From [Clostridium] aminophilum DSM 10710 (GTDB lineage Bacteria > Bacillota > Clostridia > Lachnospirales > Lachnospiraceae), in NCBI RefSeq assembly GCF_000711825.1, contig NZ_JONJ01000009.1, positions 1-64,000 on the forward strand: a stretch of DNA of 64,000 nucleotides, given 5' to 3'. Position 1 is the stretch's first letter, and each line of letters starts with the position of its first letter. The translations under genes and the position numbers were made by a program. The notes under the pieces are model-generated. The model had not been told where the DNA came from and did not search any database. It saw only the letters and a program-made list of their open reading frames with translations. This document shows positions 1 to 64,000 of this stretch, in pieces.

Positions 1-93
1 TGACCGGCACCGGGAAAGATACCAATCCGCAAGAATCTTTAAAGGTTTCCTTTATAGAGTAGCATAAATCCATAGATTATACACGTATTTATC

Positions 94-117
94 AGACGGA
101 TTTGCATCCGTCTATTT
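94..117. terminator. Short hairpin near the left window edge
   Basis: There is a perfect 8-bp stem (94-101 with 106-113, AGACGGAT/ATCCGTCT) with a TTGC loop, followed on the plus strand by ATTTG. It could end a plus-strand gene entering from the left: an open frame without a start runs from base 3 to a TAG at 60-62. The T-tract is short, so terminator function is only plausible. Confidence 0.4.
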
Positions 118-135
118 GTCGTGGAAAAAGACATG

Positions 136-175
136 GAAAAAGAGGATGCCGGAACAATTTCAGCACCCTCTTTAA
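136..175 (-). terminator. Terminator of the folC-TPR operon
   Basis: On the minus strand an 11-bp stem (AAAGAGGGTGC pairing with GCATCCTCTTT, one G-T pair) is followed by TTTTCC. It lies about 75 bases after the stop of the TPR gene, the last gene of the folC operon. Confidence 0.65.
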
Positions 176-250
176 AGTTTCAGCCTCGGGATACAATACT
201 AACTTAATGACATTGCCAATCCCGGAGATCCTTCCTTTTTTTGTAATTTT

Positions 251-1687
251 TCAGTTCTCATTAACCTCTGCCGGCTGAGATGGGGATTCGCCCTCCTGCG
301 CGGCTTCCGTTGCCGCTGCCGCCGCTGCGGCCTTGCGGTTTGCATCCGCCTGGTTCGCTGCCGCCTGTGCGGCCTCCGGCGAGAGTTCCGCAAGCTGTGT
401 TCTCGCGGTCGCCGCCTGCTCGGAATCCGTAAAGTTCGCGATAATCTGCGAATAATATTTGATCGCGTCCTCTCTGTTGTTCATCGCCTTGCTGATCGAT
501 GCCATGTAGAGGATTACCTTCGGGTTCGACGGGCGGATCTGAAGACAGGTGTTATACAGATCCAGCGCGCTTGCAAAACGTCCAGCCGCCCATTCGGAAT
601 ACGCTGTGTCTTCCAGAGTCTGATAGCCGTTCGTCTCGATCTCATTTTTCAGCGCCATACCGATGCCCTTCACCGTCTCATCGGTAAAGGCATCCGGCCG
701 GAATTTCGGATAGAGTGCCGCCGCCGCGGACATATTGCCCTGACGGAGATAATTCTCAATCTGAATCATCGTCGAATACTGCGCCAGCACGCTGTCGCTG
801 TTGTTCATCAGATCATTGAGCTGATCGTCGCTGCTTTTTTTCGCAGTCTCTGCCTCGGAAAGATTGGTCTTCAGACTTGCAATCTCCTCATTTTTCTGAT
901 TCAGCTGCTCGTTGAAGCCGAAAATCTCCTGTGCGTGGTGACTGTTCAGATACCGGGTTCTCGCCGGCATAATCAGGAAGAAGACCGCCGCCGCTCCGAG
1001 AAGAAGACCGGCACCGATGTTGAGAATCGACTGCCATCCCGTATTCTCTTTGTAACTGGTCGGAATTATGACGTCATCATCCGTCATTCTCCGGTGGGAA
1101 AGCGTACTGCGGAACCGCTTGTGTTCCAGCTCCGTCTTTCCGGTCTTTGACTTTACAATCGCCATGTAGCGGTTGGCTTTCGGGTTTTCCCGATCGATTT
1201 TCAGAACCTTCAGAAGCGGTCTTCCCGCCTTTACGTAACTTCCCGTCTCAATACAGAGAAGGGCGAGAAGAAGCTGTGCCTTCACGAAACGGGGATAACT
1301 CTCCACAACGCCGGACAGCTGGAGAATCGCCAGGTCGACATTGCCGGACTGCGCCTGCATAAGTGCGGAATTATAAGCCCGGATCTGTTCTCCTGCCTCT
1401 TCCAGTTCTCTCTGATGCTCCTGAATTGTCTCAATATACGCCGCAGCGCGGGTATCCTTCGCATCCAGATTGGCCGCAATGACCCACTGAACCAGAGCCT
1501 CCGAAATCTCCCCCATCTCATAATAGATCAGTCCGAGAAGATCCCGGGCATCGGAGTGATTTTTGCAGATATTGAGACAATGCTTCAGGCAGTACGCCGC
1601 TCCGGTCAGATCGCGGCGCTTTGCACGGCGAAGGCCCTCATTGTACAGACTGTTTGCCGCAGCCCGGATTTGTTTTGAATGGATCAT
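251..1687 (-). CDS. Membrane-anchored tetratricopeptide repeat protein
   Basis: This 478-aa protein has TPR-like helical repeats at about residues 10-180, one membrane segment at about 221-241 (ILNIGAGLLLGAAAVFFLIM), a predicted coiled coil just after it (about 255-300), and further TPR units at about 360-430. The tail is rich in Ala, Gln and Glu. TPR domains generally scaffold protein complexes, so a structural or assembly role at the membrane is likely; no enzyme motif is visible. It is the last gene of a folC / 53-aa protein / TPR operon, starting 9 bases after the small gene's stop. The family is common in Lachnospiraceae next to folC, but I cannot give it a specific function. Confidence 0.85.
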   Translation of the reverse strand: MIHSKQIRAAANSLYNEGLRRAKRRDLTGAAYCLKHCLNICKNHSDARDLLGLIYYEMGEISEALVQWVIAANLDAKDTRAAAYIETIQEHQRELEEAGEQIRAYNSALMQAQSGNVDLAILQLSGVVESYPRFVKAQLLLALLCIETGSYVKAGRPLLKVLKIDRENPKANRYMAIVKSKTGKTELEHKRFRSTLSHRRMTDDDVIIPTSYKENTGWQSILNIGAGLLLGAAAVFFLIMPARTRYLNSHHAQEIFGFNEQLNQKNEEIASLKTNLSEAETAKKSSDDQLNDLMNNSDSVLAQYSTMIQIENYLRQGNMSAAAALYPKFRPDAFTDETVKGIGMALKNEIETNGYQTLEDTAYSEWAAGRFASALDLYNTCLQIRPSNPKVILYMASISKAMNNREDAIKYYSQIIANFTDSEQAATARTQLAELSPEAAQAAANQADANRKAAAAAAATEAAQEGESPSQPAEVNEN

Positions 1688-1696
1688 GCTGCCCTC

Positions 1697-1858
1697 TCAA
1701 TCCTTCGCCTGTTTCATCAGTTCCATCAGAATATCCGTCATATCGGTGAGATCCTGTTTCACGATCGCGTCACCGACACCGCTGACATCCAGACTCGGCT
1801 GAAAGCTGCTCAGCTCCTCCTCAAAATCGATGAGTTTTTCGTCTCTGTTTCCTGCCAT
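1697..1858 (-). CDS. Small acidic protein, 53 aa, unknown function
   Basis: The product begins MAGNRDEKLIDFEEEL and ends MELMKQAKD. It is acidic, with no signal peptide or membrane segment and a predicted amphipathic C-terminal helix. A good ribosome site (AGAGGT) lies about 5 bases before the ATG. The gene starts 11 bases after the folC stop and ends 9 bases before the TPR gene start, so it sits tightly inside an operon. That spacing and the ribosome site are the evidence that it is real. Motifs such as FEEEL and DLTDMTDILMELMK suggest a helical protein-binding peptide, possibly a partner of the TPR protein (inference). Confidence 0.72.
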   Translation of the reverse strand: MAGNRDEKLIDFEEELSSFQPSLDVSGVGDAIVKQDLTDMTDILMELMKQAKD

Positions 1859-1869
1859 AGATTTACCTC

Positions 1870-3189
1870 TTATTTCAATATTCCTTTAATTTCTCCCGCC
1901 AGATAAAGGGATCCGCAGATAAAAAGCAGATCTCCCGGCTTCTTCTCCCCGGCTGCACGCCGAAGCGCCTCCGGAACCGACGGAAAGACTTCATACGAAG
2001 AAAGCGTGTCCTCTGCGGCCTTCCGCAGTTCATCTTCCGAGAGCGTACGCATCGACTGCATCACAGTCAGATAAACCTTGTCGGGCTGAAGCCGGTCACG
2101 GATGATCCCGAGCATCTTCTCGTATTCCTTGTCGGAAGCCACCGCAAAGAGAACCCGTACCGCACCGGTACCGTTCTCCGTACCGTCCGGTCTGGACTGT
2201 GCGATCTCCTTCGCCGCTCCGGCAAAAGCACGGATGCCGCCTTCATTGTGGCCACCGTCCAGATAGATCTCCGGAGCGATGCGCTCCATTCTGGCCGGCC
2301 ACTTCATCCTGTATATTCCCGCCGCAGCCGTATCCGGACGAATCCCGTCGAGCTCAGCGATCCGCATCGCGATCATGGCATTCACCGCCTGATATGGCGC
2401 CGCAAACGGCACTTTCAGGTTCTGCTCACCGCCGGCGATGAGTTTCGCGTTTATCCGGAGCATTCCGTCTTCAAAATGAAGATCCCGGAAGGAACCGGTC
2501 CCGACCGGATACGCATCCGCATGATGCTCTCCGGCCGCCTTCGCCATTACGCGGGAGGCATCCGGATCCGTGTCATCATAGACTACCGGAACGCCGTCAC
2601 AGATAATTCCGGCTTTTTCTGCCGCGATCTTTGCTACCGTGTCGCCGAGAAACTGCATATGATCCAGACTGATCGACGTGATAGCGGTCAAATGCGGCTT
2701 TTTGAGACAGTTTGTCGCGTCGAGCCTTCCGCCGAGTCCCGTCTCCAGAACAATGCGGTCCGTCGGAATCTCCCGGCACATCACGCAAAACATCAGAAAC
2801 AGATATTCAAAATAACTCGGAATCGTGCGGTATTTCTGCCGGATCGGCTCCTCCGCCGCCAATACTTCCGCATAAGCGCGGAGAAACATTTCATCCGAGA
2901 CCATTTTCCCGTCAAAAGAGAAACGCTCGTTTATCTTTACCAGATGGGGTGATGTAAACACCGCCGTGCTTAGCCCCGCTTCCCGATAGATCGAGCCCAA
3001 AAACGCGCAGACCGAACCTTTTCCGTTTGTCCCGGCCACATGGATGACTTTTCTGCCGTCCGGCTCCGCGTGAAGCATCGAAAGCATGCCCCGCAGTTCT
3101 TCCATACTGTGTTTTTCTTTTGTAAAACGCGGAATGGAATTGATATGTTCCTCTGCTTCTGCCATAGTTACATGATGATAATCGAACAT
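1870..3189 (-). CDS. folC: Bifunctional folylpolyglutamate synthase / dihydrofolate synthase
   Basis: FolC adds L-glutamate to dihydropteroate or to reduced folates using ATP, in the cytoplasm, which retains and activates folate cofactors. The 439-aa length is normal for the family. The Mur-ligase P-loop is at residues 51-60 (VAGTNGKGSV), followed by the conserved ETGLGGRLDATN and the SLDH...GDTVAKIAAEKAGI segments that bind ATP and Mg. A strong ribosome site (GGGGGAGG) precedes the ATG. It is the first gene of a three-gene operon. The 5' region holds no recognisable tetrahydrofolate riboswitch. Confidence 0.96.
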   Translation of the reverse strand: MFDYHHVTMAEAEEHINSIPRFTKEKHSMEELRGMLSMLHAEPDGRKVIHVAGTNGKGSVCAFLGSIYREAGLSTAVFTSPHLVKINERFSFDGKMVSDEMFLRAYAEVLAAEEPIRQKYRTIPSYFEYLFLMFCVMCREIPTDRIVLETGLGGRLDATNCLKKPHLTAITSISLDHMQFLGDTVAKIAAEKAGIICDGVPVVYDDTDPDASRVMAKAAGEHHADAYPVGTGSFRDLHFEDGMLRINAKLIAGGEQNLKVPFAAPYQAVNAMIAMRIAELDGIRPDTAAAGIYRMKWPARMERIAPEIYLDGGHNEGGIRAFAGAAKEIAQSRPDGTENGTGAVRVLFAVASDKEYEKMLGIIRDRLQPDKVYLTVMQSMRTLSEDELRKAAEDTLSSYEVFPSVPEALRRAAGEKKPGDLLFICGSLYLAGEIKGILK

Positions 3190-3550
3190 AATCTGCCTCC
3201 CCCATCAGCAGTCTTACGAAACTGCCGCGATAACGGGCAAAACCCCGCGAATCGAGTTTCGCCACGTTGCATACAGGGTTTATTATATATGATTTGTCAA
3301 AAGATGGGTACCATAATTTTCCGTCCCCCCTCCCCTGTCTTATATCCTTCCCGATCATACGAAAAAACGGCGGATTCCGAAACCGGTCCGGAACCCGCCG
3401 CACATGGCAATCCGCCGGACCGGCACAATTTTTGCCGCCGTCCGGAACGGATTGCCCATATTTTCATTTGTCTGTATTCCTTTGACAATATTCTTTTATC
3501 TATATTCTTTTATCTGCATTCTTTTTCGGTATTCATCCACCGCTTACCGG
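3190..3550. other. Intergenic region between the MMPL gene and folC
   Basis: These 361 bases carry no convincing gene. They contain the MMPL terminator (3361-3418) and the folC upstream region, which has a TATAAT on the minus strand at 3282-3287 without a good -35. Two small hairpins lie between that site and folC, including GCAGT/ACTGC about 20 bases before the start. The folC promoter is probably here but cannot be fixed with confidence. Confidence 0.5.
3361..3418 (-). terminator. Strong intrinsic terminator after the MMPL gene
   Basis: On the minus strand CGGCGGATT (3409-3417) pairs perfectly with AATCCGCCG (3368-3376), with an internal GC-rich secondary stem, and is followed directly by TTTTTTC. 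It lies about 135 bases after the MMPL stop and ends that operon. Confidence 0.8.
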
Positions 3551-5749
3551 TCACTTTCGTTCTTTCCCGTGGAATCTCGCGCCAAACTGCATCGCCTTTT
3601 CCTTCATGATCCGGTGTCTTGTCCTCGCATCGGCGGTGAGGAACATATCAAACAGTTTCAGAAGTACCGGCATTGCGCAGGTAACCGCAATCACCGCAAA
3701 GAACGCGCCTCTTCCGACCAGATGGCCGACCTCACTGATAACAGGAATCGAGGACAACTGATTGATGGAATAACCGCAGAGTGACAGAATCATGCCCGAC
3801 GTCAGAATCGACGGGAAACTCATCTGCGTCATCTTCTGCGCCGCAATCTTCTTGTCCGGCTCCGTCTTCCGGATCAGCTCATAGTTTTCCATGGACGATA
3901 TCGCATAGTCAATGCAGGATCCGAGCTGAATACAGCTGACAACAGCGTATGCGATGTAGATCATTTCCTCTCCCGCAATATACGGGAAGGACATATTCAT
4001 GTAGATCGCGATCATGATCGGGATCATCGTCACAATGGGGATGACCAGCGACTTATAGGTAATGGCCACAACCAGGAAAATGCAGAAGATCGCCAGATTG
4101 TTCGCGTTGGTGTAATCCTCCGACAGAATCTGTTTCAGATCAATGTTGGTCGGCGTCATACCGGCGACAAAGCCTTCCTCCGGATAATATTTCCGGATAA
4201 CGCTCTGAACCTCATTGCTGTCTTTAAACGCAAGCTCACTCTCTTCCTTCGTCTTCAGATAGACCAGAATTCTCGTCCATCCGTCCTTGTGGAACAACTC
4301 CGTGATCTTGCCCGGCAGAATCTGCTCCGGAACGCCGTCCGGAAGATAGGATGCTATGCCCATGACCTTTTTGCAGTCCGGCATCGCCTCAATCTCATCG
4401 ATGATCGCTTTCTCCGTCGCGGGTGAATCGTTCGGGAAAATGCAGACGAACAGGTTCGATTTGCCGAATTTTTCCTCGATCTCCCTCGTTTCCTGATAAA
4501 TTGCCGTCCGTTTTCCGGACGCAAGCGCCGACACGCCGAACTTGAAGTCATTCATGCTCTGGGCAAAATACGCCGGAAGCGCGAAGATCAGGAGAGTTGC
4601 GAGAATGTACGGGCTTAAACGGTTCACACGGATCGAAAACTTATGGAAATCCGGCAGAAACGGCTTATGCTCCGTCCGGTCAAGACGGTCGTTCCACCGG
4701 AGAAGAAGAGCCGGCATCAGGAAGATAACCATCAGCAGCGAGCAGATGATACTCTTCGCGAGGACGATACCAAGGTCGAAACCCATGTGGAATTTCATCG
4801 TGACAAGCGCGAGGAAACCGAAGAAGGTTGTCATCGAGCTGGCGAGAACCGTGTTGATCGTGTTGCCGAGACCGATCTTCAGGGCGGTCTCATTGTCCAG
4901 GCCTCTCGCGCGCTCGCGCTCATAGGCATTCAGCAGGAATACCGAATAGTCCATGGAAGTCGCCAGCTGCATGACGTCCTGAATGTTGTTGGTGACAAAG
5001 GAGATCTCTCCGAGAATAATGTTGCTTCCCTTGTTCAGGATGATCGCGCACAGCATAACCGTGAGAAACAGGATCGGCTGAAACCAGGAGGTGGTCGTGA
5101 ACAGCAGAATCAGGAAAATGACGGCTCCCGCAAACAGAAGAATGAATTTCATCTGCTGCTGTACATTTTCCGAAATCAGCTTCTGTGTGGGCGAAGGTCC
5201 GGTCACGTAACCGCGGTCGCCCAGAATCTCCGTCAGACGGTTGATCGCCTGTTTGGTGGAATCGTCATTGTCTCCTTTTTTGAAAGTGAGATCCATCACC
5301 GCATTTCCGTCTTTGTAATACTCATCGATTTTGGTGTAGTCGATGAAATCCGGCGACGAATAGATCGGCGTGGTCATATCGCACCACACGATCTGATCGA
5401 CACCGTCCACCTTCTCCATGAGGCTCTTGTACTGCTTTGCCTCATACAGCGTGACATCCTTGATCATGATGCGCGCGGTTCCGGGATATCCGAACGTTGC
5501 CTCCATCTTGTCGATCGCCTGTTTGGATTCACTGGACTCCGGAAGGTACGACGTCAGGTCATAGTTGATGCCGACAAACGGAATGCAGATCAGAAAGAAG
5601 ATCACAAAGACGGCCACGATTTTGGAGATCACGTGATTATGGTCGACGATGAAATACGCCAGTGCGTTTTTCTTCGGCGCATCTTTGCCGTCATTTCCGC
5701 TTCTCTCCGCATCCTGCCTTTTCCGATGCAGTTTTTCTAAAATACTCAT
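3551..5749 (-). CDS. MMPL/RND-superfamily membrane transporter
   Basis: This 732-aa protein has the RND/MMPL layout: membrane segment 1 at about 41-62, an external loop, a block of five or six membrane helices at about 195-370, then a second external loop and a second helix block at about 540-715. Both halves carry the conserved Asp-Tyr in the membrane (TSMDYSVFLLNAYERER and SCIDYAISSMENYEL), the proton-relay position in this family. Such proteins move lipids, glycolipids or hydrophobic compounds across the membrane. The gene follows a secreted coiled-coil protein by 48 bases and is likely co-transcribed with it; a TetR regulator is divergent upstream. The substrate cannot be read from the sequence. 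Confidence 0.9.
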   Translation of the reverse strand: MSILEKLHRKRQDAERSGNDGKDAPKKNALAYFIVDHNHVISKIVAVFVIFFLICIPFVGINYDLTSYLPESSESKQAIDKMEATFGYPGTARIMIKDVTLYEAKQYKSLMEKVDGVDQIVWCDMTTPIYSSPDFIDYTKIDEYYKDGNAVMDLTFKKGDNDDSTKQAINRLTEILGDRGYVTGPSPTQKLISENVQQQMKFILLFAGAVIFLILLFTTTSWFQPILFLTVMLCAIILNKGSNIILGEISFVTNNIQDVMQLATSMDYSVFLLNAYERERARGLDNETALKIGLGNTINTVLASSMTTFFGFLALVTMKFHMGFDLGIVLAKSIICSLLMVIFLMPALLLRWNDRLDRTEHKPFLPDFHKFSIRVNRLSPYILATLLIFALPAYFAQSMNDFKFGVSALASGKRTAIYQETREIEEKFGKSNLFVCIFPNDSPATEKAIIDEIEAMPDCKKVMGIASYLPDGVPEQILPGKITELFHKDGWTRILVYLKTKEESELAFKDSNEVQSVIRKYYPEEGFVAGMTPTNIDLKQILSEDYTNANNLAIFCIFLVVAITYKSLVIPIVTMIPIMIAIYMNMSFPYIAGEEMIYIAYAVVSCIQLGSCIDYAISSMENYELIRKTEPDKKIAAQKMTQMSFPSILTSGMILSLCGYSINQLSSIPVISEVGHLVGRGAFFAVIAVTCAMPVLLKLFDMFLTADARTRHRIMKEKAMQFGARFHGKERK

Positions 5750-5797
5750 GAAGCACTCTCTTCCGCAATATACTGTAGTGATCCGGGGCTTTTTCCG

Positions 5798-8101
5798 TTA
5801 CTTTGAAAAGAAATCGCGGATCGCCTCAAAGATCTTTATAAAAATGTTGACGATACGGCTCCAGGCATTGCCCTTGTCCACATCCGCATCGTTGTCGGTG
5901 ATATCGGTCGGAACCGTATTGTCATCAATCTCATCCGTTCGAAGAATGATCTGCAGGCTGTGCGGCGCCGGATTCTGCTCAGAGGTGAAGGATACCATCT
6001 CCGCATCCGGATCGATATTCAGGAAATTATGCTCATTTTCCATCTTATCCAGCTCGTTATCGACCGTCTGCTTCATCAGGTCGGCCGCCTCCCGCACATC
6101 TTTCAGATGATCGATGACATTCAGCGTCTGTGTGAGCGTTCCGCGAAGCGCCTTCAGTTCCTTCTGTGCTCCCGCATCCAGATTCGGGCCGGCGGACTTT
6201 GCCGTCTCATTGACCAGATTCAGGAGATTATAGGACGCACTCATCTCGTCTGTCAGATCGTTCATCAAAGTCTCTGAATCCGAAAGGCCGTTCTGAAGCG
6301 ACGGAACGTAGGAATCCATCGTATCAATCAGCGTCTCGACATTGCCGCAGAGATCATTCAGCTCATCCATCACGCCGCGCAGATCGGTAACACTGTCCGC
6401 GCTCTTGTCCGCGATGCTGTCCATATCCGACAGAAGCTTATCCATGTTGTTGAGAAGCTGGATGACGGAATCATCGACACCGTCGGCCACATCCAGAACA
6501 TCCTCCGCATCCTGGAAGACCTTGCTCGCCGTGTTCGAATAACCGTTCTTTGCAGTACTCTCCGAGGTTCTCCGGATGATCTTCGCGTACTCTTCCAGCT
6601 GTTGTCCGAGAACTTCGGCCTGATGCTGCGCCTCGGCCTTCACCTCGGCATTCAGCGGCGGCGGGAGCTGTCCCGGGGAAGCCGCCGTGATCTGATCCGC
6701 GGCTTCGCCGATCCGTGTCAGAGCTTCTCCCGCGTATTTATTCTTTGCGGCAAGATTCACGCTGTCCTCCAGCGACTTTTTGACGGCAGCCGCGATCTCC
6801 GGATTCTGTGCCGCAATCTCAGCCTGCCGCTTTGCCTCGGCGGCATTGATCTTGTCAATATTGATCAGGCTGTCACTGATATTCGATCTCGCCTGATCCA
6901 GATTCTGACGCTGTCTCTCATGAAGCGCGGAAAGTTTTTTCTTGATCTCAAGTGCTTTTTCCTTCGCTTTATCGCGCTCCGTCGCGCTTCCGGAACCGGA
7001 CGCCGTCCGAAGTGCGCTTCTCAGGGACCGCAGTGATCCGTCCAGATCATCCAGTTCTCCCTGCATTCCCTTGAGCGTCACATACATGGTGTCAACATCC
7101 TGATTGATGTCCGTAACCGCCTGCTGGGTAATCTGAATATACGGAATCATCGCCGCGGTCTGATCAGTCAGCGTGCGGAGTCCGTTTACGGCTTCCGTGC
7201 TGAGGTTTTCCATCTGAACGCGGTTTCCGCTGAAGCTGTTCTGCGCGGCCTGAAGATTGCCGATGCCGTCCCGGGCAATCGCCACATCGCCCTTCATCGC
7301 TTCCATGGACTGAATCAGCTTCGTCATGCTGTCGTACATCTTATTGCCGTTTTCCCGCCAGGTGTTCTTCGCCTCGTTCAGATCCTTGATTTTGCCGAGA
7401 TCGGACAGTGTTCCCGGAACCATGGCCATAATGATGCCGGTACTGGTAAAGTTGTCGGTTCCGAGGCGGACGGTATAGTCGCCTTCTTCACCGGGAAGTG
7501 CCATAAACATGATGCCGGTGTAGCTTCCGACGCTCTGATTCTGGGAGCCCGGCGCATCGACGCTGTAGCATTTATCCATATCCACCGGAACTGCAACGGT
7601 CAGAAGCATGTTATTCCGGTAATAAACATTCGCCCGGTCGTTCGGCGTCGCCTTGATGTGAATCTCGATCAATCCCGATGCGCCCTTTAACTTCTCCGCT
7701 GCGGTTTCCACACCGTTCAGCTTGTAACTGATATCAAAATTCCAGGGAAGTTCCACCGTATTCCGGTCCATTTTCCCCTCATAGTAAAAACGGCTCGTGC
7801 CCTCCGGAACGGTCCAGCTGAGTTTTCCGTCTTCCCTCTCCGGCTCCGACGTGTTGGTCATATTGATGACATCCGTGTATTTTCCGTAATCGGTAAAGGA
7901 CGTCAGACCGTTCATTCCGACGCTTTTCACCACATTGGTCGATGTAGCTCTCCCGTAAAAATCCGCATTGACATAGAGCGTCTCATCGACCTGGACCTGC
8001 GGTTCTGCGGCAAACGCCGGAAGAAGCGTATTCCCGGCGATCATCAGCGCAGCGATCCCTGCGGCCAGCGTTCTTGTCATGATAGTCCGATTCCTGTTCA
8101 T
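5798..8101 (-). CDS. Secreted coiled-coil protein, probable partner of the MMPL transporter
   Basis: This is a 767-aa exported protein. The GGAGG directly abuts an upstream ATG at 8110, so the in-frame ATG nine bases further on (MNRNRTIMTRTL) is the better start. A signal peptide ends near LLPAFAAEP. Residues ~35-215 look beta-rich and 220-690 form long helices with heptad-like Leu/Ile/Asp spacing. An Asn/Asp-rich linker leads to an amphipathic C-terminal helix (IFIKIFEAIRDFFSK). The protein resembles the extracellular part of YhgE/Pip-like proteins without their membrane helices; that likeness is a weak impression. Position and length suggest an extracytoplasmic adaptor for the MMPL pump (inference). 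Confidence 0.82.
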   Translation of the reverse strand: MNRNRTIMTRTLAAGIAALMIAGNTLLPAFAAEPQVQVDETLYVNADFYGRATSTNVVKSVGMNGLTSFTDYGKYTDVINMTNTSEPEREDGKLSWTVPEGTSRFYYEGKMDRNTVELPWNFDISYKLNGVETAAEKLKGASGLIEIHIKATPNDRANVYYRNNMLLTVAVPVDMDKCYSVDAPGSQNQSVGSYTGIMFMALPGEEGDYTVRLGTDNFTSTGIIMAMVPGTLSDLGKIKDLNEAKNTWRENGNKMYDSMTKLIQSMEAMKGDVAIARDGIGNLQAAQNSFSGNRVQMENLSTEAVNGLRTLTDQTAAMIPYIQITQQAVTDINQDVDTMYVTLKGMQGELDDLDGSLRSLRSALRTASGSGSATERDKAKEKALEIKKKLSALHERQRQNLDQARSNISDSLINIDKINAAEAKRQAEIAAQNPEIAAAVKKSLEDSVNLAAKNKYAGEALTRIGEAADQITAASPGQLPPPLNAEVKAEAQHQAEVLGQQLEEYAKIIRRTSESTAKNGYSNTASKVFQDAEDVLDVADGVDDSVIQLLNNMDKLLSDMDSIADKSADSVTDLRGVMDELNDLCGNVETLIDTMDSYVPSLQNGLSDSETLMNDLTDEMSASYNLLNLVNETAKSAGPNLDAGAQKELKALRGTLTQTLNVIDHLKDVREAADLMKQTVDNELDKMENEHNFLNIDPDAEMVSFTSEQNPAPHSLQIILRTDEIDDNTVPTDITDNDADVDKGNAWSRIVNIFIKIFEAIRDFFSK

Positions 8102-8164
8102 AGTTCTCATCCTCCGGGCTCAGACAGGCTTTATTCCCCGTCTGTCCAAACCGCAATCCATGTC

Positions 8165-8180
8165 TGAAAGCTAACTTTCA
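8165..8180. promoter_or_regulatory. Inverted repeat upstream of the secreted protein gene
   Basis: TGAAAG-CTAA-CTTTCA is a perfect 6-bp inverted repeat with a 4-base spacer, in the 103-base gap between the wall-binding protein and the secreted coiled-coil protein. It could be a small operator or hairpin. No matching -10/-35 is evident, so the role is open. Confidence 0.3.
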
Positions 8181-8204
8181 AACCTTCTCTTCTATCCCGG
8201 TTTC

Positions 8205-9035
8205 TTATCGGGACAATTCAATCATAAAGTACTTTCTGCCGTTTTTCTCCGCAGCAGCGATGCCTGCTCTCGAATAATAAACAGCCCGGTCGGTCCGTTT
8301 TTTCTTTGTCTCATTGTGACGCGCCATCAGGCGGTCAAATGCCGTCGATGCGTCATACGTGTTGCTGATATAGATCTCCATATGACGTCTGCTCTTCCAT
8401 TTCGGAAGATTGGCGGCATAATAATCGTCAATGGTTCCCTCTCCGGTAACCGCGTTGTTGAGATAACCGTTCGCAAGCGCCGCTTCCAACCGGTGTTCGG
8501 CGGTTCTCTGCAAAACCGCATCGATCACAAATGCCTTATCTTTATCGTAATCGAACGGGGAATCATCGTCCCGGTCCGACGTCTTGTCGCGATCCTCGCC
8601 GTCATCCTGTTTGGCTTCATTCAGGCTGTCGGCAAATTCCTGCTGTGTCTCGGTGTAAAATCCGACGGGAAAAGTCCCGCCGCCTTCATTTTTCTTTCTG
8701 GCTGCGCTGGTGAGATCGCCCGAGTCGGAAAACAGATATTCCGTCTCCTCATCTTCCACCGTCCCGGTCATCATCGCGCCGGAGCTGTCCAAAAGGTACC
8801 ATTTCCCCTCATCGCGGATCCAGCCGGTCTTCATCAGGCCGTTTTCATCGAGGTAAAACCACTGTCCGCCGTCCTGCTGCCAGCCGGTCAGGCGTTCTCC
8901 CGCCTCATTGACATACGTCCAGCCGCTTCCGGTATTCTCCCAGGTCGCCGCATATGCGGAGGCACACGGAAACGCCATACTGATCATCGATGCCATCAGC
9001 ACCGTTCGAAACATGTTTTCAGGCCCTGTTTTCAT
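8205..9035 (-). CDS. Secreted protein with cell-wall-binding repeats
   Basis: The start was placed at the ATG preceded by GGAGGAAAGATT rather than an upstream in-frame TTG, giving 276 aa. A signal peptide ends near residue 29 (FPCASAYAA). Residues ~31-105 hold choline-binding-type repeats: GWTYVNEAGERLTGW, GQWFYLDENGLMKTGW and GKWYLLDSSGAMMTG. The second half (about 150-276) is charged and has no family I recognise; it contains a YISNTYDASTAFDRLM stretch and ends YFMIELSR. The repeats should hold the protein on wall polymers. It is the first gene of the minus-strand cluster facing tetR, so it and the two genes below are the likely regulon. Confidence 0.85.
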   Translation of the reverse strand: MKTGPENMFRTVLMASMISMAFPCASAYAATWENTGSGWTYVNEAGERLTGWQQDGGQWFYLDENGLMKTGWIRDEGKWYLLDSSGAMMTGTVEDEETEYLFSDSGDLTSAARKKNEGGGTFPVGFYTETQQEFADSLNEAKQDDGEDRDKTSDRDDDSPFDYDKDKAFVIDAVLQRTAEHRLEAALANGYLNNAVTGEGTIDDYYAANLPKWKSRRHMEIYISNTYDASTAFDRLMARHNETKKKRTDRAVYYSRAGIAAAEKNGRKYFMIELSR

Positions 9036-9188
9036 AATCTTTCCTCCGTATATCAAACTTTTCTTTATATTTTATCGGCACTGCGTTACAAAACATGCAC
9101 AAAAACACATTTTATTTAATTATTGTACCATACCGGACGATAAATAAAATAACGACATAAATATCTTTTCCATCATCCGTCACGATAA

Positions 9189-9217
9189 TTGACATCTGTC
9201 GATTTTTAAACTATAAT
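9189..9217 (+). promoter_or_regulatory. Consensus sigma-A promoter of the tetR gene
   Basis: TTGACA (9189-9194), a 17-base spacer and TATAAT (9212-9217) match the vegetative consensus exactly. The tetR ATG is at 9337, giving an untranslated leader of about 110 bases. Confidence 0.85.
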
Positions 9218-9225
9218 GCATTATA
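9212..9225. promoter_or_regulatory. Palindrome over the tetR -10, candidate TetR operator
   Basis: TATAATGCATTATA is a perfect 14-bp palindrome that includes the -10 hexamer and the start-site side of the tetR promoter. TetR-family repressors bind such palindromes as dimers and usually control their own gene, so autoregulation is the natural reading. Direct evidence is only the sequence. Confidence 0.45.
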
Positions 9226-9336
9226 CAAATGATGTTGGAGAAATGCAATAAACACTATCCATCATTAGTACGTTTATTCAACACAATGTTATATAAATGT
9301 CTATTGTTTATAAAATAATTCGCAAGGGGTGCCAAT

Positions 9337-9936
9337 ATGGACGAAAAAAACTTAGACCGAAGAATCCGCAAAACCAGAAAAGCGCTGCGGGAATGTCTCA
9401 TTCAGCTGATGCGCACCAAAAAACTGCAGGATATCACCGTCCGCGAGATCTCCGAGATGGCAGACATCAACCGGGGCACCTTCTATCTTCATTATAAGGA
9501 TGTTTACGATCTGGCAGAAAAAATTGAGGACGATTTTGCCGAAGAATTTGATCAGATCCTCGAACAGCACAGTGCTCTGGAGCTGTCGGAAAAACCGTCT
9601 CTTCTTTTTAATGAGCTGTATCCGTTTATCAAGCGCAACAGCGATCTCATCTCCGTCATGATTGGTGAAAACGGAAACATCAATTTTGAGAACCGTATGA
9701 AGGACATCATCCGCGACCGGGCGCTCCGCAAATGGCTTTCGGACCGCTATTCGACGGATTATACCGGTAACGGAATCTTGAAAGCGTTCTCTTCCTACAT
9801 TGTTTCCGGCTGCATTGGCCTTGTCGAATACTGGATCAAGGACGGAATGCAGGAATCTCCGACCGAGATGAGCAGTCTCACCGAGGAATTCATCACCAAA
9901 GGAATCCGGGTACTTCAGAATCCTGTGGAACATTAA
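9337..9936 (+). CDS. TetR/AcrR-family transcriptional regulator
   Basis: This 199-aa protein has an N-terminal TetR helix-turn-helix (about residues 10-55): RKTRKALRECLIQLM, then ITVREISEMADINRGTFYLHY with the classic GTFYLHYKD recognition end. The helical C-terminal ligand domain (about 60-195) resembles the TetR_C_8-type regulators common in Firmicutes. The ribosome site is AAGGGGT. It is the only confident plus-strand gene here and faces the wall-binding / coiled-coil / MMPL cluster, so it probably represses that cluster and itself, relieved by a small molecule that the pump may export (inference). Confidence 0.92.
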   Translation: MDEKNLDRRIRKTRKALRECLIQLMRTKKLQDITVREISEMADINRGTFYLHYKDVYDLAEKIEDDFAEEFDQILEQHSALELSEKPSLLFNELYPFIKRNSDLISVMIGENGNINFENRMKDIIRDRALRKWLSDRYSTDYTGNGILKAFSSYIVSGCIGLVEYWIKDGMQESPTEMSSLTEEFITKGIRVLQNPVEH

Positions 9937-9978
9937 TAGAAGAGCGAAAGAATGGATATGATCCTATAAAACAAGAAA

Positions 9979-10020
9979 GACCTTGTGCACCATCAACTCC
10001 GGTACACAAGGTCATTTTTT
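9979..10020 (+). terminator. Intrinsic terminator of tetR
   Basis: A 13-bp stem (GACCTTGTGCACC with GGTACACAAGGTC, one mismatch) and a 9-base loop are followed by ATTTTTTG and more T. It lies 43 bases after the tetR stop and before the convergent valS end, and may also stop transcription from the other side. Confidence 0.85.
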
Positions 10021-10051
10021 GTTTTATTCCGGTTTTATTTTCTGCCGGATC

Positions 10052-12691
10052 TTATTTTTTCAGCGATGCAAGGCGCTCTTCCACCTGCGCCATCATCTGC
10101 TCATAGTTCGCAAGTTTTGCCTTTTCTTCGGCAACCTTCTCTTCCGGTGCCTTCGCCAGGAACTTCTCGTTGGAAAGCATCTTGGTCGAACGTGTCAGCT
10201 CGCCCTGGAGTTTCTTCTTTTCCGTTTCCAGACGCTCAATCTCTTTCTCGATATCCACGAGTTCCGCAAACGGAATGTACATCGTCGCCTGCGGTGTAAC
10301 CGCGGACACGGCGTCGCTCTCGATTCCGTTCTTGTCCTTCTGTGTCACAACTTCGGACGCATATCCGAGTGTGGCAAAGAACGCGCGGCTCCGCTCAAAT
10401 ACCTCCAGAACCTTCTCATCCTGGGACACAACGTAAACCTTTGCCTTACGGCTCGGCGCAACGTTCATGGATGTGCGGACGTTACGGATACTGCGAACCG
10501 CTTCCTTGATCATCTCAGTCGCATTTTCCTCTTCTCCGAAGTGCCACTCATCGCGGTATACCGGCCAGCTGGAAACCATGATGGTCTCCTCTTCTTCCTG
10601 AAGATTGTCGAAGATCTCCTCGGTGATGAACGGCATAAACGGATGAAGAAGTTTTAAGCCGTTGATCAGGACAGTCTTCAGCGTCCAGATCGCCGCTGCC
10701 TTGGTCTCATCGCTGTCATCGTAGAGACGCGGCTTCACCATCTCGATGTACCAGTCGCAGAACTCTTCCCAGATGAAATCCTGAACCTTCTGCAGCGCGA
10801 TACCGAGTTCGTACTTGTCGAGATTCTCGGTAACGTCCTTTGTCAGCGTGTTCATCTTGGAGAGGATCCAGCGGTCTGCCATTGTCAGGTCCGCCAGCGA
10901 AACTTCCTTCTCGCCGGCCTTCTCGATGTTCATCATGATGAAGCGGGACGCGTTCCATACCTTGTTGGCAAAGTTGCGGCTCGCCTCCACTCTCTCCCAA
11001 TAGAAACGCATGTCGTTGCCCGGCGCGTTTCCGGTCATCAGCGTCATACGAAGCGCATCCGCGCCGTATTTCTCGATGACATCCAGCGGATCGATACCGT
11101 TGCCAAGAGATTTACTCATCTTCCGTCCCTGACTGTCGCGGACAAGGCCATGAATCAGAACGGTGTGGAACGGAACCTTTCCGGTCTGCTCGATACCGGA
11201 GAATACCATTCGGATAACCCAGAAGAAAATGATATCGTAACCGGTTACCAGAACATCCGTCGGATAGAAGTACTCGAGTTCCTCGGTCTTCTGCGGCCAG
11301 CCGAGTGTGGAGAACGGCCAGAGCGCGGAGGAGAACCAGGTATCGAGGGTATCCTCATCCTGGCGGAAATGTTTCTTTCCGCACTTCGGGCAAACGGTCG
11401 GCTCCTCACGGGAAACCACCATCTCACCGCAGTCCTCGCAGTAATAAGCCGGAATCCGGTGTCCCCACCAGAGCTGACGGGAAATGCACCAGTCCTTGAT
11501 GTTCTCCAGCCAGTGGAGATAGGTCTTTCCATAACTCTCCGGAACAAAACGGAGCTTTCCGGTCTTGATCGCCTCGATCGCCGGCTTTGCCATCTCGTCC
11601 ATCTTGACGAACCACTGCGGCTTTACCATCGGCTCTACGGTCGTATGGCAGCGGTCATGGGTTCCGACGTTGTGTGCGTGCGGAACCACCTTAACCAGAA
11701 GGCCCATTTCCTTCAGGTCCTCGACCATGGCTTTTCTCGCCTCGTAGCGGTCCATGCCGAAATATTTGCCCGGAACGGAGATCTTCGCGTCATCGGTCAG
11801 GATGCAGATCTCCGCGAGATTGTGTCTCTTTCCGACTTCGAAGTCGTTGGGGTCGTGTGCCGGTGTGATCTTTACGCAGCCGGTACCGAATTCCTTGTCA
11901 ACATAGCTGTCCGCAATCACCGGAATCTCACGGTCGGTCAGCGGAAGCTTCAGCATTTTGCCAATGATATCCTGATATCTCTCATCCTCCGGGTTTACGG
12001 CAACCGCGGTATCGCCGAGAAGCGTCTCCGGACGGGTTGTCGCGATCTCAACGAATCTGCCTTCCTCGCCCACGATCGGATAATTGATGTGCCAGAAGAA
12101 GCCGTCCTGATCCTCGTGCTCTACCTCGGCATCAGAGATGGATGTCTGGCAGACCGGGCACCAGTTGATGATACGGGATCCCTTGTAAATGTATCCCTTC
12201 TCGTAGAGACGCAGAAAGACTTCCTTTACCGCCTCGCTGCAGCCCTCATCCATGGTGAAGCGCTCTCTGTCCCAGTCGGCAGAGGAGCCAAGCTTGTGAA
12301 GCTGGGAAATGATGGTGGTGCCATACTCTTTTCTCCAGTCCCAGCACTTCTCGAGGAATCCTTCACGGCCCAGTGCCTGCTTGTCGATACCCTCGTCTTT
12401 GAGCTTATTGGTGACCTTGACCTCCGTTGCAATCGCAGCGTGGTCGGTTCCCGGCTGCCAGAGTGCGGAGTAACCCTGCATTCTCTTATAACGGATCAGA
12501 ATATCCTGCATGGTGTTGTCCAGCGCGTGTCCCATGTGCAGCTTACCGGTGATGTTCGGCGGCGGCATCACGATGGAAAACGGCTTCTTTCTCTTGTCCA
12601 CTTCCGCGTGGAAGTATTTTCCTCTGAGCCATTTCTCGTAAAGGCGTTCCTCAATGTCCGCCGGATTGTAGGTCTTTTCAAGCTCTTTCAT
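10052..12691 (-). CDS. valS: Valyl-tRNA synthetase
   Basis: ValS charges tRNA-Val with valine using ATP and edits mischarged threonine. The 879-aa length is typical of bacterial class Ia ValS. The HIGH motif is PPNITGKLHMGHALDNTMQD near residue 45 and the KMSKS motif is GRKMSKSLGNGIDPLD near 525. A zinc-ribbon-like CEDCGEMV...CPKCGKK sits between them, and the C-terminal tRNA-binding coiled coil (about 810-879) is present. The ribosome site AAGGAG lies 9 bases before the ATG. The leader carries a GC-rich hairpin but no T-box signature. Confidence 0.98.
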   Translation of the reverse strand: MKELEKTYNPADIEERLYEKWLRGKYFHAEVDKRKKPFSIVMPPPNITGKLHMGHALDNTMQDILIRYKRMQGYSALWQPGTDHAAIATEVKVTNKLKDEGIDKQALGREGFLEKCWDWRKEYGTTIISQLHKLGSSADWDRERFTMDEGCSEAVKEVFLRLYEKGYIYKGSRIINWCPVCQTSISDAEVEHEDQDGFFWHINYPIVGEEGRFVEIATTRPETLLGDTAVAVNPEDERYQDIIGKMLKLPLTDREIPVIADSYVDKEFGTGCVKITPAHDPNDFEVGKRHNLAEICILTDDAKISVPGKYFGMDRYEARKAMVEDLKEMGLLVKVVPHAHNVGTHDRCHTTVEPMVKPQWFVKMDEMAKPAIEAIKTGKLRFVPESYGKTYLHWLENIKDWCISRQLWWGHRIPAYYCEDCGEMVVSREEPTVCPKCGKKHFRQDEDTLDTWFSSALWPFSTLGWPQKTEELEYFYPTDVLVTGYDIIFFWVIRMVFSGIEQTGKVPFHTVLIHGLVRDSQGRKMSKSLGNGIDPLDVIEKYGADALRMTLMTGNAPGNDMRFYWERVEASRNFANKVWNASRFIMMNIEKAGEKEVSLADLTMADRWILSKMNTLTKDVTENLDKYELGIALQKVQDFIWEEFCDWYIEMVKPRLYDDSDETKAAAIWTLKTVLINGLKLLHPFMPFITEEIFDNLQEEEETIMVSSWPVYRDEWHFGEEENATEMIKEAVRSIRNVRTSMNVAPSRKAKVYVVSQDEKVLEVFERSRAFFATLGYASEVVTQKDKNGIESDAVSAVTPQATMYIPFAELVDIEKEIERLETEKKKLQGELTRSTKMLSNEKFLAKAPEEKVAEEKAKLANYEQMMAQVEERLASLKK

Positions 12692-12720
12692 TGCTCACAT
12701 TCTCCTTATGTTTGATGCAT

Positions 12721-12755
12721 CGGTCCGTACACCCTCATCTGAGGGTTCCGGACCG
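12721..12755 (-). other. GC-rich hairpin in the valS leader
   Basis: On the minus strand CGGTCCG pairs with CGGACCG and, inside, CCCTC pairs with GAGGG around an AGAT loop. It lies about 30 bases before the valS ATG and has no T-tract, so it is not a standard terminator. It may be the dacA transcript end or a leader structure affecting valS translation. Confidence 0.5.
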
Positions 12756-12904
12756 GATTCTCTGATTTATCGCGTTTGATTCCGCGTGGCCGTTTCAGGC
12801 GGCACCGGTCAAAGATCTCGAAGGCAGGGCATAATAAATACCTGCATGATACTTCGGCGTCTCCCAGGACCAGGACCAGAACCTTGACCGTGACCGGTTC
12901 CCGT

Positions 12905-14413
12905 TTACGGCACCCAGACGCCTTCCTCGTTCACCCTGTAGCCGTCCGGTGTCACCGTGTTTGTAAGCATCACGCCGGTCTCTCCGACATAATACCATAA
13001 ACCGTTCGACTGAATCCACACATTTGTGCGCATGGAACCTTCCGAGCGGTAATATCTCCAGTATCCATCCCCGTTCTGCCATCCGGTCACCATCCGGCCG
13101 TCACCCGCAAAGGTGTAATAGTGATCTTTGATCCGAAGGGTCTCGGATGCGGCATAGGTTCCATCCTTTTTCAGGAACTTCCATACCCCTGACGTCTCCT
13201 CAACCCAGCGGCTTCCAATCACACTTCCGGCATTCGCGGCGGAGGATCCGTTTGCCCCCGGACCGGAGACCTGACCCGCGTCCGGCCCCTGTGAGACGCT
13301 CTCCGCCGTCTGTGACGAATTCGCAGCGTTCTGTGCGGAACTCTGAACCGCCGCAAAGCCATAGTCAAAGAGCTTTCTCGTGTCCGGATAATGGGTGCCG
13401 CTACTCTTCAGAACTACGGCAACCAGACGGACTCCGTTCTGCTCTGCAACGGAAGTCAGCGTGTTGCCGGCTTTCGATGTATAGCCGGTCTTTCCGCCGA
13501 TAAAGTTCTCATAGTAATACGCGCTGGCCGGATTCAGCATCTTGTGTCCCATGGTCAGATACTGGGATCCCTGGGTTCCCGTCGCCGGGAAGGTGTAATG
13601 CAGGGACGACGCCACCTTCTGAACCGTGGAATTCCGAAAGGCCTCGGCGGTGATCAGTGCATAGTCATGCGCCGTGGTGTAATGGTTTGAATCGTTTAAT
13701 CCGTTCGTGTTGGCAAAATGGGTTCCCGTGGCACCGATCTGCGCCGCCCTCGCGTTCATCTTCCCGACAAAGGAAGAGACACTGCCGGAAACCGCCTCCG
13801 CCAGCACATTGGCCAGTTCATTCGCACTCTTCAGCCACATGCCGTAGAGAACATCCCCCGCCCTGAAGGTGTCTCCCGCCTTGACATCCAGCGTCACCGC
13901 ACCGGATTCGAGGTTGGAAACCGCAGCCTCGGAAACCGTGACGGTCTGATCGGGATTCAGGTTCTCCGCCGCCAAAAGCGCGGTCATCACTTTGGTGATG
14001 GATGCCGGATAAAACCGTGTCCCGGAATTCTTTTCAAAGAGAAACTGCCCGTGGGTCACGTCATAGAGCGCAGCGGCCTCGGACGAAATCTCGGGCTTTG
14101 CGATCTTCGACGATACTGCTGCCGACGAAGCAGCCGTTCCTGTTCCGATTCCTCCGCCCACGGTCGGTACCGCCTCTCCCGCATGAACGGTGCTCTCGAT
14201 GGTCGGATAATCCTCCGTGACCGTTGGAAGCGGACCCTGACCGCTCTCCGCTCCCGGTCCGGCGCTTCCCACCGAAACGGCAGACGCGGAGGACGAACTT
14301 CCTCCCGGACCGTCTGCAAGAGCGGAGAGCGGCGTGACGGCAGACATGGTCAAAACCGTCCACACCGCGGCAATACGCCAAAACGCCCGGGATCGATATT
14401 CCTTTTTTACCAA
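12905..14413 (-). CDS. dacA: Secreted D-alanyl-D-alanine carboxypeptidase with wall-binding repeats
   Basis: This S11 peptidase removes the terminal D-Ala from peptidoglycan pentapeptides. The active-site triad is complete: S138-ITK-K141, S196-A-N198 and K308-TG. The 502-aa product has a signal peptide (to about residue 33), a low-complexity Ser/Gly/Ala linker to about 105, the catalytic domain 107-350, a second linker, and C-terminal GW-type repeats from about 395 (WQNGDGYWRYYRSEG, WIQSNGLWYYVGETG). The repeats replace the membrane anchor usual in PBP5-type enzymes. The start codon is TTG behind GAGGAAAAG. A strong promoter lies just upstream, inside the shared repeat. Confidence 0.93.
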   Translation of the reverse strand: MVKKEYRSRAFWRIAAVWTVLTMSAVTPLSALADGPGGSSSSASAVSVGSAGPGAESGQGPLPTVTEDYPTIESTVHAGEAVPTVGGGIGTGTAASSAAVSSKIAKPEISSEAAALYDVTHGQFLFEKNSGTRFYPASITKVMTALLAAENLNPDQTVTVSEAAVSNLESGAVTLDVKAGDTFRAGDVLYGMWLKSANELANVLAEAVSGSVSSFVGKMNARAAQIGATGTHFANTNGLNDSNHYTTAHDYALITAEAFRNSTVQKVASSLHYTFPATGTQGSQYLTMGHKMLNPASAYYYENFIGGKTGYTSKAGNTLTSVAEQNGVRLVAVVLKSSGTHYPDTRKLFDYGFAAVQSSAQNAANSSQTAESVSQGPDAGQVSGPGANGSSAANAGSVIGSRWVEETSGVWKFLKKDGTYAASETLRIKDHYYTFAGDGRMVTGWQNGDGYWRYYRSEGSMRTNVWIQSNGLWYYVGETGVMLTNTVTPDGYRVNEEGVWVP

Positions 14414-14455
14414 TTTCTTTTCCTCGCAGTTCGTTCATTCTTTACTCTGCAAATT

Positions 14456-14525
14456 CTATTTCAGAATATTTTGCATATACAAGGAAAAATTATATCACTC
14501 AAACCATTATTCGGTCAAAGGATTT
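14456..14525. repeat. Left copy of the direct repeat flanking the polysaccharide region
   Basis: The 26 bases at 14456-14481 (starting CTATTTCAGAATATTTTGCA) are identical to 42807-42832. A second block (TTATTCGGTCAAAGGATTTACAA, about 14508-14530) is nearly identical to the matching block of the other copy. Both copies have the same orientation. This copy contains the dacA promoter and lies between the vanZ-like stop and dacA. Confidence 0.8.
14489..14518 (-). promoter_or_regulatory. Promoter of dacA
   Basis: On the minus strand TTGACC (14513-14518), an 18-base spacer and TATAAT (14489-14494) form a near-consensus sigma-A promoter about 75 bases before the dacA start. Confidence 0.75.
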
Positions 14526-14529
14526 ACAA

Positions 14530-15933
14530 TCATATCGTCCTCATATCGTCCTCTTTTATCGTGCTCTTATTTTTGCCGAATCTAAACCGACGAAAACTCC
14601 TCGCCAGCCCATATCCAATCACCGCGCCGATACTGTTGCTCAGAATATCGTCGAATTCAAAGAGGCCGATCCCGGTTCCCAACTGCACCAACTCGATGGC
14701 AGCGCTCAGCACCACAGCCCAGATCCATAACCCCTTCCGTTCGAATCTGCCCAGTATCGCCCCGAACGGCACGAACAGCCATATATTGTTTAGTATGTTC
14801 TGACGGGTCATGGCGGATGAGAAGAATGCTTTATATGACCGTAACAGTTCAAATTCCCCATGACTATCACCGGTTTCACGATATGCCATCGTCATGTAGA
14901 GAATGAAAAGAATGTAGATAAACAAAAATACCGCTTTCCATTTCCCCTTAACAGCCATAGTCACAACCGTCATCAGAATGCCAAAGAGCAAAACCAGGTA
15001 GGGTTTTGTGTTCAGCACATTATCAAGACGCATCATCTGTTCCCCGTTTTCATTCAGGTAAACACTCTGACCATTCACCTGTTCGACCCCGAATTGATTC
15101 CGGCCAATGGTGACCGGTTTTTCATCGGCATCGTAATACTGTGTCTTCGCACCTTCCTTTTTCACAATCGCATATCCGCGGTTCGTGTTATGTGCCTCGC
15201 CCTTCTCATCCAGATATGTCGTAATCTGGACATCGCCCAATGCTTCCGTCCGTTTTCCGTACTGGTCAAGATCCGAAGTGGCCGGATTCAGGTTCTCGTC
15301 GAAGTACATGTCGGTGGTTGCCTCTCCGTCATAAGAGCGATGTACGACGGCATAACCAGATGTGTTCCGGATCAAATCTCCACCCTGGTCCAGATATCGA
15401 AGCTCACAGATATGATTGGATTCGTCATAGACACGCTGATACTGCCAGTATCCCTGCTTCCGTTCAACCTGCCTATCGCCGATCCAATAGGTTTCAATGT
15501 CTGCTTTTCCGGCATCCGTGTAAGTCCTCCGGACGGTATCATAACCGTCTCTGACAACAGTCCTTTGATCCCGGGCATCAAGATATACAACCTCTGTATT
15601 CCTTTTTCCTTCATAGCGCCGGGATATCTGTGCGTATCCTGCCGGAAGAACCGTAAGATTTCCCTTTTCATCAAAATACTGTTCCAGAATCACATGCCCG
15701 TCTTTTTTTGTTTTTATAACGGTCGCATATCCCTTATCTCCGGCAAACGTAATATGCCCTTCCGAATCAAGGTAATCCATCCGGTCATAATCTTCTGTAC
15801 TCTCCTTTTTCTCCGATAATTCGGCAGAGCTGTAAGAAGATTTTTTAATATTCAAAGTGAATGTGACAAGTACAATAACGATAATAAGTATAATCGGAAT
15901 CACCCGCATCATCCGGATTCGTATTTTTTTCAT
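14530..15933 (-). CDS. VanZ-like membrane protein with a repeat-containing ectodomain
   Basis: This 467-aa protein has an N-terminal membrane segment at about residues 10-28. An external region of about 260 residues follows, built from roughly six units of ~40 aa with the pattern Y(L/F)DxxG...GYAxxxRxY (for example YFDEKGNLTVLPAGYA and YLDEKGEAHNTNRGYA). The C-terminal VanZ domain (about 310-455) has four or five helices, with NNIWLFVPFGAILG and ELVQLGTGIGLFEFDDIL, the latter carrying the family's conserved acidic residues. VanZ domains are linked to teicoplanin resistance and cell-envelope change, but the reaction is unknown. A typical VanZ is far shorter, so the repeat ectodomain is a fusion. 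The ribosome site is AAAGAGGG. Confidence 0.85.
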   Translation of the reverse strand: MKKIRIRMMRVIPIILIIVIVLVTFTLNIKKSSYSSAELSEKKESTEDYDRMDYLDSEGHITFAGDKGYATVIKTKKDGHVILEQYFDEKGNLTVLPAGYAQISRRYEGKRNTEVVYLDARDQRTVVRDGYDTVRRTYTDAGKADIETYWIGDRQVERKQGYWQYQRVYDESNHICELRYLDQGGDLIRNTSGYAVVHRSYDGEATTDMYFDENLNPATSDLDQYGKRTEALGDVQITTYLDEKGEAHNTNRGYAIVKKEGAKTQYYDADEKPVTIGRNQFGVEQVNGQSVYLNENGEQMMRLDNVLNTKPYLVLLFGILMTVVTMAVKGKWKAVFLFIYILFILYMTMAYRETGDSHGEFELLRSYKAFFSSAMTRQNILNNIWLFVPFGAILGRFERKGLWIWAVVLSAAIELVQLGTGIGLFEFDDILSNSIGAVIGYGLARSFRRFRFGKNKSTIKEDDMRTI

Positions 15934-16155
15934 GTCAGCCCTCTTTTATCAGGGGTTTTGTTGCGACAAAGGCGAAAGCTAATTCATTGAGTTTTACTTG
16001 TGTCAACGAAACTGCGAATTCATGCCCGTGCCTGTTCGCAAAATACGGTCAGGAACATTCTCACGTTTCTGCCAAATCGCATTTTCAGCTCCTGAAACGC
16101 ATCCACCAATTTTGAGCCTTTGAGCGTTCGCGAGAACATGTCTGTCCGAGCACAA
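15934..16155. other. Gap between the vanZ-like gene and the acyltransferase pseudogene
   Basis: These 222 bases have no supported gene. A 39-codon minus-strand frame (16020-16139, beginning MFSRTLKGSKLVDAFQ) has protein-like composition but no ribosome site. It may be a fragment of a lost gene. Confidence 0.35.
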
Positions 16156-17130
16156 TTATAGTGCGAGGTACTTTGCGTATTTGCCTAGAATCTTCTTTCC
16201 GACAATCACGCATAATAGACTTACGTAAATCGCAACTACCGAATTAACCGGAAACACGGCGATCTGTCTGTAATATGGCAAGCGTCTCAAAACAGACATA
16301 ACAGCCAAGTGTGAGAAGAATATTCCAAACGAATAATCCCCCAGCAAGTGAAGAATTTTCGGTGCCGGAGTTTTCTCTGTTTCTAAGTACCTATAACCCA
16401 GTAGTACAAACTTGCTTCCTGTCAAAATAGCTGACAACTTTAATTGGGTGCCGCAATTCTGCTCTCCCATAGAAAAGTACCATAAGCCTTCTGCTATTTG
16501 CAGTCCAATAGCACCAACCAACAGGATGAGTATTCTTGATGTTGGAAGTTTGATTTCTAGTAATCCATTACCAAGCATATACCCAAGGTAGTAATAGGTG
16601 AACCACCCAAGACATGAAACATGCATTATTAAACCGATATACTTGTTTACTTCGTAGCCGGTCATAAGCGGGAACAGTCTCATAATGATTATTTCCAGTG
16701 GCGAGATCACAAACCCTAAGCATTTGTATTTTGACCTTGCCAACTTATCCATAGTCGGGATTAGCAGGATAAACTCGCAATATACAAAGACATAATAAAC
16801 CACTCCGGCTGCTTTTGCAGTTATCAAGTTATATAAAAAAGACACCGGAATATTCGCAGGGCTCTTTATGTTCCCGATAATTACATAAATGAGCGTTCAA
16901 ATCACATATGGAATAGCCACCTTCTTTATACGCTTCATTGGATTCCATCTATCAGCGTTGGAAAGCATGCCACTCAAGAACAAGAACGTCCCAACCGAAA
17001 AGTTTAACAGTGGCCTGATCCAGGCTTGATCTATTCCTGCCGGGGAATTGTGTATCAAAACAACTGCAAAAATTGCAAGCCCTCTTAATACCTGAATCTT
17101 ATAACTCTTGTTGTCCGTTATCTGCAACAT
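16156..17130 (-). pseudogene. Acyltransferase-3-family protein interrupted by one in-frame TGA
   Basis: An N-terminal piece (MLQITDNKSYKIQVLRGLAI...) runs to a TGA at 16897-16899, and the rest continues in exactly the same frame to 16156. Reading through gives about 324 aa, a normal length for membrane acyltransferases that acetylate sugars. The N-terminal RGLAIFAVVLIHN matches the family's LRxxA...H motif, with His as the likely catalytic residue, and multiple membrane helices follow. The local context IPYVI-stop-TLIYV fits an original Trp (TGG to TGA). It is the most distal gene of the polysaccharide locus. It may be a true nonsense allele, a phase-variable state or a sequencing error. Confidence 0.85.
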
Positions 17131-17151
17131 TAACTCATTCTGCCTTTCGAG

Positions 17152-17342
17152 TTATTCTGACATTAAAACATCAATTATTCTATCTGCGATATGCCTCATA
17201 TCTTTGTCACCGGGATGTCCCGCTACTCCATTATGCGCAACAATATGAGGATCGCTTTTGTCTTTCCATTATTCCAGAGACTTTCCACGTTAATGAGCAT
17301 CACATTCACATCTACGCTTCCACATGCAACAACGGCGCAATC
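17152..17342 (-). pseudogene. C-terminal remnant of an SGNH/GDSL-type hydrolase
   Basis: Two overlapping frames together read like the end of an SGNH hydrolase. The first contains DCAVVACGSVDVNVMLI and NVESLWNN. After a frameshift, the second contains HIVAHNGVAGHPGDKDM, with the block-V Asp/His-type HPxDxGM motif, and ends IIDVLMSE. No start or N-terminal half is present. SGNH enzymes in capsule loci usually add or remove acetyl groups. The fragment lies between a ferredoxin fragment and the broken acyltransferase, in a decayed stretch. Confidence 0.7.
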
Positions 17343-17362
17343 GTGAAAGCGCCCTTGGTTTT

Positions 17363-17569
17363 TTATTGCTCTTTTGCTGCTTTTATCGGACACACTTTAA
17401 TACATTGGTAGCACCGAACACAAATATTTCCGTCAATCACAGGATATTGAAATCCTTCTTCGTCTGGTTTCATTGTTATCGCGTTCCTTGAGCAAATTGC
17501 ATAGCAAGATGTGCATCCGCAGCACTCTTCTTTTCTAATATAAAGCTTAGGTAGTTCTTTCATTTTCAT
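17363..17569 (-). CDS. Ferredoxin-like protein with two 4Fe-4S motifs, 68 aa
   Basis: The start at 17569 (MKMKELPKLYIRKEE) has GGAAAG about 8 bases upstream. Two clusters are visible, CCGCTSCYAICS (the usual Pro is Ser) and CVRCYQCIKVCP. The sequence is close to the N-terminal ferredoxin domain of the F420-hydrogenase-beta-like protein at 28996-30213 (shared CCGCT-CY-IC and MKPDEEGF-YPV). The catalytic C-terminal domain is absent: the frame stops after KAAKEQ. It is either a truncated gene or a free electron carrier acting with the ferredoxin-less protein at 22798-23784. Confidence 0.7.
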   Translation of the reverse strand: MKMKELPKLYIRKEECCGCTSCYAICSRNAITMKPDEEGFQYPVIDGNICVRCYQCIKVCPIKAAKEQ

Positions 17570-17597
17570 TCTGCTACTTTCCGCAAAATGGTCTTGC

Positions 17598-17663
17598 ATT
17601 CTTTTAACAATTATCTTGACATTGCTTTATTTGGGATTCCAAATACTTTCTTTCCAATCTTGC
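17598..17663 (-). pseudogene. Remnant of the 3' end of an F420-beta-like gene
   Basis: These 66 bases match 22841-22908, the end of the intact F420-beta-like gene, at 58 of 66 aligned positions with one 2-base deletion. The remnant still encodes ARLERKYL-S-IK before the frame is lost. It lies directly after the DUF4956 stop and before the ferredoxin gene. It marks a recombination or duplication junction. Confidence 0.75.
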
Positions 17664-17678
17664 TATTAAACGCCTGCA

Positions 17679-18350
17679 TTAAGCTGTTACATCACCATCA
17701 TGTTCAAGTAAACTCGTAGAAGTAACAGATTCCAATTCAGAAATAGTCTCTACCAATGTGTGAGGATGCATTGTTTTTACCTCTATGGCCAGATTGACGT
17801 TAGTCTGCCCAACATTTCTCGCTCTGACCTTCCAACTCCGACAACATTGATCAACAGCTTTGATTATCTCTTCTTCGTTGTATGAGCTGCTGTTCACTAC
17901 CAAAATAAGACTTTCTCTTTCCTCAGGAAGAATAGAAAAGAGAATAATGCCTATTGTAATAATAATAGATCCTATAACTGCAATCATGGCATAGCCGGCT
18001 CCGCAAACGATACCAATGGAAATGCTCCAGAACAAAAATACCAGATCCATAGGATTCTTTATGGCAGTTCTGAAACGTACAATAGATAACGCACCAACCA
18101 TACCAAGTGATACAACGATGTTTGACTGAATCGTTAAAATGACCATCGATGTAATAACTGACAAACCAAACAATGCCAAATGAAAGCTTCTGTCAAAAAA
18201 AGAGTTTTTATTAAACATCTTATAAATCAGGCAAATATACAGTGAAATCAGCGCCGTAAAACCCGCACACAGAAACATGGTTGTAATATCAAGATCACTT
18301 GTTGCATATCCTTCAAGAAATGCTTTTTCGATTGTTTCAATGAGATTCAT
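17679..18350 (-). CDS. DUF4956 membrane protein
   Basis: This 223-aa protein has four likely membrane helices: about 27-46, 55-75, 80-100 and 112-145 (for example VSLGMVGALSIVRFRTAIK and GIVCGAGYAMIAVIGS). A soluble C-terminal domain at about 150-223 is possibly ferredoxin-fold. The central SIVRFRTAIKNPMDLVFLFW block is the family's hallmark. In other Firmicutes and Actinobacteria this family is found beside VTC-type polyphosphate polymerases and CotH kinases, as here. Its biochemical role is unknown; a channel or membrane partner for the VTC-like enzyme is inference. The ribosome site is AGAGGG, 20 bases after the VTC gene. Confidence 0.85.
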   Translation of the reverse strand: MNLIETIEKAFLEGYATSDLDITTMFLCAGFTALISLYICLIYKMFNKNSFFDRSFHLALFGLSVITSMVILTIQSNIVVSLGMVGALSIVRFRTAIKNPMDLVFLFWSISIGIVCGAGYAMIAVIGSIIITIGIILFSILPEERESLILVVNSSSYNEEEIIKAVDQCCRSWKVRARNVGQTNVNLAIEVKTMHPHTLVETISELESVTSTSLLEHDGDVTA

Positions 18351-18370
18351 AATCTAACCCTCTTTCGCTG

Positions 18371-19120
18371 TTATTGATGAAATTTTCTGCACATATAGTA
18401 CTTGCTAAAAGCTGTCCACTCCAACCTCTTGATTCTTAAAGCATCTTTGATATGCAGTGGCATGACCTCGTCCCATTTCACTTCCAGCACGCAATATCCA
18501 CACGGAAGAACAGGGCGTTGTTTGTAATTATCTGTCAAAAAAAGGTCTATATCCTCAGATGAGGTGATTTTTCTGTCAAATGTGACTCTGACATTTCCAC
18601 CACTGTATATGAACGGAACCCTCTCATATGTAACAATAGTTTTAGGAAACAGTCCCCTTATTTCCAATTCGGACAATAACTTTTTCTTTTCTTCCGACAT
18701 ATCGTCTAAGATGATCGGAAAACCTCCGTGCATCAGGGTGTAACACTCTTCTTTTGTTAAACTGCAGGATTCCTTCATACACATTCCGTGGCTTTTGATC
18801 TTCTTCTCCAGCACAATACGTTCCGTATCGAAATTATAGTATCTGATTCTAAACTTTGATCGGGGATCAGCGCCGGAAAGGTTCTCTGCAAGGCAGGTAT
18901 CATTCATATCGTCAAAATATAAAGACCTGATCAGATAAGTTCCATCCCCCCGGACATGCGGGTCTCTGGACAAAACCCCCATTGCCTTAACGAGCAAAAT
19001 GCCTTCCTGCTTTGCGTCTATCAAATACTTATATTCATGACGCCATCTTTTCACATTTCCATAGCGGCTCGAAGAAACTCTGGTCTGTTTTCCGGTCTCC
19101 GCAACTGTTTCAACGCTCAT
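18371..19120 (-). CDS. VTC-domain protein, polyphosphate polymerase-like
   Basis: At 249 aa this is essentially one VTC tunnel domain. The basic and acidic residues that line the polyphosphate tunnel in yeast Vtc4 have counterparts here: RHEYKYLID, IRSLYFDD, FRIRYY, LEKKIK, VTFDRKI and VLEVKW. The family joins phosphate from ATP into polyphosphate with Mn2+, but bacterial members are mostly untested and the substrate may differ. The start overlaps the upstream gene's end by 11 bases, behind GGGG, so translation is probably coupled. It lacks membrane helices and presumably works with the DUF4956 protein just downstream. Confidence 0.88.
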   Translation of the reverse strand: MSVETVAETGKQTRVSSSRYGNVKRWRHEYKYLIDAKQEGILLVKAMGVLSRDPHVRGDGTYLIRSLYFDDMNDTCLAENLSGADPRSKFRIRYYNFDTERIVLEKKIKSHGMCMKESCSLTKEECYTLMHGGFPIILDDMSEEKKKLLSELEIRGLFPKTIVTYERVPFIYSGGNVRVTFDRKITSSEDIDLFLTDNYKQRPVLPCGYCVLEVKWDEVMPLHIKDALRIKRLEWTAFSKYYMCRKFHQ

Positions 19121-20048
19121 CTACGCACCCCAACTGAACTTTTCTCAAACCCCCTATGTTATAAGTGCCAACAATGCTACGACTCTGAATTTTGCAATCA
19201 TAGAGATAAAGATTGGCTTTTGTTGTAACAAACGCATATCTGCCGGCTATAATGTTCATTTCGCCACCGGAAACGATCAGGCTTCCACGCCCATCCGCTC
19301 CACTCTTCGTTGTCTTAAAAGCATTCTTTTCAGTAGAAATCATAAACTCACCATCGTTTACAAGAATCCCATCATTTCCATGAATAGCCGTACGCTTGCA
19401 CTTAAGTGTATACCTTCCTCCCAATATCTTTACAAGATCCTTTGAATGAACCGCATCCTTATAGTAACCGTTAACTTTCAAGGATCCCATTCCATTGAAT
19501 GTCATATCACAAACAGAATATATACAGGATTCCAAATCATCATATTTACGATAATCACCGGAATCGGAAATGGTATTCTCTGTTCCATCAACCACGGTAA
19601 TAATGAGCTTATCGGCATTTTCGCAGTAAATAGCGGGGCCGGATTTGGAAACCAGTTCCAGACCGTTTAAAAGCAAATGAACATTCTGTTCCTTCGCATC
19701 AATATGAATCATCCCTGTAAGCTTTCCGGAAAGCAGGTAATCTCCTCCCTCACTTATTTCCACATTTTCAATGCTGTTATCAAAGCTCATTATCTTCATA
19801 TCTGTGCCTTCAACCACCTGATCCAAATCAGTGATTTGGAGATAAGATAACTGACTCTGAAAATCTGTCTCAGTCATTGGAACATTGACATATCGGTATG
19901 CATCTTTTTGGGATTCATGTGAGCTTCCGATTCTCCAACAAACGAACAGGACAAGAATTAGAATCAATAAGATAAGAACTCGCCCGAACCCCCGATGTTT
20001 CCTATACAAAAAATAAAACGGTTCCAATGGACTACTGGAATATCGCAT
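19110..20048 (-). CDS. Membrane-anchored carbohydrate-binding-type (DUF4353-like) protein
   Basis: This 312-aa protein has an N-terminal membrane anchor at about residues 24-41 (VLILLILILVLFVCW) and an external domain of beta-strand repeats. These include LSGKLTGMIHIDAKEQNVHL, AIYCENADKLIITVVDGTEN, TFNGMGSLKVNGYYKDAVHS and AIHGNDGILVNDGEF. This matches the carbohydrate-binding-domain/DUF4353 family, which forms a right-handed beta-solenoid. Its ATG lies 17 bases inside the CotH gene, behind GGGAGGGG, and its end overlaps the VTC gene. The tight overlaps point to one functional unit on the cell surface. The ligand is unknown. Confidence 0.8.
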   Translation of the reverse strand: MRYSSSPLEPFYFLYRKHRGFGRVLILLILILVLFVCWRIGSSHESQKDAYRYVNVPMTETDFQSQLSYLQITDLDQVVEGTDMKIMSFDNSIENVEISEGGDYLLSGKLTGMIHIDAKEQNVHLLLNGLELVSKSGPAIYCENADKLIITVVDGTENTISDSGDYRKYDDLESCIYSVCDMTFNGMGSLKVNGYYKDAVHSKDLVKILGGRYTLKCKRTAIHGNDGILVNDGEFMISTEKNAFKTTKSGADGRGSLIVSGGEMNIIAGRYAFVTTKANLYLYDCKIQSRSIVGTYNIGGLRKVQLGCVDER

Positions 20049-22695
20049 TAATCTTCACCCCTCCCTTCACAATAGGTACATCTAATGTTTCATCATAATA
20101 CTTCGTAGTAATTTCATTTGCAGTAATTTCCCAATGGTCGAACCCCTCATCTGTGGCTATTACTGTAACCGGATAATCCGTAAAATAAGTTCCCGACCAT
20201 TCGTCCTGAATCTCCGGCTGTATGGTGTTTAGCTTAATCGGTCTCCCCGTCCTGTTTGATGTAAGCGTTACCGTTTCCTGTGAACCCTTCAGTTCAAACT
20301 CCTCTGCCATATAAGGAACTATATATTCAGAGCGATATGTGAAAAAATCAGTAATCTTCGGACTTGTGTTTCCAAATTCTTCCAGCTTTTGCTGTACGTG
20401 TTCTTTTCGAAAATCCGTGTTAACGATATCCATAAATGTAAGAACCAAATTTCGGCAAAAGATTGAGTTTTTACGTAACCCTTTGTAAAGTGGCTGGTTT
20501 ATCATTGTAGGATCAGCTTTACGACCAATCGCTGGGCCAAGAGTAAATGTGTTAACCTGCCAAGGTATATCATTTGATGTATGATCTCTTAACCTTGAAT
20601 TCCACCCCAAATCCAAATCATATAACAGCCACCGCCACCGTGTATCACCATATTCCGCATCTTCCTTAACACCACTCTTCCAAGTGAGGCAGTTCCACTG
20701 TTCATACATATCTTCATTATCCACATAAGCATTGATACAGATATAGTCTATATAACTCTGTATATCCATTACAGAATTAATCTGTGAATATGCTTCCTCA
20801 TCACTTGAATATCCGGCATCAATGATACGCAGTAAATTTGGATCGGTTTTATTCTTAACAAGTTGGATATTATCAGAGTTTAACTGGTAATACTCATGAA
20901 AATATGAATCACTGTATTTTTCAAGCAAATAAACGGAGTACCAATATTCGCCATCCAAAAAAACTTCTACCGGCATTCCATGCTGTATCCCGACATCCCT
21001 GTCTTCTACAAGCGACGGAACAAATGCATTCTTAAAGCCTTCTCTTAACACGAAAGAATGATTCGGTTTATCGTTAATGACAGGTGAATCAAACCATTTA
21101 CTGCCACTATACTTTTTTCTGGAATAGATGGAAAAACGCTTTAGTCCACGAGCACGAGTAGACGCGCCTTGAATTCTAATTCCAACAGGCTGATTCAACA
21201 TTACTCCTGAATCGTTTATAATCTCAAAGTTTGCAATCCTTTCCCATTCTTCACCTCTTTGCATATAGTTGGGAATTGGCCCATCTGTTTTAATCTCCTT
21301 TTCATCAGGCTGCATATCTTCCTCAAGGGATTGATTGTACCACTCTTCATATTGCTGACCATTTACATATATTCCGTTTTCCTCATCAAAAAGATTCCTA
21401 GGATCTGTAACAAGCGATATTACTGTTTTATCTTTATACTTTTCTAAATCAACCCAAAATGTCTTGGTTATCGTCTTACTTTGATTCCCTTCCTTATCCA
21501 CAGCCATGGCACGTACAACAAAAGCCTTATCTACCGGATCTTTCCCAATCTCTTCCTTTTGTTTGTACTCTTCCTGAACATTCTGTATCGAACGGAATAT
21601 ATTGGGCTCACTGCTTTTGTCATATACATGAATCGGTTGGCTATAACAATCAGATTCCACCGTTGGGTCACTACAATCCAAGGTATAGTAGATAGTTTCT
21701 CCCTCCTCTGCACTGAGTGAAAGATAAAAATCAGATTCGTAAAAACCACTGTCTGCCGAAAAAACAGGCGCTGCTGCTTCGAGAAGTTCAGAAACTTCCT
21801 CTGATAAACGCACTACCGCCCAGCCGTCACTGTTCTTCTGATAGCTTTCATCACGAGCTAACGCTGGCACAACAATACTATCCAGGATTTTCCCTTCTAC
21901 ATCTGAAAGATATACAATGGTGCCGCCTTTCTTTTTTATATCCATCCCTTCATCATCTTCCATCAGACATGTATAGGTATCACCGGAATGAATTCTACCA
22001 CCGCTTACACGGATATACCGCAAGTCATCCCCATTAGCTGAAAGAAACAATTTGTCCGCATCAAAAGCAAGCTCTCCGTCGTTTTTTATCACAACATAGC
22101 TGACATCATTATCCCCATCACGATCTCCGAAATTTGGTTTTGCTATTGTTTTTCGACATACTTCATTAATCGAAATAAAGTCAGCCCCCGTTCTGGAAAG
22201 TTGATACCCAATCATAATGGGAATAAGCGTTATCATAAATAAAAACAGCAAAGGTGAACGATACCTAAATTTTTTAGCTGTGTCACAATGCTTTTTTACA
22301 TACTGATAAGCCGCCCCGGAAATTACGGTGGAAATTGTTACCGAAACAAGACATGAAGTTGAAAGCCTTGTAATATCCTGATAAGAACATTTTAATGTAA
22401 GCAGATTTTTGATAGTCAAAAACAAACCATCCGAAAAGAATACATTAAACGATATAAAGAACAAGAGAAAATTGAAAAGAATATTGACAGGAGTACCGAT
22501 AGTCAGTGAACGTTTCCAGTCTTTCTGGTTTTGAAACGGAAAACTATAGATTACCAACTCCATAATTATGATAGACACCAAATGAGCAACTAACAGAATC
22601 AAAATAATTTTCTCCATCTGTTTTGTATATTCCCCTTTCTGCCAGCTATAAAAAGCTCTTGTGCATTTTTGGTTATTATCTATTCTTTTGAACAT
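20032..22695 (-). CDS. CotH-kinase-family protein with N-terminal membrane helices
   Basis: This is about 887 aa. The N-terminal third has four or five membrane helices (to about residue 180). A lamin-tail-like domain follows (about 185-320, with NEVCRKTIAKPNFGDRDGD), then a chitobiase/Fn3-like domain (about 330-440, with YYTLDCSDPT), then the CotH kinase domain (about 500-800). The last holds the substrate loop GIRIQGASTRARGLKRFSIY and the metal/ATP segment WRWLLYDLDLGWNSR. CotH kinases phosphorylate spore-coat or surface proteins. The start is uncertain: ATG at 22695 has no ribosome site, and a later ATG at 22617 (MEKIILILL) has GGGG upstream. It is the first gene of the overlapping four-gene block. 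Confidence 0.85.
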   Translation of the reverse strand: MFKRIDNNQKCTRAFYSWQKGEYTKQMEKIILILLVAHLVSIIIMELVIYSFPFQNQKDWKRSLTIGTPVNILFNFLLFFISFNVFFSDGLFLTIKNLLTLKCSYQDITRLSTSCLVSVTISTVISGAAYQYVKKHCDTAKKFRYRSPLLFLFMITLIPIMIGYQLSRTGADFISINEVCRKTIAKPNFGDRDGDNDVSYVVIKNDGELAFDADKLFLSANGDDLRYIRVSGGRIHSGDTYTCLMEDDEGMDIKKKGGTIVYLSDVEGKILDSIVVPALARDESYQKNSDGWAVVRLSEEVSELLEAAAPVFSADSGFYESDFYLSLSAEEGETIYYTLDCSDPTVESDCYSQPIHVYDKSSEPNIFRSIQNVQEEYKQKEEIGKDPVDKAFVVRAMAVDKEGNQSKTITKTFWVDLEKYKDKTVISLVTDPRNLFDEENGIYVNGQQYEEWYNQSLEEDMQPDEKEIKTDGPIPNYMQRGEEWERIANFEIINDSGVMLNQPVGIRIQGASTRARGLKRFSIYSRKKYSGSKWFDSPVINDKPNHSFVLREGFKNAFVPSLVEDRDVGIQHGMPVEVFLDGEYWYSVYLLEKYSDSYFHEYYQLNSDNIQLVKNKTDPNLLRIIDAGYSSDEEAYSQINSVMDIQSYIDYICINAYVDNEDMYEQWNCLTWKSGVKEDAEYGDTRWRWLLYDLDLGWNSRLRDHTSNDIPWQVNTFTLGPAIGRKADPTMINQPLYKGLRKNSIFCRNLVLTFMDIVNTDFRKEHVQQKLEEFGNTSPKITDFFTYRSEYIVPYMAEEFELKGSQETVTLTSNRTGRPIKLNTIQPEIQDEWSGTYFTDYPVTVIATDEGFDHWEITANEITTKYYDETLDVPIVKGGVKINAIFQ

Positions 22696-22797
22696 TCGCA
22701 AAAAATCGAATTATATTTGTAAAATTATCACAATTTCCTATAAGAGCAAGAGCAGAAACTTGCGCTAGACTCACTTTCGATGATGGTGGTATACCAC

Positions 22798-23784
22798 TTA
22801 CATCGAATCAAATAATGTTTGACTATTCATGACCCCAATTATTCTTTTAGCAATTTTCTTGACTTTGCGTTTTATTGGCGACCCCAAATACTTTCTTTCT
22901 AATCTTGCAAAAGATAGTTTTCTCATATCTATGAAAAAGTCATCCCTCTGTACTGGCCTAACAGCAGATTGGTATTCAGCTGAATTTCTTTTTACAGCTT
23001 GCTCGTATTCACAAGATGCATATATTATCTGCCCTTTTATACCTTCAAATATATTGGCTCCCTTTTCAGAACGAATTAAGACAAGAGATGTTCCCTTATA
23101 ATCATTTAATTCCGGGAGTACATTCTCCACACCCCAGAAATCACCAATCGAAATATCTGCAGTTCTGTAGCTTTTTGATCCACATTCATAACATGATGGT
23201 CTTAAAACATAGTTCTTTAGGAACATCTGCATGTAAGGATTTTCTTTATTGGGCGAAAACCATTGTTTCATGTCGGAGTCATGCATCAATCCAAAATCAT
23301 TCCAGCTATGTTTCTTGCTTCTGAAATTCACTTTTTTTAAAACGGCATGGTTTTTCGTTTCAAAATATTCCGCATATCTTTTCCATAATTCCGGCGATGG
23401 CACTCCGTGGCAGATAATATCCATACAGAAGAGATTCTCATACTCTTTTCCAAGAAATAACTTCAATCCATTAATCTGACATGGACAACCGGAGAACATA
23501 ACTTGAACACCACACTGAAGATCATCAAGTACCTGTCTGAATGTATCCCCTATTTTGCTCTGCAAATACTTGGAGCCTCTAAGACACGACAAGTCCGCTA
23601 TCTGATCAACTCTTCTGTAAACAGCTTCCTTACAATCTTCAGACATAGCTGTTCCGTAGACAACTCCACCATTCTTTAGATAATACTCAGCTAAAACTGA
23701 AAATATTCCGCCAGAAGAGCTCTCATATCTTATATCATTGTCTCTTGAATTACATCCATATGATGCAATAACAGAATTCATCAT
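22798..23784 (-). CDS. F420-hydrogenase-beta-like oxidoreductase without a ferredoxin domain
   Basis: At 328 aa the protein begins directly at the FrhB-like region: SSGGIFSVLAEYYLKNGGVV, LRGSKYLQSKIGDTF, FSGCPCQINGLK, CHGVPSPELW and RPSCYECGSKSYRTADISIG. The N-terminal two-cluster ferredoxin domain found in the related protein at 28996-30213 is missing. The family carries FAD and Fe-S centres; members in capsule loci are thought to modify sugar residues by redox steps, with the substrate unknown. The start follows the flippase stop by 6 bases, so it is co-transcribed. Its missing ferredoxin may be supplied by the separate gene at 17363-17569 (inference). Confidence 0.85.
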   Translation of the reverse strand: MMNSVIASYGCNSRDNDIRYESSSGGIFSVLAEYYLKNGGVVYGTAMSEDCKEAVYRRVDQIADLSCLRGSKYLQSKIGDTFRQVLDDLQCGVQVMFSGCPCQINGLKLFLGKEYENLFCMDIICHGVPSPELWKRYAEYFETKNHAVLKKVNFRSKKHSWNDFGLMHDSDMKQWFSPNKENPYMQMFLKNYVLRPSCYECGSKSYRTADISIGDFWGVENVLPELNDYKGTSLVLIRSEKGANIFEGIKGQIIYASCEYEQAVKRNSAEYQSAVRPVQRDDFFIDMRKLSFARLERKYLGSPIKRKVKKIAKRIIGVMNSQTLFDSM

Positions 23785-23790
23785 TCATTC

Positions 23791-25200
23791 CTACACTTTC
23801 TTCCTTCGCTTTACCATTTGAAAAACTTGTTTTAAACTATTCCTATTATCCAAAAAGAAAAACATCCCCGCTATCAATGACAAAATTATATCAACCGTAT
23901 TATTGGTCCAGATAACCCCAATTGCTAATACAATCCCCGTGATTAAATACGCTCCGAACACTTTCCAATTAACTCGTATCGGAAAGACTTCTCTGATATC
24001 CTTCATTCTTGTAACCCACATTACAAAAAAGCCAACAAATGTGGATAGTGCCGCTGCAAATAATCCAATGAATTTAATACAAATCAAATCGATTCCCAGA
24101 TTTACAACTGCGCCATACACACTCGTCTTGGCAGCTCCACCGGTTTTCTTTCCTTGCAGATATCCGATACTGCTAAATGAAGAAAAGCCTTGAAATACCG
24201 TTCCAAGATAAAGAAATCCGGTGTAAATTGATGCTACCTTATAGGAGTCGCTTAAGATAACATTCATCGCAAGTTTTGTTAATGGAATTAATACAAAGAC
24301 CATTCCAAACGATAATTTGTACAACTGTTGAAACACTTTCTTAGTATATTCTTCGGACTGCTCGCTTTTTCCCAATTCAGCTAACGCCATATCTGTCCAT
24401 GCATTATTAAACATTTGGAAAATGACCTGTAAAATTGAAGGGAACTTATGTGCCACAGAATAAATTCCATTAGCGGCACTATTAATGAACATTCGAACTA
24501 CGTAACGATCCGAAGCCCCCATAACCCACCAGCTTAATGCGGAAGGAACAAGTGGGATCGAATAATGAAGCATGTCTATCTGGTGCTGTTTGTAATTTGG
24601 TTTGAAATCAACTTTTCTTAAACGCTTTTCAAGAATCAAGATCAGTACGATTGTTGCATAAAGACTTATCGCATTGCTCTGAAGGAGTGCTATAACACCT
24701 TGTTTAAGAATACAAACCTTGTAGAAATTCAGTCCAACTAATACTGTAGTATGAAATAAACCCGATGAAGCGAAAAGTATCTGATTTTTCAGTCCTCGAA
24801 GCAGCTTCTGCAAACATTCCAGGATCCTGTCTCCAACCAGAATTGCAATAAAATAATAGCAGTGCCATACCGGAATAAAGAAGTTAATTCCTATTAGTAC
24901 GAGCGAACATAGTAAACAATTCCTCAGCAATAATTTATATGTTGCTGAAATATATGGTATCTCATTGCCTTTTTCTTTAATAATCCATCTGTATGCAGCA
25001 TCTGAAATCTTCATTGTTAACAACGGAGACATCAAACTTACTGTTGTTACAAGAAGATCATAGTCTCCCAAATCTTCCGGAAGAATAAAGTATGTATATA
25101 GAGGAACAATCAAGAAGTTCAGAAACTTCGTTCCAAAGCTGCCTATTGCATAGGTAATTGTTCCCGTTAATAGAGCCTTATTTTTTTTACTACTACTCAT
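23791..25200 (-). CDS. Oligosaccharide flippase, Wzx-like
   Basis: This 469-aa membrane protein has about 12-14 predicted helices and the MATE-like fold of polysaccharide exporters. It opens with KALLTGTITYAIGSFGTKFL, typical of the family. A central amphipathic section has PLVPSALSWWVMGASDRYVV and GIYSVAHKFPSILQVIFQMF. It would flip undecaprenyl-linked repeat units across the membrane for Wzy polymerisation. Neighbours on both sides belong to the polysaccharide locus. Codon use and base composition are AT-rich like the rest of the locus. Confidence 0.92.
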   Translation of the reverse strand: MSSSKKNKALLTGTITYAIGSFGTKFLNFLIVPLYTYFILPEDLGDYDLLVTTVSLMSPLLTMKISDAAYRWIIKEKGNEIPYISATYKLLLRNCLLCSLVLIGINFFIPVWHCYYFIAILVGDRILECLQKLLRGLKNQILFASSGLFHTTVLVGLNFYKVCILKQGVIALLQSNAISLYATIVLILILEKRLRKVDFKPNYKQHQIDMLHYSIPLVPSALSWWVMGASDRYVVRMFINSAANGIYSVAHKFPSILQVIFQMFNNAWTDMALAELGKSEQSEEYTKKVFQQLYKLSFGMVFVLIPLTKLAMNVILSDSYKVASIYTGFLYLGTVFQGFSSFSSIGYLQGKKTGGAAKTSVYGAVVNLGIDLICIKFIGLFAAALSTFVGFFVMWVTRMKDIREVFPIRVNWKVFGAYLITGIVLAIGVIWTNNTVDIILSLIAGMFFFLDNRNSLKQVFQMVKRRKKV

Positions 25201-25343
25201 CCAAATGATATTAACCTCTCGATTTGATTAAACGATTACAATGTCTTACTTTCAATACGGTTGAGTAAATTTCACAATCTTTTCAGCCCCCGGCTAATAC
25301 TGCTTTCTCATGATCTTGTTTCAAGCGTTCTTGCTATCCTCGT

Positions 25344-26474
25344 TTATTTTTCCAATGCATTTCTCAGCCAATTGATCGAGCGCTCACGCTCCATCTGGAT
25401 TAGTCTATCTGTTTTTTCCCAATCGATGGTTTGTCCAAATTTTAAATATCCTTTTTCTACATCAAAGTCTTTCATCTCTCTATTATCCAATTCAATAAGG
25501 TCTAAGAGATTTGAAATTCTTGATGACATTTTCTGTCTCGAAGCAGAATTCACAACAAATGGTACATGGAACAATATTGAAAAAACTGTTGCATGAAAAG
25601 AATCTGTATACACAAATGATGCATTTTTGATATACGATAACCAGTCTTCAACATCTGGTGTCATAACGATTGACGAACCATATTTTATGATATCCGCACG
25701 ATTCATAGAAAGGATTACAATCTTCATCCCCATCTTTCGGGCAAAATATTTAGCTGTTTCATAAACCTTTTTATCAAACCGTACCTGATAAAGAAGTAAA
25801 TATGTTCCCTCTATAATTGGTTTATTGCATTTTTTCAGCCAAAATTCTTGGTCAAACAGCATTGTAGGATCCAGTACAACCTCCGCCCTGATTCCCAATT
25901 CTCCAAGTATGGACTTCCCACTTTCTTCTCTGACTGATACGTGAGAAAATTCGGAAATGTATTCTCTGACACTATTCTTGTGACTATCCGGTATAATCCC
26001 ATTACCAAAACTGGATGCGTAAGATATTTTTTTTGCTTTCGTAAAAGTAAGGTAGAATGGTAAATCAAGTTGTTTTTTAGTAGTATAATCGCTATTCCAA
26101 ACCTGATCACTTCCTACCAAATACAGATCCGAAATTGGTGGATTTTCTACCAATTCATCATATGAAAAATACCGAGTAGAAAATGCACACTCTTTTTCAA
26201 TAAAATAAAAAAATTTCAAATAGTCTTTCTTTATTTTATCAAAATACAATTTTTCCCATAGGAATCTTGTAATAGCATTCTTGCCCCACAGACGGCTTCG
26301 TGATGTGCTCCTTTTCACAAATTGTTTGGGATTATATATATTGCTGCGTTCAGGAATATAATCAATAAACTGTACACCATGACCATCATTTTCAAGGAAC
26401 TTAAATAATGCATAAGCTTGTAAGATGCCACCATAATTCTTTGCTCTGCTAAAAGTAATTAAAGAGATGTTCAT
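25344..26474 (-). CDS. Polysaccharide pyruvyl transferase family protein
   Basis: This 376-aa protein has the WcaK/CsaB-type fold motifs: RAKNYGGILQAYALFKFL, YLVGSDQVWNSDY, ISYASSFGNG, VREESGKSIL and the C-terminal FVYTDSFHATVFSILFHVPF. The family transfers pyruvate ketal from phosphoenolpyruvate to sugars, giving acidic groups. Members paired with F420-beta-like proteins, as here, may have other activities. It lies between a family-2 glycosyltransferase and the flippase. A second member is encoded at 30923-32089. Confidence 0.9.
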   Translation of the reverse strand: MNISLITFSRAKNYGGILQAYALFKFLENDGHGVQFIDYIPERSNIYNPKQFVKRSTSRSRLWGKNAITRFLWEKLYFDKIKKDYLKFFYFIEKECAFSTRYFSYDELVENPPISDLYLVGSDQVWNSDYTTKKQLDLPFYLTFTKAKKISYASSFGNGIIPDSHKNSVREYISEFSHVSVREESGKSILGELGIRAEVVLDPTMLFDQEFWLKKCNKPIIEGTYLLLYQVRFDKKVYETAKYFARKMGMKIVILSMNRADIIKYGSSIVMTPDVEDWLSYIKNASFVYTDSFHATVFSILFHVPFVVNSASRQKMSSRISNLLDLIELDNREMKDFDVEKGYLKFGQTIDWEKTDRLIQMERERSINWLRNALEK

Positions 26475-26509
26475 TTTAAATACTAAACTCCACTTTTAAA
26501 TACTAACAC

Positions 26510-27448
26510 TTATTTTCTATCTATCGTTTTTACAAGGATAAGAAATACTGGCATCGCATTCAGATACAACTGATACCTTATAAGATCATTTTTCTTATAA
26601 TATAAATTAAGCTTAGTCTTATCTAATCCGCTTAAGTACTCTTTCAATTTATTTATTCTCTGTCGATATTCCTCTGGTGCTCCCCGTAAAAAGTAAATTT
26701 TAGATATCCTCAGATATGTTCTAGCCTTACGCGCTTCATTGCTATCTGTTTCGTTAGGAAAGTGAGTTTTTGCATCCTGATAGATTTTATCCGCAATATC
26801 TATGGCATCTAAGTATTTCTCGCTAAACACCTTCACTCTACTGCTTGAACCTTCTCTATGAATATAGTGATATTTATTCACATTAAGAATTCCAACTTTA
26901 CATGCTCGTGTTAAAGCAATATACGTTGCGTACAAGTCCTCATGAATCCTCTTTCCTTCCGGAAACAAATCGTCTGGAATAATACTCTTTCTAAATAGTT
27001 TGCTGCATACCGACATACCTATTGTCGACAAGAAAAAGGCATTCATCCATTCATCAACATCATTATAAACAAGCTCATGTCCATGGATCTTACCTTGTTC
27101 CATAGAAACAATATCCAGTTTTTCTGCATCAGCATACTTTAACATACATTCGTACATGTCTGTATCAAACTGATCATCAACGTCTACAAACCCAATATAT
27201 TCACCTGTGGCTATCGCTAATCCACTGTTTCGAGCAGCAGAAACTCCTTTATTTATTTGGTGGACTACTTTGCAATTATGATACTTTGCGCTCATTAAAT
27301 CACAAATCTCGCCAGATCCATCTGTAGAACCATCATTAACAAGAATAAACTCCATATCGTCCCTTAATGTCTGAGAAGCAAGTTGGAAACAACAGTCTTC
27401 AATGAAGTTTTTCCCATTATAAATTGGTATGATTACTGAAACTTTCAT
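26510..27448 (-). CDS. Family 2 glycosyltransferase
   Basis: This 312-aa GT-A enzyme carries VSVIIPIYNGKNFIEDC at the N-terminus, FILVNDGSTDGSGEICD, the acceptor region GVSAARNSGLAIATGEYIG and the metal-binding FVDVDDQFD (DxD-type). It is a cytoplasmic enzyme extending the lipid-linked repeat unit; donor and acceptor sugars cannot be deduced. Ribosome site GAGG lies about 11 bases before the ATG. Confidence 0.93.
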   Translation of the reverse strand: MKVSVIIPIYNGKNFIEDCCFQLASQTLRDDMEFILVNDGSTDGSGEICDLMSAKYHNCKVVHQINKGVSAARNSGLAIATGEYIGFVDVDDQFDTDMYECMLKYADAEKLDIVSMEQGKIHGHELVYNDVDEWMNAFFLSTIGMSVCSKLFRKSIIPDDLFPEGKRIHEDLYATYIALTRACKVGILNVNKYHYIHREGSSSRVKVFSEKYLDAIDIADKIYQDAKTHFPNETDSNEARKARTYLRISKIYFLRGAPEEYRQRINKLKEYLSGLDKTKLNLYYKKNDLIRYQLYLNAMPVFLILVKTIDRK

Positions 27449-27520
27449 AAATGCTTTTCCTCATACATTCTCAACTACTATGTTTATTTACCCTCTGTGT
27501 CTCAGCATATGTCTATATAC

Positions 27521-28906
27521 TCAATGATTCGCAGATTTCTTAATTAAACTATTATGAAGCCAGTTTTTTCCCATGTTCCAATCTCGTTTAATCACAAATG
27601 GTATTGACATAAGCATGTAAATATTAAAAGCAGCTGTATCTAAAATCAGTGACTGGTTATAGAAAGTCAAGAAAACGACTAATATACATACAACTTCAGT
27701 AAGAACAAAATACTTCTGATACCGGGTTGGTATATTATTTTTTTCTTTTCTCGAAAAAATAAAAATGAAAACAACTAATGCATAATAAAGACCCAATCCA
27801 ACGATACCTATATTGGTAATTTCAAGTGATGAGAAAAAATAGTGATATCCTAATATACTATACTGTTTATTAAATCCACTTGATAAAAAATCTGTACTGA
27901 CATTATCGGCATAGCCTAACCCTAAGCCAAACATTTTTTTGAAAGGATCCGTCAAAAAATTATTTAACATAAATGGAATCGCAGTAGTTCTATTCAGCAA
28001 ATGTTGTCCATAAGTTGAGCCGTCTGCTCCTGCATATGAAAGCATCGCCGCCATAGAATAGATAGTGTTCTTATGGCCAAAGTATCTGGAGTACAATGCA
28101 AAACCGATAGCCACAAGAGCAACTGCCGTAACTACAAGCAATATTTTTTTTGTCGTGAATCTGGTGAGCATTACACACCAAAATGCAATTAGGATAAATT
28201 CAAAATAAAAAGCTTTCATTTCGCCAATTGCTGCCATGAATAAACACAACAAAATGGGAATACTCATTCTTAACAGGCTGATTTCTTTATATACGTACTT
28301 TATTAATGTGTAAGCACATACAATACACATGAGCACATTCAGTCCCGCTGTACCACCTGCTACAGTTTTACCTGTGCTATACAACCCTGTTACTGAATCA
28401 AATCCATATCCAAGAAGGTACTCAAATACACAAGCCACAAAATTGACATACAGGAAGATTTCCAAAGACCTAACCATTTTTTTAATGGTTTCCACTTTGG
28501 CAAACCTAATACACGCTATAAAAAAAATAAAAAACCTAAAAAAAGTTCTAAAGCCCCATAAGAAAACGAAGGGATTATACAAATGTATAAAATAGCCAAT
28601 CAATGTTTCGATAAATAGTAATGCAGTAATTCGCTTTATCCAATTCAAGCCTTCTATGTTTATGTTACTTCTTCTTTCATCTTTAAACAGCATTACCATC
28701 AACGCAATCCAAGCTATATCACTCACATATGCAATTGACTCCGGAGCATCTATGATATGTATAAAAGACTTATATATACAATTAAATATTATCAAGAAGG
28801 AAATCCAAAAAGTTGGTTTGCAATAAAATTTCCTTGATATTCTCGTGTCAAATATATTATGTTTACGCAACCTGCGAACTCGTCCTTCTGCTGTAGGTAT
28901 CATCAA
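27521..28906 (-). CDS. Wzy-like polysaccharide polymerase
   Basis: This 461-aa, very hydrophobic protein has about 11-12 predicted membrane helices and a larger outside loop around residues 300-370 (AGADGSTYGQHLLNRTTAIP, FGLGLGYADNVSTDF). That arrangement is typical of O-antigen/EPS polymerases, whose primary sequences diverge widely. It is the only gene in the locus with this profile, which supports the assignment. It would join repeat units on the outer face of the membrane. Confidence 0.82.
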   Translation of the reverse strand: MMIPTAEGRVRRLRKHNIFDTRISRKFYCKPTFWISFLIIFNCIYKSFIHIIDAPESIAYVSDIAWIALMVMLFKDERRSNINIEGLNWIKRITALLFIETLIGYFIHLYNPFVFLWGFRTFFRFFIFFIACIRFAKVETIKKMVRSLEIFLYVNFVACVFEYLLGYGFDSVTGLYSTGKTVAGGTAGLNVLMCIVCAYTLIKYVYKEISLLRMSIPILLCLFMAAIGEMKAFYFEFILIAFWCVMLTRFTTKKILLVVTAVALVAIGFALYSRYFGHKNTIYSMAAMLSYAGADGSTYGQHLLNRTTAIPFMLNNFLTDPFKKMFGLGLGYADNVSTDFLSSGFNKQYSILGYHYFFSSLEITNIGIVGLGLYYALVVFIFIFSRKEKNNIPTRYQKYFVLTEVVCILVVFLTFYNQSLILDTAAFNIYMLMSIPFVIKRDWNMGKNWLHNSLIKKSANH

Positions 28907-28995
28907 AAAATCTCTCTTTCAACGAACTGAAATCTGGCTTTAAATATGAATTTTTATTTAACCTGTAATGACTTATCTATATACACTTTTTACAC

Positions 28996-30213
28996 TCACT
29001 TGTTTAAGTCTGACACATTTTTTAGGTAATTTCGCATCTTTTTTCTGCGCAGATATTTAAAGATCATCGCTTTAAATGGCAACCTATTAATAAGCGGTCT
29101 TATTACTCCAGCAATTTCGCCTTTCAATCTCCTTGGTTCCCATTTGGTTACAAGCGAATAATAATCCATATCTATCGAATCTTTGAAAAAAAACGCTCTC
29201 ATCACCGGCCGTATTATCTGCTTTTGGGGTCCACCAACAATATTGGTATTATTCTCTTGAATAACCTTTATGTTGGCTCTTCCTTCTATCTCTTTCAGCA
29301 AGTACTTCCCTTTATCTGTATGTGCCCATAGTTTCGTAGTCCCTTTATCGTCATCCATTGCTTTATTGACAGAAGCTATTTCATTAAAGTCACCAATTGT
29401 AAAATCACTGACTCTTGGAACTTCTCTGAACACACATTCATAGCAAGATGGTCTAACATTTAAATGTCTAAAGAAAAGATTTGCATGAACACGACTATCA
29501 TACTTTTGATCCATTTCTTTACCATTGCTAAAGAATACTCTTACATTCGGAGTTGAATATCCATAATGTTTGTTTCTAAACTGAACGTTTGTTACTTGAG
29601 TCTTATATTTCTTGTTTAAGTACTTAATCCACTCAGCAAACAATTTAGGAGACGATACACCTAAACATAACAAGTCTATTGTGTAAAGATTATCTATATG
29701 TCCAACCACATTTTTTAGGCCATAAACCTGACATGGAGTTCCAACAAATAAAACTACCTTTCCTTGGGCAACTAATTCTTTGATCTTGCGAAAAGTATCG
29801 TTTAGGTCGCTTTGAACATATTTTGATCCCCGTAACTCAGAAAGAGCCTTTGTATTGTCGCAGAGTTTATGACAAACAATCATATTATCATATCCTACAG
29901 CAGACACTACTCCCCCCTGTTGTAAAATATAATCCGCAATCCAAGAGAATGCTCCTCCGGCTGTACTTATCTGACGTTTTTTTTCATCCTTATACTGTAC
30001 AGCAACATAGAGGCTTTCTTTCTTCTCAGATCCCCCAATATTTTGTATCGGACAGACTCTATCACAAGCATTGCATCCAGTACACTGATCTGTGTCTACC
30101 ACGGGATACAGAAACCCTTCTTCGTCCGGTTTCATATCTATACATTTTTTCGGGCAAATACTGTAACATGCGGTACATCCACAGCACTTATCTTTATTAA
30201 CTATCTCTATCAT
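28996..30213 (-). CDS. F420-hydrogenase-beta-like oxidoreductase with two 4Fe-4S clusters
   Basis: In this 405-aa protein the N-terminal domain has CCGCTACYSICPKKCI and CTGCNACDRVCP (about residues 9-55). The FrhB-type domain follows with STAGGAFSWIADYILQQGGV, LRGSKYVQSDLNDTFRKI, FVGTPCQVYGLK, CLGVSSPKLF and RPSCYECVFREVPRVSDFTI. The fold binds FAD, with electrons entering through the Fe-S clusters. Such proteins recur in Firmicute and Bacteroides capsule loci next to pyruvyl-transferase-family genes; the substrate is unknown. It shares its domain plan with the split version at 17363/22798. Confidence 0.88.
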   Translation of the reverse strand: MIEIVNKDKCCGCTACYSICPKKCIDMKPDEEGFLYPVVDTDQCTGCNACDRVCPIQNIGGSEKKESLYVAVQYKDEKKRQISTAGGAFSWIADYILQQGGVVSAVGYDNMIVCHKLCDNTKALSELRGSKYVQSDLNDTFRKIKELVAQGKVVLFVGTPCQVYGLKNVVGHIDNLYTIDLLCLGVSSPKLFAEWIKYLNKKYKTQVTNVQFRNKHYGYSTPNVRVFFSNGKEMDQKYDSRVHANLFFRHLNVRPSCYECVFREVPRVSDFTIGDFNEIASVNKAMDDDKGTTKLWAHTDKGKYLLKEIEGRANIKVIQENNTNIVGGPQKQIIRPVMRAFFFKDSIDMDYYSLVTKWEPRRLKGEIAGVIRPLINRLPFKAMIFKYLRRKKMRNYLKNVSDLNK

Positions 30214-30305
30214 TGTTTACGTCTTTTCAATAATTTCAAAACATCCTTTTCAACTGAAACAATGCTTCTGTTCAAGCGAAATAAAAATTCTTTTGCACTG
30301 CCATA

Positions 30306-30905
30306 TCAGTTGACTTTATGCTTTTCATCAAACTCTTGCCATGCTTTTTCGATTTTCTCCGCTTTATTTAATGAACAATACTTTTTTGTGTACTCATCTC
30401 GAGTCCGTTTAAAATCATCAAAAGAACCTATTACCTTGGCTGGTACTCCGCCCACAATTGTTCCCGGCGGTACATCACGATTTACAAGACTGCCTGCTGC
30501 AACAATTGCATTCGGTCCTATTGATACGTTAGGCAAAACTCTTGTGCCTGCTCCGATAAACACATTTTCATGTACTTCTATACACCCTATATATTCCGTA
30601 TTTTCACGCTTACCAGCCATTCCATCAAAAACCCAATGAATAATATCATGCATCGTAAATTCTACATTTGCTGCAATTGCCACGTTATCGTGAATTTTTA
30701 GTCTATTACCATCTGTCGGATATTTTCTTGGCTGCCAATGTACATGCTCACCAAGAAGAGCCAGTTTTCCTTTTTTTCTAAGCCATTTTACACGTTGCTG
30801 TGCAGTAGGAATTAAAAAAAACCATGCTCTTTCTAACACTTCTAATTTCGCTTTTCGCATATACGATTTGCTAACTGATAGCGACAGATCTGAATAATTA
30901 TTCAC
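30306..30905 (-). CDS. Hexapeptide-repeat acetyltransferase
   Basis: An AGGAGA sits 6 bases before a GTG at 30905, so that start (199 aa) is preferred over an ATG at 30926 that overlaps the upstream stop. The left-handed beta-helix signature is clear in the second half: [40 protein letters not shown] and [16 protein letters not shown]. The catalytic His of the maltose/galactoside O-acetyltransferase group is probably in [11 protein letters not shown]. It would O-acetylate a sugar of the repeat unit with acetyl-CoA. Confidence 0.88.
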
Positions 30906-30922
30906 CTTTTCTCTCCTACATT

Positions 30923-32089
30923 TCATTTATCAATTCTAGTAGTTTCCAATGCGGTACGCAGATATTCAATCGATTCGTTTCTCAAAATATTCACCCTATT
31001 CTCCACTCTCGAATAATCAATTAGTCCTTGAACCGCCATCACATCTCCGTCATATCGTCTATTGCTTAACCCTAACAATGTACACAGACTATCAATTCTA
31101 CTGTTACGAGAATTTACCCCTGCATGAAATCTGTTAAATGTCAAAAACCTCTTATGATGAAGAATACTAAAAACTGAACCATGGAAGGAATCTGTTAAAA
31201 TGAACTCAGCATGTCTTATCAAATTGACAAAATCTGCTGCATCCATGTCAAACATCTGAATATCTCCGAATTTTAGATCCCTTTCAATGAAATTGTCCAG
31301 AAATGGACATGTCACTAACTTCAAACCGGTTTTGTTCTTAAATTCCTCTGCGGCCTTTCTATGGTCTTCATTTGTTCCCAAAAAATAGCAAAATACATAA
31401 GGCTCCTCAACCACTCGACGGTCCGGAATCATTTTGCCCCATCCATCGGCATCGAACAGAAGTGTTGGATCGCAAACCACCTGAGTAGTTTTCCCTATCA
31501 AGTCCTTAATGATTTTCTGACCAGCAAGTTCTCTCGTACTCAATGCCTGAAATCTCTTCAAAAACTTAGTAAAACCTGTTCTATATCTAGATGGAATATC
31601 ACTAACACCAAAACTTGTTGCATATGCAATTTTCGGCTTATTATCAGGTGCAAATTCAAGCGTATAAAAATGACTTCCCAGGTTGTGAGGCAACCAGAGC
31701 TGATCGCTTCCACAAAGGAATAAATTATAGTTCCTTGCTGTTTCTTTTACTAATGTTTCCCACCCATTATAAGGTTTCGAAAGATTCGTAAAGTATTCTT
31801 TTACAAAGCCATCAAACCGTTCATTTCTCATGGTCACATTTTTATATACCTCAGGATATCTTTTAATAACCTTTTTCTTTTTCTTTGCTGCCAGCTTGAC
31901 TTTTATGAATGATACATCCATTAATCGTGGAATGGTTTGCAGAATAAAACGAGGGGTGAGCTTCTTCTTGTATCGGATAATTTCTGAATCATATCCCAGT
32001 TCTTCAACCATCTTCACTGTGGCTAAAACCTGTAACTGACTGCCAAAGTTTTTTGTGTCATAGCATACCGCTAATCCCACTTTATCCAT
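30923..32089 (-). CDS. Polysaccharide pyruvyl transferase family protein (second copy)
   Basis: The ATG at 32089 ([19 protein letters not shown]) has GGGGG at the right spacing and is preferred over an in-frame ATG at 32101, giving 388 aa. Family motifs are [36 protein letters not shown] and the C-terminal [20 protein letters not shown]. Its partners here are an acetyltransferase and the Fe-S F420-beta-like protein. Having two diverged members in one locus suggests two different acidic or redox modifications of the repeat unit. Confidence 0.9.
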
Positions 32090-32133
32090 TAGTACCCCCA
32101 TTGATCAAATCTTATATTTCAATCCCATTGCTC

Positions 32134-33183
32134 TTATAATACCCCTATTTCTTTTAGCAATCCTTCTGTTATAACATTATCTACATTGAATCTGTCTGCT
32201 TCCTTCTGGCATTTCTTACTCATTTCCTGAAGATCGTATTTCCCTTCAATACATTCCTGAATCTTGTTTTTAAGTGCCATCACATCATGCACAGGAATAA
32301 ACAATGCTGTTTCCTCTTCTTGTAAAAAAGCCTTATTGTGTGCCCAGTCCGTAGCAATCATAGGCACCCCAGCTATGAATGCATCAATGAATACACCTGC
32401 GAGGCCTTCACTTATCCAATATGTAGGGAACAACATTGCATCATAGGCAGCTAATTGATCATAACCTTCTTTTATCCTAAGATTCAGAAAACCCTTGTAA
32501 TTAACATTTTCCAACATGCTAATTTTTCTAAAAAAAACATCTTTATATTCATTTTTAACCTTGCCATAGAAATCAATTATGTACTTATCCGCAAAGCCCT
32601 CTTCATTCAAAATTCCAGCAGCTTCAAAAATATAATCGCATCCTTTTTCCGGCATGATTCGACTTAAAAAAACTAACCGAAGTGGTTTAGTGGTAGCAGG
32701 ATACTTTTCGTTCAGCGCTGGATAATACTCTATTGGTTTAAAATTCGGCACTTCTTTCACACCGGTCACGCCACACGCTTCAAGCTGCTCTACCATCAGT
32801 CTGCTTTCAACTAATGTGTGCTTCATATAATTGACCGTCTCAGCTTTAAAATCATTATTTTGAACTTTTTGCCCAAAATTACCGCCAATTACCCAATGAA
32901 CGGAGTTACCCCTCCATCCAATCGTTTTCATAAGTTTCATCAACGGATAGACATTTTTTGCAGAAGTGGAAAGAATTAGTGTTGCATTTTTTTTCGTAAG
33001 CATATTCCATGCTAACTGTATCAAAACCCAAGGATGTTTTCTCCAATTTTTAAAATCCATTTGCAGGCACTTAACTCCGAAGGTTTCAAGTTTGCTAATA
33101 CACAGCTGATTCTTCATCGTTTCGCCGCAATCAGCAGTCTTGCCTTTATTAATCCATCCTACATAAATCACTTCATTGCTCAT
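32134..33183 (-). CDS. Family 1/4 glycosyltransferase (GT-B)
   Basis: The ATG at 33183 (MSNEVIYVGWINKG) follows GGAGAGGATGAT. An upstream extension to 33246 reads into a pseudogene and was rejected. The 349-aa protein has the GT4 C-terminal Rossmann half: RLVFLSRIMPEKGCDYIFEA, DFYGKVKNEY, YDAMLFPTYWISEGLAGVFI and DAFIAGVPMIATDWAHN, containing the EX7E-type nucleotide-sugar site. It would add one sugar to the lipid-linked intermediate. Confidence 0.92.
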   Translation of the reverse strand: MSNEVIYVGWINKGKTADCGETMKNQLCISKLETFGVKCLQMDFKNWRKHPWVLIQLAWNMLTKKNATLILSTSAKNVYPLMKLMKTIGWRGNSVHWVIGGNFGQKVQNNDFKAETVNYMKHTLVESRLMVEQLEACGVTGVKEVPNFKPIEYYPALNEKYPATTKPLRLVFLSRIMPEKGCDYIFEAAGILNEEGFADKYIIDFYGKVKNEYKDVFFRKISMLENVNYKGFLNLRIKEGYDQLAAYDAMLFPTYWISEGLAGVFIDAFIAGVPMIATDWAHNKAFLQEEETALFIPVHDVMALKNKIQECIEGKYDLQEMSKKCQKEADRFNVDNVITEGLLKEIGVL

Positions 33184-33202
33184 ATCATCCTCTCCTCTGG
33201 TG

Positions 33203-33538
33203 CTACTTGCCGAAACCTTCACTGTTTGAGATAGTGATCTCACCAAAGACTACTTTCCCGTCAACAATAAAAAATCGGTTCTGGCATGCAGAAAATCCTC
33301 GGAAAGAATCCTTGCATACTTCAGGAGTTTATCCAGTGCTTCCGGCTTTTCAATTGCTACACCACTGTTCGGATATGCCATTTCATATCCTTTGATCAAA
33401 TTCCACTCGGTTAGGATACTTAAGATTGAGCTTATATCCACACTTCAATCTGAAGAGCAGCTTCAGTTCCAATTCCTTATTTACTTTATAAAGAATATTA
33501 AACGGTGTAAGAATCACACTCTTTAACAGATTGTCCAT
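33203..33538 (-). pseudogene. TupA-like ATP-grasp protein, internally deleted and frameshifted
   Basis: The 5' part starts with ATG at 33538 and reads MDNLLKSVILTPFNILYKVN, then LLFRLKCGYKLNLKYPN, the opening of TupA-like ATP-grasp proteins. After a large internal deletion the 3' part, in other frames, reads KPEALDKLLKYARILSEDF, HARTDF, then VDGKVVFGEITISN and SEGFGK. This is the family's C-terminal LSKDF..RVDFY..G.IYFGELT pattern. A frameshift sits in the run of T in the GATTTTTTATTG stretch. Intact members are about 290 aa and add amino-acid or sugar groups to wall polymers. Confidence 0.78.
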
Positions 33539-33544
33539 CCGAGT

Positions 33545-34021
33545 TTACCCCTCAATAAAACTCTCAATACTGTCAATAATCTTCTTCGTGTTACTCTGGT
33601 ATGCGTCAAATTCATGTTCCTTCACGAACTTCAAACCGCCTTCCAGTCCCGCTGCATCATTCAGTCCACAGATCAGGTTCTGTCCTTTGAACTGTTCGAT
33701 CAGCTGAATCTGATGATCATCAACGTGTTCGCCGTACTTTGCAAGTCTTGGAACAGCAATAACCTTTTTTCCCTTCTTAACTGCACCGATGATTGCACCG
33801 GTACCCCCATGTGTAATCAGAATGTCACACTTGCCTTCCTGTGCATCGAACTCTTCTCTGTCCAGGAACTGCTTATATTCAAAATATTTCGGCTTATAAT
33901 CGCTATATCCGGTCTGAGCAAACACCTCATCCTCAATAACGCCTTTTTCAATCAACTCATCCACGGCCTGGAGGAGTCTATTAAACTGAAACTTCTGAGA
34001 TCCCAATGTAATAAAGATCAT
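33545..34021 (-). CDS. PssE/Alg13-like glycosyltransferase subunit
   Basis: The start at 34021 (MIFITLGSQKFQFNRLLQAV) has GGAGGGG 5 bases upstream, giving 158 aa. The product is the C-terminal half of a GT28 (MurG-like) enzyme with FAQTGYSDY and the donor-binding DILITHGGTGAIIGAVKKGK. It works as a heterodimer with the membrane-anchoring PssD/Alg14-like protein encoded 12 bases upstream. Together they add the second sugar, often glucuronate or galactose, to the undecaprenyl-linked primer. The neighbouring Ugd supports glucuronate as donor (inference). Confidence 0.93.
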   Translation of the reverse strand: MIFITLGSQKFQFNRLLQAVDELIEKGVIEDEVFAQTGYSDYKPKYFEYKQFLDREEFDAQEGKCDILITHGGTGAIIGAVKKGKKVIAVPRLAKYGEHVDDHQIQLIEQFKGQNLICGLNDAAGLEGGLKFVKEHEFDAYQSNTKKIIDSIESFIEG

Positions 34022-34033
34022 CTTCCCCTCCAA

Positions 34034-34495
34034 TCAGTAGATACCTCCAAGATAGATCGCCTTCGGAAAAATCTTCTTCATCTCCGGCCACTGAACATAG
34101 AACTGATCAGCGTACTTGTATAACAGCTTTCCGGTAAGAGTTGCCGATGTCACTTTAGCAAAGGACTCTATGTAAATGAGCTTCTTTCCGTGAAGTTTTG
34201 CAATCAGACACATCGGAATCGTGGCAAGAACACCGGTGGAAATGACCACGTTTGGCTTCTCTTTTCTAAAAATCCTCAAAGATATGAATGTATTCGCAAT
34301 CATTCTTGGAATGAAGGTCTTTTCTTTACGATTGACCTGCTTCAGGTAATACATTTTTTGTCCTTTGACGTTTGCTTTATATGAAGTTTCCTCCGTGATC
34401 ACAAAGCTATCGTATTTCTCCATCAATGGTCTCAGCATCACCAACTGTTCAAAATGACCACCGGAGGATGAAGCAAAACAAATTTTCTTTTCCAT
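34034..34495 (-). CDS. PssD/Alg14-like glycosyltransferase subunit
   Basis: The start at 34495 (MEKKICFASSSGGHFEQLVM) is chosen because the family begins at this SSGGH motif. An upstream extension to 34564 adds unrelated residues. The 153-aa protein has MVISTGV-type VVISTGVLATIPM, IYIESFAKV and a membrane-associating helix; it ends YVQWPEMKKIFPKAIYLGGI. It anchors the PssE partner to the membrane. Confidence 0.93.
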   Translation of the reverse strand: MEKKICFASSSGGHFEQLVMLRPLMEKYDSFVITEETSYKANVKGQKMYYLKQVNRKEKTFIPRMIANTFISLRIFRKEKPNVVISTGVLATIPMCLIAKLHGKKLIYIESFAKVTSATLTGKLLYKYADQFYVQWPEMKKIFPKAIYLGGIY

Positions 34496-34646
34496 ATAGT
34501 TTCGTCTCCGCTCCACCAAAACACCTGCACCATTCAAAACCATGGCAGAATCTTTTTTCAACAAAAAAAACCTCGCTAATCGGATAAATAAACCGGTTAA
34601 TTCAGGTTGTCAGATTTGCTTCTCCTTATTTCTGTAGATTTAAAAT

Positions 34647-34692
34647 GTCAAAGTGCCCTAAATGAGACTTGCATCTCACAAGGGCCTTTGAC
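34647..34692 (-). terminator. Long hairpin between ugd and the PssD gene
   Basis: On the minus strand GTCAAAG..GCCCT..TGAGA pairs with TCTCA..AGGGC..CTTTGAC around a short loop, followed by ATTTTAAAT. It could end the upstream part of the operon or act as an attenuator, since the gene order suggests the downstream glycosyltransferases need the same transcript. Confidence 0.65.
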
Positions 34693-34762
34693 TTTCCTAC
34701 TGTTAAATTTCTCATCTGTTCCGGGTTGGGTCTACATAGAATCTTCAAGACACACCGTATAG

Positions 34763-35983
34763 TCAATCTCTCTTGAACAGGTCTCTCGTATAAATCTTAT
34801 CGGCTACGTCATCAAGCACCGAATCATATCGGTTCGCGATAATCACCTGACTCTGTCTCTTGAATTCTGCAATATCGTTGAGAACCTGGCTTCCATAAAA
34901 ACTGCTGCCATCTTCCAGCGCAGGCTCATATATAATTACGGTTGCGCCTTTTGCCTTAATCCTCTTCATGACACCCTGAATACTGCTCTGACGGAAGTTA
35001 TCGCTGTTGCTCTTCATCGTCAGCCGGTAAACGCCTATGACAACTTCCCGCTCACCTTTGTACGCTTCGCTGTAACTGTTCGCGCCGGCAATCTGCAGCA
35101 CTCTGTCCGCGATAAAGTCTTTCCTCGTCCTGTTCGACTCAACAATCGCATGGATGAGATTTTCCGGTACATCCTGATAATTTGCAAGAAGCTGTCTTGT
35201 ATCTTTCGGCAGGCAGTATCCGCCATACCCAAAGCTCGGATTGTTATAATAATCTCCAATGCGAGGGTCAAGGCTTACACCGCGGATGATGTCCTGTGTC
35301 TTCAATCCTTTCATCTCCGCATAGGTGTCAAGCTCGTTGAAGTAGCTGACACGCAAGGCAAGATAGGTGTTCGCAAAAAGTTTCACCGCTTCGGCTTCTG
35401 TGACACCCATCAACAGCACTTGCGGTTCATTGAGAGCAGCATCCTTCAGCAGTTGGGCGAACTGTTCCACCTTCTCTCCCCCGCCGCCGACGATAATGCG
35501 TGATGGGTAGAGGTTATCATAAAGTGCCTTCGATTCACGCAGGAATTCCGGGCTGAAAAAAATTCTGTCTGTGTTGTACTTCTTCCTGACGCTTTCCGTA
35601 TAACCAACCGGAATTGTGGATTTGATGATCATGGCTGCGGTGTCGCTGCTCTTAAGCACCAGCTCGATCACCGATTCTACCGCGCCGGTATCGAAGAAGT
35701 TCTTCTGAGGATCATAATTCGTCGGAGCAGCGATGATCACAAAGTCAGCGGATGCATATGCGGCTGCTCCGTCAACAGTAGCCGTTAAATGCAGTTTTCT
35801 CTCCCCGGACGCAGCCTCTGCAAAATACTTCTCGATGTATTCATCCTGGATTGGTGACTGCCATTTTCTGATCTTATCAATTTTCTCCGGCATAATATCC
35901 ACAGCAGTAACTGTGTTCTTCTGGCTTAACAGAACTGCCAATGATAGTCCAACATATCCCGTTCCTGCAACTGCAATATTCAT
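34763..35983 (-). CDS. ugd: UDP-glucose 6-dehydrogenase
   Basis: Ugd oxidises UDP-glucose to UDP-glucuronate with two NAD+ and is cytoplasmic. The 406-aa protein has the NAD-binding [15 protein letters not shown] at residues 7-21, [40 protein letters not shown] and the catalytic cysteine C257 in [15 protein letters not shown]. The size and motif order fit the short Ugd group of Gram-positive capsule loci. The product indicates that the polymer contains glucuronic acid or a derivative. The ribosome site is GGAG, 4 bases before the ATG. It is less AT-rich than the distal genes, like the CpsB-D block. Confidence 0.95.
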
Positions 35984-36104
35984 CGTTCTCCACTTCCAGC
36001 CTTACGGGCCGCTGTCCAACAACGAAAATTCACACTTTTCCAATATATCCACATTCAATCTCTCTTGTTTCAGAGCTTCTATCGGAATACTTCTGTCCAA
36101 AAAC

Positions 36105-36893
36105 TTATGCCTTCGGCTTGCTGTACTCCCCATAACCATATCCGTACTTTGAGTATTTCTTTCCGTACTTATGGTAGCTGTAGTAACTGTTGTAATAACC
36201 GCTCTTTGTCATATTGACCTTGTTAAGAATAACTCCCAGAAATCGGACGCCCGTACGGTCAAGCTGTTCCTTCGATTTCCGGAAAAGACGTCTTGTGGTT
36301 ACATCCGCTTCTACCACAAGCGCCGCTCCGTCCGCATAACGTGTAAGGATCGCTGCATCGATAACGGTTCCGATGGGGGCAGTGTCCATGATCACAATGT
36401 CGTAGTTCAGTTCTTTAATGAACCGGAACAATTTTTCGCACATCTCATCTTCAAAAAGCTCTGTGGGATTCGGTGAATAGGGACCTGCAAAGATCATATC
36501 CAGATTCGGCATCTTGGGATCGTTATAAAACCCGTCTTCCAGTGCCACCTGTCCCGTAAGCATCTGGGATAGTCCCACAATCTCCCCCCTGACCCGGTGC
36601 ACAGCAGCAAACTCTGATTTTCGGATATCGCAGTCAAGATACAGCGTATGTTTTCCCGACTCTGCGAAAACTCTGGCAAGCTCAAAGGATGTTGTGGTTT
36701 TTCCTTCGTTTGGTGAAGTGGATGTAATAAGAATATTCTTAACCTTCGATCCGGAGAACAACAGGTTGGTTCTTAAAGTTCTCATGGCTTCACTGAATCG
36801 GAAATCGTCATCCGGAGCCAGTTTCAAATTTACCGTTTTTTTATTGATGGTCATTAACGAAAGATCCTTACTTTTGTTTTTTTCTGTAAGCAT
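36105..36893 (-). CDS. CpsD/CapB-type tyrosine kinase
   Basis: The start at 36893 (MLTEKNKSKDLS) lies within the end of the Wzz gene, overlapping by 26 bases. The 262-aa BY-kinase has Walker A TSTSPNEGKTTTSFELA (about residues 58-74), Walker A' LYLDCDIRKSEF and Walker B DIVIMDTAPIGT. The C-terminal tyrosine cluster (SGYYNSYYSYHKYGKKYSKY...) holds the autophosphorylation sites. It is activated by the membrane partner encoded just upstream and reversed by the CpsB phosphatase; the cycle controls chain length and export. Confidence 0.95.
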   Translation of the reverse strand: MLTEKNKSKDLSLMTINKKTVNLKLAPDDDFRFSEAMRTLRTNLLFSGSKVKNILITSTSPNEGKTTTSFELARVFAESGKHTLYLDCDIRKSEFAAVHRVRGEIVGLSQMLTGQVALEDGFYNDPKMPNLDMIFAGPYSPNPTELFEDEMCEKLFRFIKELNYDIVIMDTAPIGTVIDAAILTRYADGAALVVEADVTTRRLFRKSKEQLDRTGVRFLGVILNKVNMTKSGYYNSYYSYHKYGKKYSKYGYGYGEYSKPKA

Positions 36894-37665
36894 AATTATA
36901 TTGTTCCGCCTTCCTGGCCGCCTCCGGGTCCCTTTCCGGGATTGCCGCAAGAACCGGAAGCTTGAAGTAATTCTCGATATCATCCTCCGTTCTTATGGTG
37001 TCATTTGCCATGGTTGAAATAACGATGAATCCGGCCGTGATCATGAAGAATACCGCCGCCATGATCACGGCATTTCTCCCGCTCTGAGGACCTGTCTTCT
37101 GGAGCGGAATCTCACCATATTCGATAATCTTCGGCGGATCCTGTTCCATGATGTCCGCGATATAGTCGGAAGCACATTCCGAAACCGCATCCGTAAGCAG
37201 CTTCGCTCTGGTTGGATCCGTATCCAGCACCGAGATATTTAAAACACGGGTATTCTGTGGATTCTCAAGAGTGATCTTACGTCTCAGATCAAGATAATTC
37301 ATGTCCTGGATATTCAGTTTCTTAATGGCATTTTCCATGACGGTTCTGGAGGTGACCAGAACCTTATAATCAGCGGTAAGCTGGGAACCGATCTGAAGGT
37401 CCGTCAGGGACGTAATGGTGGTTTCCTTCGTCATAACATAGATAATGGAAGTGCTGGTATAAGTTGGCGTCAGCACGAACCTGGAAATCGAATATCCGAT
37501 TCCGCCTCCCAGCACCAGCGCCAGGATAAGAATCAGAACCCTTTTCTTCAGCTCAAAAAATATCTGACCGAAATCAATCTCATCATCTTGATCGTCGTCC
37601 AGAGTATTGATGGTAAATAAGTTGTCTGGTGGAAATAAATTGTTATTGTTATTAGTATCTGGCAT
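36868..37665 (-). CDS. Wzz/CpsC-type polysaccharide co-polymerase
   Basis: This 265-aa protein has an Asn/Asp-rich cytoplasmic N-terminus and membrane helix 1 at about 43-60 (LILALVLGGGIGYSISRF). An external domain of about 120 residues includes the NTRVLNISVLDTDPTRAKLL block. Helix 2 (AVIMAAVFFMITAGFIVIS) is preceded by the Pro/Gly-rich PLQKTGPQSGR. A short cytoplasmic tail follows. This is the Gram-positive arrangement in which the activating membrane protein and the kinase are separate genes. Confidence 0.92.
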   Translation of the reverse strand: MPDTNNNNNLFPPDNLFTINTLDDDQDDEIDFGQIFFELKKRVLILILALVLGGGIGYSISRFVLTPTYTSTSIIYVMTKETTITSLTDLQIGSQLTADYKVLVTSRTVMENAIKKLNIQDMNYLDLRRKITLENPQNTRVLNISVLDTDPTRAKLLTDAVSECASDYIADIMEQDPPKIIEYGEIPLQKTGPQSGRNAVIMAAVFFMITAGFIVISTMANDTIRTEDDIENYFKLPVLAAIPERDPEAARKAEQYNYAYRKKQK

Positions 37666-37709
37666 AGGTTCCTCACAATTGTCAGGGTGTAAGGGGCATG
37701 AAAGATTGT

Positions 37710-38435
37710 CTATCGATCGATCTCGTTATCTTCCGTCATCTTCATGGCATTCCCGGAAAGGATCGCATTCGCATAATCCTTGTCAAGGTTATCGGAAATC
37801 CATTTCAGAGCATCCGTTATCACCGGAGGTCTCGTGTCCGCACGGTGCATATCCGTACCCAGAAAATGAACTTCTTTTCGTTTCAGAGCCTTCCTCACAA
37901 ACCTGGTTTCTCCGTCAAAGACTGCGGAAAGTCCTTTTCTGCCGATGGGTTCGGTAGAAAGCTGTATGTATGCCCCGAGGCCGATGATCTCGTCAAGACC
38001 GTTTTCTCTCAGCCCCCTGAATCTTTCTGCATGCGCTATGACGGGAAGGTATCCTGCGTTTCTAATGTTGCGAACGCATTTCAGAATGGTTTTATAGCTT
38101 TCCAGGGGATAAAACTCGATAAGGGTATATCTGCTGCCCGCAAGAGTAAGTATCTCCCCGTTTTTCAGGCGTTCCGCCATACTGTCAAAATACAGGACTT
38201 CATTACCGGCATATAATCTGACTGAAATCCCGGCTTTCTTTACTGCTTTCTCAATATTGGAAAGCTTTTCCTTTATTCGAACAGGATCGCCTGGACATTC
38301 AGGATAATAGTGGGGTGTCGCTATGATATCGGTCGCCCCCTGCCTGACGGCAGAACGGATAAGTTCTACCGATTCCTCCATATCCCGGGAGCCGTCATCG
38401 ATATGGTAGATGATGTGGGAGTGTATGTCGAACAT
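37710..38435 (-). CDS. CpsB/YwqE-type protein-tyrosine phosphatase
   Basis: This 241-aa PHP-fold, metal-dependent phosphatase has DIHSHIIYHIDDGSRDMEES at residues 3-22, DIIATPHYYPE, PVIAHAERFRGL and FLGTDMHRADTRPP, the four metal-binding blocks. It removes phosphate from the CpsD tyrosine cluster. Its place directly before wzz and the kinase is the standard Gram-positive order. Confidence 0.95.
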   Translation of the reverse strand: MFDIHSHIIYHIDDGSRDMEESVELIRSAVRQGATDIIATPHYYPECPGDPVRIKEKLSNIEKAVKKAGISVRLYAGNEVLYFDSMAERLKNGEILTLAGSRYTLIEFYPLESYKTILKCVRNIRNAGYLPVIAHAERFRGLRENGLDEIIGLGAYIQLSTEPIGRKGLSAVFDGETRFVRKALKRKEVHFLGTDMHRADTRPPVITDALKWISDNLDKDYANAILSGNAMKMTEDNEIDR

Positions 38436-38739
38436 CTCGATTCTCCTTTTCTGTGATCCCGGCCCTGTATCTGACCAAAAGCGAAGATGCAGGTGTCTTC
38501 CGGATTATGTTTGGATACAGGTCTGCAGGCTCCGAAAACTGCATCAAAACATAATTTTGCAAGGGTTCCACCGGCGGCGGCTTTTCCTGATGCCTTACGC
38601 CGGAAAATCCCTTGCGCACATTATACTATTATGAAAGTACGAAAGGCAGTAGACCCGGTCTGCTGCCTTTCCGATCCATGATCCTGATAAAATTTGTGCG
38701 TTTGTATGTAACCTCTTGAGCAGGTAGGATATGGAATTC
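38436..38739. other. Gap between the secreted protein gene and the CpsB gene
   Basis: About 300 bases without a supported gene. The main structure is the long hairpin at 38641-38671. A 74-codon open frame (38395-38619, minus) overlaps the CpsB start and has no ribosome site or family resemblance, so it is left out. No promoter of good quality was found for cpsB. Confidence 0.5.
38641..38671 (-). terminator. Hairpin after the small secreted protein gene
   Basis: GAAAGGCAGTAGACC pairs with GGTCTGCTGCCTTTC, 15 bp with one G-T mismatch. No T-tract follows on the minus strand (CGTACTTTC). It is either a weak terminator of the upstream gene or a processing/attenuation structure before cpsB. Confidence 0.5.
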
Positions 38740-39339
38740 TTAACCTAACATCACGCCCTCGCTGTTGAATGTGACTGTCTGTCCGTTGATCACGTGAGTT
38801 CCTGTGTAGAAGTACCCCTCTGCATTTACGTAGTGAAGAACAAGGTTACCGTTTGCATCGTATGCCCAGTAGGTTGCATCTGCGCCTGTCGCTAACGGAA
38901 GACCGGTTTCCGGATTGACGAAGAATCCCTGAGAAACACCGTTCTCCGTGATAACGCAGATCGAATTCTTGCAGATAACTTCTCCGTTCGGTCCAACATT
39001 GGCGCCTCCCGTTGTGGTTCTGAGCATAACATGCTGTGTGCCGTTGCGGATGGACTCCGACTGATTAAGGGTTGTCCCGTCATTACCAACGACAGTTACT
39101 GTCACCTCTACGCCATTCTCTATGTACTTAGTCTGTGTGACATTCTCCGAAAGATTAAATGGTGTAGCTGTAATTACTTCTGTGTTTGTGGCGCTGGCAG
39201 GTGGATTGCCGGAGTCGTCGTCCGACGAGTTGTCCTCATAACCTCTGTTGTTTGTGCTAGATCCCGCAGCAAATGCAGCTGTGGAACTGCAGAGTGCGAG
39301 TCCTGCGATAAGTGCCATTACCATAAGTTTTTTTCTCAT
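38740..39339 (-). CDS. Small secreted protein of the polysaccharide locus, unknown function
   Basis: This 199-aa protein has a signal peptide MRKKLMVMALIAGLALCSS...AFAA. A Ser/Asp/Asn-rich linker (about 25-50) leads to a beta-rich domain with TKYIENGVEVTVTVVGNDGT, a central VICKNSICVITENGVSQGFF (two Cys) and a final GYFYTGTHVINGQTVTFNSE. The last section resembles one degenerate wall-binding (WG-type) repeat: WAYDANGNLVLHYVNAEGYFYTG. It has its own promoter and a strong ribosome site (AAGGAGG), and lies between LCP and cpsB. A role in polymer attachment or surface display is inference from position. Confidence 0.8.
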   Translation of the reverse strand: MRKKLMVMALIAGLALCSSTAAFAAGSSTNNRGYEDNSSDDDSGNPPASATNTEVITATPFNLSENVTQTKYIENGVEVTVTVVGNDGTTLNQSESIRNGTQHVMLRTTTGGANVGPNGEVICKNSICVITENGVSQGFFVNPETGLPLATGADATYWAYDANGNLVLHYVNAEGYFYTGTHVINGQTVTFNSEGVMLG

Positions 39340-39421
39340 AGGTATATGCCTCCTTAAAAATCATGCACCAAGGTACTTCCGCAGTACATATCCCTACTCA
39401 CAGTACCCTTTATTTTTAGCT

Positions 39422-39450
39422 ATTTTACATCTTATCGTGTATTTTTACAA
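39422..39450 (-). promoter_or_regulatory. Promoter of the small secreted protein gene
   Basis: On the minus strand TTGTAA (39445-39450), a 17-base spacer and TAAAAT (39422-39427) form a good sigma-A promoter, giving a leader of about 75 bases. It would make this gene, and possibly cpsB-wzz-cpsD, independent of the upstream LCP transcript. Confidence 0.6.
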
Positions 39451-39460
39451 TAATTATTGT
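39447..39460. promoter_or_regulatory. Perfect palindrome overlapping the -35 box
   Basis: ACAATAATTATTGT is a perfect 14-bp palindrome covering most of the -35 hexamer of the promoter at 39422-39450. It could be an operator, but the region is AT-rich and no regulator gene is near. Confidence 0.4.
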
Positions 39461-39521
39461 GAAAATAACATTCTACTACACTACTTTTCATATATTCGGT
39501 GCCAAAAAATTGTCTTTCATG

Positions 39522-40811
39522 TCACATTTGTCTGAAGAAAGTATCCAATACCAGCTGATCCACCTGCTCATAATCCGGCCAGAATTCATCTTTTTCTTCT
39601 TCATGATTTACCAGATTCTCACCTTCCAAGTTGGAAAAATCCTTATCGCTTAAAGGTTCTCCGCTCAGCACGGCATCCATGGCGATCTTAAGATAGGTGC
39701 CTTTTTTCATGTTCGTCACGATATTGTCTTCTATGAGCGAAAACATTCCCGGGATTACATCGGAGTCTCTTTTCGCAAGCTTCGTAATCTTGTGATCAAA
39801 GGCCATGACATACTGACGATGTCTTGACATACGGGTCATGGCCGTAAAATCCACCGTGATATCTCTTCTTCTCACAAACTTTTCCGCCTGATCGCCCTTC
39901 AGAAGCACAGTGGCTCCCTTTACAAACGCGGGATCCGCAGCCTCCAGATCATCATCCTCGATGGTAACTTCCACGCCGCCCACGTAATTGTTAAGCTTAT
40001 TGATGATATCAATGGAGCCTGCCATGTAGCCATCGATCTTTAAGCCGCCCAGAACTCCGGAAACCGCGTCCATAGCGTATTTCCCTGATTTTTCGTGGTT
40101 ATCCCCATACATCCATGCCCTGGTCAGATGGTCAACCGCCGTGCCAACGGGATCTGAATTTTTATCCGTCACGGTAATGACGGTCATGGTATCACGGGGA
40201 ATCTGGATGATATGTACCCGATTCTTCGCCGTATTTTCTGCAACAAGAAAGATTCCGTCAGAGAGACCGATTTCACTGATGTCTCTGTCGATCTGTAAGG
40301 AGCCCTTGTTATCTACGCCGAGGAACAGCCAGGCTTTCACCGCTGTATTTCTCTTGTAGTGCACTCCGTTATAAAAGAGTTCCTTCTCCCCGAAAAGCTG
40401 CGGTCTTTCCGCGGTCTCCTGTCCGTTCACCGTATAGATGAGTTTTCCATCCTCTGCCTTTTTACACTTTATATCCGGGACTCCTCCCCCGGTCAGCACT
40501 CCATCGGATCGCACCTTATTGATCAGGCGATCCATGTCAAGGCCTTCAAGGCCTACATTTCCGTTTTCATCCACGGTCATCCCTGCCGTCTTCAGCCGAT
40601 CGTTCATCTCCTCCGTTGGGATACGCTCCGGGGTACCGGCTGTATACGCCGCATTCTTTTCATTCGCCGCTTCCACTGCCTTTCTCAGCTTGTATTCGTT
40701 ATAAAGCCATGCGGAAGAAACCACTGCCGCAAGCACTATGATTCCCGCAAATATGGTTACGGGCTTACCGGTCCTGTGTGTTTTTCTGCCTTTACCGTGA
40801 TCGTACTCCAT
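39522..40811 (-). CDS. LytR-CpsA-Psr (LCP) family protein
   Basis: LCP proteins transfer undecaprenyl-linked polymers to peptidoglycan on the outer face of the membrane. This 429-aa member has a basic cytoplasmic N-terminus, one membrane helix at about 18-37, a linker, and the LCP domain at about 155-360. Signature segments are KAWLFLGVDNKG, HIIQIPRDTMTVITV (conserved Arg/Asp that bind the pyrophosphate lipid), NNYVGGVEVTIEDD and KFVRRRDITVDFTAMTRMSR. It follows the priming transferase gene, after a terminator, and is likely the ligase for this locus' polymer. Confidence 0.93.
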   Translation of the reverse strand: MEYDHGKGRKTHRTGKPVTIFAGIIVLAAVVSSAWLYNEYKLRKAVEAANEKNAAYTAGTPERIPTEEMNDRLKTAGMTVDENGNVGLEGLDMDRLINKVRSDGVLTGGGVPDIKCKKAEDGKLIYTVNGQETAERPQLFGEKELFYNGVHYKRNTAVKAWLFLGVDNKGSLQIDRDISEIGLSDGIFLVAENTAKNRVHIIQIPRDTMTVITVTDKNSDPVGTAVDHLTRAWMYGDNHEKSGKYAMDAVSGVLGGLKIDGYMAGSIDIINKLNNYVGGVEVTIEDDDLEAADPAFVKGATVLLKGDQAEKFVRRRDITVDFTAMTRMSRHRQYVMAFDHKITKLAKRDSDVIPGMFSLIEDNIVTNMKKGTYLKIAMDAVLSGEPLSDKDFSNLEGENLVNHEEEKDEFWPDYEQVDQLVLDTFFRQM

Positions 40812-40974
40812 TTCCTTAACCTTTCCTTATCCTTTATGTGCCGGGCCATGTTCTGTGTTATCTGTACGGCTCCCATTTCCCCGTCATCACAGAATCATGA
40901 GGTACGGAACAACGTCCGCTCTTCCGGGCTTTAAGCGCCGCCGCTGGTCACCACAAGGAGACATTTGCCTATAA

Positions 40975-41041
40975 CACAAAAAAAGCAGACACCCTGAACT
41001 CATTCCGGCGACGGAATGAAAAATCACAGGTGCCTGCTTTC
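40975..41041 (-). terminator. Terminator or attenuator after the priming transferase gene
   Basis: On the minus strand AAAGCAGGCACCTG pairs with CAGGGTGTCTGCTTT and is followed by TTTT. An inner stem CATTCCG/CGGAATG caps the structure. It lies 17 bases after the transferase stop and before LCP, so read-through or a separate promoter is needed for the rest of the locus. Confidence 0.85.
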
Positions 41042-41057
41042 ACGGCGAGTCAGGAAC

Positions 41058-42566
41058 TTACATTGCTCCCTTTCGTTCGATCACCACCCATATCGTCTTA
41101 AACAGTATCTTTATATCCAATCCCTGGCGCCAGTTCTCGATATACTGTTTGTCGAGAGCCACCACCTGATCAAAATCGGTTATCTTGGACCTGCCGCTTA
41201 CCTGCCACAAGCCGGTTATGCCCGGTTTCGTAGACATTCTGGCGCGATGTTCGGGTTTATAACGTTTCCACTCATCAAGAGTCGGCGGTCTGGTTCCCAC
41301 CAGTGACATTTCACCCTTTAATACATTGAAGAACTGAGGAAATTCATCGATCGACATGTCACGGATGAAATTCCCTATCCCCTTATGGATCCTGCCGTTT
41401 TCGTCCTTATAGCAGCCTATGATTCGCGGGTCGTAATCAAGTTTGAACATATAACCATCCTTGATACGGTTCTGTGCCATAAGTTCCTTTTTCCGTTTCT
41501 CCGCATCCGGGTACATGGACCTGAATTTATACATATAGAACATTCGGCCATTCTTTCCTACGCGTTTTTGCTTGAAAAATATCGGACCGGGAGAATGGAT
41601 GTATATGATGGGACCAACAATGACCGCAAGAAAAACGGTTATAACCGAACCCACAATTCCTCCGAAGATATCCATCAACCGTTTAAACGTCAGTGCATAC
41701 GCGGACGCGTCCCCGATGCTGTTGGTGATAACATTATACTCTCCGATCCTCTCGATGGTCTGATGACGCCCTTTGGTTTTAGTCATCTCGGGAACGCGCA
41801 CATGAACGGTGATGCCCATATCAATGATGGCATCCACGATATCCTCCTGCCCTTCAAGGGATTCCGGAATGTCCAGCATTATCTCATCCACCCAGTTTGT
41901 AAGCAGATATTCAATGAGCGAATCCTTATCTGCCACAACCTGAAGTCCTATGGCAAAACTTTTGCTCTCCGGCAGTACACTGCCGCCATTTGCTGTTATG
42001 GCATCGTAGACAGACTGTGTTTTGCCGGTTCCGTCAAATACCACAACGGCTGAAATAAAGCGGTTTCCATATTCGTTTCTGGCAACACGGTTAATGATCT
42101 CACTTACATTTTCAAGACCCGTAAGGATGACAAGGGAGCTGCTTCTTTGGGAAACCGGTTTATTTTTCAGTTTCTCTTTCCACAATAAGCGCACGATGTA
42201 TGCCAAAACGATATCGATCAGAATCATATAGAGAATGTTCAATCGGGAAATGATCGCTGCATGGTGTACCGCAAAAAGGTAAAATACCGTAACACCAAGA
42301 ACAATACTGAGATGCTGCAGCATCTTAACAAACTCAGCATAGATACCTCTCTTTAACACATGATGAAATGAATTGAAAGAGGATGCTACGACAAGGTCTA
42401 CCAATACCAGCACAAAACACATATTTATGTAGACTCTGTCCGATATTGTAAAGAATCTGCCGTGTCGGATGTAGTATCCCAATATAAAGGATAGATCCAG
42501 ACATAGGATGTCAAGCACGATAAAATCCAGATGCTTAAGCCAGCCATTTACCTTTCGTCTATACAT
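41058..42566 (-). CDS. Undecaprenyl-phosphate sugar-1-phosphate transferase (priming enzyme)
   Basis: The start at 42566 (MYRRKVNGWLKHLDF) follows AAGGGGGTGG; an upstream ATG at 42647 adds leader sequence. The 502-aa WbaP/CpsE-type protein has four or five N-terminal membrane helices (to about 145) and a central CoA-binding-like domain. The catalytic C-terminal third carries FKRLMDIFGGIVGS, KRVGKNGRMFYMYKFRSM, the DEFPQFFNVLKGEMSLVGTR core and STKPGITGLWQVSGRS. It moves glucose- or galactose-1-phosphate from the UDP-sugar to undecaprenyl phosphate, starting repeat-unit synthesis. Confidence 0.95.
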   Translation of the reverse strand: MYRRKVNGWLKHLDFIVLDILCLDLSFILGYYIRHGRFFTISDRVYINMCFVLVLVDLVVASSFNSFHHVLKRGIYAEFVKMLQHLSIVLGVTVFYLFAVHHAAIISRLNILYMILIDIVLAYIVRLLWKEKLKNKPVSQRSSSLVILTGLENVSEIINRVARNEYGNRFISAVVVFDGTGKTQSVYDAITANGGSVLPESKSFAIGLQVVADKDSLIEYLLTNWVDEIMLDIPESLEGQEDIVDAIIDMGITVHVRVPEMTKTKGRHQTIERIGEYNVITNSIGDASAYALTFKRLMDIFGGIVGSVITVFLAVIVGPIIYIHSPGPIFFKQKRVGKNGRMFYMYKFRSMYPDAEKRKKELMAQNRIKDGYMFKLDYDPRIIGCYKDENGRIHKGIGNFIRDMSIDEFPQFFNVLKGEMSLVGTRPPTLDEWKRYKPEHRARMSTKPGITGLWQVSGRSKITDFDQVVALDKQYIENWRQGLDIKILFKTIWVVIERKGAM

Positions 42567-42596
42567 TATTTTCCACCCCCTTATATGGTCAGCTCT

Positions 42597-42629
42597 AAAA
42601 CTCCCCACACCGAAAAAGGTGTGCAGAGT
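42597..42629 (-). promoter_or_regulatory. Leader hairpin upstream of the priming transferase gene
   Basis: On the minus strand ACTC-TG-CACACC pairs with GGTGTG-GG-GAGT around TTTTTC and is followed by TTTTA. It lies about 30 bases inside the predicted leader and 31 bases before the ATG, the position of an attenuator. Confidence 0.5.
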
Positions 42630-42665
42630 GTAAAATCCAATCACCAAAAGTTCTTCCCCATGATC

Positions 42666-42694
42666 ATTCTATGCGTTTATTTGTCAAATAGCAA
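42666..42694 (-). promoter_or_regulatory. Predicted promoter of the polysaccharide locus
   Basis: On the minus strand TTGCTA (42689-42694), a 17-base spacer and TAGAAT (42666-42671) make a reasonable sigma-A promoter about 100 bases before the priming transferase ATG. A TTGACA also occurs nearby, but its spacing to the -10 is wrong. Confidence 0.5.
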
Positions 42695-42806
42695 CAGAAA
42701 TAAATCATATTTTTGTTTTCTTCAGTAAATTTTCGATCATTTTGAGAGAAAATACTGGCTGTTCAGGGGGCGATGAATAATGTCGTCTCAATAACAGAGG
42801 CGATTA

Positions 42807-42868
42807 CTATTTCAGAATATTTTGCATATACATAAAAAAGAATTATCGATCAAAGGCTTTACAAGCAC
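42807..42868. repeat. Right copy of the direct repeat flanking the polysaccharide region
   Basis: Bases 42807-42832 are identical to 14456-14481, and 42843-42866 (ATTATCGATCAAAGGCTTTACAA) nearly match the second block of the left copy. The spacing between blocks is shorter here. This copy lies between the csm6 end and the polysaccharide promoter. Its TTGATC/TATATG is a poorer promoter than the left copy's. Confidence 0.8.
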
Positions 42869-42939
42869 ATCATTTATGTGAATTCCTTACCGCTATACAT
42901 TCCCGAATATGCAGTTCTTTTATGTCATGCATTTTTTCT

Positions 42940-44247
42940 TTAAATTCTACTAATAATAAAATCATTCATATCATCATATGCATCCCAATATTCGGAACGA
43001 ATATTCAAATTTGTATACTTGAACGCTTCTTTCACAAGATTCATAACCTGTTGCGAAGAATATCCAGTCGTATCTTTAATCATTTTCTCTGTAACAGATA
43101 CAACCTCATGTGCCGCTATATTTCTTACTTCCTGCTCGACTTGTCGAAGCGATTCTACAATATTTATTACTTTTTCATTATGACATTTGTTTTCAATAAT
43201 CTTAAGAATATGAATGGATGACACTGCCTTATAATCAAAACTGCTAAACGAGCTGATCAGAATGCTTTCAACCTCCGTCCCACACAGCAGACTGGGGCTC
43301 CATCTTGGAACTCTGTTCTTTACTTCAACATATTTTCGGATATTTATCCCACATTCCTTATACAAAACCATTTCAAACAGATCTGCTAAAATAGGCGAAA
43401 GTGCTCGAACAAAATCCCCATATTCACCACGACGCCGCTTAATATCCAAAGCCAGTGCATATTCAAAATATTTTCTTGCATCATCGCCCTTAACAGGGAA
43501 TCCGCTCATTTGGTATTGATTTACCTGCGCATTCAAATCTCGATTATCCAATTGCAGTCTTGCACAAGCAATCTTTAACAATGCTAAGTAAGACTTTGTA
43601 GCTTCTTCCGGCAAAAGTTCCGCTGCGGACAAAGCAGCTTTATAATCATATTCACGGACTAATTGTTTAATTATTTCTGTTTGCTTTATATTTGAAAGGC
43701 TTGGGCAATAGACAATCTTACATCGATTCTCTGAATCGGGAAGATTATCCTCGTTCAATTCCCATAACATTTCTACATCATATTCTTTATGACTATGTTC
43801 GTTTAGACTCTTGGTCGGAGTTATAACCTGAACTGTCTTACAGTATAATTCTCCAAGTGTAATTAGAACCAACAGTCCGCTCTTTATCGCAGGAGTCCCG
43901 GATGAAATATTTACCAATATCTCAGCATCCCCTGCATTTCTAATTATTTCTGACAAACACTCTTTAAAATCATCATAGAAATAATTAAAATCCTGGACAT
44001 TAACCAATTCAGGGCGTTCGATTTCATGAATTACTATTTCTCTGTTTTGACTCTCTGCCAATTTATTAATACAATATCGATATCGATCATCCTGGTTTTG
44101 GAATTCCAGCATCTCCTTTGACATATAAAGATACACTTCATCCGGCTTATACCATCTGCAAATATGTAAAAGCGATCCATCATGCAAATTATTCAATGAA
44201 ATCGGATCTGTACCGCCTACCGCCGAAAACAAAATTGTCTTTCCCAT
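42940..44247 (-). CDS. csm6: Csm6, CARF-HEPN ribonuclease of the type III CRISPR system
   Basis: The second ATG (44247, MGKTILFSAVGGTDPISLNN) lies 7 bases after AGGAG and is preferred over 44253; the product is 435 aa. The N-terminal CARF domain senses cyclic oligoadenylates: SAVGGTDPIS and ILVNISSGTPAIKSGLLVLI. The C-terminal HEPN domain has the catalytic R-x4-H as RNIAAH (about residues 375-380). When Cas10 makes cyclic oligoadenylate, Csm6 degrades RNA non-specifically. It is the last gene of the cas operon, directly after cas2. Confidence 0.93.
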   Translation of the reverse strand: MGKTILFSAVGGTDPISLNNLHDGSLLHICRWYKPDEVYLYMSKEMLEFQNQDDRYRYCINKLAESQNREIVIHEIERPELVNVQDFNYFYDDFKECLSEIIRNAGDAEILVNISSGTPAIKSGLLVLITLGELYCKTVQVITPTKSLNEHSHKEYDVEMLWELNEDNLPDSENRCKIVYCPSLSNIKQTEIIKQLVREYDYKAALSAAELLPEEATKSYLALLKIACARLQLDNRDLNAQVNQYQMSGFPVKGDDARKYFEYALALDIKRRRGEYGDFVRALSPILADLFEMVLYKECGINIRKYVEVKNRVPRWSPSLLCGTEVESILISSFSSFDYKAVSSIHILKIIENKCHNEKVINIVESLRQVEQEVRNIAAHEVVSVTEKMIKDTTGYSSQQVMNLVKEAFKYTNLNIRSEYWDAYDDMNDFIISRI

Positions 44248-44257
44248 TCTCATTCTC

Positions 44258-44578
44258 CTATAATATGATTAAATCATCTTGGGTCTTGCTATCATCTTTT
44301 CCCCATTTATAAACGAGGTTCTGCCCTGAAATTCTATATACTCTTATTGTGTCCATTGAACTACAAAATTTTGGAATTTCATTCAAAAGTTTTTCAAATT
44401 TTCGAGTCGATATTTTTACTTCAAATCCAGATTTTTGGATTCTGTTTCCATACCCCTCCAAAATTTTTGCAAACTTCGTTCTCTTTCGATTGTCTACAAT
44501 ATCGTAAATCACCAAAGCATAAATTTTTTTGGAATCTGATGTTTGTCCCTCTCCAAAGAAATAATCTTCTCGTTCCAT
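44258..44578 (-). CDS. cas2: CRISPR-associated endonuclease Cas2
   Basis: The ATG at 44578 (MEREDYFFGEGQTSDSKKIY) follows AGGTGA, giving 106 aa. An upstream extension to 44668 was rejected because it overlaps cas1. The ferredoxin-like Cas2 core is IYALVIYDIVDNRKRTKFAK, with the conserved Asp after the first strand, then YGNRIQKSGFEVKISTRKF. The N-terminus is about 18 residues longer than in compact Cas2 proteins. It forms the spacer-integration complex with Cas1. Confidence 0.95.
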   Translation of the reverse strand: MEREDYFFGEGQTSDSKKIYALVIYDIVDNRKRTKFAKILEGYGNRIQKSGFEVKISTRKFEKLLNEIPKFCSSMDTIRVYRISGQNLVYKWGKDDSKTQDDLIIL

Positions 44579-44582
44579 TATT

Positions 44583-45584
44583 TCACCTGATTTGAATTGG
44601 ATTATACAAGGAAGCGTCCACGCATTCGATTGAGCGAACAAGCGAAGAAATCTGATATGCGATTGCATTCCTAAAATTTACGGGGAAATCAACCTGATTA
44701 AGATATCTCGTTTTCGTTTTCATCTTCTCATCCAGTTTTCTAACATATTTTATCAAGCATTGTTTTGTCAAAAAACATCCCGCATTATCGTCCTCAAATA
44801 TGAAATCGTCTTTGTGCAGTTCATGTCCGTTAATCAAACTCATCGCAAGAGAGTCAACCAAAACCGCCCGCCATTCTTCCATTAAATCACTCGCCAATGT
44901 TGGGTGATGCTCTGCATCACGATGTAAAAATCCAAAAAATGGGTTCAATCCATGGTTTTCAATCTCTGCATATAAATCATTCATCAAAATAGAATATCCT
45001 AAACTGATTAGAGAATTAAATTCATCCCTTGGCGGTCGTTTTGAACGTCCTTTAAATCTAAATTCTGATTCAATACAATAACTTAACCCCTCAAAATAGG
45101 ATCTTGCCGCACTTCCTTCATATCCCATTATTTCAGATATTGTACTTACCTGCATAACTTTTTTTCTACTATTTTGCATATTAAAGATTTCTTCGTCCAC
45201 ACAAATTGACCTACTCTTTGCATATCTTCTCAAAACAGTAATCTGATTTGCTATTTTTGCATTAATAATTTTTCGACTCAAGTCTATAGCAAATTGTGAT
45301 TCATATAGTGCTGCCTGCTTCCGTTGCAATTCAGCTTTTACATGACCCGTAGACATTAGTCTTCCAAAATATCGTCCCCCCTTAGAGAAAAAGGAAACAT
45401 GTATTCCCTTTGTCATACATGTTTCCATACACTGTGTAGATAGTTGCCCCTTTCCCAACAAGATAATGCACTCTACAGTTTCTACGGGCAACGATTCCAG
45501 CAAACCATTCTTATATTTTATATTGATACGATTATTCTCAGCAGTTAACATTGCACCATTTTCTGTAATATATACCACACTCAT
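44583..45584 (-). CDS. cas1: CRISPR-associated endonuclease/integrase Cas1
   Basis: This 333-aa protein has an N-terminal beta domain (VVYITENGAMLTAENN...) and a helical catalytic domain. The metal-binding residues are visible: E156 in GYEGSAARSYF, H221 in FFGFLHRDAEHHPTL and E236 in SDLMEEWRAVL. It integrates new spacers at the leader end of the array together with Cas2. It lies between the array and cas2, 4 bases from cas2. Confidence 0.96.
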   Translation of the reverse strand: MSVVYITENGAMLTAENNRINIKYKNGLLESLPVETVECIILLGKGQLSTQCMETCMTKGIHVSFFSKGGRYFGRLMSTGHVKAELQRKQAALYESQFAIDLSRKIINAKIANQITVLRRYAKSRSICVDEEIFNMQNSRKKVMQVSTISEIMGYEGSAARSYFEGLSYCIESEFRFKGRSKRPPRDEFNSLISLGYSILMNDLYAEIENHGLNPFFGFLHRDAEHHPTLASDLMEEWRAVLVDSLAMSLINGHELHKDDFIFEDDNAGCFLTKQCLIKYVRKLDEKMKTKTRYLNQVDFPVNFRNAIAYQISSLVRSIECVDASLYNPIQIR

Positions 45585-45632
45585 ATTATAACCTCAGATT
45601 ATATGGGTCTACCATGATTTGCAATTTAAAAA

Positions 45633-46151
45633 ACGTCCATCTCCTTTCGGAGAATCTATTCCTAAATAGAGAAGGTAGTGAAGGAGGAAGCACTGAATTG
45701 GTTTCCATCTCCTTTCGGAGAATCTATTCCTAAATTTAATTATGGCATACAGCGATTACGGTGCTTTCGTGTTTCCATCTCCTTTCGGAGAATCTATTCC
45801 TAAATCGGCAACCGCAAGTTCAAGACGCCGCTATTTTCCGTTTCCATCTCCTTTCAGAGAATCTATTCCTAAATAGCAACATATGCGCTACTCGGTGAAG
45901 TGGTTTATGTTTCCATCTCCTTTCGGAGAATCTATTCCTAAATTTTGCGAGGGACTTGTTATGAAACATTTTGAACAGTATCGTTTCCATCTCCTTTCGG
46001 AGAATCTATTCCTAAATCAGAATCCGTAAAACTTGACAAAGCGACACAGGTTTCCATCTCCTTTCGGAGAATCTATTCCTAAATTTGCAAAAACTTCTTT
46101 CGTCCGTGAGGATACCGTTTCCATCTCCTTTCGGAGAATCTATTTCTAAAT
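45633..46151 (-). CRISPR. CRISPR array: 8 repeats of 35 bp, 7 spacers
   Basis: Repeats begin at 45633, 45701, 45771, 45840, 45909, 45983, 46050 and 46117. On the minus strand each repeat starts ATTTAGGAATAGATTC, contains the stem TCTCC-GAAA-GGAGA and ends GATGGAAAC, typical of type III with an 8-base 5' handle ATGGAAAC. Spacers are 33, 35, 34, 34, 39, 32 and 32 bases. The 45633 repeat has three changes at its 3' end (trailer side), so the array is read leftwards from a leader at 46152-46292. The 45840 repeat has a stem change that keeps a U-G pair, and the 46117 repeat has one change outside the stem. Confidence 0.98.
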
Positions 46152-46292
46152 TCCCATCCTCTGATTCCCTGATAAAATCGTGGTTCAGATATCGATTTGC
46201 GTGGCAAAACTGCAAACAGCCTATAGAGATAAACGCCGGATGCCCAAAAATCGTTGTAAAGCCCGTATTTTTAGGCATCGCGGCAAAATCCA
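46152..46292 (-). promoter_or_regulatory. CRISPR leader between csm5 and the array
   Basis: These 141 bases separate the csm5 stop from the leader-proximal repeat. They should contain the array promoter and the integration signals, though no strong -10/-35 pair stands out. A minus-strand open frame covers the leader and continues into the repeats; it is treated as chance. Confidence 0.6.
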
Positions 46293-47393
46293 TCAACAAA
46301 ACCGCCATCTGCATTCGCCCATATGAAACATTTTTCCATAATAATATGTCATTTTAAGTATATGTGGTGAAACCCCGATCTGCCTATCCAAATTATGCTT
46401 ATGGTTTCTTGGCACTTTTGTCGCACCGAAAACATTCACTGTCACATCAATCCCATTTCGCTTCCCAAACAACGGATATATCACTGTTTTTGATACAAAA
46501 CCTGTTCCGCCTCCCAAATAGACAGAATCCGTTTTTCCTGGCGTGAACTTCGGAAAGACGTCGCGAAACATCTCATTATAATTCTTGTTAAAAAACCTTA
46601 TAGCGTTGATAATATCTTCTTTACCATACGGGCAAATCAAAGAATCAATGGTCATTTTGAAATGAATTTTCGTGCCCGGTTTGATGCATTCTCTTAAAAG
46701 ATTCAAATGTTTCTCTTCTCCATCCACATGATACTCCACCCGCTGACAAAGAACCAGGTCGTCAAGATTAAGCGGCTGCGAATCACTTATAACTAATCCA
46801 GACAGCACATCGTTGACAGAATCGTCTTTTTTTTCCTTATTTCTTCCTAACTTATGAAACGCTGTCGCTTCAATATCTTTTACTTCTTTCCTCAATAATG
46901 TGTTCCGATTGCCTCCTCGATAAAGAGAATCTCGAATTTTCTCTTTGTTGGCCACATATTGATTGTCATGTAAGGCAATCTCTGATGCCAAGAGAATCGT
47001 TCTGAGCATACCCTTTATGGAACTTCCGGGGATATAAGGAAGTCCATATGGATCCTTTACAAATTCCATTACTGCTGCCGGTTTTCCACGCTCCAGCGAA
47101 GTATCTGACTGCCTTATCCTATATTTTATACAATCAGACACATCATCTATACGAATGCTGTTTTCTCTTAAAAATCGAAAAAGATCTTTCCTAACATCAT
47201 CCAAAAAGAACGATTCAAACCGGTTCCGAAGACCTTTTTTTTCAAAAAAAGAAAAAAGACGCGGGATGTCCATTACCTTAATTTCATCATTTCCAAACAA
47301 GTATTCTTTTTTATTCAGTTCGTATCCTGAGCCGATGAACAATGGTCCGATCGTTTCCAATTCTACATCATATTCTCTCAAGTACTCTTTCAT
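46293..47393 (-). CDS. csm5: Csm5, RAMP protein of the Csm complex
   Basis: This 366-aa protein has RAMP features: the N-terminal strand VELETIGPLFIGSGYELNKK, the Lys-containing GSSIKGMLRTILLASE, and a late Gly-rich VYLGGGTGFVSKTVIYPL. It caps the 3' end of the crRNA and helps its maturation. The end MGECRWRFC matches the usual short basic close of Csm5. It starts 3 bases after csm4, behind AGGAG. Confidence 0.95.
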   Translation of the reverse strand: MKEYLREYDVELETIGPLFIGSGYELNKKEYLFGNDEIKVMDIPRLFSFFEKKGLRNRFESFFLDDVRKDLFRFLRENSIRIDDVSDCIKYRIRQSDTSLERGKPAAVMEFVKDPYGLPYIPGSSIKGMLRTILLASEIALHDNQYVANKEKIRDSLYRGGNRNTLLRKEVKDIEATAFHKLGRNKEKKDDSVNDVLSGLVISDSQPLNLDDLVLCQRVEYHVDGEEKHLNLLRECIKPGTKIHFKMTIDSLICPYGKEDIINAIRFFNKNYNEMFRDVFPKFTPGKTDSVYLGGGTGFVSKTVIYPLFGKRNGIDVTVNVFGATKVPRNHKHNLDRQIGVSPHILKMTYYYGKMFHMGECRWRFC

Positions 47394-47396
47394 GAA

Positions 47397-48314
47397 CTAT
47401 ACTCCTATAAAGACCGGTTTCCCGTATTTATATACCGGATGCTTTCCTCCTGATGATACATCGAATACATCACCACAGAATTTTTTTGAAAAAACCGACC
47501 CCGCAGCAAACATATACAAATCTCTTTTCCTCATATATTGATCGGAATAATCTGCAGAATCTACAAATCCGCTTCTCTTTTCCAATATATACGATGCATT
47601 CTCAATGCAGGAGTCCAATTCTGCATCCATCGGCAAACCTATAGATAATGATACATATCTATCCGTTTTTCTTTCAAGTAACGTTCTTATGTCCTCAGGT
47701 ATTTTGCCGAAAAAAATCTCAAATCTTCCCAAACCGGCCGACCGCTTTCCGCCCAACCCCGAGAATGATAATCGATCAAGTAATTTATAGAATAAATCTC
47801 TAATCTCTTTTTTTTCATAGCCAAAAAGAATATATAATCCTGCTTTATCCGAAAACCGGTAGGATCCTACTCTATAAGGCATTGCTTCTTCCAATCCCCG
47901 AATAGCCACGTGAGTATTCGACTCGTGATGCCCGATTTTCTTTTCAAGATTTAGTTCTTTTTCCGGATCGAGGTTTCCCCGAATAAAATCATCCCACATA
48001 GACATAGCTACATATTTTATTCTTTTGAACTGTTTCTTTTTCACCGAAGAACCGTCGTCATCCGCGTGAAATTGAAGCATAGGTTTCGGAAGAAAAAACT
48101 CATTACTCACAAACGGAAACCCATCCGACATAAGAAGCTGACCATTTTTTACATACTCAAAAAATTCATCAAACAAATGGGCTGATTTCAGGGCTTCAAT
48201 ACACAGTGCTGAAAAAAGAGTGTCGGCGGAAAATGTCGCATTTGACTTTTCCAATGACTTATCTCCAAAATGCACTCCATACGGAAACCTTAATTTAAAA
48301 ATCTCATATTCCAT
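47397..48314 (-). CDS. csm4: Csm4, RAMP protein of the Csm complex
   Basis: This 305-aa protein begins EYEIFKLRFPYGVHFGDKSL, then SADTLFSALCIEAL. The Gly-rich loop is RLSFSGLGGKRSAGLGRFEI (about residues 190-210), and a second Gly loop lies near the C-terminus. Csm4 binds the 5' handle of the crRNA and holds Cas10. It sits 15 bases after csm3. Confidence 0.95.
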   Translation of the reverse strand: MEYEIFKLRFPYGVHFGDKSLEKSNATFSADTLFSALCIEALKSAHLFDEFFEYVKNGQLLMSDGFPFVSNEFFLPKPMLQFHADDDGSSVKKKQFKRIKYVAMSMWDDFIRGNLDPEKELNLEKKIGHHESNTHVAIRGLEEAMPYRVGSYRFSDKAGLYILFGYEKKEIRDLFYKLLDRLSFSGLGGKRSAGLGRFEIFFGKIPEDIRTLLERKTDRYVSLSIGLPMDAELDSCIENASYILEKRSGFVDSADYSDQYMRKRDLYMFAAGSVFSKKFCGDVFDVSSGGKHPVYKYGKPVFIGV

Positions 48315-48329
48315 ATCGTCATCCTATCC

Positions 48330-48995
48330 TTAGGTAAGATTCTGAGTGAGAATCTCATTACATTTGGACATCAATGAATCTTCGACATTACCTACCACCA
48401 CTTCAGCCGCAATGTCTGTTAATTTTACTTTTCCATATCCTCTGGATCCATTTCCGCCCAGATAATCATATTGAAGAAGTTTAAATCCTTCTGCAAGAGT
48501 CTCCATGTCTTCGATAAAATCATCTTCCTTTTCGTATTCGTACATAATATCCAATTTAAACTCAGAACCTCGTACAGCCCTTTCAATCTGCCGTGGATTA
48601 GCAACTGCAGTGGCACGATTGATTGTATTCTCAAATTTCACTTCTGTCATGCTCTGTAATCCAAGCTTACGAAGTTCGGATTCATTCGCTAAAACCATAT
48701 CAGAAAACAAAAGCCTGCTCTTTCTAACGTCACCTTTTTTGGCAGATCCAAAAAGCCTGGTGATTCTTTCATGATCGTCGTCCGGTCTCACTGCAAACAT
48801 TTCATTATATTCCTTGGCAAGAAGCGTCCTCATTTTTCCTTTAAGTGACGATCCCGGAATCATTGGCAATTTGGTCTTAACGTCCATAAAAATAGGAGAA
48901 TCTACCGCGCCGATAGCAGCAAAGGCAGAAGAACCGCCAATATGCATACCTGTCTCAACTCGCAAGCAACCTGTGATTTGAATTTTACTGTACAT
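48330..48995 (-). CDS. csm3: Csm3, backbone RNase of the Csm complex
   Basis: This 221-aa protein begins YSKIQITGCLRVETGMHIGG. The residue D32 in AIGAVDSPIF is in the position of the catalytic Asp that cuts target RNA every six bases. It is followed by PMIPGSSLKGKMRTLLAKEY and a C-terminal YDYLGGNGSRGYGKVKL Gly-rich loop. Several copies line the crRNA. A strong AGGAGG precedes the ATG. Confidence 0.96.
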   Translation of the reverse strand: MYSKIQITGCLRVETGMHIGGSSAFAAIGAVDSPIFMDVKTKLPMIPGSSLKGKMRTLLAKEYNEMFAVRPDDDHERITRLFGSAKKGDVRKSRLLFSDMVLANESELRKLGLQSMTEVKFENTINRATAVANPRQIERAVRGSEFKLDIMYEYEKEDDFIEDMETLAEGFKLLQYDYLGGNGSRGYGKVKLTDIAAEVVVGNVEDSLMSKCNEILTQNLT

Positions 48996-49006
48996 CTACT
49001 CGCCTC

Positions 49007-49402
49007 CTAATCGTTTCCGCCATAAAACTTATGAAATGCAACCAACGCTTCCATATAGTGATTAAACAAAATGTAATTCGACTTATTCCCGTCGATTTCC
49101 TTTAATACATCAAGTATTTTCGCTTCTAAAACAAAATTTTTAACGGCAGGCTCTCTGCCACATTCATATACAAATCTCATTCGTAGATATTCAATTCTTC
49201 CAGCCAGCTCTGAATTCAGCTTTTCGCTGTTAAGAATTAAAACATTATTATAAATATCAGCAGACATGGATAACAGATTTCGTATCTTCGATGTCGTCAC
49301 CATAGGAACAGGACGTCCTGTTTTTGGACTGATCTTGTTTTTTAGTCTCTTTATCGCATTTTCCGCTTCATCGACATAATTTGTATCATTGATGATCTTC
49401 AA
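49007..49402 (-). CDS. csm2: Csm2, small subunit of the Csm complex
   Basis: This 131-aa, mostly helical protein has KISPKTGRPVPMVTTSKIRN and LSMSADIYNNVLILNSEKL in its first half and LRMRFVYECGREPAVKNFVL in the middle, all characteristic of Csm2. Copies line the target-RNA side of the complex. Its ATG overlaps the cas10 stop (ATGA), so translation is coupled. Confidence 0.94.
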   Translation of the reverse strand: MKIINDTNYVDEAENAIKRLKNKISPKTGRPVPMVTTSKIRNLLSMSADIYNNVLILNSEKLNSELAGRIEYLRMRFVYECGREPAVKNFVLEAKILDVLKEIDGNKSNYILFNHYMEALVAFHKFYGGND

Positions 49403-51753
49403 TTTTCTTCCTCCCCTCTGTGCAGATAAACATATAACTCAATAGCTGTTTTTAACTCCCTTCGATCTACCTCATTGTTGATCCACTGCAACATATTCTT
49501 TGAAAACCGCCTGAACATTTCTTTCTGTTCACCATCAATTTTGTCTCCATTTTTCTCCGGTTCAAGTCTGGTCAGCATATAAACAAAACGGGCGAAATTA
49601 ATCGGCTCGTCCTGTTTTCTCACAAGCTCAAGTATTCTGTAAAGCAGCGCATTTCCATGCTGGTTTTCTACAGAAGCAAGATACGTCGTTATCTCAGTCA
49701 GTTTTTCACCAATTACTTTTTCCTTGAACTCAATCCATTTATACGTTCCGTCACTGATCTTGTCGTGGAAACAGCCATCTTCTAAAAGAGTTACCGCATT
49801 CTTATTTGGAAGTTCTTTCGAATGATCAACCATATCTTCTACTTCAATCGCACTGACGCTGATCGGATACGTATCATCATACAAACCGATGCCGGCAGAA
49901 AGACTTAACGTTCCTTCTGAGAACTTTTCAAATCCATCTCGCAAATCAATCGCAAACTCAATGATTTCATTCCACGCACCCACCACAAAAACGTCATCGC
50001 CACCTGAATAAACAATCGTGATATTTCGGTGATCTATTGGGTTTCCTTCAAAAGAAAAGGAAGGATTTTGCAAAATTTTATTGATATGCAGTTTAAAAAA
50101 CAATGATAGTTGCCTTGACAGTGTAGCCGTCCTTGAAATGGTCATATACTTATCATTATTTTCCGTATTTTTAAATCCCGAGACAAATGCATGACCAAGA
50201 TTATCGACATCCGCTCTAAGAATTCCTACTCTCTGAATCCCCTTCGATGACTCCGCAAACTCTTCAAAAGTAGCTTTGGCCGTATAATTCCCAATCCATA
50301 GTTTTGTTGCCACGTGCTTACCGGTAAACGATTTATTTTTACTGTAAGTTCTGACATAATTGGGATCGTTCTGCATTCTTTTTTTCAAAGAATCCTCTGT
50401 ATCGACTATCAAAGAATATCCCCCCGGCAAAGGAAGGCCACTCTCCATTTCACCGTATTCAACTGTATAGAAATCAGAATACAGAACTTTTGCTGAGAAC
50501 TTTTGAAGAGCACTGCAAGTCGAACAGAGACCATCTTGATCAGTATGTGCTACTCTTTTGCATACTGAACATTCTCTTGTGTAATCATCATGTATCTGAG
50601 AATTAAGCATCCGGATTGTCTTAGCATCATATCGGTTCATTTTTCGATCTGAAATACTCTTCGACACATTACGAAATATCTGCTCATAGCTTCCGTGCGG
50701 ATGATTTTTTAAATTGAAGGCAGAACATGCGCTAAACCCTCCCGCAATATATAAATCTGTCTGAAAGTTCTCAAGGAACCATTTATTTGTTTCCTCTAAA
50801 TATTTTTCAAAAATATTTCTGCACTCATCTGTATTTGGAAGAATGAGATAACAATGACCGCCTCCAGCATAGAGCAAATTGCATCTGGAAAGCCCCAATT
50901 CGATTAAAAGCTCATCGATAATATGTTCCATCGTAATTTCCAAATAGAACGACCTTGCACGAAGAGTTCTCAATGCATTTTTACTCTGTATAGTATAAAT
51001 AAATTTCTGAATCCCTGAAATATCCAGACTTGCAATCAGAAAAGCATTTTTCTCCATAAATGCCTTCTCATTTTTTAAACAGGCTTCTTTAAATGAACTA
51101 TTCTTTTCAAAATCCAGATATTTTACAATTGCATTCGCAATCGCCGCCGTTAGCTTTAAATGGTCAAAAAGAGAGATATCCGGCACTTCAGCAGCGGAGG
51201 TAGAAGAAGGCACGAACGATAGGTTGGCCTCCATAACTTCCAAAAGCGAATTCACATATTCAACTGATAACTCAATTCCCTTTAGGTTATCGGACAAATT
51301 ATAAACAATATTCCGATACTGCTCTTTTGTGAAGCACTTCTTTTCATCAGTAGGATAGTTAATGTCTTTTTCTACATTGATGTGTGATGGGGAATAATAC
51401 GCCTTACCATTGTTTTTGTTTAACAGATTAAAAACAGGCTGTAGCGGCGTGTGTAACTCAAATCCTTTCCCCTCCTCCATCTTTTCCCTTCGATCAACGG
51501 AAGAAGCAATGTTATCGGCAATATAAACCACATATGCCAAGGAGTTATCGTCAATTCTTGCTCCACTGAGTGCTCTTCCATGATGAAAGCGAACACAATT
51601 CAAGATTTCCATATCTTTAATCTTGATTTCATTTTTCAAAAAATCATATCCACTTTCGCTGTGAGTTCGTCCATCTGTCCCGTCTCGATAGATGACCTTT
51701 CCGATATCATGAAGAAGAGCACCGATTACCACCTGTAAATCCCTGTCTGTCAC
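49399..51753 (-). CDS. cas10: Cas10/Csm1 with HD nuclease and cyclic-oligoadenylate synthase
   Basis: A GTG at 51753 with GGGGAGG at the right spacing, one base after the cas6 stop, is preferred over an upstream TTG; the product is 784 aa. The N-terminal HD domain has GALLHDIGKVIYRDG (H15-D16), which cuts ssDNA. A zinc-ribbon segment has CSVCKRVAHTDQDGLCSTC. The palm domain has VYSGGDDVFVVGAWNE with GGDD at about 584-587, the site that makes cyclic oligoadenylates on target-RNA binding. Both active sites are intact. Confidence 0.97.
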   Translation of the reverse strand: MTDRDLQVVIGALLHDIGKVIYRDGTDGRTHSESGYDFLKNEIKIKDMEILNCVRFHHGRALSGARIDDNSLAYVVYIADNIASSVDRREKMEEGKGFELHTPLQPVFNLLNKNNGKAYYSPSHINVEKDINYPTDEKKCFTKEQYRNIVYNLSDNLKGIELSVEYVNSLLEVMEANLSFVPSSTSAAEVPDISLFDHLKLTAAIANAIVKYLDFEKNSSFKEACLKNEKAFMEKNAFLIASLDISGIQKFIYTIQSKNALRTLRARSFYLEITMEHIIDELLIELGLSRCNLLYAGGGHCYLILPNTDECRNIFEKYLEETNKWFLENFQTDLYIAGGFSACSAFNLKNHPHGSYEQIFRNVSKSISDRKMNRYDAKTIRMLNSQIHDDYTRECSVCKRVAHTDQDGLCSTCSALQKFSAKVLYSDFYTVEYGEMESGLPLPGGYSLIVDTEDSLKKRMQNDPNYVRTYSKNKSFTGKHVATKLWIGNYTAKATFEEFAESSKGIQRVGILRADVDNLGHAFVSGFKNTENNDKYMTISRTATLSRQLSLFFKLHINKILQNPSFSFEGNPIDHRNITIVYSGGDDVFVVGAWNEIIEFAIDLRDGFEKFSEGTLSLSAGIGLYDDTYPISVSAIEVEDMVDHSKELPNKNAVTLLEDGCFHDKISDGTYKWIEFKEKVIGEKLTEITTYLASVENQHGNALLYRILELVRKQDEPINFARFVYMLTRLEPEKNGDKIDGEQKEMFRRFSKNMLQWINNEVDRRELKTAIELYVYLHRGEEEN

Positions 51754-51754
51754 C

Positions 51755-52504
51755 TTAATCCTCCCCAATTATCTTTATTGCACCCATTCCAATCGCTGTT
51801 TTAATGCCAATTCCAGAATATTCGCCAAATTGAAGCAGCAAACGAACGTAACGCATCATTGTATCAGAACCAAAAACTTTAATTCCCATCGTCCCCATGA
51901 ATCCGGGAATTGTCCTTCCCTCGACTGGAAAAACTCCTGTTTTTAATCGATATCTGGAAATCACTGAATCCAATGTCAACTGCTCTAATGTTTCCTCGTC
52001 AGCCATTATTTCATTTCCTGAGACTGCACTATACTTCATCATTAAACTTTGAAAGAAAAGTCTTAAATCCGGTGTGATATTGTACCGTCCTCTTTGTTTA
52101 AATGAAGCATATGTTCTTACTTCCACTTCATAATCCCGATTGACCGGCTTATCGTAGAACTCCTCCATGAGATTCGAATACTTTTTCACAGTAAGGGTCT
52201 TATCTGTAACCGAAACACCAATGTTCCCATTGTGGATCTGAAACTGATTAAACTCATCCTTTAGCAATGGTTCTATTATATGAATGTATGCCTCCGAATT
52301 TAAAGTATGAATATACCAATAGCATCCTCCATTTTTAAAATATATATACTGACTAAATGGATGAAGCTGTTGCCTATGAAGAAATTCTGCATACTCGTGA
52401 TCAATCAGTGAAAACAATACCCCGTGAAAGTCTGATGCTTTTTTGTAATTAAGCCCCTCTGCATCTAATTTGAGTATTAATCTTGACAAAGTATTTTCGT
52501 TCAT
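51755..52504 (-). CDS. cas6: Cas6, crRNA-processing endoribonuclease
   Basis: This 249-aa RAMP protein has an N-terminal ferredoxin fold with His-rich segments (ASDFHGVLFSLIDHEYAEFL, QLHPFSQYIYF). The Cas6 C-terminal Gly-rich loop is LLQFGEYSGIGIKTAIGMGA (about 223-242). It cuts the repeat stem base to leave the 8-base ATGGAAAC handle. No strong ribosome site precedes the ATG. It is the first gene of the operon, behind an extended -10 promoter. Confidence 0.94.
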   Translation of the reverse strand: MNENTLSRLILKLDAEGLNYKKASDFHGVLFSLIDHEYAEFLHRQQLHPFSQYIYFKNGGCYWYIHTLNSEAYIHIIEPLLKDEFNQFQIHNGNIGVSVTDKTLTVKKYSNLMEEFYDKPVNRDYEVEVRTYASFKQRGRYNITPDLRLFFQSLMMKYSAVSGNEIMADEETLEQLTLDSVISRYRLKTGVFPVEGRTIPGFMGTMGIKVFGSDTMMRYVRLLLQFGEYSGIGIKTAIGMGAIKIIGED

Positions 52505-52554
52505 ATCGGTAATTTGACTCTCTTATTATATGAAAGTTTCAGTGCGCAATACAA

Positions 52555-52563
52555 ATTATATCA
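52555..52563 (-). promoter_or_regulatory. Extended -10 promoter of the cas operon
   Basis: On the minus strand TGATATAAT (TGn-TATAAT) lies 51 bases before the cas6 ATG in an AT-rich stretch. A clear -35 is absent, as allowed for extended -10 promoters. Confidence 0.5.
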
Positions 52564-52661
52564 TATTTACCATAAAATATTTATCTTTTTTATTTTTTTT
52601 AGTATTTCTGACGTTTTTAGGAAATAGTGCAGATAATAAGCATCTCCAAATCAACCTTTAA

Positions 52662-52745
52662 CTCAAAAAAACTGATGGTATATAGAGATAAATCACCCAA
52701 ACATTGTTTCTCAATTTGAAAGCGAAATCTCATAACCATCAGTTA
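52662..52745 (-). terminator. Terminator after the PHP gene
   Basis: On the minus strand AACTGATGGT (52735-52744) pairs with ACCATCAGTT (52670-52679), followed by TTTTTTG. The long intervening section contains inner pairing (GAGAT/ATCTC). It isolates the cas operon from the gene upstream. Confidence 0.65.
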
Positions 52746-52756
52746 TTTTACAGTAT

Positions 52757-53611
52757 TTATAGTTTTTCCAAAATCGTGAGAAGTGCCGGATCTGCCGGCA
52801 TTTTGTCGGCCCGCTCCTCGCCGGGCGCGATATTTTTGTTCGTTCCGTGGCAGTCACTTCCGCCGCTGACATAAAGTCCCCGCTCCTGTGCATTTTCAAG
52901 AAGGAAACGCTCCTCCGCCTCGGTATAACGGGAATAGAAACACTCCAGGCCTTTCAGCCCGAAGCGGCAAAGTGTTTCCAGCTGCTCATGGAACTCATCC
53001 TCCGCAAGGTGCCTTTCCCCTTCTCCTCCTAAGGGATGCGCCCACACAGGGATACCTCCGGCGGCAATAATTGCGGAAATCGCGGTTTCTGCCGATATTC
53101 TGGCATCTCCGCTGTCTTTGCCGCCATGATCGTCGATATATTGCTCTATCGCCTCTTTGACTGTACCGGCAAGGTCCCTATCCATCAGGATTCGAGCCAG
53201 ATGGGGCTTCCCGACGGTGGTCAGTTCCGACAGTTTCCGCAGTTCTTCCTCGCTCAGCTCAATGTCATGCCACTCTTTCAGATGATTCAGCCGCTTCCGG
53301 AATTTTTCTTCGCGGAGATGTCTCCCCTCCTCGATAGCCGCAAGAAATTCCGGCGAGAAAGGATCATATCCATATCCTAAAATATGACATTTCCCTGCCG
53401 GTGAAACCGCAGAAAACTCGATTCCGCGGATAAACTGCATGTCCTGCGGCACGATTCCTTCCATTCTGGCAATTCCGGCAATCGTGTCGTGGTCCGTCAG
53501 CGAGAACACGGTAATCCCGCGCTTTCGAAGTTCGGCCAGTAACTCCTCCTCTGTCCAGCTTCCGTCGGACCGGATGCTGTGCAGATGAAGATCCGCAATC
53601 CTTTTCTTCAT
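52757..53611 (-). CDS. PHP-domain phosphoesterase, TrpH/YciV-like
   Basis: This 284-aa protein has the four PHP metal-binding blocks: ADLHLHSIRSDGSWTEEEL (residues 7-25), FSLTDHDTIAGIARM, IPVWAHPLGGEGERHL and YVSGGSDCHGTNKNIAPG. The bacterial members studied remove phosphate from 3',5'-nucleoside bisphosphates and act on short RNAs. It is a housekeeping-type gene at the right border of the CRISPR region, with GC-rich codon use. Confidence 0.92.
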   Translation of the reverse strand: MKKRIADLHLHSIRSDGSWTEEELLAELRKRGITVFSLTDHDTIAGIARMEGIVPQDMQFIRGIEFSAVSPAGKCHILGYGYDPFSPEFLAAIEEGRHLREEKFRKRLNHLKEWHDIELSEEELRKLSELTTVGKPHLARILMDRDLAGTVKEAIEQYIDDHGGKDSGDARISAETAISAIIAAGGIPVWAHPLGGEGERHLAEDEFHEQLETLCRFGLKGLECFYSRYTEAEERFLLENAQERGLYVSGGSDCHGTNKNIAPGEERADKMPADPALLTILEKL

Positions 53612-53626
53612 CTCTCTCTTCTCCAG

Positions 53627-53669
53627 CCCCGGATGTGAAAAACGGATTTTCCGTTTCGTATATCCGGGG
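53627..53669 (-). terminator. Two-tier hairpin between the ABC exporter and PHP genes
   Basis: On the minus strand CCCCGGAT pairs with ATCCGGGG and inside it AAACGGA pairs with TCCGTTT followed by TTC. It may end the ABC exporter transcript, though the T-tract is inside the outer stem, and it lies only about 16 bases before the PHP start. Confidence 0.55.
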
Positions 53670-53755
53670 TGCCAATACCATTTGAACGTATCCCGATCAG
53701 ACGTTTCCTTTATGTGCTGCCCTCGTCTGCCCGTTCCCCGTTTGCCTTCCAGTGT

Positions 53756-55624
53756 TTACTCGAGTTCCGTCGCGCCGGTGTAGAGTTCATAGTAGCGTCC
53801 CTTCGCCGCCAGAAGATCCTCGTGGTCGCCGCGCTCGATAATTCTGCCGTGTTCCAGAACCATGATGGCGTTGGCGTTGCGGACCGTCGAGAGCCGGTGG
53901 GCAATCACAAGCGTTGTGCGGTCCGCCATCAGGCGGTCCATGCCCTCCTCGATATGGCGCTCCGTCATGGTATCCACCGAACTCGTCGCCTCATCGAGAA
54001 TCAGGATCGGCGCCTTGGAGATCGCCGCGCGGGCAATGTTCAGAAGCTGCCGCTGACCCTGGGAGAGATTCGAGCCGTCCCCCTCAAGAAGAGTATCGTA
54101 ACCGTTCGGGAGATGCCTGATAAAGGAGTGGGCGCTGGCCGTCTTTGCCGCCGCTTCCACTTCCTCATCCGTCGCGTCCGGACGGCCGTACCGAATGTTC
54201 TCACGCACCGTTCCGGTGAAGAGATGCGTGTCCTGAAGAACCATGGCAATATTTTTCCGAAGAACCGCTCGCGGAATCTTCCGGATGTCCACCCCGTCGA
54301 TGGAAATGGTTCCGGACTGGATGTCATAGAACCGGTTGATCAGATTCGTGATCGTCGTTTTTCCAGCACCGGTGGAACCGACAAAAGCGATTTTCTGGCC
54401 CGGCTTCGCGTAAAGACTGATGTCATGAAGCACCGGCTTCTCCGGATTATACCCGAATACCACATGATCTACCACCACATCGCCGCGGATCGGCTCCGGA
54501 ATAAACGCATCCTCCGCATCCGGCTCCTCGGCCAGCTCATCCATCAGCTGGAACACGCGCTCCGCGCCGGCAAGCGCCGAGAATACATTGCTGATCTGCA
54601 TGGAGAGCTCGTTGATCGGACGGGCAAACTGTCTGGAAAAATTCAGAAACACCGTCAGTCCGCCCACATCGAAGCCCCGCAGAAGGCATAACAGACCGCC
54701 CACACAGGCCGTGAGACCGTAATTCATCTGGCTGAGATTTCCCATGACCGGTCCCATGATTCCGCCGAAAAACTGCGCATAGATCTGCTTTTCTTTCAGG
54801 TCATCATTCAGGTATCCGAACTCCTCTTTGGCAATTTCCTCGTGCACAAACACTTTCACGACCTTCTGTCCGTGAACGGTCTCCTCGATATAGCCGTTCA
54901 GCGCACCGAGGGCCGACTGCTGCGCGGAGAAATATTTCCGGCTCTTAGACGCGACCACCGCACCTGCCTTCACCATGACTGGAATCATGACCAGTGTCAC
55001 AGCACTGAGCGTGAGGCTCGTATACAGCATCAGCGCCAGCGTTCCGATAAGACTCAGAACACCCGAAAAAAGCTGTACCAGTGTGCTCGAAAGCATCATT
55101 CCGATGGTATCGACGTCATTGGTGAACCGGCTCATCAGATCGCCCTTTGTATGCGTGTCATGAAAGCGAAGAGGCAGCGCCAGCGTTTTTTCGAACAAGT
55201 CGTTGCGGATGTTCCTCAGCGCCTTCTGCGCGATATTCAGCATGATCTTGGCCTGCGCAAAATTCGCCAGAACACTGACGAGATAGACCGCTCCCATGAG
55301 GCACAGTGCGCGCGCAAGCCCCTCCGGGTCGCCGTTTCCGCCGGCGATGGGGACAATATAGGTGTTGATGATGGGACGGAGCATATAGGCGCCGCCGAGG
55401 TTCGTCACCGTACCGACAATGACGCACAAAAACGCGATGATCATACCGGCCCGGTCGGCCTCAAGATATCCGAAAAGGCGGCGGATTACCTCCCGCGAAT
55501 CGCGCGGTCCTTTTGCTTTTTCCCGGATTGCTCCCGGCCCGTTGCGCCGGAATCCGCCCGGAGCGGCAGCCTTCCGCTTTCCGTATCGGCGGCGCAGACT
55601 TTCCACTCTCTTATCACTGATCAT
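53756..55624 (-). CDS. ABC exporter half-transporter, catalytic-site subunit
   Basis: This 622-aa protein has six membrane helices (about 60-350) and a C-terminal nucleotide-binding domain. The motifs are Walker A GSTGAGKTT, Q-loop VLQDTHLF, signature NLSQGQRQL and Walker B ILILDEATSSVD with the catalytic Glu. The N-terminus has a basic cytoplasmic extension rich in Arg/Lys. It overlaps its partner gene by 4 bases (ATGA), and the pair resembles BmrCD/LmrCD multidrug exporters. Substrate unknown. Confidence 0.94.
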   Translation of the reverse strand: MISDKRVESLRRRYGKRKAAAPGGFRRNGPGAIREKAKGPRDSREVIRRLFGYLEADRAGMIIAFLCVIVGTVTNLGGAYMLRPIINTYIVPIAGGNGDPEGLARALCLMGAVYLVSVLANFAQAKIMLNIAQKALRNIRNDLFEKTLALPLRFHDTHTKGDLMSRFTNDVDTIGMMLSSTLVQLFSGVLSLIGTLALMLYTSLTLSAVTLVMIPVMVKAGAVVASKSRKYFSAQQSALGALNGYIEETVHGQKVVKVFVHEEIAKEEFGYLNDDLKEKQIYAQFFGGIMGPVMGNLSQMNYGLTACVGGLLCLLRGFDVGGLTVFLNFSRQFARPINELSMQISNVFSALAGAERVFQLMDELAEEPDAEDAFIPEPIRGDVVVDHVVFGYNPEKPVLHDISLYAKPGQKIAFVGSTGAGKTTITNLINRFYDIQSGTISIDGVDIRKIPRAVLRKNIAMVLQDTHLFTGTVRENIRYGRPDATDEEVEAAAKTASAHSFIRHLPNGYDTLLEGDGSNLSQGQRQLLNIARAAISKAPILILDEATSSVDTMTERHIEEGMDRLMADRTTLVIAHRLSTVRNANAIMVLEHGRIIERGDHEDLLAAKGRYYELYTGATELE

Positions 55625-57399
55625 GCCTGCACCTCCTTTGCCTGTTTTCCGCTCTGAGTCTGCCAGATCTCCCGGTATTTCTCACAACTGCGAATCAGTT
55701 CGTCATGGCTTCCTTCTCCGATGATTTTTCCGTCATCCAGCACGAGAATCCGGTCTGCGTCCTCGATGGAGGACAGTCTCTGGGAAATGATGATCTTCGT
55801 GGTATCTTTCAGGGATGTATAGAATGCCTCCCGAATCTTCTGCTCCGTCGCGGTATCCACCGCGCTCGTGGAGTCGTCGAGAATCAGGATCTTCGGTTTG
55901 GCGAGAATCGCTCTGGCAATGCAGAGACGCTGCTTCTGTCCGCCGGAGACATTGACGCCGCCCTGACCCATATCGGTCTCGTAGCCATCTTCAAATCCGC
56001 GGACAAAACCGTCCGCCTGCGCCTGAGCGGCCGCACGGACGATCTCCTCCTCCGTCGCCTCATCATCCCCCCACCGGAGATTTTCCGCGATGGTTCCGGA
56101 AAAAAGTTCATTTTTCTGAAGCACCATGCTGACACTCTTTCGAAGGTGATCCAGCGAATAGTCGCGGACATCGATTCCGTCGATCCGGATCTCGCCGCCG
56201 GTCACGTCATAAAGCCGCGGAATCAGCTGGACAAGGCTTGTCTTTCCGCTTCCCGTTGCACCGGTAATTCCTATGGTTTCACCGGGACGGGCCGTAAAGG
56301 AGATGTCTGACAGCACCAGTTCCGAATCATCGGAATAGGCGAACGAGACATGGCTGAATTCGATTTCACCGTGCACAACCTCCGCATCCCTGCGGGTTGC
56401 CGCCTCATCGGTCAGATCCACCGCCGTGTTCAGGATCTCATTGATTCTTCGAAGGGACGCAAGCGCTCTCGCCATCTGAATCAGGATCATGGACATAAAC
56501 ATCAGGGATAGAAGGATCTGAACGATATAGGTGGTGAATGCGGTCAGATCGCCCACCGGCATCTCACCGCCGATGATCATATTACCGCCGTACCAGACAA
56601 CCGCAATCGTCGTCGCGTTCATCATAAACATCATCATCGGCATCATGGCAATGACGAGCTTCATGGCATGCAGCGAGTGTTTCATCAGATCCGTGCTCGC
56701 CTCGGAAAAGCGCTCCGTCTCATGTTCCTCCCGGACAAATGACTTGATCACACGAATGTTGGTCAGATTTTCCTGAACCAGATTGTTCAGACTGTCAATC
56801 TTCTTCTGCATCAGCGTGAACCGCGGAAAAGACAGACGGATGATCACCGAGATCAGCCCGGCCAGAACCGGGATCACGGTCAGGACGACCAGTGCAAGGC
56901 GCGCATTCATCATAAAAGCCATGATGAGAGCACCGATCAGCATTCCCGGTGCCCGCAGAAGCATGCGCAGGCTCATCATCAGGACCTGCTGAAGCTGCTG
57001 CACATCATTCGTCAGTCTGGTGACCAGAGAGCCGGTGCTGAACTCGTCAATATTATGAAAAGAAAACTGCTGAATCTTCGCAAAAAGATCGCGCCTGAGA
57101 TCCGCAGTAAATCCGATGGACGCTTTCGCCGCAAACCACGCGGCAAGGATGCCGCTGACCGCCATGATCACCGCGGTCAGAAACATCACAGCGCCCATTT
57201 TCAGTATGTAACCCGTATCATGGTTCGACACGCCGACATTGATGATCATCGACATGAATTTCGGCATCAGAACGTCACCGAGCACCTCGACAATCATCAG
57301 CAGCGGAGCGAGCACAAATGCACTTCGATACGGGGAAATGTATTTCCAGTATTTTTTCATCAGCTTCTCCGAAAAATCGTAAAGGGCAGGAGTCTGCAT
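55621..57399 (-). CDS. ABC exporter half-transporter, degenerate-site subunit
   Basis: This 592-aa protein has the same layout: membrane domain at about 15-310, Walker A GATGSGKTS, signature NVSGGQKQR. Walker B is ILILDDSTSAVD, where the catalytic Glu is replaced by Asp. That substitution marks the non-hydrolysing site of heterodimeric ABC exporters. With the downstream subunit it should form one asymmetric exporter of drugs or lipids. The ribosome site is GGGGGAAG. Confidence 0.94.
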   Translation of the reverse strand: MQTPALYDFSEKLMKKYWKYISPYRSAFVLAPLLMIVEVLGDVLMPKFMSMIINVGVSNHDTGYILKMGAVMFLTAVIMAVSGILAAWFAAKASIGFTADLRRDLFAKIQQFSFHNIDEFSTGSLVTRLTNDVQQLQQVLMMSLRMLLRAPGMLIGALIMAFMMNARLALVVLTVIPVLAGLISVIIRLSFPRFTLMQKKIDSLNNLVQENLTNIRVIKSFVREEHETERFSEASTDLMKHSLHAMKLVIAMMPMMMFMMNATTIAVVWYGGNMIIGGEMPVGDLTAFTTYIVQILLSLMFMSMILIQMARALASLRRINEILNTAVDLTDEAATRRDAEVVHGEIEFSHVSFAYSDDSELVLSDISFTARPGETIGITGATGSGKTSLVQLIPRLYDVTGGEIRIDGIDVRDYSLDHLRKSVSMVLQKNELFSGTIAENLRWGDDEATEEEIVRAAAQAQADGFVRGFEDGYETDMGQGGVNVSGGQKQRLCIARAILAKPKILILDDSTSAVDTATEQKIREAFYTSLKDTTKIIISQRLSSIEDADRILVLDDGKIIGEGSHDELIRSCEKYREIWQTQSGKQAKEVQA

Positions 57400-57444
57400 A
57401 TTCTGCTTCCCCCTGCCAAAATTGCTACAATATAAAATCGTCAG

Positions 57445-59217
57445 TTACATGTGATCCGGTGCCTTCACGCCGATCAGATCCATGCATGTCTCCAGAACGC
57501 GGCTTGTCAGCCGGATCAGAGCGATGAATCCCTTCTGGCGGTTCTCATCGGTCTCGCCAAGGATGTTGTTGTCCAGATAGAACGCACTGAACGCATCGGA
57601 AACTTCAGACATATACGCACAGATCTTGTGCGGTGCAATCTCAAGCCACGCGCCCTCGACCGCCTCGCCGAATTTCGCAAGAACCATCTGAAGCTTCTTC
57701 TCGGAGTCACTCTCCGCCGGCCGGATCACTGCAGCCTGCGCGGCATCTGCGCCCTTCTCCTCCGCATATCGGCTGAGAATGGACTTGATGCGGACATCCA
57801 TGTACTGAATGTGCGGACCGGTGTTACCCTCAAAGGAAGTAAAGCGGTCCACATCGAAGATGTAATCCTTCGTTGCCTGATTGCTCAGATCGCCATACTT
57901 TAACGCCGCAAGTCCGACGCGGCGTACGGTCTCCGCGATCTCATTTTCCGGAACTCTTCCCTTCTCACGGATCTTCTTCTCCACTTCCTCGTTGATGTCG
58001 TGGATCAGATATTCCAGACGCATGACTCCGCCGTCTCTGGTCTTAAACGGACCGCCGTCCTTTCCGTTCATCGTGCCGAAGCCAAGGAAGGTGAGTTCCG
58101 TTTCCGGCTTGACATATCCTGCTTTCCGGGACACACGGAAAACCTGCGTGAAATGAAGTTCCTGCCGTTTATCCACCACGTATATATAGCGGTCCGGATG
58201 GAAATCCTGTTCCCGCTGAATAATGGTCGCAAGATCACTGGTGGCGTAAAGTGCCGCTCCGTCGGATTTGCGGACAATGCACGGCGGGTATTCCCGGGTG
58301 TCGCTCTCTTCCGCAATGTCCACCACCAGAGCACCCTGGCTTTCCACTGCCAATCCTTTCTTCACCAGATCATCGATCAGACCCGGAATATACGGCTCCG
58401 CATCGCTCTCGCCCTTCCAGAGATCAAAATGAACGTCCAGATTGTCATAGTTTCTCTTCAGATCTTTCTTGGACACGTTCATGATATGATTCCAGATTGC
58501 GGTGTACGGCGCATATCCCTCCTGAAGACGCAGGGTCGCCTGATGCGCTTTCTCGGCAAACGCCTCATCCACTTTGGATTTTTTGCTGGCAGCCGGGTAG
58601 ATCTCTTCCAGCTCTGCAATGGTAAACGGCGCCTCCGCCGGGTAATCACCGCTAAAGTCCGGATCAAAATACGGAAGTTCCGGTTTTCTCTCCTGAAGCT
58701 CGGTGATGATCAGTCCCATCTGGAGTCCCCAGTCGCCCAGATGGACATCACTGATGACATGATTGCCCATGTAGCGCGCCATTCTCTGAATGCTCTCACC
58801 GATGACGGCAGAGCGGAGATGACCGACATGAAGCGGTTTAGCGGCATTGGCTCCGCCGAAGTCAATCACAACCGTTTTCGGCTCGCTCTCCTCGTTAAGT
58901 CCGAGCTTTTCCTGCTGCGCCATGGCTTCCATGTGCTCTGCAAGCCACTCATTGGAAATGCGGATATTGATAAATCCCGGCATCACCGCATTCACTTCCG
59001 AAAACATACTGCAGTCTCTGGCCGCTTCCGCCACCTCTGTCGCGATATCGATCGGCTTTTTCCGATACTGCTTTGCCGCAGCCATTGCCCCGTTACACTG
59101 ATATTCGCAGAGGTCCGGACGGTTGCTGACCTTTACCATGGCAAATTTTTCGTCATATCCCCGTGCGGAAAACAGCGGGCGAAGTTCATCCGCCATTATC
59201 TCTAAAATCGATTTCAT
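57445..59217 (-). CDS. argS: Arginyl-tRNA synthetase
   Basis: ArgS charges tRNA-Arg with arginine. The ATG at 59217 (MKSILEIMADELRPLFSARG) follows GAGGAGAATGA; an upstream in-frame TTG at 59334 adds unrelated sequence. The 590-aa protein has the N-terminal Add-1 tRNA domain and HIGH as AAKPLHVGHLRSAVIGES (about residues 123-140). The KMSKS position is degenerate (MNGKDGGPFKTRDGG), as in many ArgS proteins. The DALR anticodon domain is at the C-terminus. No T-box leader was found. Confidence 0.97.
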   Translation of the reverse strand: MKSILEIMADELRPLFSARGYDEKFAMVKVSNRPDLCEYQCNGAMAAAKQYRKKPIDIATEVAEAARDCSMFSEVNAVMPGFINIRISNEWLAEHMEAMAQQEKLGLNEESEPKTVVIDFGGANAAKPLHVGHLRSAVIGESIQRMARYMGNHVISDVHLGDWGLQMGLIITELQERKPELPYFDPDFSGDYPAEAPFTIAELEEIYPAASKKSKVDEAFAEKAHQATLRLQEGYAPYTAIWNHIMNVSKKDLKRNYDNLDVHFDLWKGESDAEPYIPGLIDDLVKKGLAVESQGALVVDIAEESDTREYPPCIVRKSDGAALYATSDLATIIQREQDFHPDRYIYVVDKRQELHFTQVFRVSRKAGYVKPETELTFLGFGTMNGKDGGPFKTRDGGVMRLEYLIHDINEEVEKKIREKGRVPENEIAETVRRVGLAALKYGDLSNQATKDYIFDVDRFTSFEGNTGPHIQYMDVRIKSILSRYAEEKGADAAQAAVIRPAESDSEKKLQMVLAKFGEAVEGAWLEIAPHKICAYMSEVSDAFSAFYLDNNILGETDENRQKGFIALIRLTSRVLETCMDLIGVKAPDHM

Positions 59218-59347
59218 TTTCTCATTCTCCTCGTGTAATACTCCATGTATCCTATCCTGAATCGGATTTACATTCTTCTGACAGAACCGGGTCTCGAAAC
59301 AGGTATCACGCCCGCATTGCAGCCGTGAACACATTCACAGTTCTCTT

Positions 59348-60103
59348 TTATCTTGCCTTCCGGACATCCTGCAGAAAACCGGTCCACGCGTCCTCATGCT
59401 CGACATAATACTTCGGGCAGAGCTTTCCGTTGACATCGTAATGCCGGATGACATCTTTCTCTGTCAGATCCAGTTCGCCGCAAAGCCAGGCGGTGAGTTT
59501 GACCAGACTCTGATAGGTCGCCTCGCTGAACTTGCCGTCCTTATCCGGATGACAGCACTCGATGGCGATCGTGTCGGAGTTGCGGTTGTTGGACGCATAC
59601 GCCTTCTCATCGACCGGAATGATCTGAATGATTTCCCCATCCAGACCGATGATAAAATGACAGCTTGCAGAAACGGTTCCGCTCCCCTTCTGATCCTTGA
59701 GCCCCTGGAAATAACTGCGGTTCTGTTCCGCGTCCGTTCCGGGGTTTGCGACATAGTGAACGACAATATCATTGATCCGGTTCAGTTTTGTTCCCGGTCT
59801 GGAATACCGGTTGACCGTGATAAAGTCCTGCCGGATCCAGTCCGGCGCTTTAATAGCGCTGAGATCCACATATCGTCTCATAAACGGAAGTTCGTCGGTG
59901 TCCAGCCCGCCGGACCATCTTCCGGCTCCGAAGCCCGCAAAGAATACCGCAGCCAGAAGCAGAATCAAAAAAAGTCTTCTGCCGGGCTGGGTACGTTTTC
60001 TGGATGTCCTCTGGTTACGCGGCGCCTGCGTGCGCCGTTCACGACCGTCCCTGGAAGCACTGTTTCTGCTTCTCCTGCGATCTGTTGAATTCTCGTGTTC
60101 CAT
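59348..60103 (-). CDS. N-acetylmuramoyl-L-alanine amidase, membrane-anchored
   Basis: This 251-aa protein has an Arg-rich cytoplasmic N-terminus and a membrane helix at about 44-61 (LFLILLLAAVFFAGFGAG). The amidase_2/PGRP domain is at about 95-240. Zinc ligands are visible as His in INDIVVHYVANPGTD, His in DVIRHYDVNGKLCPKYY and the Cys of the same segment. CHFIIGLDGEIIQIIP and NSDTIAIECCH are typical of the family. It cuts the bond between muramic acid and L-alanine in peptidoglycan. Confidence 0.92.
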   Translation of the reverse strand: MEHENSTDRRRSRNSASRDGRERRTQAPRNQRTSRKRTQPGRRLFLILLLAAVFFAGFGAGRWSGGLDTDELPFMRRYVDLSAIKAPDWIRQDFITVNRYSRPGTKLNRINDIVVHYVANPGTDAEQNRSYFQGLKDQKGSGTVSASCHFIIGLDGEIIQIIPVDEKAYASNNRNSDTIAIECCHPDKDGKFSEATYQSLVKLTAWLCGELDLTEKDVIRHYDVNGKLCPKYYVEHEDAWTGFLQDVRKAR

Positions 60104-60185
60104 TTGACCTCACATCGTCCGCGTAAACTTCTGAAACTGCCCGTCACATTTCCCCACCGTAGCACGTCCGGAAAATGTGCTTTCA

Positions 60186-60197
60186 CGCGATATCGCG
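60186..60197. promoter_or_regulatory. 12-bp perfect palindrome upstream of the amidase gene
   Basis: CGCGATATCGCG lies in the 174-base gap between efp and the amidase gene, just past the efp terminator. It could be a protein site or part of the terminator context; no promoter was matched to it. Confidence 0.25.
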
Positions 60198-60204
60198 GTG
60201 CCCG

Positions 60205-60254
60205 CGTAAAATAATACGGGGAACACCGGAACAATCTACCGGCATCCCCCGTAA
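60205..60254 (-). terminator. Intrinsic terminator of efp
   Basis: On the minus strand TACGGGG-GATG-CCGG pairs with CCGG-TGTT-CCCCGTA, with matched inner and outer stems, followed by TTATTTTA. It lies 25 bases after the efp stop. Confidence 0.82.
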
Positions 60255-60277
60255 TCACAGCGGTTTCTTAAAACCGA

Positions 60278-60835
60278 TTATGCTCTGGAAAGATATTCAC
60301 CTGTACGTGTATCGATCTTCAGCTTGTCGCCGATGTTAACGAAAATCGGAACCATGATGGTTGCACCGGTCTCAAGAGTAGCCGGCTTGTTTGCTCCGGT
60401 CTGAGTGTTGCCCTTTACGCCCGGCTCAGTCTCGGTAACAACGAGTTCAACGAACAGCGGCGGCTCAATGGAGAATACCTTGCCCTTGTAGGAAAGGACC
60501 TTGCACATCTCCTCTTCCTTGACGAACTTCATAGCATCTGCGCACAGTTCCTCGGAAAGAGCGACGTCCTCGTATGTCTCGGTATCCATGAAGTGATACA
60601 TATCACCGTCATTGTAGGTGTACTGCATCTCCTTACGGTCAATGATTGCTGCCGGGAACTTCTCGGTCGGACGGAATGTCTTCTCGACTACACCGCCGTT
60701 GATAACGTCTCTGATCTTTGTTCTAACGAATGCAGCACCCTTTCCCGGCTTTACATGCTGGAACTCCATGATCTGATAGACAACGCCATCAATCTCCAAT
60801 GTAATACCGTTTCTGAAATCGCCTGCTGATACCAT
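60278..60835 (-). CDS. efp: Translation elongation factor P
   Basis: EF-P rescues ribosomes stalled at consecutive prolines. The ATG at 60835 ([17 protein letters not shown]) gives 185 aa, the normal length; an upstream extension was rejected. The three beta-barrel domains are complete. The loop that reaches the peptidyl-transferase centre is [13 protein letters not shown] with Lys at residue 32. No EpmA/YmfI-type modification gene is in the window, so its modification state cannot be judged. Confidence 0.97.
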
Positions 60836-60944
60836 AAGTGAAAATCCTCCTTGAAATGGTGCTGCAGTTTTGCACTGCATAACACATAGATTATCTGTTT
60901 TAGACTTATAACCTGTAATATTTTAAACGCAATTGATGCGTTTT

Positions 60945-61475
60945 TCAACTGTTTTTTTGTTTTTCCGTCGTTTCCTTCTCATTTCGAAGCCGGTTCAGGA
61001 TCCATTTTTCCGGAATCCGTTTCAGAACAATCTGAATCTCCTCTTTCGGATCGATCGGTGATACCAGAATCGAGCGGATTCCCGAAAACCGGGCGCAGAG
61101 AATGTCCGTAAACAGCTGATCTCCGATCAGAACCGTGCTTCGGGGAGCGGTCCCCATGGCGGTCATGGCCTCCCGGCACGCTTTCGGCATCGGCTTATGC
61201 GCGAGAAACCGGAAATCGGATCCGATTCGCTCGGCAAACGGCTCGACCCGGTGCCGTTTATTGTTTGACAGAAGGCAGGTGTGAAATCCCATCCGGTGCA
61301 AACGCTCGAAAAGCAGGACGGTCCGTTCCTCTGCCGGTGCCCCGTGGGGGACCAGCGTGTTGTCCACATCATAGATCAGACCGCGGATTCCCTGCCGGTA
61401 AAGCGCCTCGTAGTCAATCGAATAGCTCGATACCGCATAGTCTGACGGGCGGAACAGTTCCAGAATTTTTCCCAT
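60945..61475 (-). CDS. YqeG-family HAD phosphatase
   Basis: This 176-aa HAD IIIA protein has the nucleophile motif GLIYDVDNTLVPHGAP (D36-D38), motif II LLSNN, and motif III with VLIGDQLFTDILCARF. It matches Bacillus YqeG, often annotated as a phosphatidylglycerophosphate-type phosphatase; the substrate in this lineage is uncertain. It lies between efp and nrdR on the same strand, 21 bases after nrdR, and may share its transcript. Confidence 0.93.
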   Translation of the reverse strand: MGKILELFRPSDYAVSSYSIDYEALYRQGIRGLIYDVDNTLVPHGAPAEERTVLLFERLHRMGFHTCLLSNNKRHRVEPFAERIGSDFRFLAHKPMPKACREAMTAMGTAPRSTVLIGDQLFTDILCARFSGIRSILVSPIDPKEEIQIVLKRIPEKWILNRLRNEKETTEKQKNS

Positions 61476-61496
61476 ATATCAATCCCCGGTTCCGCG

Positions 61497-61964
61497 TCAG
61501 CCTTTTTTCGCTTCGCTGCTCTCCAGAATCTTGCCGAGTTCCTCCATAAACGTGTGTACATCTTTGAACTGTCGGTAGACGGAGGCAAAACGGACGTATG
61601 CGACCTCATCCACTTCCTTCAGTCTGCTCATGACCAGTTCGCCGATCACCGGGCTTGGGATCTCTCTCTCCTCGCGGTTGAAGATATCGCTCTCGATCGC
61701 GTCCACCATCTGATCGATCTGCTTCGGAGACACCGGACGTTTGTGGCAGGAACGCACGATGCCGGCCTCAATCTTAGAGCGGTCATAGAGTTCCCTCGTG
61801 TTGTCCTTCTTGATCACCATCAGAGGGATTGTCTCAAGTTTCTCGTAGGTCGTGAAGCGTCTTCCGCATTTTTCACAGCTTCTTCTGCGCCGGATGCTGT
61901 TATCCTCTGCCGGTCTGGAATCGATTACTTTCGTGTCGTCTGCACCGCAAAACGGACATTTCAT
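61497..61964 (-). CDS. nrdR: Ribonucleotide reductase repressor NrdR
   Basis: This 155-aa protein has a zinc ribbon at C3, C6, C30 and C33 ([28 protein letters not shown]) and an ATP-cone domain at about 49-139 ([20 protein letters not shown]). NrdR senses ATP/dATP and represses nrd genes by binding NrdR boxes. No nrd gene is in the window. Confidence 0.97.
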
Positions 61965-62078
61965 AACAATACTCTCCTCATATGATATCGTCTCAAAACT
62001 ACCTTGTTTCGTGATCCGGACCGCAGAAAACCGGATTCCGCCCTGTCCGCAGCCGGATTTCGTGTCCCCTCACATTAC

Positions 62079-62202
62079 ATTTTCTCTGTTCCGCGCGTCC
62101 ATTTCTCTGTTCTGTACGTACTTTTTTCTGTTCTGCACGTCCTTTTCTGTTCCGTACGTCCTTTTTTCTGTTCCGTACGTCCCTTGTCTGTCCCGTACGT
62201 CC
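62079..62202. repeat. Imperfect tandem repeat of about 21 bp, six units
   Basis: Units of the form TTTTTTCTGTTCCGTACGTCC start at about 62079, 62101, 62122, 62143, 62162 and 62183, most 21 bases long with two shorter ones. They lie between nrdR and the zinc-ribbon membrane protein, downstream of the latter. A 21-base period would keep a reading frame, but no gene with a ribosome site spans them. Confidence 0.8.
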
Positions 62203-62219
62203 CGTCCATGGCTGCCGTC

Positions 62220-62828
62220 TTACTCCTCGTCCTCTTCGGAAAGATCGGTTCCGCACCGGCGGCAGAATTTCGCCTCCATCGCGATGGTTTCTCCGCACTC
62301 CGGACAGCGCTTTTTGTTCACTCTGCCGATACCGGTCATCTTCTCATATTCTCTGCGAAGCTTCTCGCTCCGGTCATTGTCTGCCGAACCGGAGATCAGA
62401 TAGACAAACTTGATCAGAGCGTGTACCAGCCAGACGGGAATCAGAACGATTCCGATAAAGGACATCATCGTCCCGAACAGGCTTTCCGCAAGCTTTGCCC
62501 CGCCAAAGAGGTTCGACGAAGCATACCGCAGAACGAACATGCAGATCAGCAGCACCGGCTCCAGGCCGAACACAAAGTTAAAACACGGAAGTGCCATAAC
62601 AGCCATCAGAAGCGGAAGGATCAGAAACATCAGCAAAAGAATCTTGACCTCATCGCTGATCATCGACAGAGCGGAAAAACAGGACACCGTTCCCCCGAAC
62701 ATGTCTCCCGCATTGCCGTTCAGTGCCGCAAAAGCGGACTGATCCGCAAGCGGAACAAAAAACAAAAGGGCCTGCGCAAGACAGAGAAACAAAAACAGCA
62801 GTTTAAAAAATGTCAGAGCTCTTTTCAT
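62220..62828 (-). CDS. Membrane protein with C-terminal zinc ribbon
   Basis: This 202-aa protein has four predicted membrane helices (about 5-30, 57-80, 80-105 and 125-150) and a cytoplasmic tail. The tail contains a zinc-ribbon pair, KRCPECGETIAMEAKFCRRCGTDL, with an acidic end SEEDEE. The ribbon is of the generic zinc_ribbon_2 type. No enzyme motif is visible and no function can be given. The ribosome site is GGAGG. Confidence 0.85.
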   Translation of the reverse strand: MKRALTFFKLLFLFLCLAQALLFFVPLADQSAFAALNGNAGDMFGGTVSCFSALSMISDEVKILLLMFLILPLLMAVMALPCFNFVFGLEPVLLICMFVLRYASSNLFGGAKLAESLFGTMMSFIGIVLIPVWLVHALIKFVYLISGSADNDRSEKLRREYEKMTGIGRVNKKRCPECGETIAMEAKFCRRCGTDLSEEDEE

Positions 62829-62909
62829 GAATCGTTTTCCTCCCGGTCTCCGCGATGGCGGAACCTGAACTATCTATTATTTTAACATAGGTCAAACGGA
62901 TTTCAATGC

Positions 62910-64000
62910 TCAGGCTCCGCAGATCTTTGCAATGGCAACCGCATAAATCTTCGCCGCGGCGATGAGTTCCTCGATGACAGCAAATTCATCCGCGCCGTGC
63001 ATATGGTTGTCCGTGCCCGGCATCGTCGCGCCGAAGGCGACACCATTTTTCAGATCGTGCACATACGTTCCGCCGCCGATTGCAATCGGCTCCCCTTTTT
63101 TGCCGGTGATCTCCTCATAGGACTCGAGAAGCGTCTTCACAAAATCGGAGTCCGCATCGACAACATGGGCAGGAAGAAGATCCGCTTTTTCGAGTGTAAA
63201 TCCGTTTGCCTCGAGCTTTCTCCGGATCGGCGCAACCACATTGTCTTCTGTTCCGCTGACCGGCACACGGGCGTCAAACACGGCACGGAGTCCCTCTTTC
63301 GTCAGGCTGAGCATGGAAAATGCGAGCGTCAGCTTCCCGGATTCATCACTGCGGGCTGCGCCGACCGCGGTGCCCTCGGTATCGTCGTACGGGAAGAGCT
63401 GATGAAGCTCACGGACGGATTCGGTGACCGGATCCTGCTCGAAGGGCAGGCAGGAAAGAAGAGCGAGCAGCGCCGTCAGCGCATTTTTTCCCTCTTCCGG
63501 CGTGGAGGCATGGGCTGTCTCGCCGAAGGCGCAGACGCGCAGGCCTTCCGGCGCACCGGCAATCTCAAAGCGGACACCGGTCTCCGAAGTGATACGCTCA
63601 CCCGTCTCCCGGACCAGATCGTCATCCAGCCCGCGCACGAATGCCTTCGCTGTGGACGGAACCACATTCGGGCGGATTCCGCACTCGATGCTGAGAATCC
63701 TTGCCCCGGCCTGTTCACGCTCCCCGAAATTGCGGACGATATGCCCCTGAAGCTGTCCTTTTTCGATGTTGATTACCGGGAAATCCGCATCCGGTGAAAA
63801 CGTCATCGGAGCTTCCTTCTCAATGCTGTAATAGTGGTCAATATCGCTGCCGCCCAGTTCTTCATCGGTGCCGAGCAGAAGGCGGACACTGCCCTTTAAC
63901 GGGATTCCGAGTTCTTTTACGGCGCGCATCGCGTAGAGAGCGGCAACCGCCGGCCCCTTGTCATCCGCCGTACCGCGGCCGTAGAGCTTCCCGTCCCGAA
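62910..64000 (-). CDS. M20-family dipeptidase (PepV/Sapep-like), 5' end beyond the window
   Basis: The frame continues past the right edge: upstream of 63929 it reads DGKLYGRGTADDKGPAVAAL, with the metal-ligand Asp of RGTADDKG. Further motifs are RLLLGTDEELGGSDIDHY (Glu catalytic base and ligands), a dimerisation/lid domain in the middle, and the C-terminal IGGGTYVHDLKNGVAFG with a His ligand. Such enzymes hydrolyse Xaa-His and other dipeptides with Zn or Mn. About 363 residues are present; the family is 440-470. Confidence 0.93.
   Translation of the reverse strand, partial: RDGKLYGRGTADDKGPAVAALYAMRAVKELGIPLKGSVRLLLGTDEELGGSDIDHYYSIEKEAPMTFSPDADFPVINIEKGQLQGHIVRNFGEREQAGARILSIECGIRPNVVPSTAKAFVRGLDDDLVRETGERITSETGVRFEIAGAPEGLRVCAFGETAHASTPEEGKNALTALLALLSCLPFEQDPVTESVRELHQLFPYDDTEGTAVGAARSDESGKLTLAFSMLSLTKEGLRAVFDARVPVSGTEDNVVAPIRRKLEANGFTLEKADLLPAHVVDADSDFVKTLLESYEEITGKKGEPIAIGGGTYVHDLKNGVAFGATMPGTDNHMHGADEFAVIEELIAAAKIYAVAIAKICGA

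Follow-up and report, generated by a model that had tools for sequence, protein, structure and literature searches.

A CotH, Cthe_2159, VTC and DUF4956 gene block in [Clostridium] aminophilum as a four-gene variant of a recurrent VTC-DUF4956 module

Four adjacent minus-strand genes in a 64,000-nucleotide stretch of [Clostridium] aminophilum DSM 10710 DNA (the whole stretch is called the window below), which follow each other in the order CotH, Cthe_2159, VTC, DUF4956 in the window gene calls, constitute a four-gene variant of an already described module, the simpler form of which has been published. The functional coupling of this module is well supported. The value of the finding lies in a near-obligate VTC-DUF4956 pair, in its alternative surface partners and in the testable idea of a surface-coupled polyphosphate; for the bacterial VTC proteins, which are widespread yet unstudied, DUF4956 emerges as a constant partner and a few surface proteins as clients. 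The features of the block and of its surroundings are as follows.

20032..22617, minus strand: CotH-family protein, 861 aa from ATG 22617 (Pfam; start by homology)
19110..20048, minus strand: Cthe_2159-type beta-solenoid protein, 312 aa (PF14262), one N-terminal anchor
18371..19120, minus strand: VTC-family triphosphate tunnel enzyme, predicted polyphosphate polymerase, cytosolic, 249 aa (PF09359)
17679..18350, minus strand: DUF4956 membrane protein, 223 aa (PF16316)
17598..17663, minus strand: FrhB_FdhB 3' end remnant directly downstream of the block (similarity to the intact FrhB end)
22798..42647, minus strand: polysaccharide locus upstream of the block (Pfam)

The coordinates given in the preliminary description, the overlaps of 17 bases (CotH/Cthe_2159) and 11 bases (Cthe_2159/VTC) and the 20-base gap between VTC and DUF4956 were confirmed exactly, and all four proteins exceed the Pfam cut-offs of their families. 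The block had been drawn to end at 22695; the four-gene block itself stood, but a CotH start at that position is the less likely one. Upstream the CotH frame stays open as far as TTG 22701, and it contains candidate starts at 22701, 22695 (ATG) and 22617 (ATG). The real start is probably ATG 22617, since this codon is preceded by the AGAAAGGGGA stretch and in Butyrivibrio sp. MC2021 (locus L007) the homologue has its start at the corresponding codon, which is precisely the point at which the nucleotide similarity to that strain sets in. Promoter and terminator scans of the region gave a signal no higher than in shuffled sequences.

In the BLASTN comparison with L007 the identity was 75.6% from window position 22617 to 17678, so that the similarity begins at the start of CotH, ends at the stop of DUF4956 and goes beyond neither. 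Since the match ends at these two codons, the block behaves as a cassette. Its G+C content is 0.39, the adjoining genes of the polysaccharide locus have 0.33-0.38 and the genes further out on both sides 0.44-0.58. The block stands at the end of this locus, whose upstream part encodes, as assigned by Pfam, FrhB_FdhB proteins, a flippase, GT2 and GT1 glycosyltransferases, two pyruvyl transferases, a UDP-sugar dehydrogenase, a LytR-CpsA-Psr protein and a bacterial sugar transferase (sugar-phosphate). The FrhB remnant at 17598-17663 and the 3' end of the upstream, intact FrhB gene (22841-22908) are 82-87% alike, with a local alignment score of 94 compared to 37 or less in 200 shuffles. Thus the block lies between two copies of an FrhB tail, which suggests either an insertion by recombination or the loss of a second FrhB gene. 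Further downstream lie an orphan ORF for a two-cluster ferredoxin (about 68 aa, approx. 17569-17363) and, beyond it, an acyltransferase-3-like gene (16156-17120, minus strand). The latter is probably a pseudogene, as a single in-frame TGA (16899-16897) breaks its reading frame. A D-Ala-D-Ala carboxypeptidase with choline-binding-type repeats at its C-terminus is encoded at 12905-14413 of the window.

The VTC protein matched PF09359 at 2.1e-37. Searching the PDB with the single VTC or the single CotH sequence gave no match, so family profiles were required; the VTC profile matched yeast Vtc4 (3g3q) at 6e-20. The same structure was the top solved match of the AlphaFold2 model of the protein (pLDDT 92) in Foldseek (E 2.8e-13, TM 0.64), where related folds with very different activities (ygiF, AtTTM3, class IV adenylate cyclase) matched as well. 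The window residues K31, R91, R93, K107, K116, Y165, R167 and R178 align with yeast K200, R264, R266, K281, K294, Y359, R361 and R373, respectively, which we take to be the catalytic residues of Vtc4. All eight are invariant or nearly so across 52 aligned VTC proteins, in agreement with the original assignment of a VTC tunnel enzyme with its key residues. The C-terminal E213, K215 and S239 are likewise invariant; their yeast equivalents lay outside the alignment. Apart from PF09359, neither an SPX domain nor a VTC-type membrane domain was found by Pfam, and the protein has no membrane segment. It is predicted to make polyphosphate from ATP.

The DUF4956 protein (PF16316, 9.7e-14, 51.9 bits against a cut-off of 30.6) showed a weak match to MgtC (PF02308, 7e-4, 20.4 bits), below the cut-off of 31.4. 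Its membrane part carries an invariant GxxxxxRFR motif (G86, R92-F93-R94), and the invariant arginines sit in or beside this part. It had been described as a four-helix protein; the helical membrane part was borne out, but in the AlphaFold2 model (mean pLDDT 87) a C-terminal ferredoxin/ACT-like domain is added to it, which would be cytosolic. In Foldseek only this ACT/ferredoxin-like half was matched, below significance, and the membrane part had no solved match. A likeness of DUF4956 to Vtc1 was considered and is unsupported, as no Vtc1-like match to the model was obtained. VTC has no membrane segment and DUF4956 has a membrane part; the simplest arrangement would be that of a cytosolic polymerase with a membrane partner and two proteins facing the surface.

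The two remaining proteins would act at the surface. CotH matched PF08757 at 1.8e-14 (54.4 bits, cut-off 23.8), together with Fn3_assoc and CHB_HEX_C_1, and it consists of a multi-pass N-terminal membrane part, the Fn3_assoc/CHB_HEX_C_1 region and a CotH kinase-like domain. The claimed membrane anchoring was thus found, but with three clear hydrophobic helices the N-terminus is multi-pass. The catalytic-type aspartates D664 and D695 as well as G512 (889-aa frame numbering) are invariant in 23 CotH proteins, and the profile of the family alignment matches Bacillus cereus CotH (5jd9) at 8.3e-44. Judged by the profile and by the active-site residues present, the protein may be placed in the CotH kinase family, and a kinase activity is predicted for it. 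The solenoid matched PF14262 at 8.2e-50 over profile positions 3-198 of 262; it is shorter than usual, with the C-terminal part of the profile absent. The hydrophobic segment 24-42 is its sole N-terminal membrane anchor, so the proposed anchored beta-solenoid protein is present. The Cthe_2159 proteins, the window solenoid included, are acidic (median pI 4.1), which makes direct binding of polyphosphate by them unlikely.

The survey covered 105 VTC loci, most of them belonging to other genomes within the order. In 103 of these loci DUF4956 was directly downstream of VTC on the same strand, with a median gap of 4 bases, and one of the two exceptions lies at a contig end. Order-wide (196 genomes), VTC occurs in 133 genomes and DUF4956 in 132, and of 14 control genomes taken from distant phyla the same 3 contain both. 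The distance matrices of the two proteins correlate with r = 0.92 (permutations 0.06 or less), a value which adds little beyond the linkage, since shared genome descent alone can yield it. The suggestion that the genes act as one system is strongly supported by the adjacency and by the genome co-occurrence, at least as regards VTC-DUF4956 together with one surface partner. Among the 105 loci the partners nearby on the same strand were CotH only in 44, Cthe_2159 only in 32, both in 4 and neither in 25; CotH and Cthe_2159 are usually alternative surface partners. The loci without CotH or Cthe_2159 in reach include L010, L011, L015, L018 and about 20 others, and several of them, having the highest VTC scores, may represent a different subtype. 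In about 41 of the 105 loci, genes for response regulators and histidine kinases are at most a few genes away from VTC, and some loci have GGDEF proteins nearby.

With the window CotH as query in 397 genomes of the family, three more loci with the complete set of four genes (L140, L141, L143) and another that is truncated by a contig end (L144) were found; a scan of genome contigs with VTC alone returned only 3 close relatives. The seven loci that have both CotH and Cthe_2159, the window included, cluster together in the VTC tree (SH-aLRT 95%). The labels CotH-only and Cthe_2159-only, by contrast, switch several times, and outside the group of seven the two partners were not seen together in the surveyed loci. 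Thus the window represents a minority form combining two usually alternative partners, and among the surveyed loci the co-occurrence of all four families is confined to a single clade. Three matches labelled 'Bacteriophage sp.' are faecal scaffolds without annotation; the two examined are marked UNVERIFIED and carry the same VTC, DUF4956 and CotH genes. The matches were not counted as evidence of phage carriage.

The placement of the block in a polysaccharide locus, emphasized in the preliminary description, recurs. Polysaccharide genes flank it in the window, L007 and L140, a polysaccharide-type gene lies near each of L008 and L009, and on plasmid pNP95 of Pseudobutyrivibrio xylanivorans CotH-VTC-DUF4956 lies inside a polysaccharide locus in which FrhB and pyruvyl transferases occur again; some relatives are thus plasmid-borne. 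In 13 CotH loci (clusters c6-c8) VTC-DUF4956-CotH is followed by a protein of about 700 aa, a HEAT protein and a GT2 synthase. This recurring operon is exopolysaccharide-like and is also present on a Planococcus maritimus plasmid (L161, 5389-12084). L143 has no polysaccharide locus and adjoins nucleoside-salvage genes. The family-by-family search of the own genome revealed two copies each of VTC, DUF4956 and Cthe_2159, together in the same two loci, and a single CotH, which is the one in the window. The second locus (L005, contig C11, 8598-12278) has the order VTC-DUF4956-Cthe_2159 with a 718-aa solenoid, and neither CotH nor evident polysaccharide genes were seen in its neighbourhood. An ordinary polyphosphate kinase is also present in the genome, so bulk polyphosphate storage would not need the module.

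The joint function of these families had been thought undescribed, which does not hold. CotH, a polyphosphate polymerase and DUF4956 were reported in 2020, together with DUF4832, as an accessory group of Gram-positive Pel loci in streptococci, clostridia and bifidobacteria (PMC7112168), and the genes of the Streptococcus intermedius set (SIR_1592-1594) were deleted in a 2025 study (PMC12345266). Strains lacking the DUF4956 or the CotH gene aggregated less, by more than 50% in one medium, and their Pel level was altered, being higher in the DUF4956 mutant and lower in the CotH mutant, while Pel synthesis itself persisted; no phenotype was described for the deletion of the VTC-family polymerase gene (PMC12345266). 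The four-gene form with Cthe_2159 was absent from the papers retrieved on the module, and searches for the biochemistry of bacterial VTC proteins and for CotH with polyphosphate returned only the genomic and Pel papers.

From the sequence-based features, i.e. the module with its partners, the intact VTC and CotH signature residues, the recurrence and the cassette-like boundaries, we infer a scheme in which polyphosphate would be the product, DUF4956 its presumed route of export, CotH an enzyme outside the cell and the surface polysaccharide the putative target. In this scheme the VTC tunnel enzyme would make polyphosphate from ATP at the cytosolic face. DUF4956 would anchor VTC and either couple its product or pass it across the membrane, and its ACT-like domain possibly senses a ligand. 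At the outer face the membrane-anchored CotH, as a kinase-fold transferase, would add phosphate to a surface protein or polysaccharide, and the solenoid would serve as a binding or scaffold protein at the surface polymer, so that the exported polysaccharide would be modified or tuned in a phosphate-dependent way. Surface phosphorylation or polyphosphate decoration, as originally suggested, is accordingly worded here as a hypothesis, and we regard the scheme as tentative, its probability being somewhat below even. It is opposed by the failure of the DUF4956 membrane part to match any solved structure, which leaves export hypothetical, by the acidity of the Cthe_2159 proteins, by the polymerase deletion without a reported phenotype in S. 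intermedius, which argues that polyphosphate is not essential to the output, by the second own-genome copy and L143, both outside polysaccharide loci, and by the normal polyphosphate kinase that the genome already has. The supply of ATP to CotH outside the cell is a further difficulty. As a very improbable extension, polyphosphate made by VTC and delivered via DUF4956 could itself be the phosphate donor for CotH outside the cell, where ATP is scarce; the module would then be a two-sided machine, converting ATP to polyphosphate inside and transferring polyphosphate to a surface polymer or protein outside, with the solenoid presenting the acceptor in the four-gene form.

A regulatory role, along a line suggested in the Pel papers, is rather unlikely: the module would sense phosphate, nucleotide or envelope state (DUF4956 via its ACT-like domain, VTC via phosphate polymers) and control polysaccharide synthesis, CotH phosphorylating a protein regulator. 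The ACT-like C-terminus and the weak MgtC similarity of DUF4956, the opposite Pel changes with persisting synthesis in S. intermedius and the two-component and GGDEF genes near VTC are consistent with it. However, CotH and Cthe_2159 have N-terminal anchors or signal-like segments, and their large domains are predicted to be extracellular; moreover, polysaccharide genes are missing from the neighbourhood of the second own-genome copy. It is unlikely that VTC yields something other than long polyphosphate, such as an oligophosphate of short length or a phosphorylated lipid or sugar, or that it hydrolyses triphosphates, with DUF4956 and the surface proteins using the product. The functionally diverse folds matching the VTC model and the ordinary polyphosphate kinase favour this alternative, but the best sequence and fold matches are specifically to Vtc4, with all aligned tunnel residues kept. 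Finally, the block could be a functional mobile or transferred unit parked in the polysaccharide locus without any functional tie to that polysaccharide, as the sharp ends of the L007 similarity, the FrhB tail on both sides, the nucleoside-salvage genes beside L143 and the plasmid-borne relatives would allow. This is very improbable, since polysaccharide-type genes neighbour most of the examined loci of this kind (the window, L007, L140, L008, L009 and the three-gene pNP95 relative) and the distinct HEAT-GT2 synthase operon recurs behind VTC-DUF4956-CotH. The phosphate-dependent surface scheme predicts a bacterial membrane-coupled polyphosphate system separate from polyphosphate kinase, and the feeding of CotH kinases outside the cell becomes a testable question.

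Compared with known systems, the window VTC shares the fold and the residues of the tunnel domain with the yeast VTC complex (Vtc4/Vtc3/Vtc1), in which SPX and VTC membrane domains are present; in the block neither was detected, and its DUF4956 has no Vtc1 match, but a separate membrane partner could stand in for the VTC transmembrane domain. The kinase-like domain and the conserved active-site residues of the window CotH are shared with the Bacillus spore-coat kinase (5jd9/5jda), from which it differs by its multi-pass anchor, its Fn3-like domains and a gene context without spore-coat genes. The portion of the Clostridium perfringens NELoc-2 report used here lists VTC, a 'tubulin/FtsZ GTPase', CotH, a HEAT protein and a chitin-synthase-like glycosyltransferase (PMC2879425); by its position beside VTC the 'GTPase' is probably DUF4956. 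As far as that portion goes, NELoc-2 resembles the block in having VTC and CotH with a glycosyltransferase operon, in the same plan as the 13 survey loci, and differs from it by naming no Cthe_2159 and by the synthase-type operon downstream.

The closest relative is the Pel accessory group, in which the same three families are contiguous beside an exopolysaccharide locus. The block adds Cthe_2159 between CotH and VTC, and its CotH comes first and has the multi-pass N-terminus. It is not contiguous with a pelDEADAFG locus, no DUF4832 was seen among the block neighbours scanned, and in its polysaccharide locus a flippase and pyruvyl transferases take the place of the Pel synthase. PelG is absent from the whole own genome; it occurs in 17 of the 196 genomes of the order (14 above the cut-off), and among the loci read it adjoins the block only in L107 and L109. 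The 2025 study did not find the synteny outside Pel loci (PMC12345266). Since PelG is present in so few genomes while VTC-DUF4956-CotH loci are common, our survey contradicts this: most VTC-DUF4956-CotH copies lie outside Pel loci, and a gene set known as a Pel accessory occurs far more widely.
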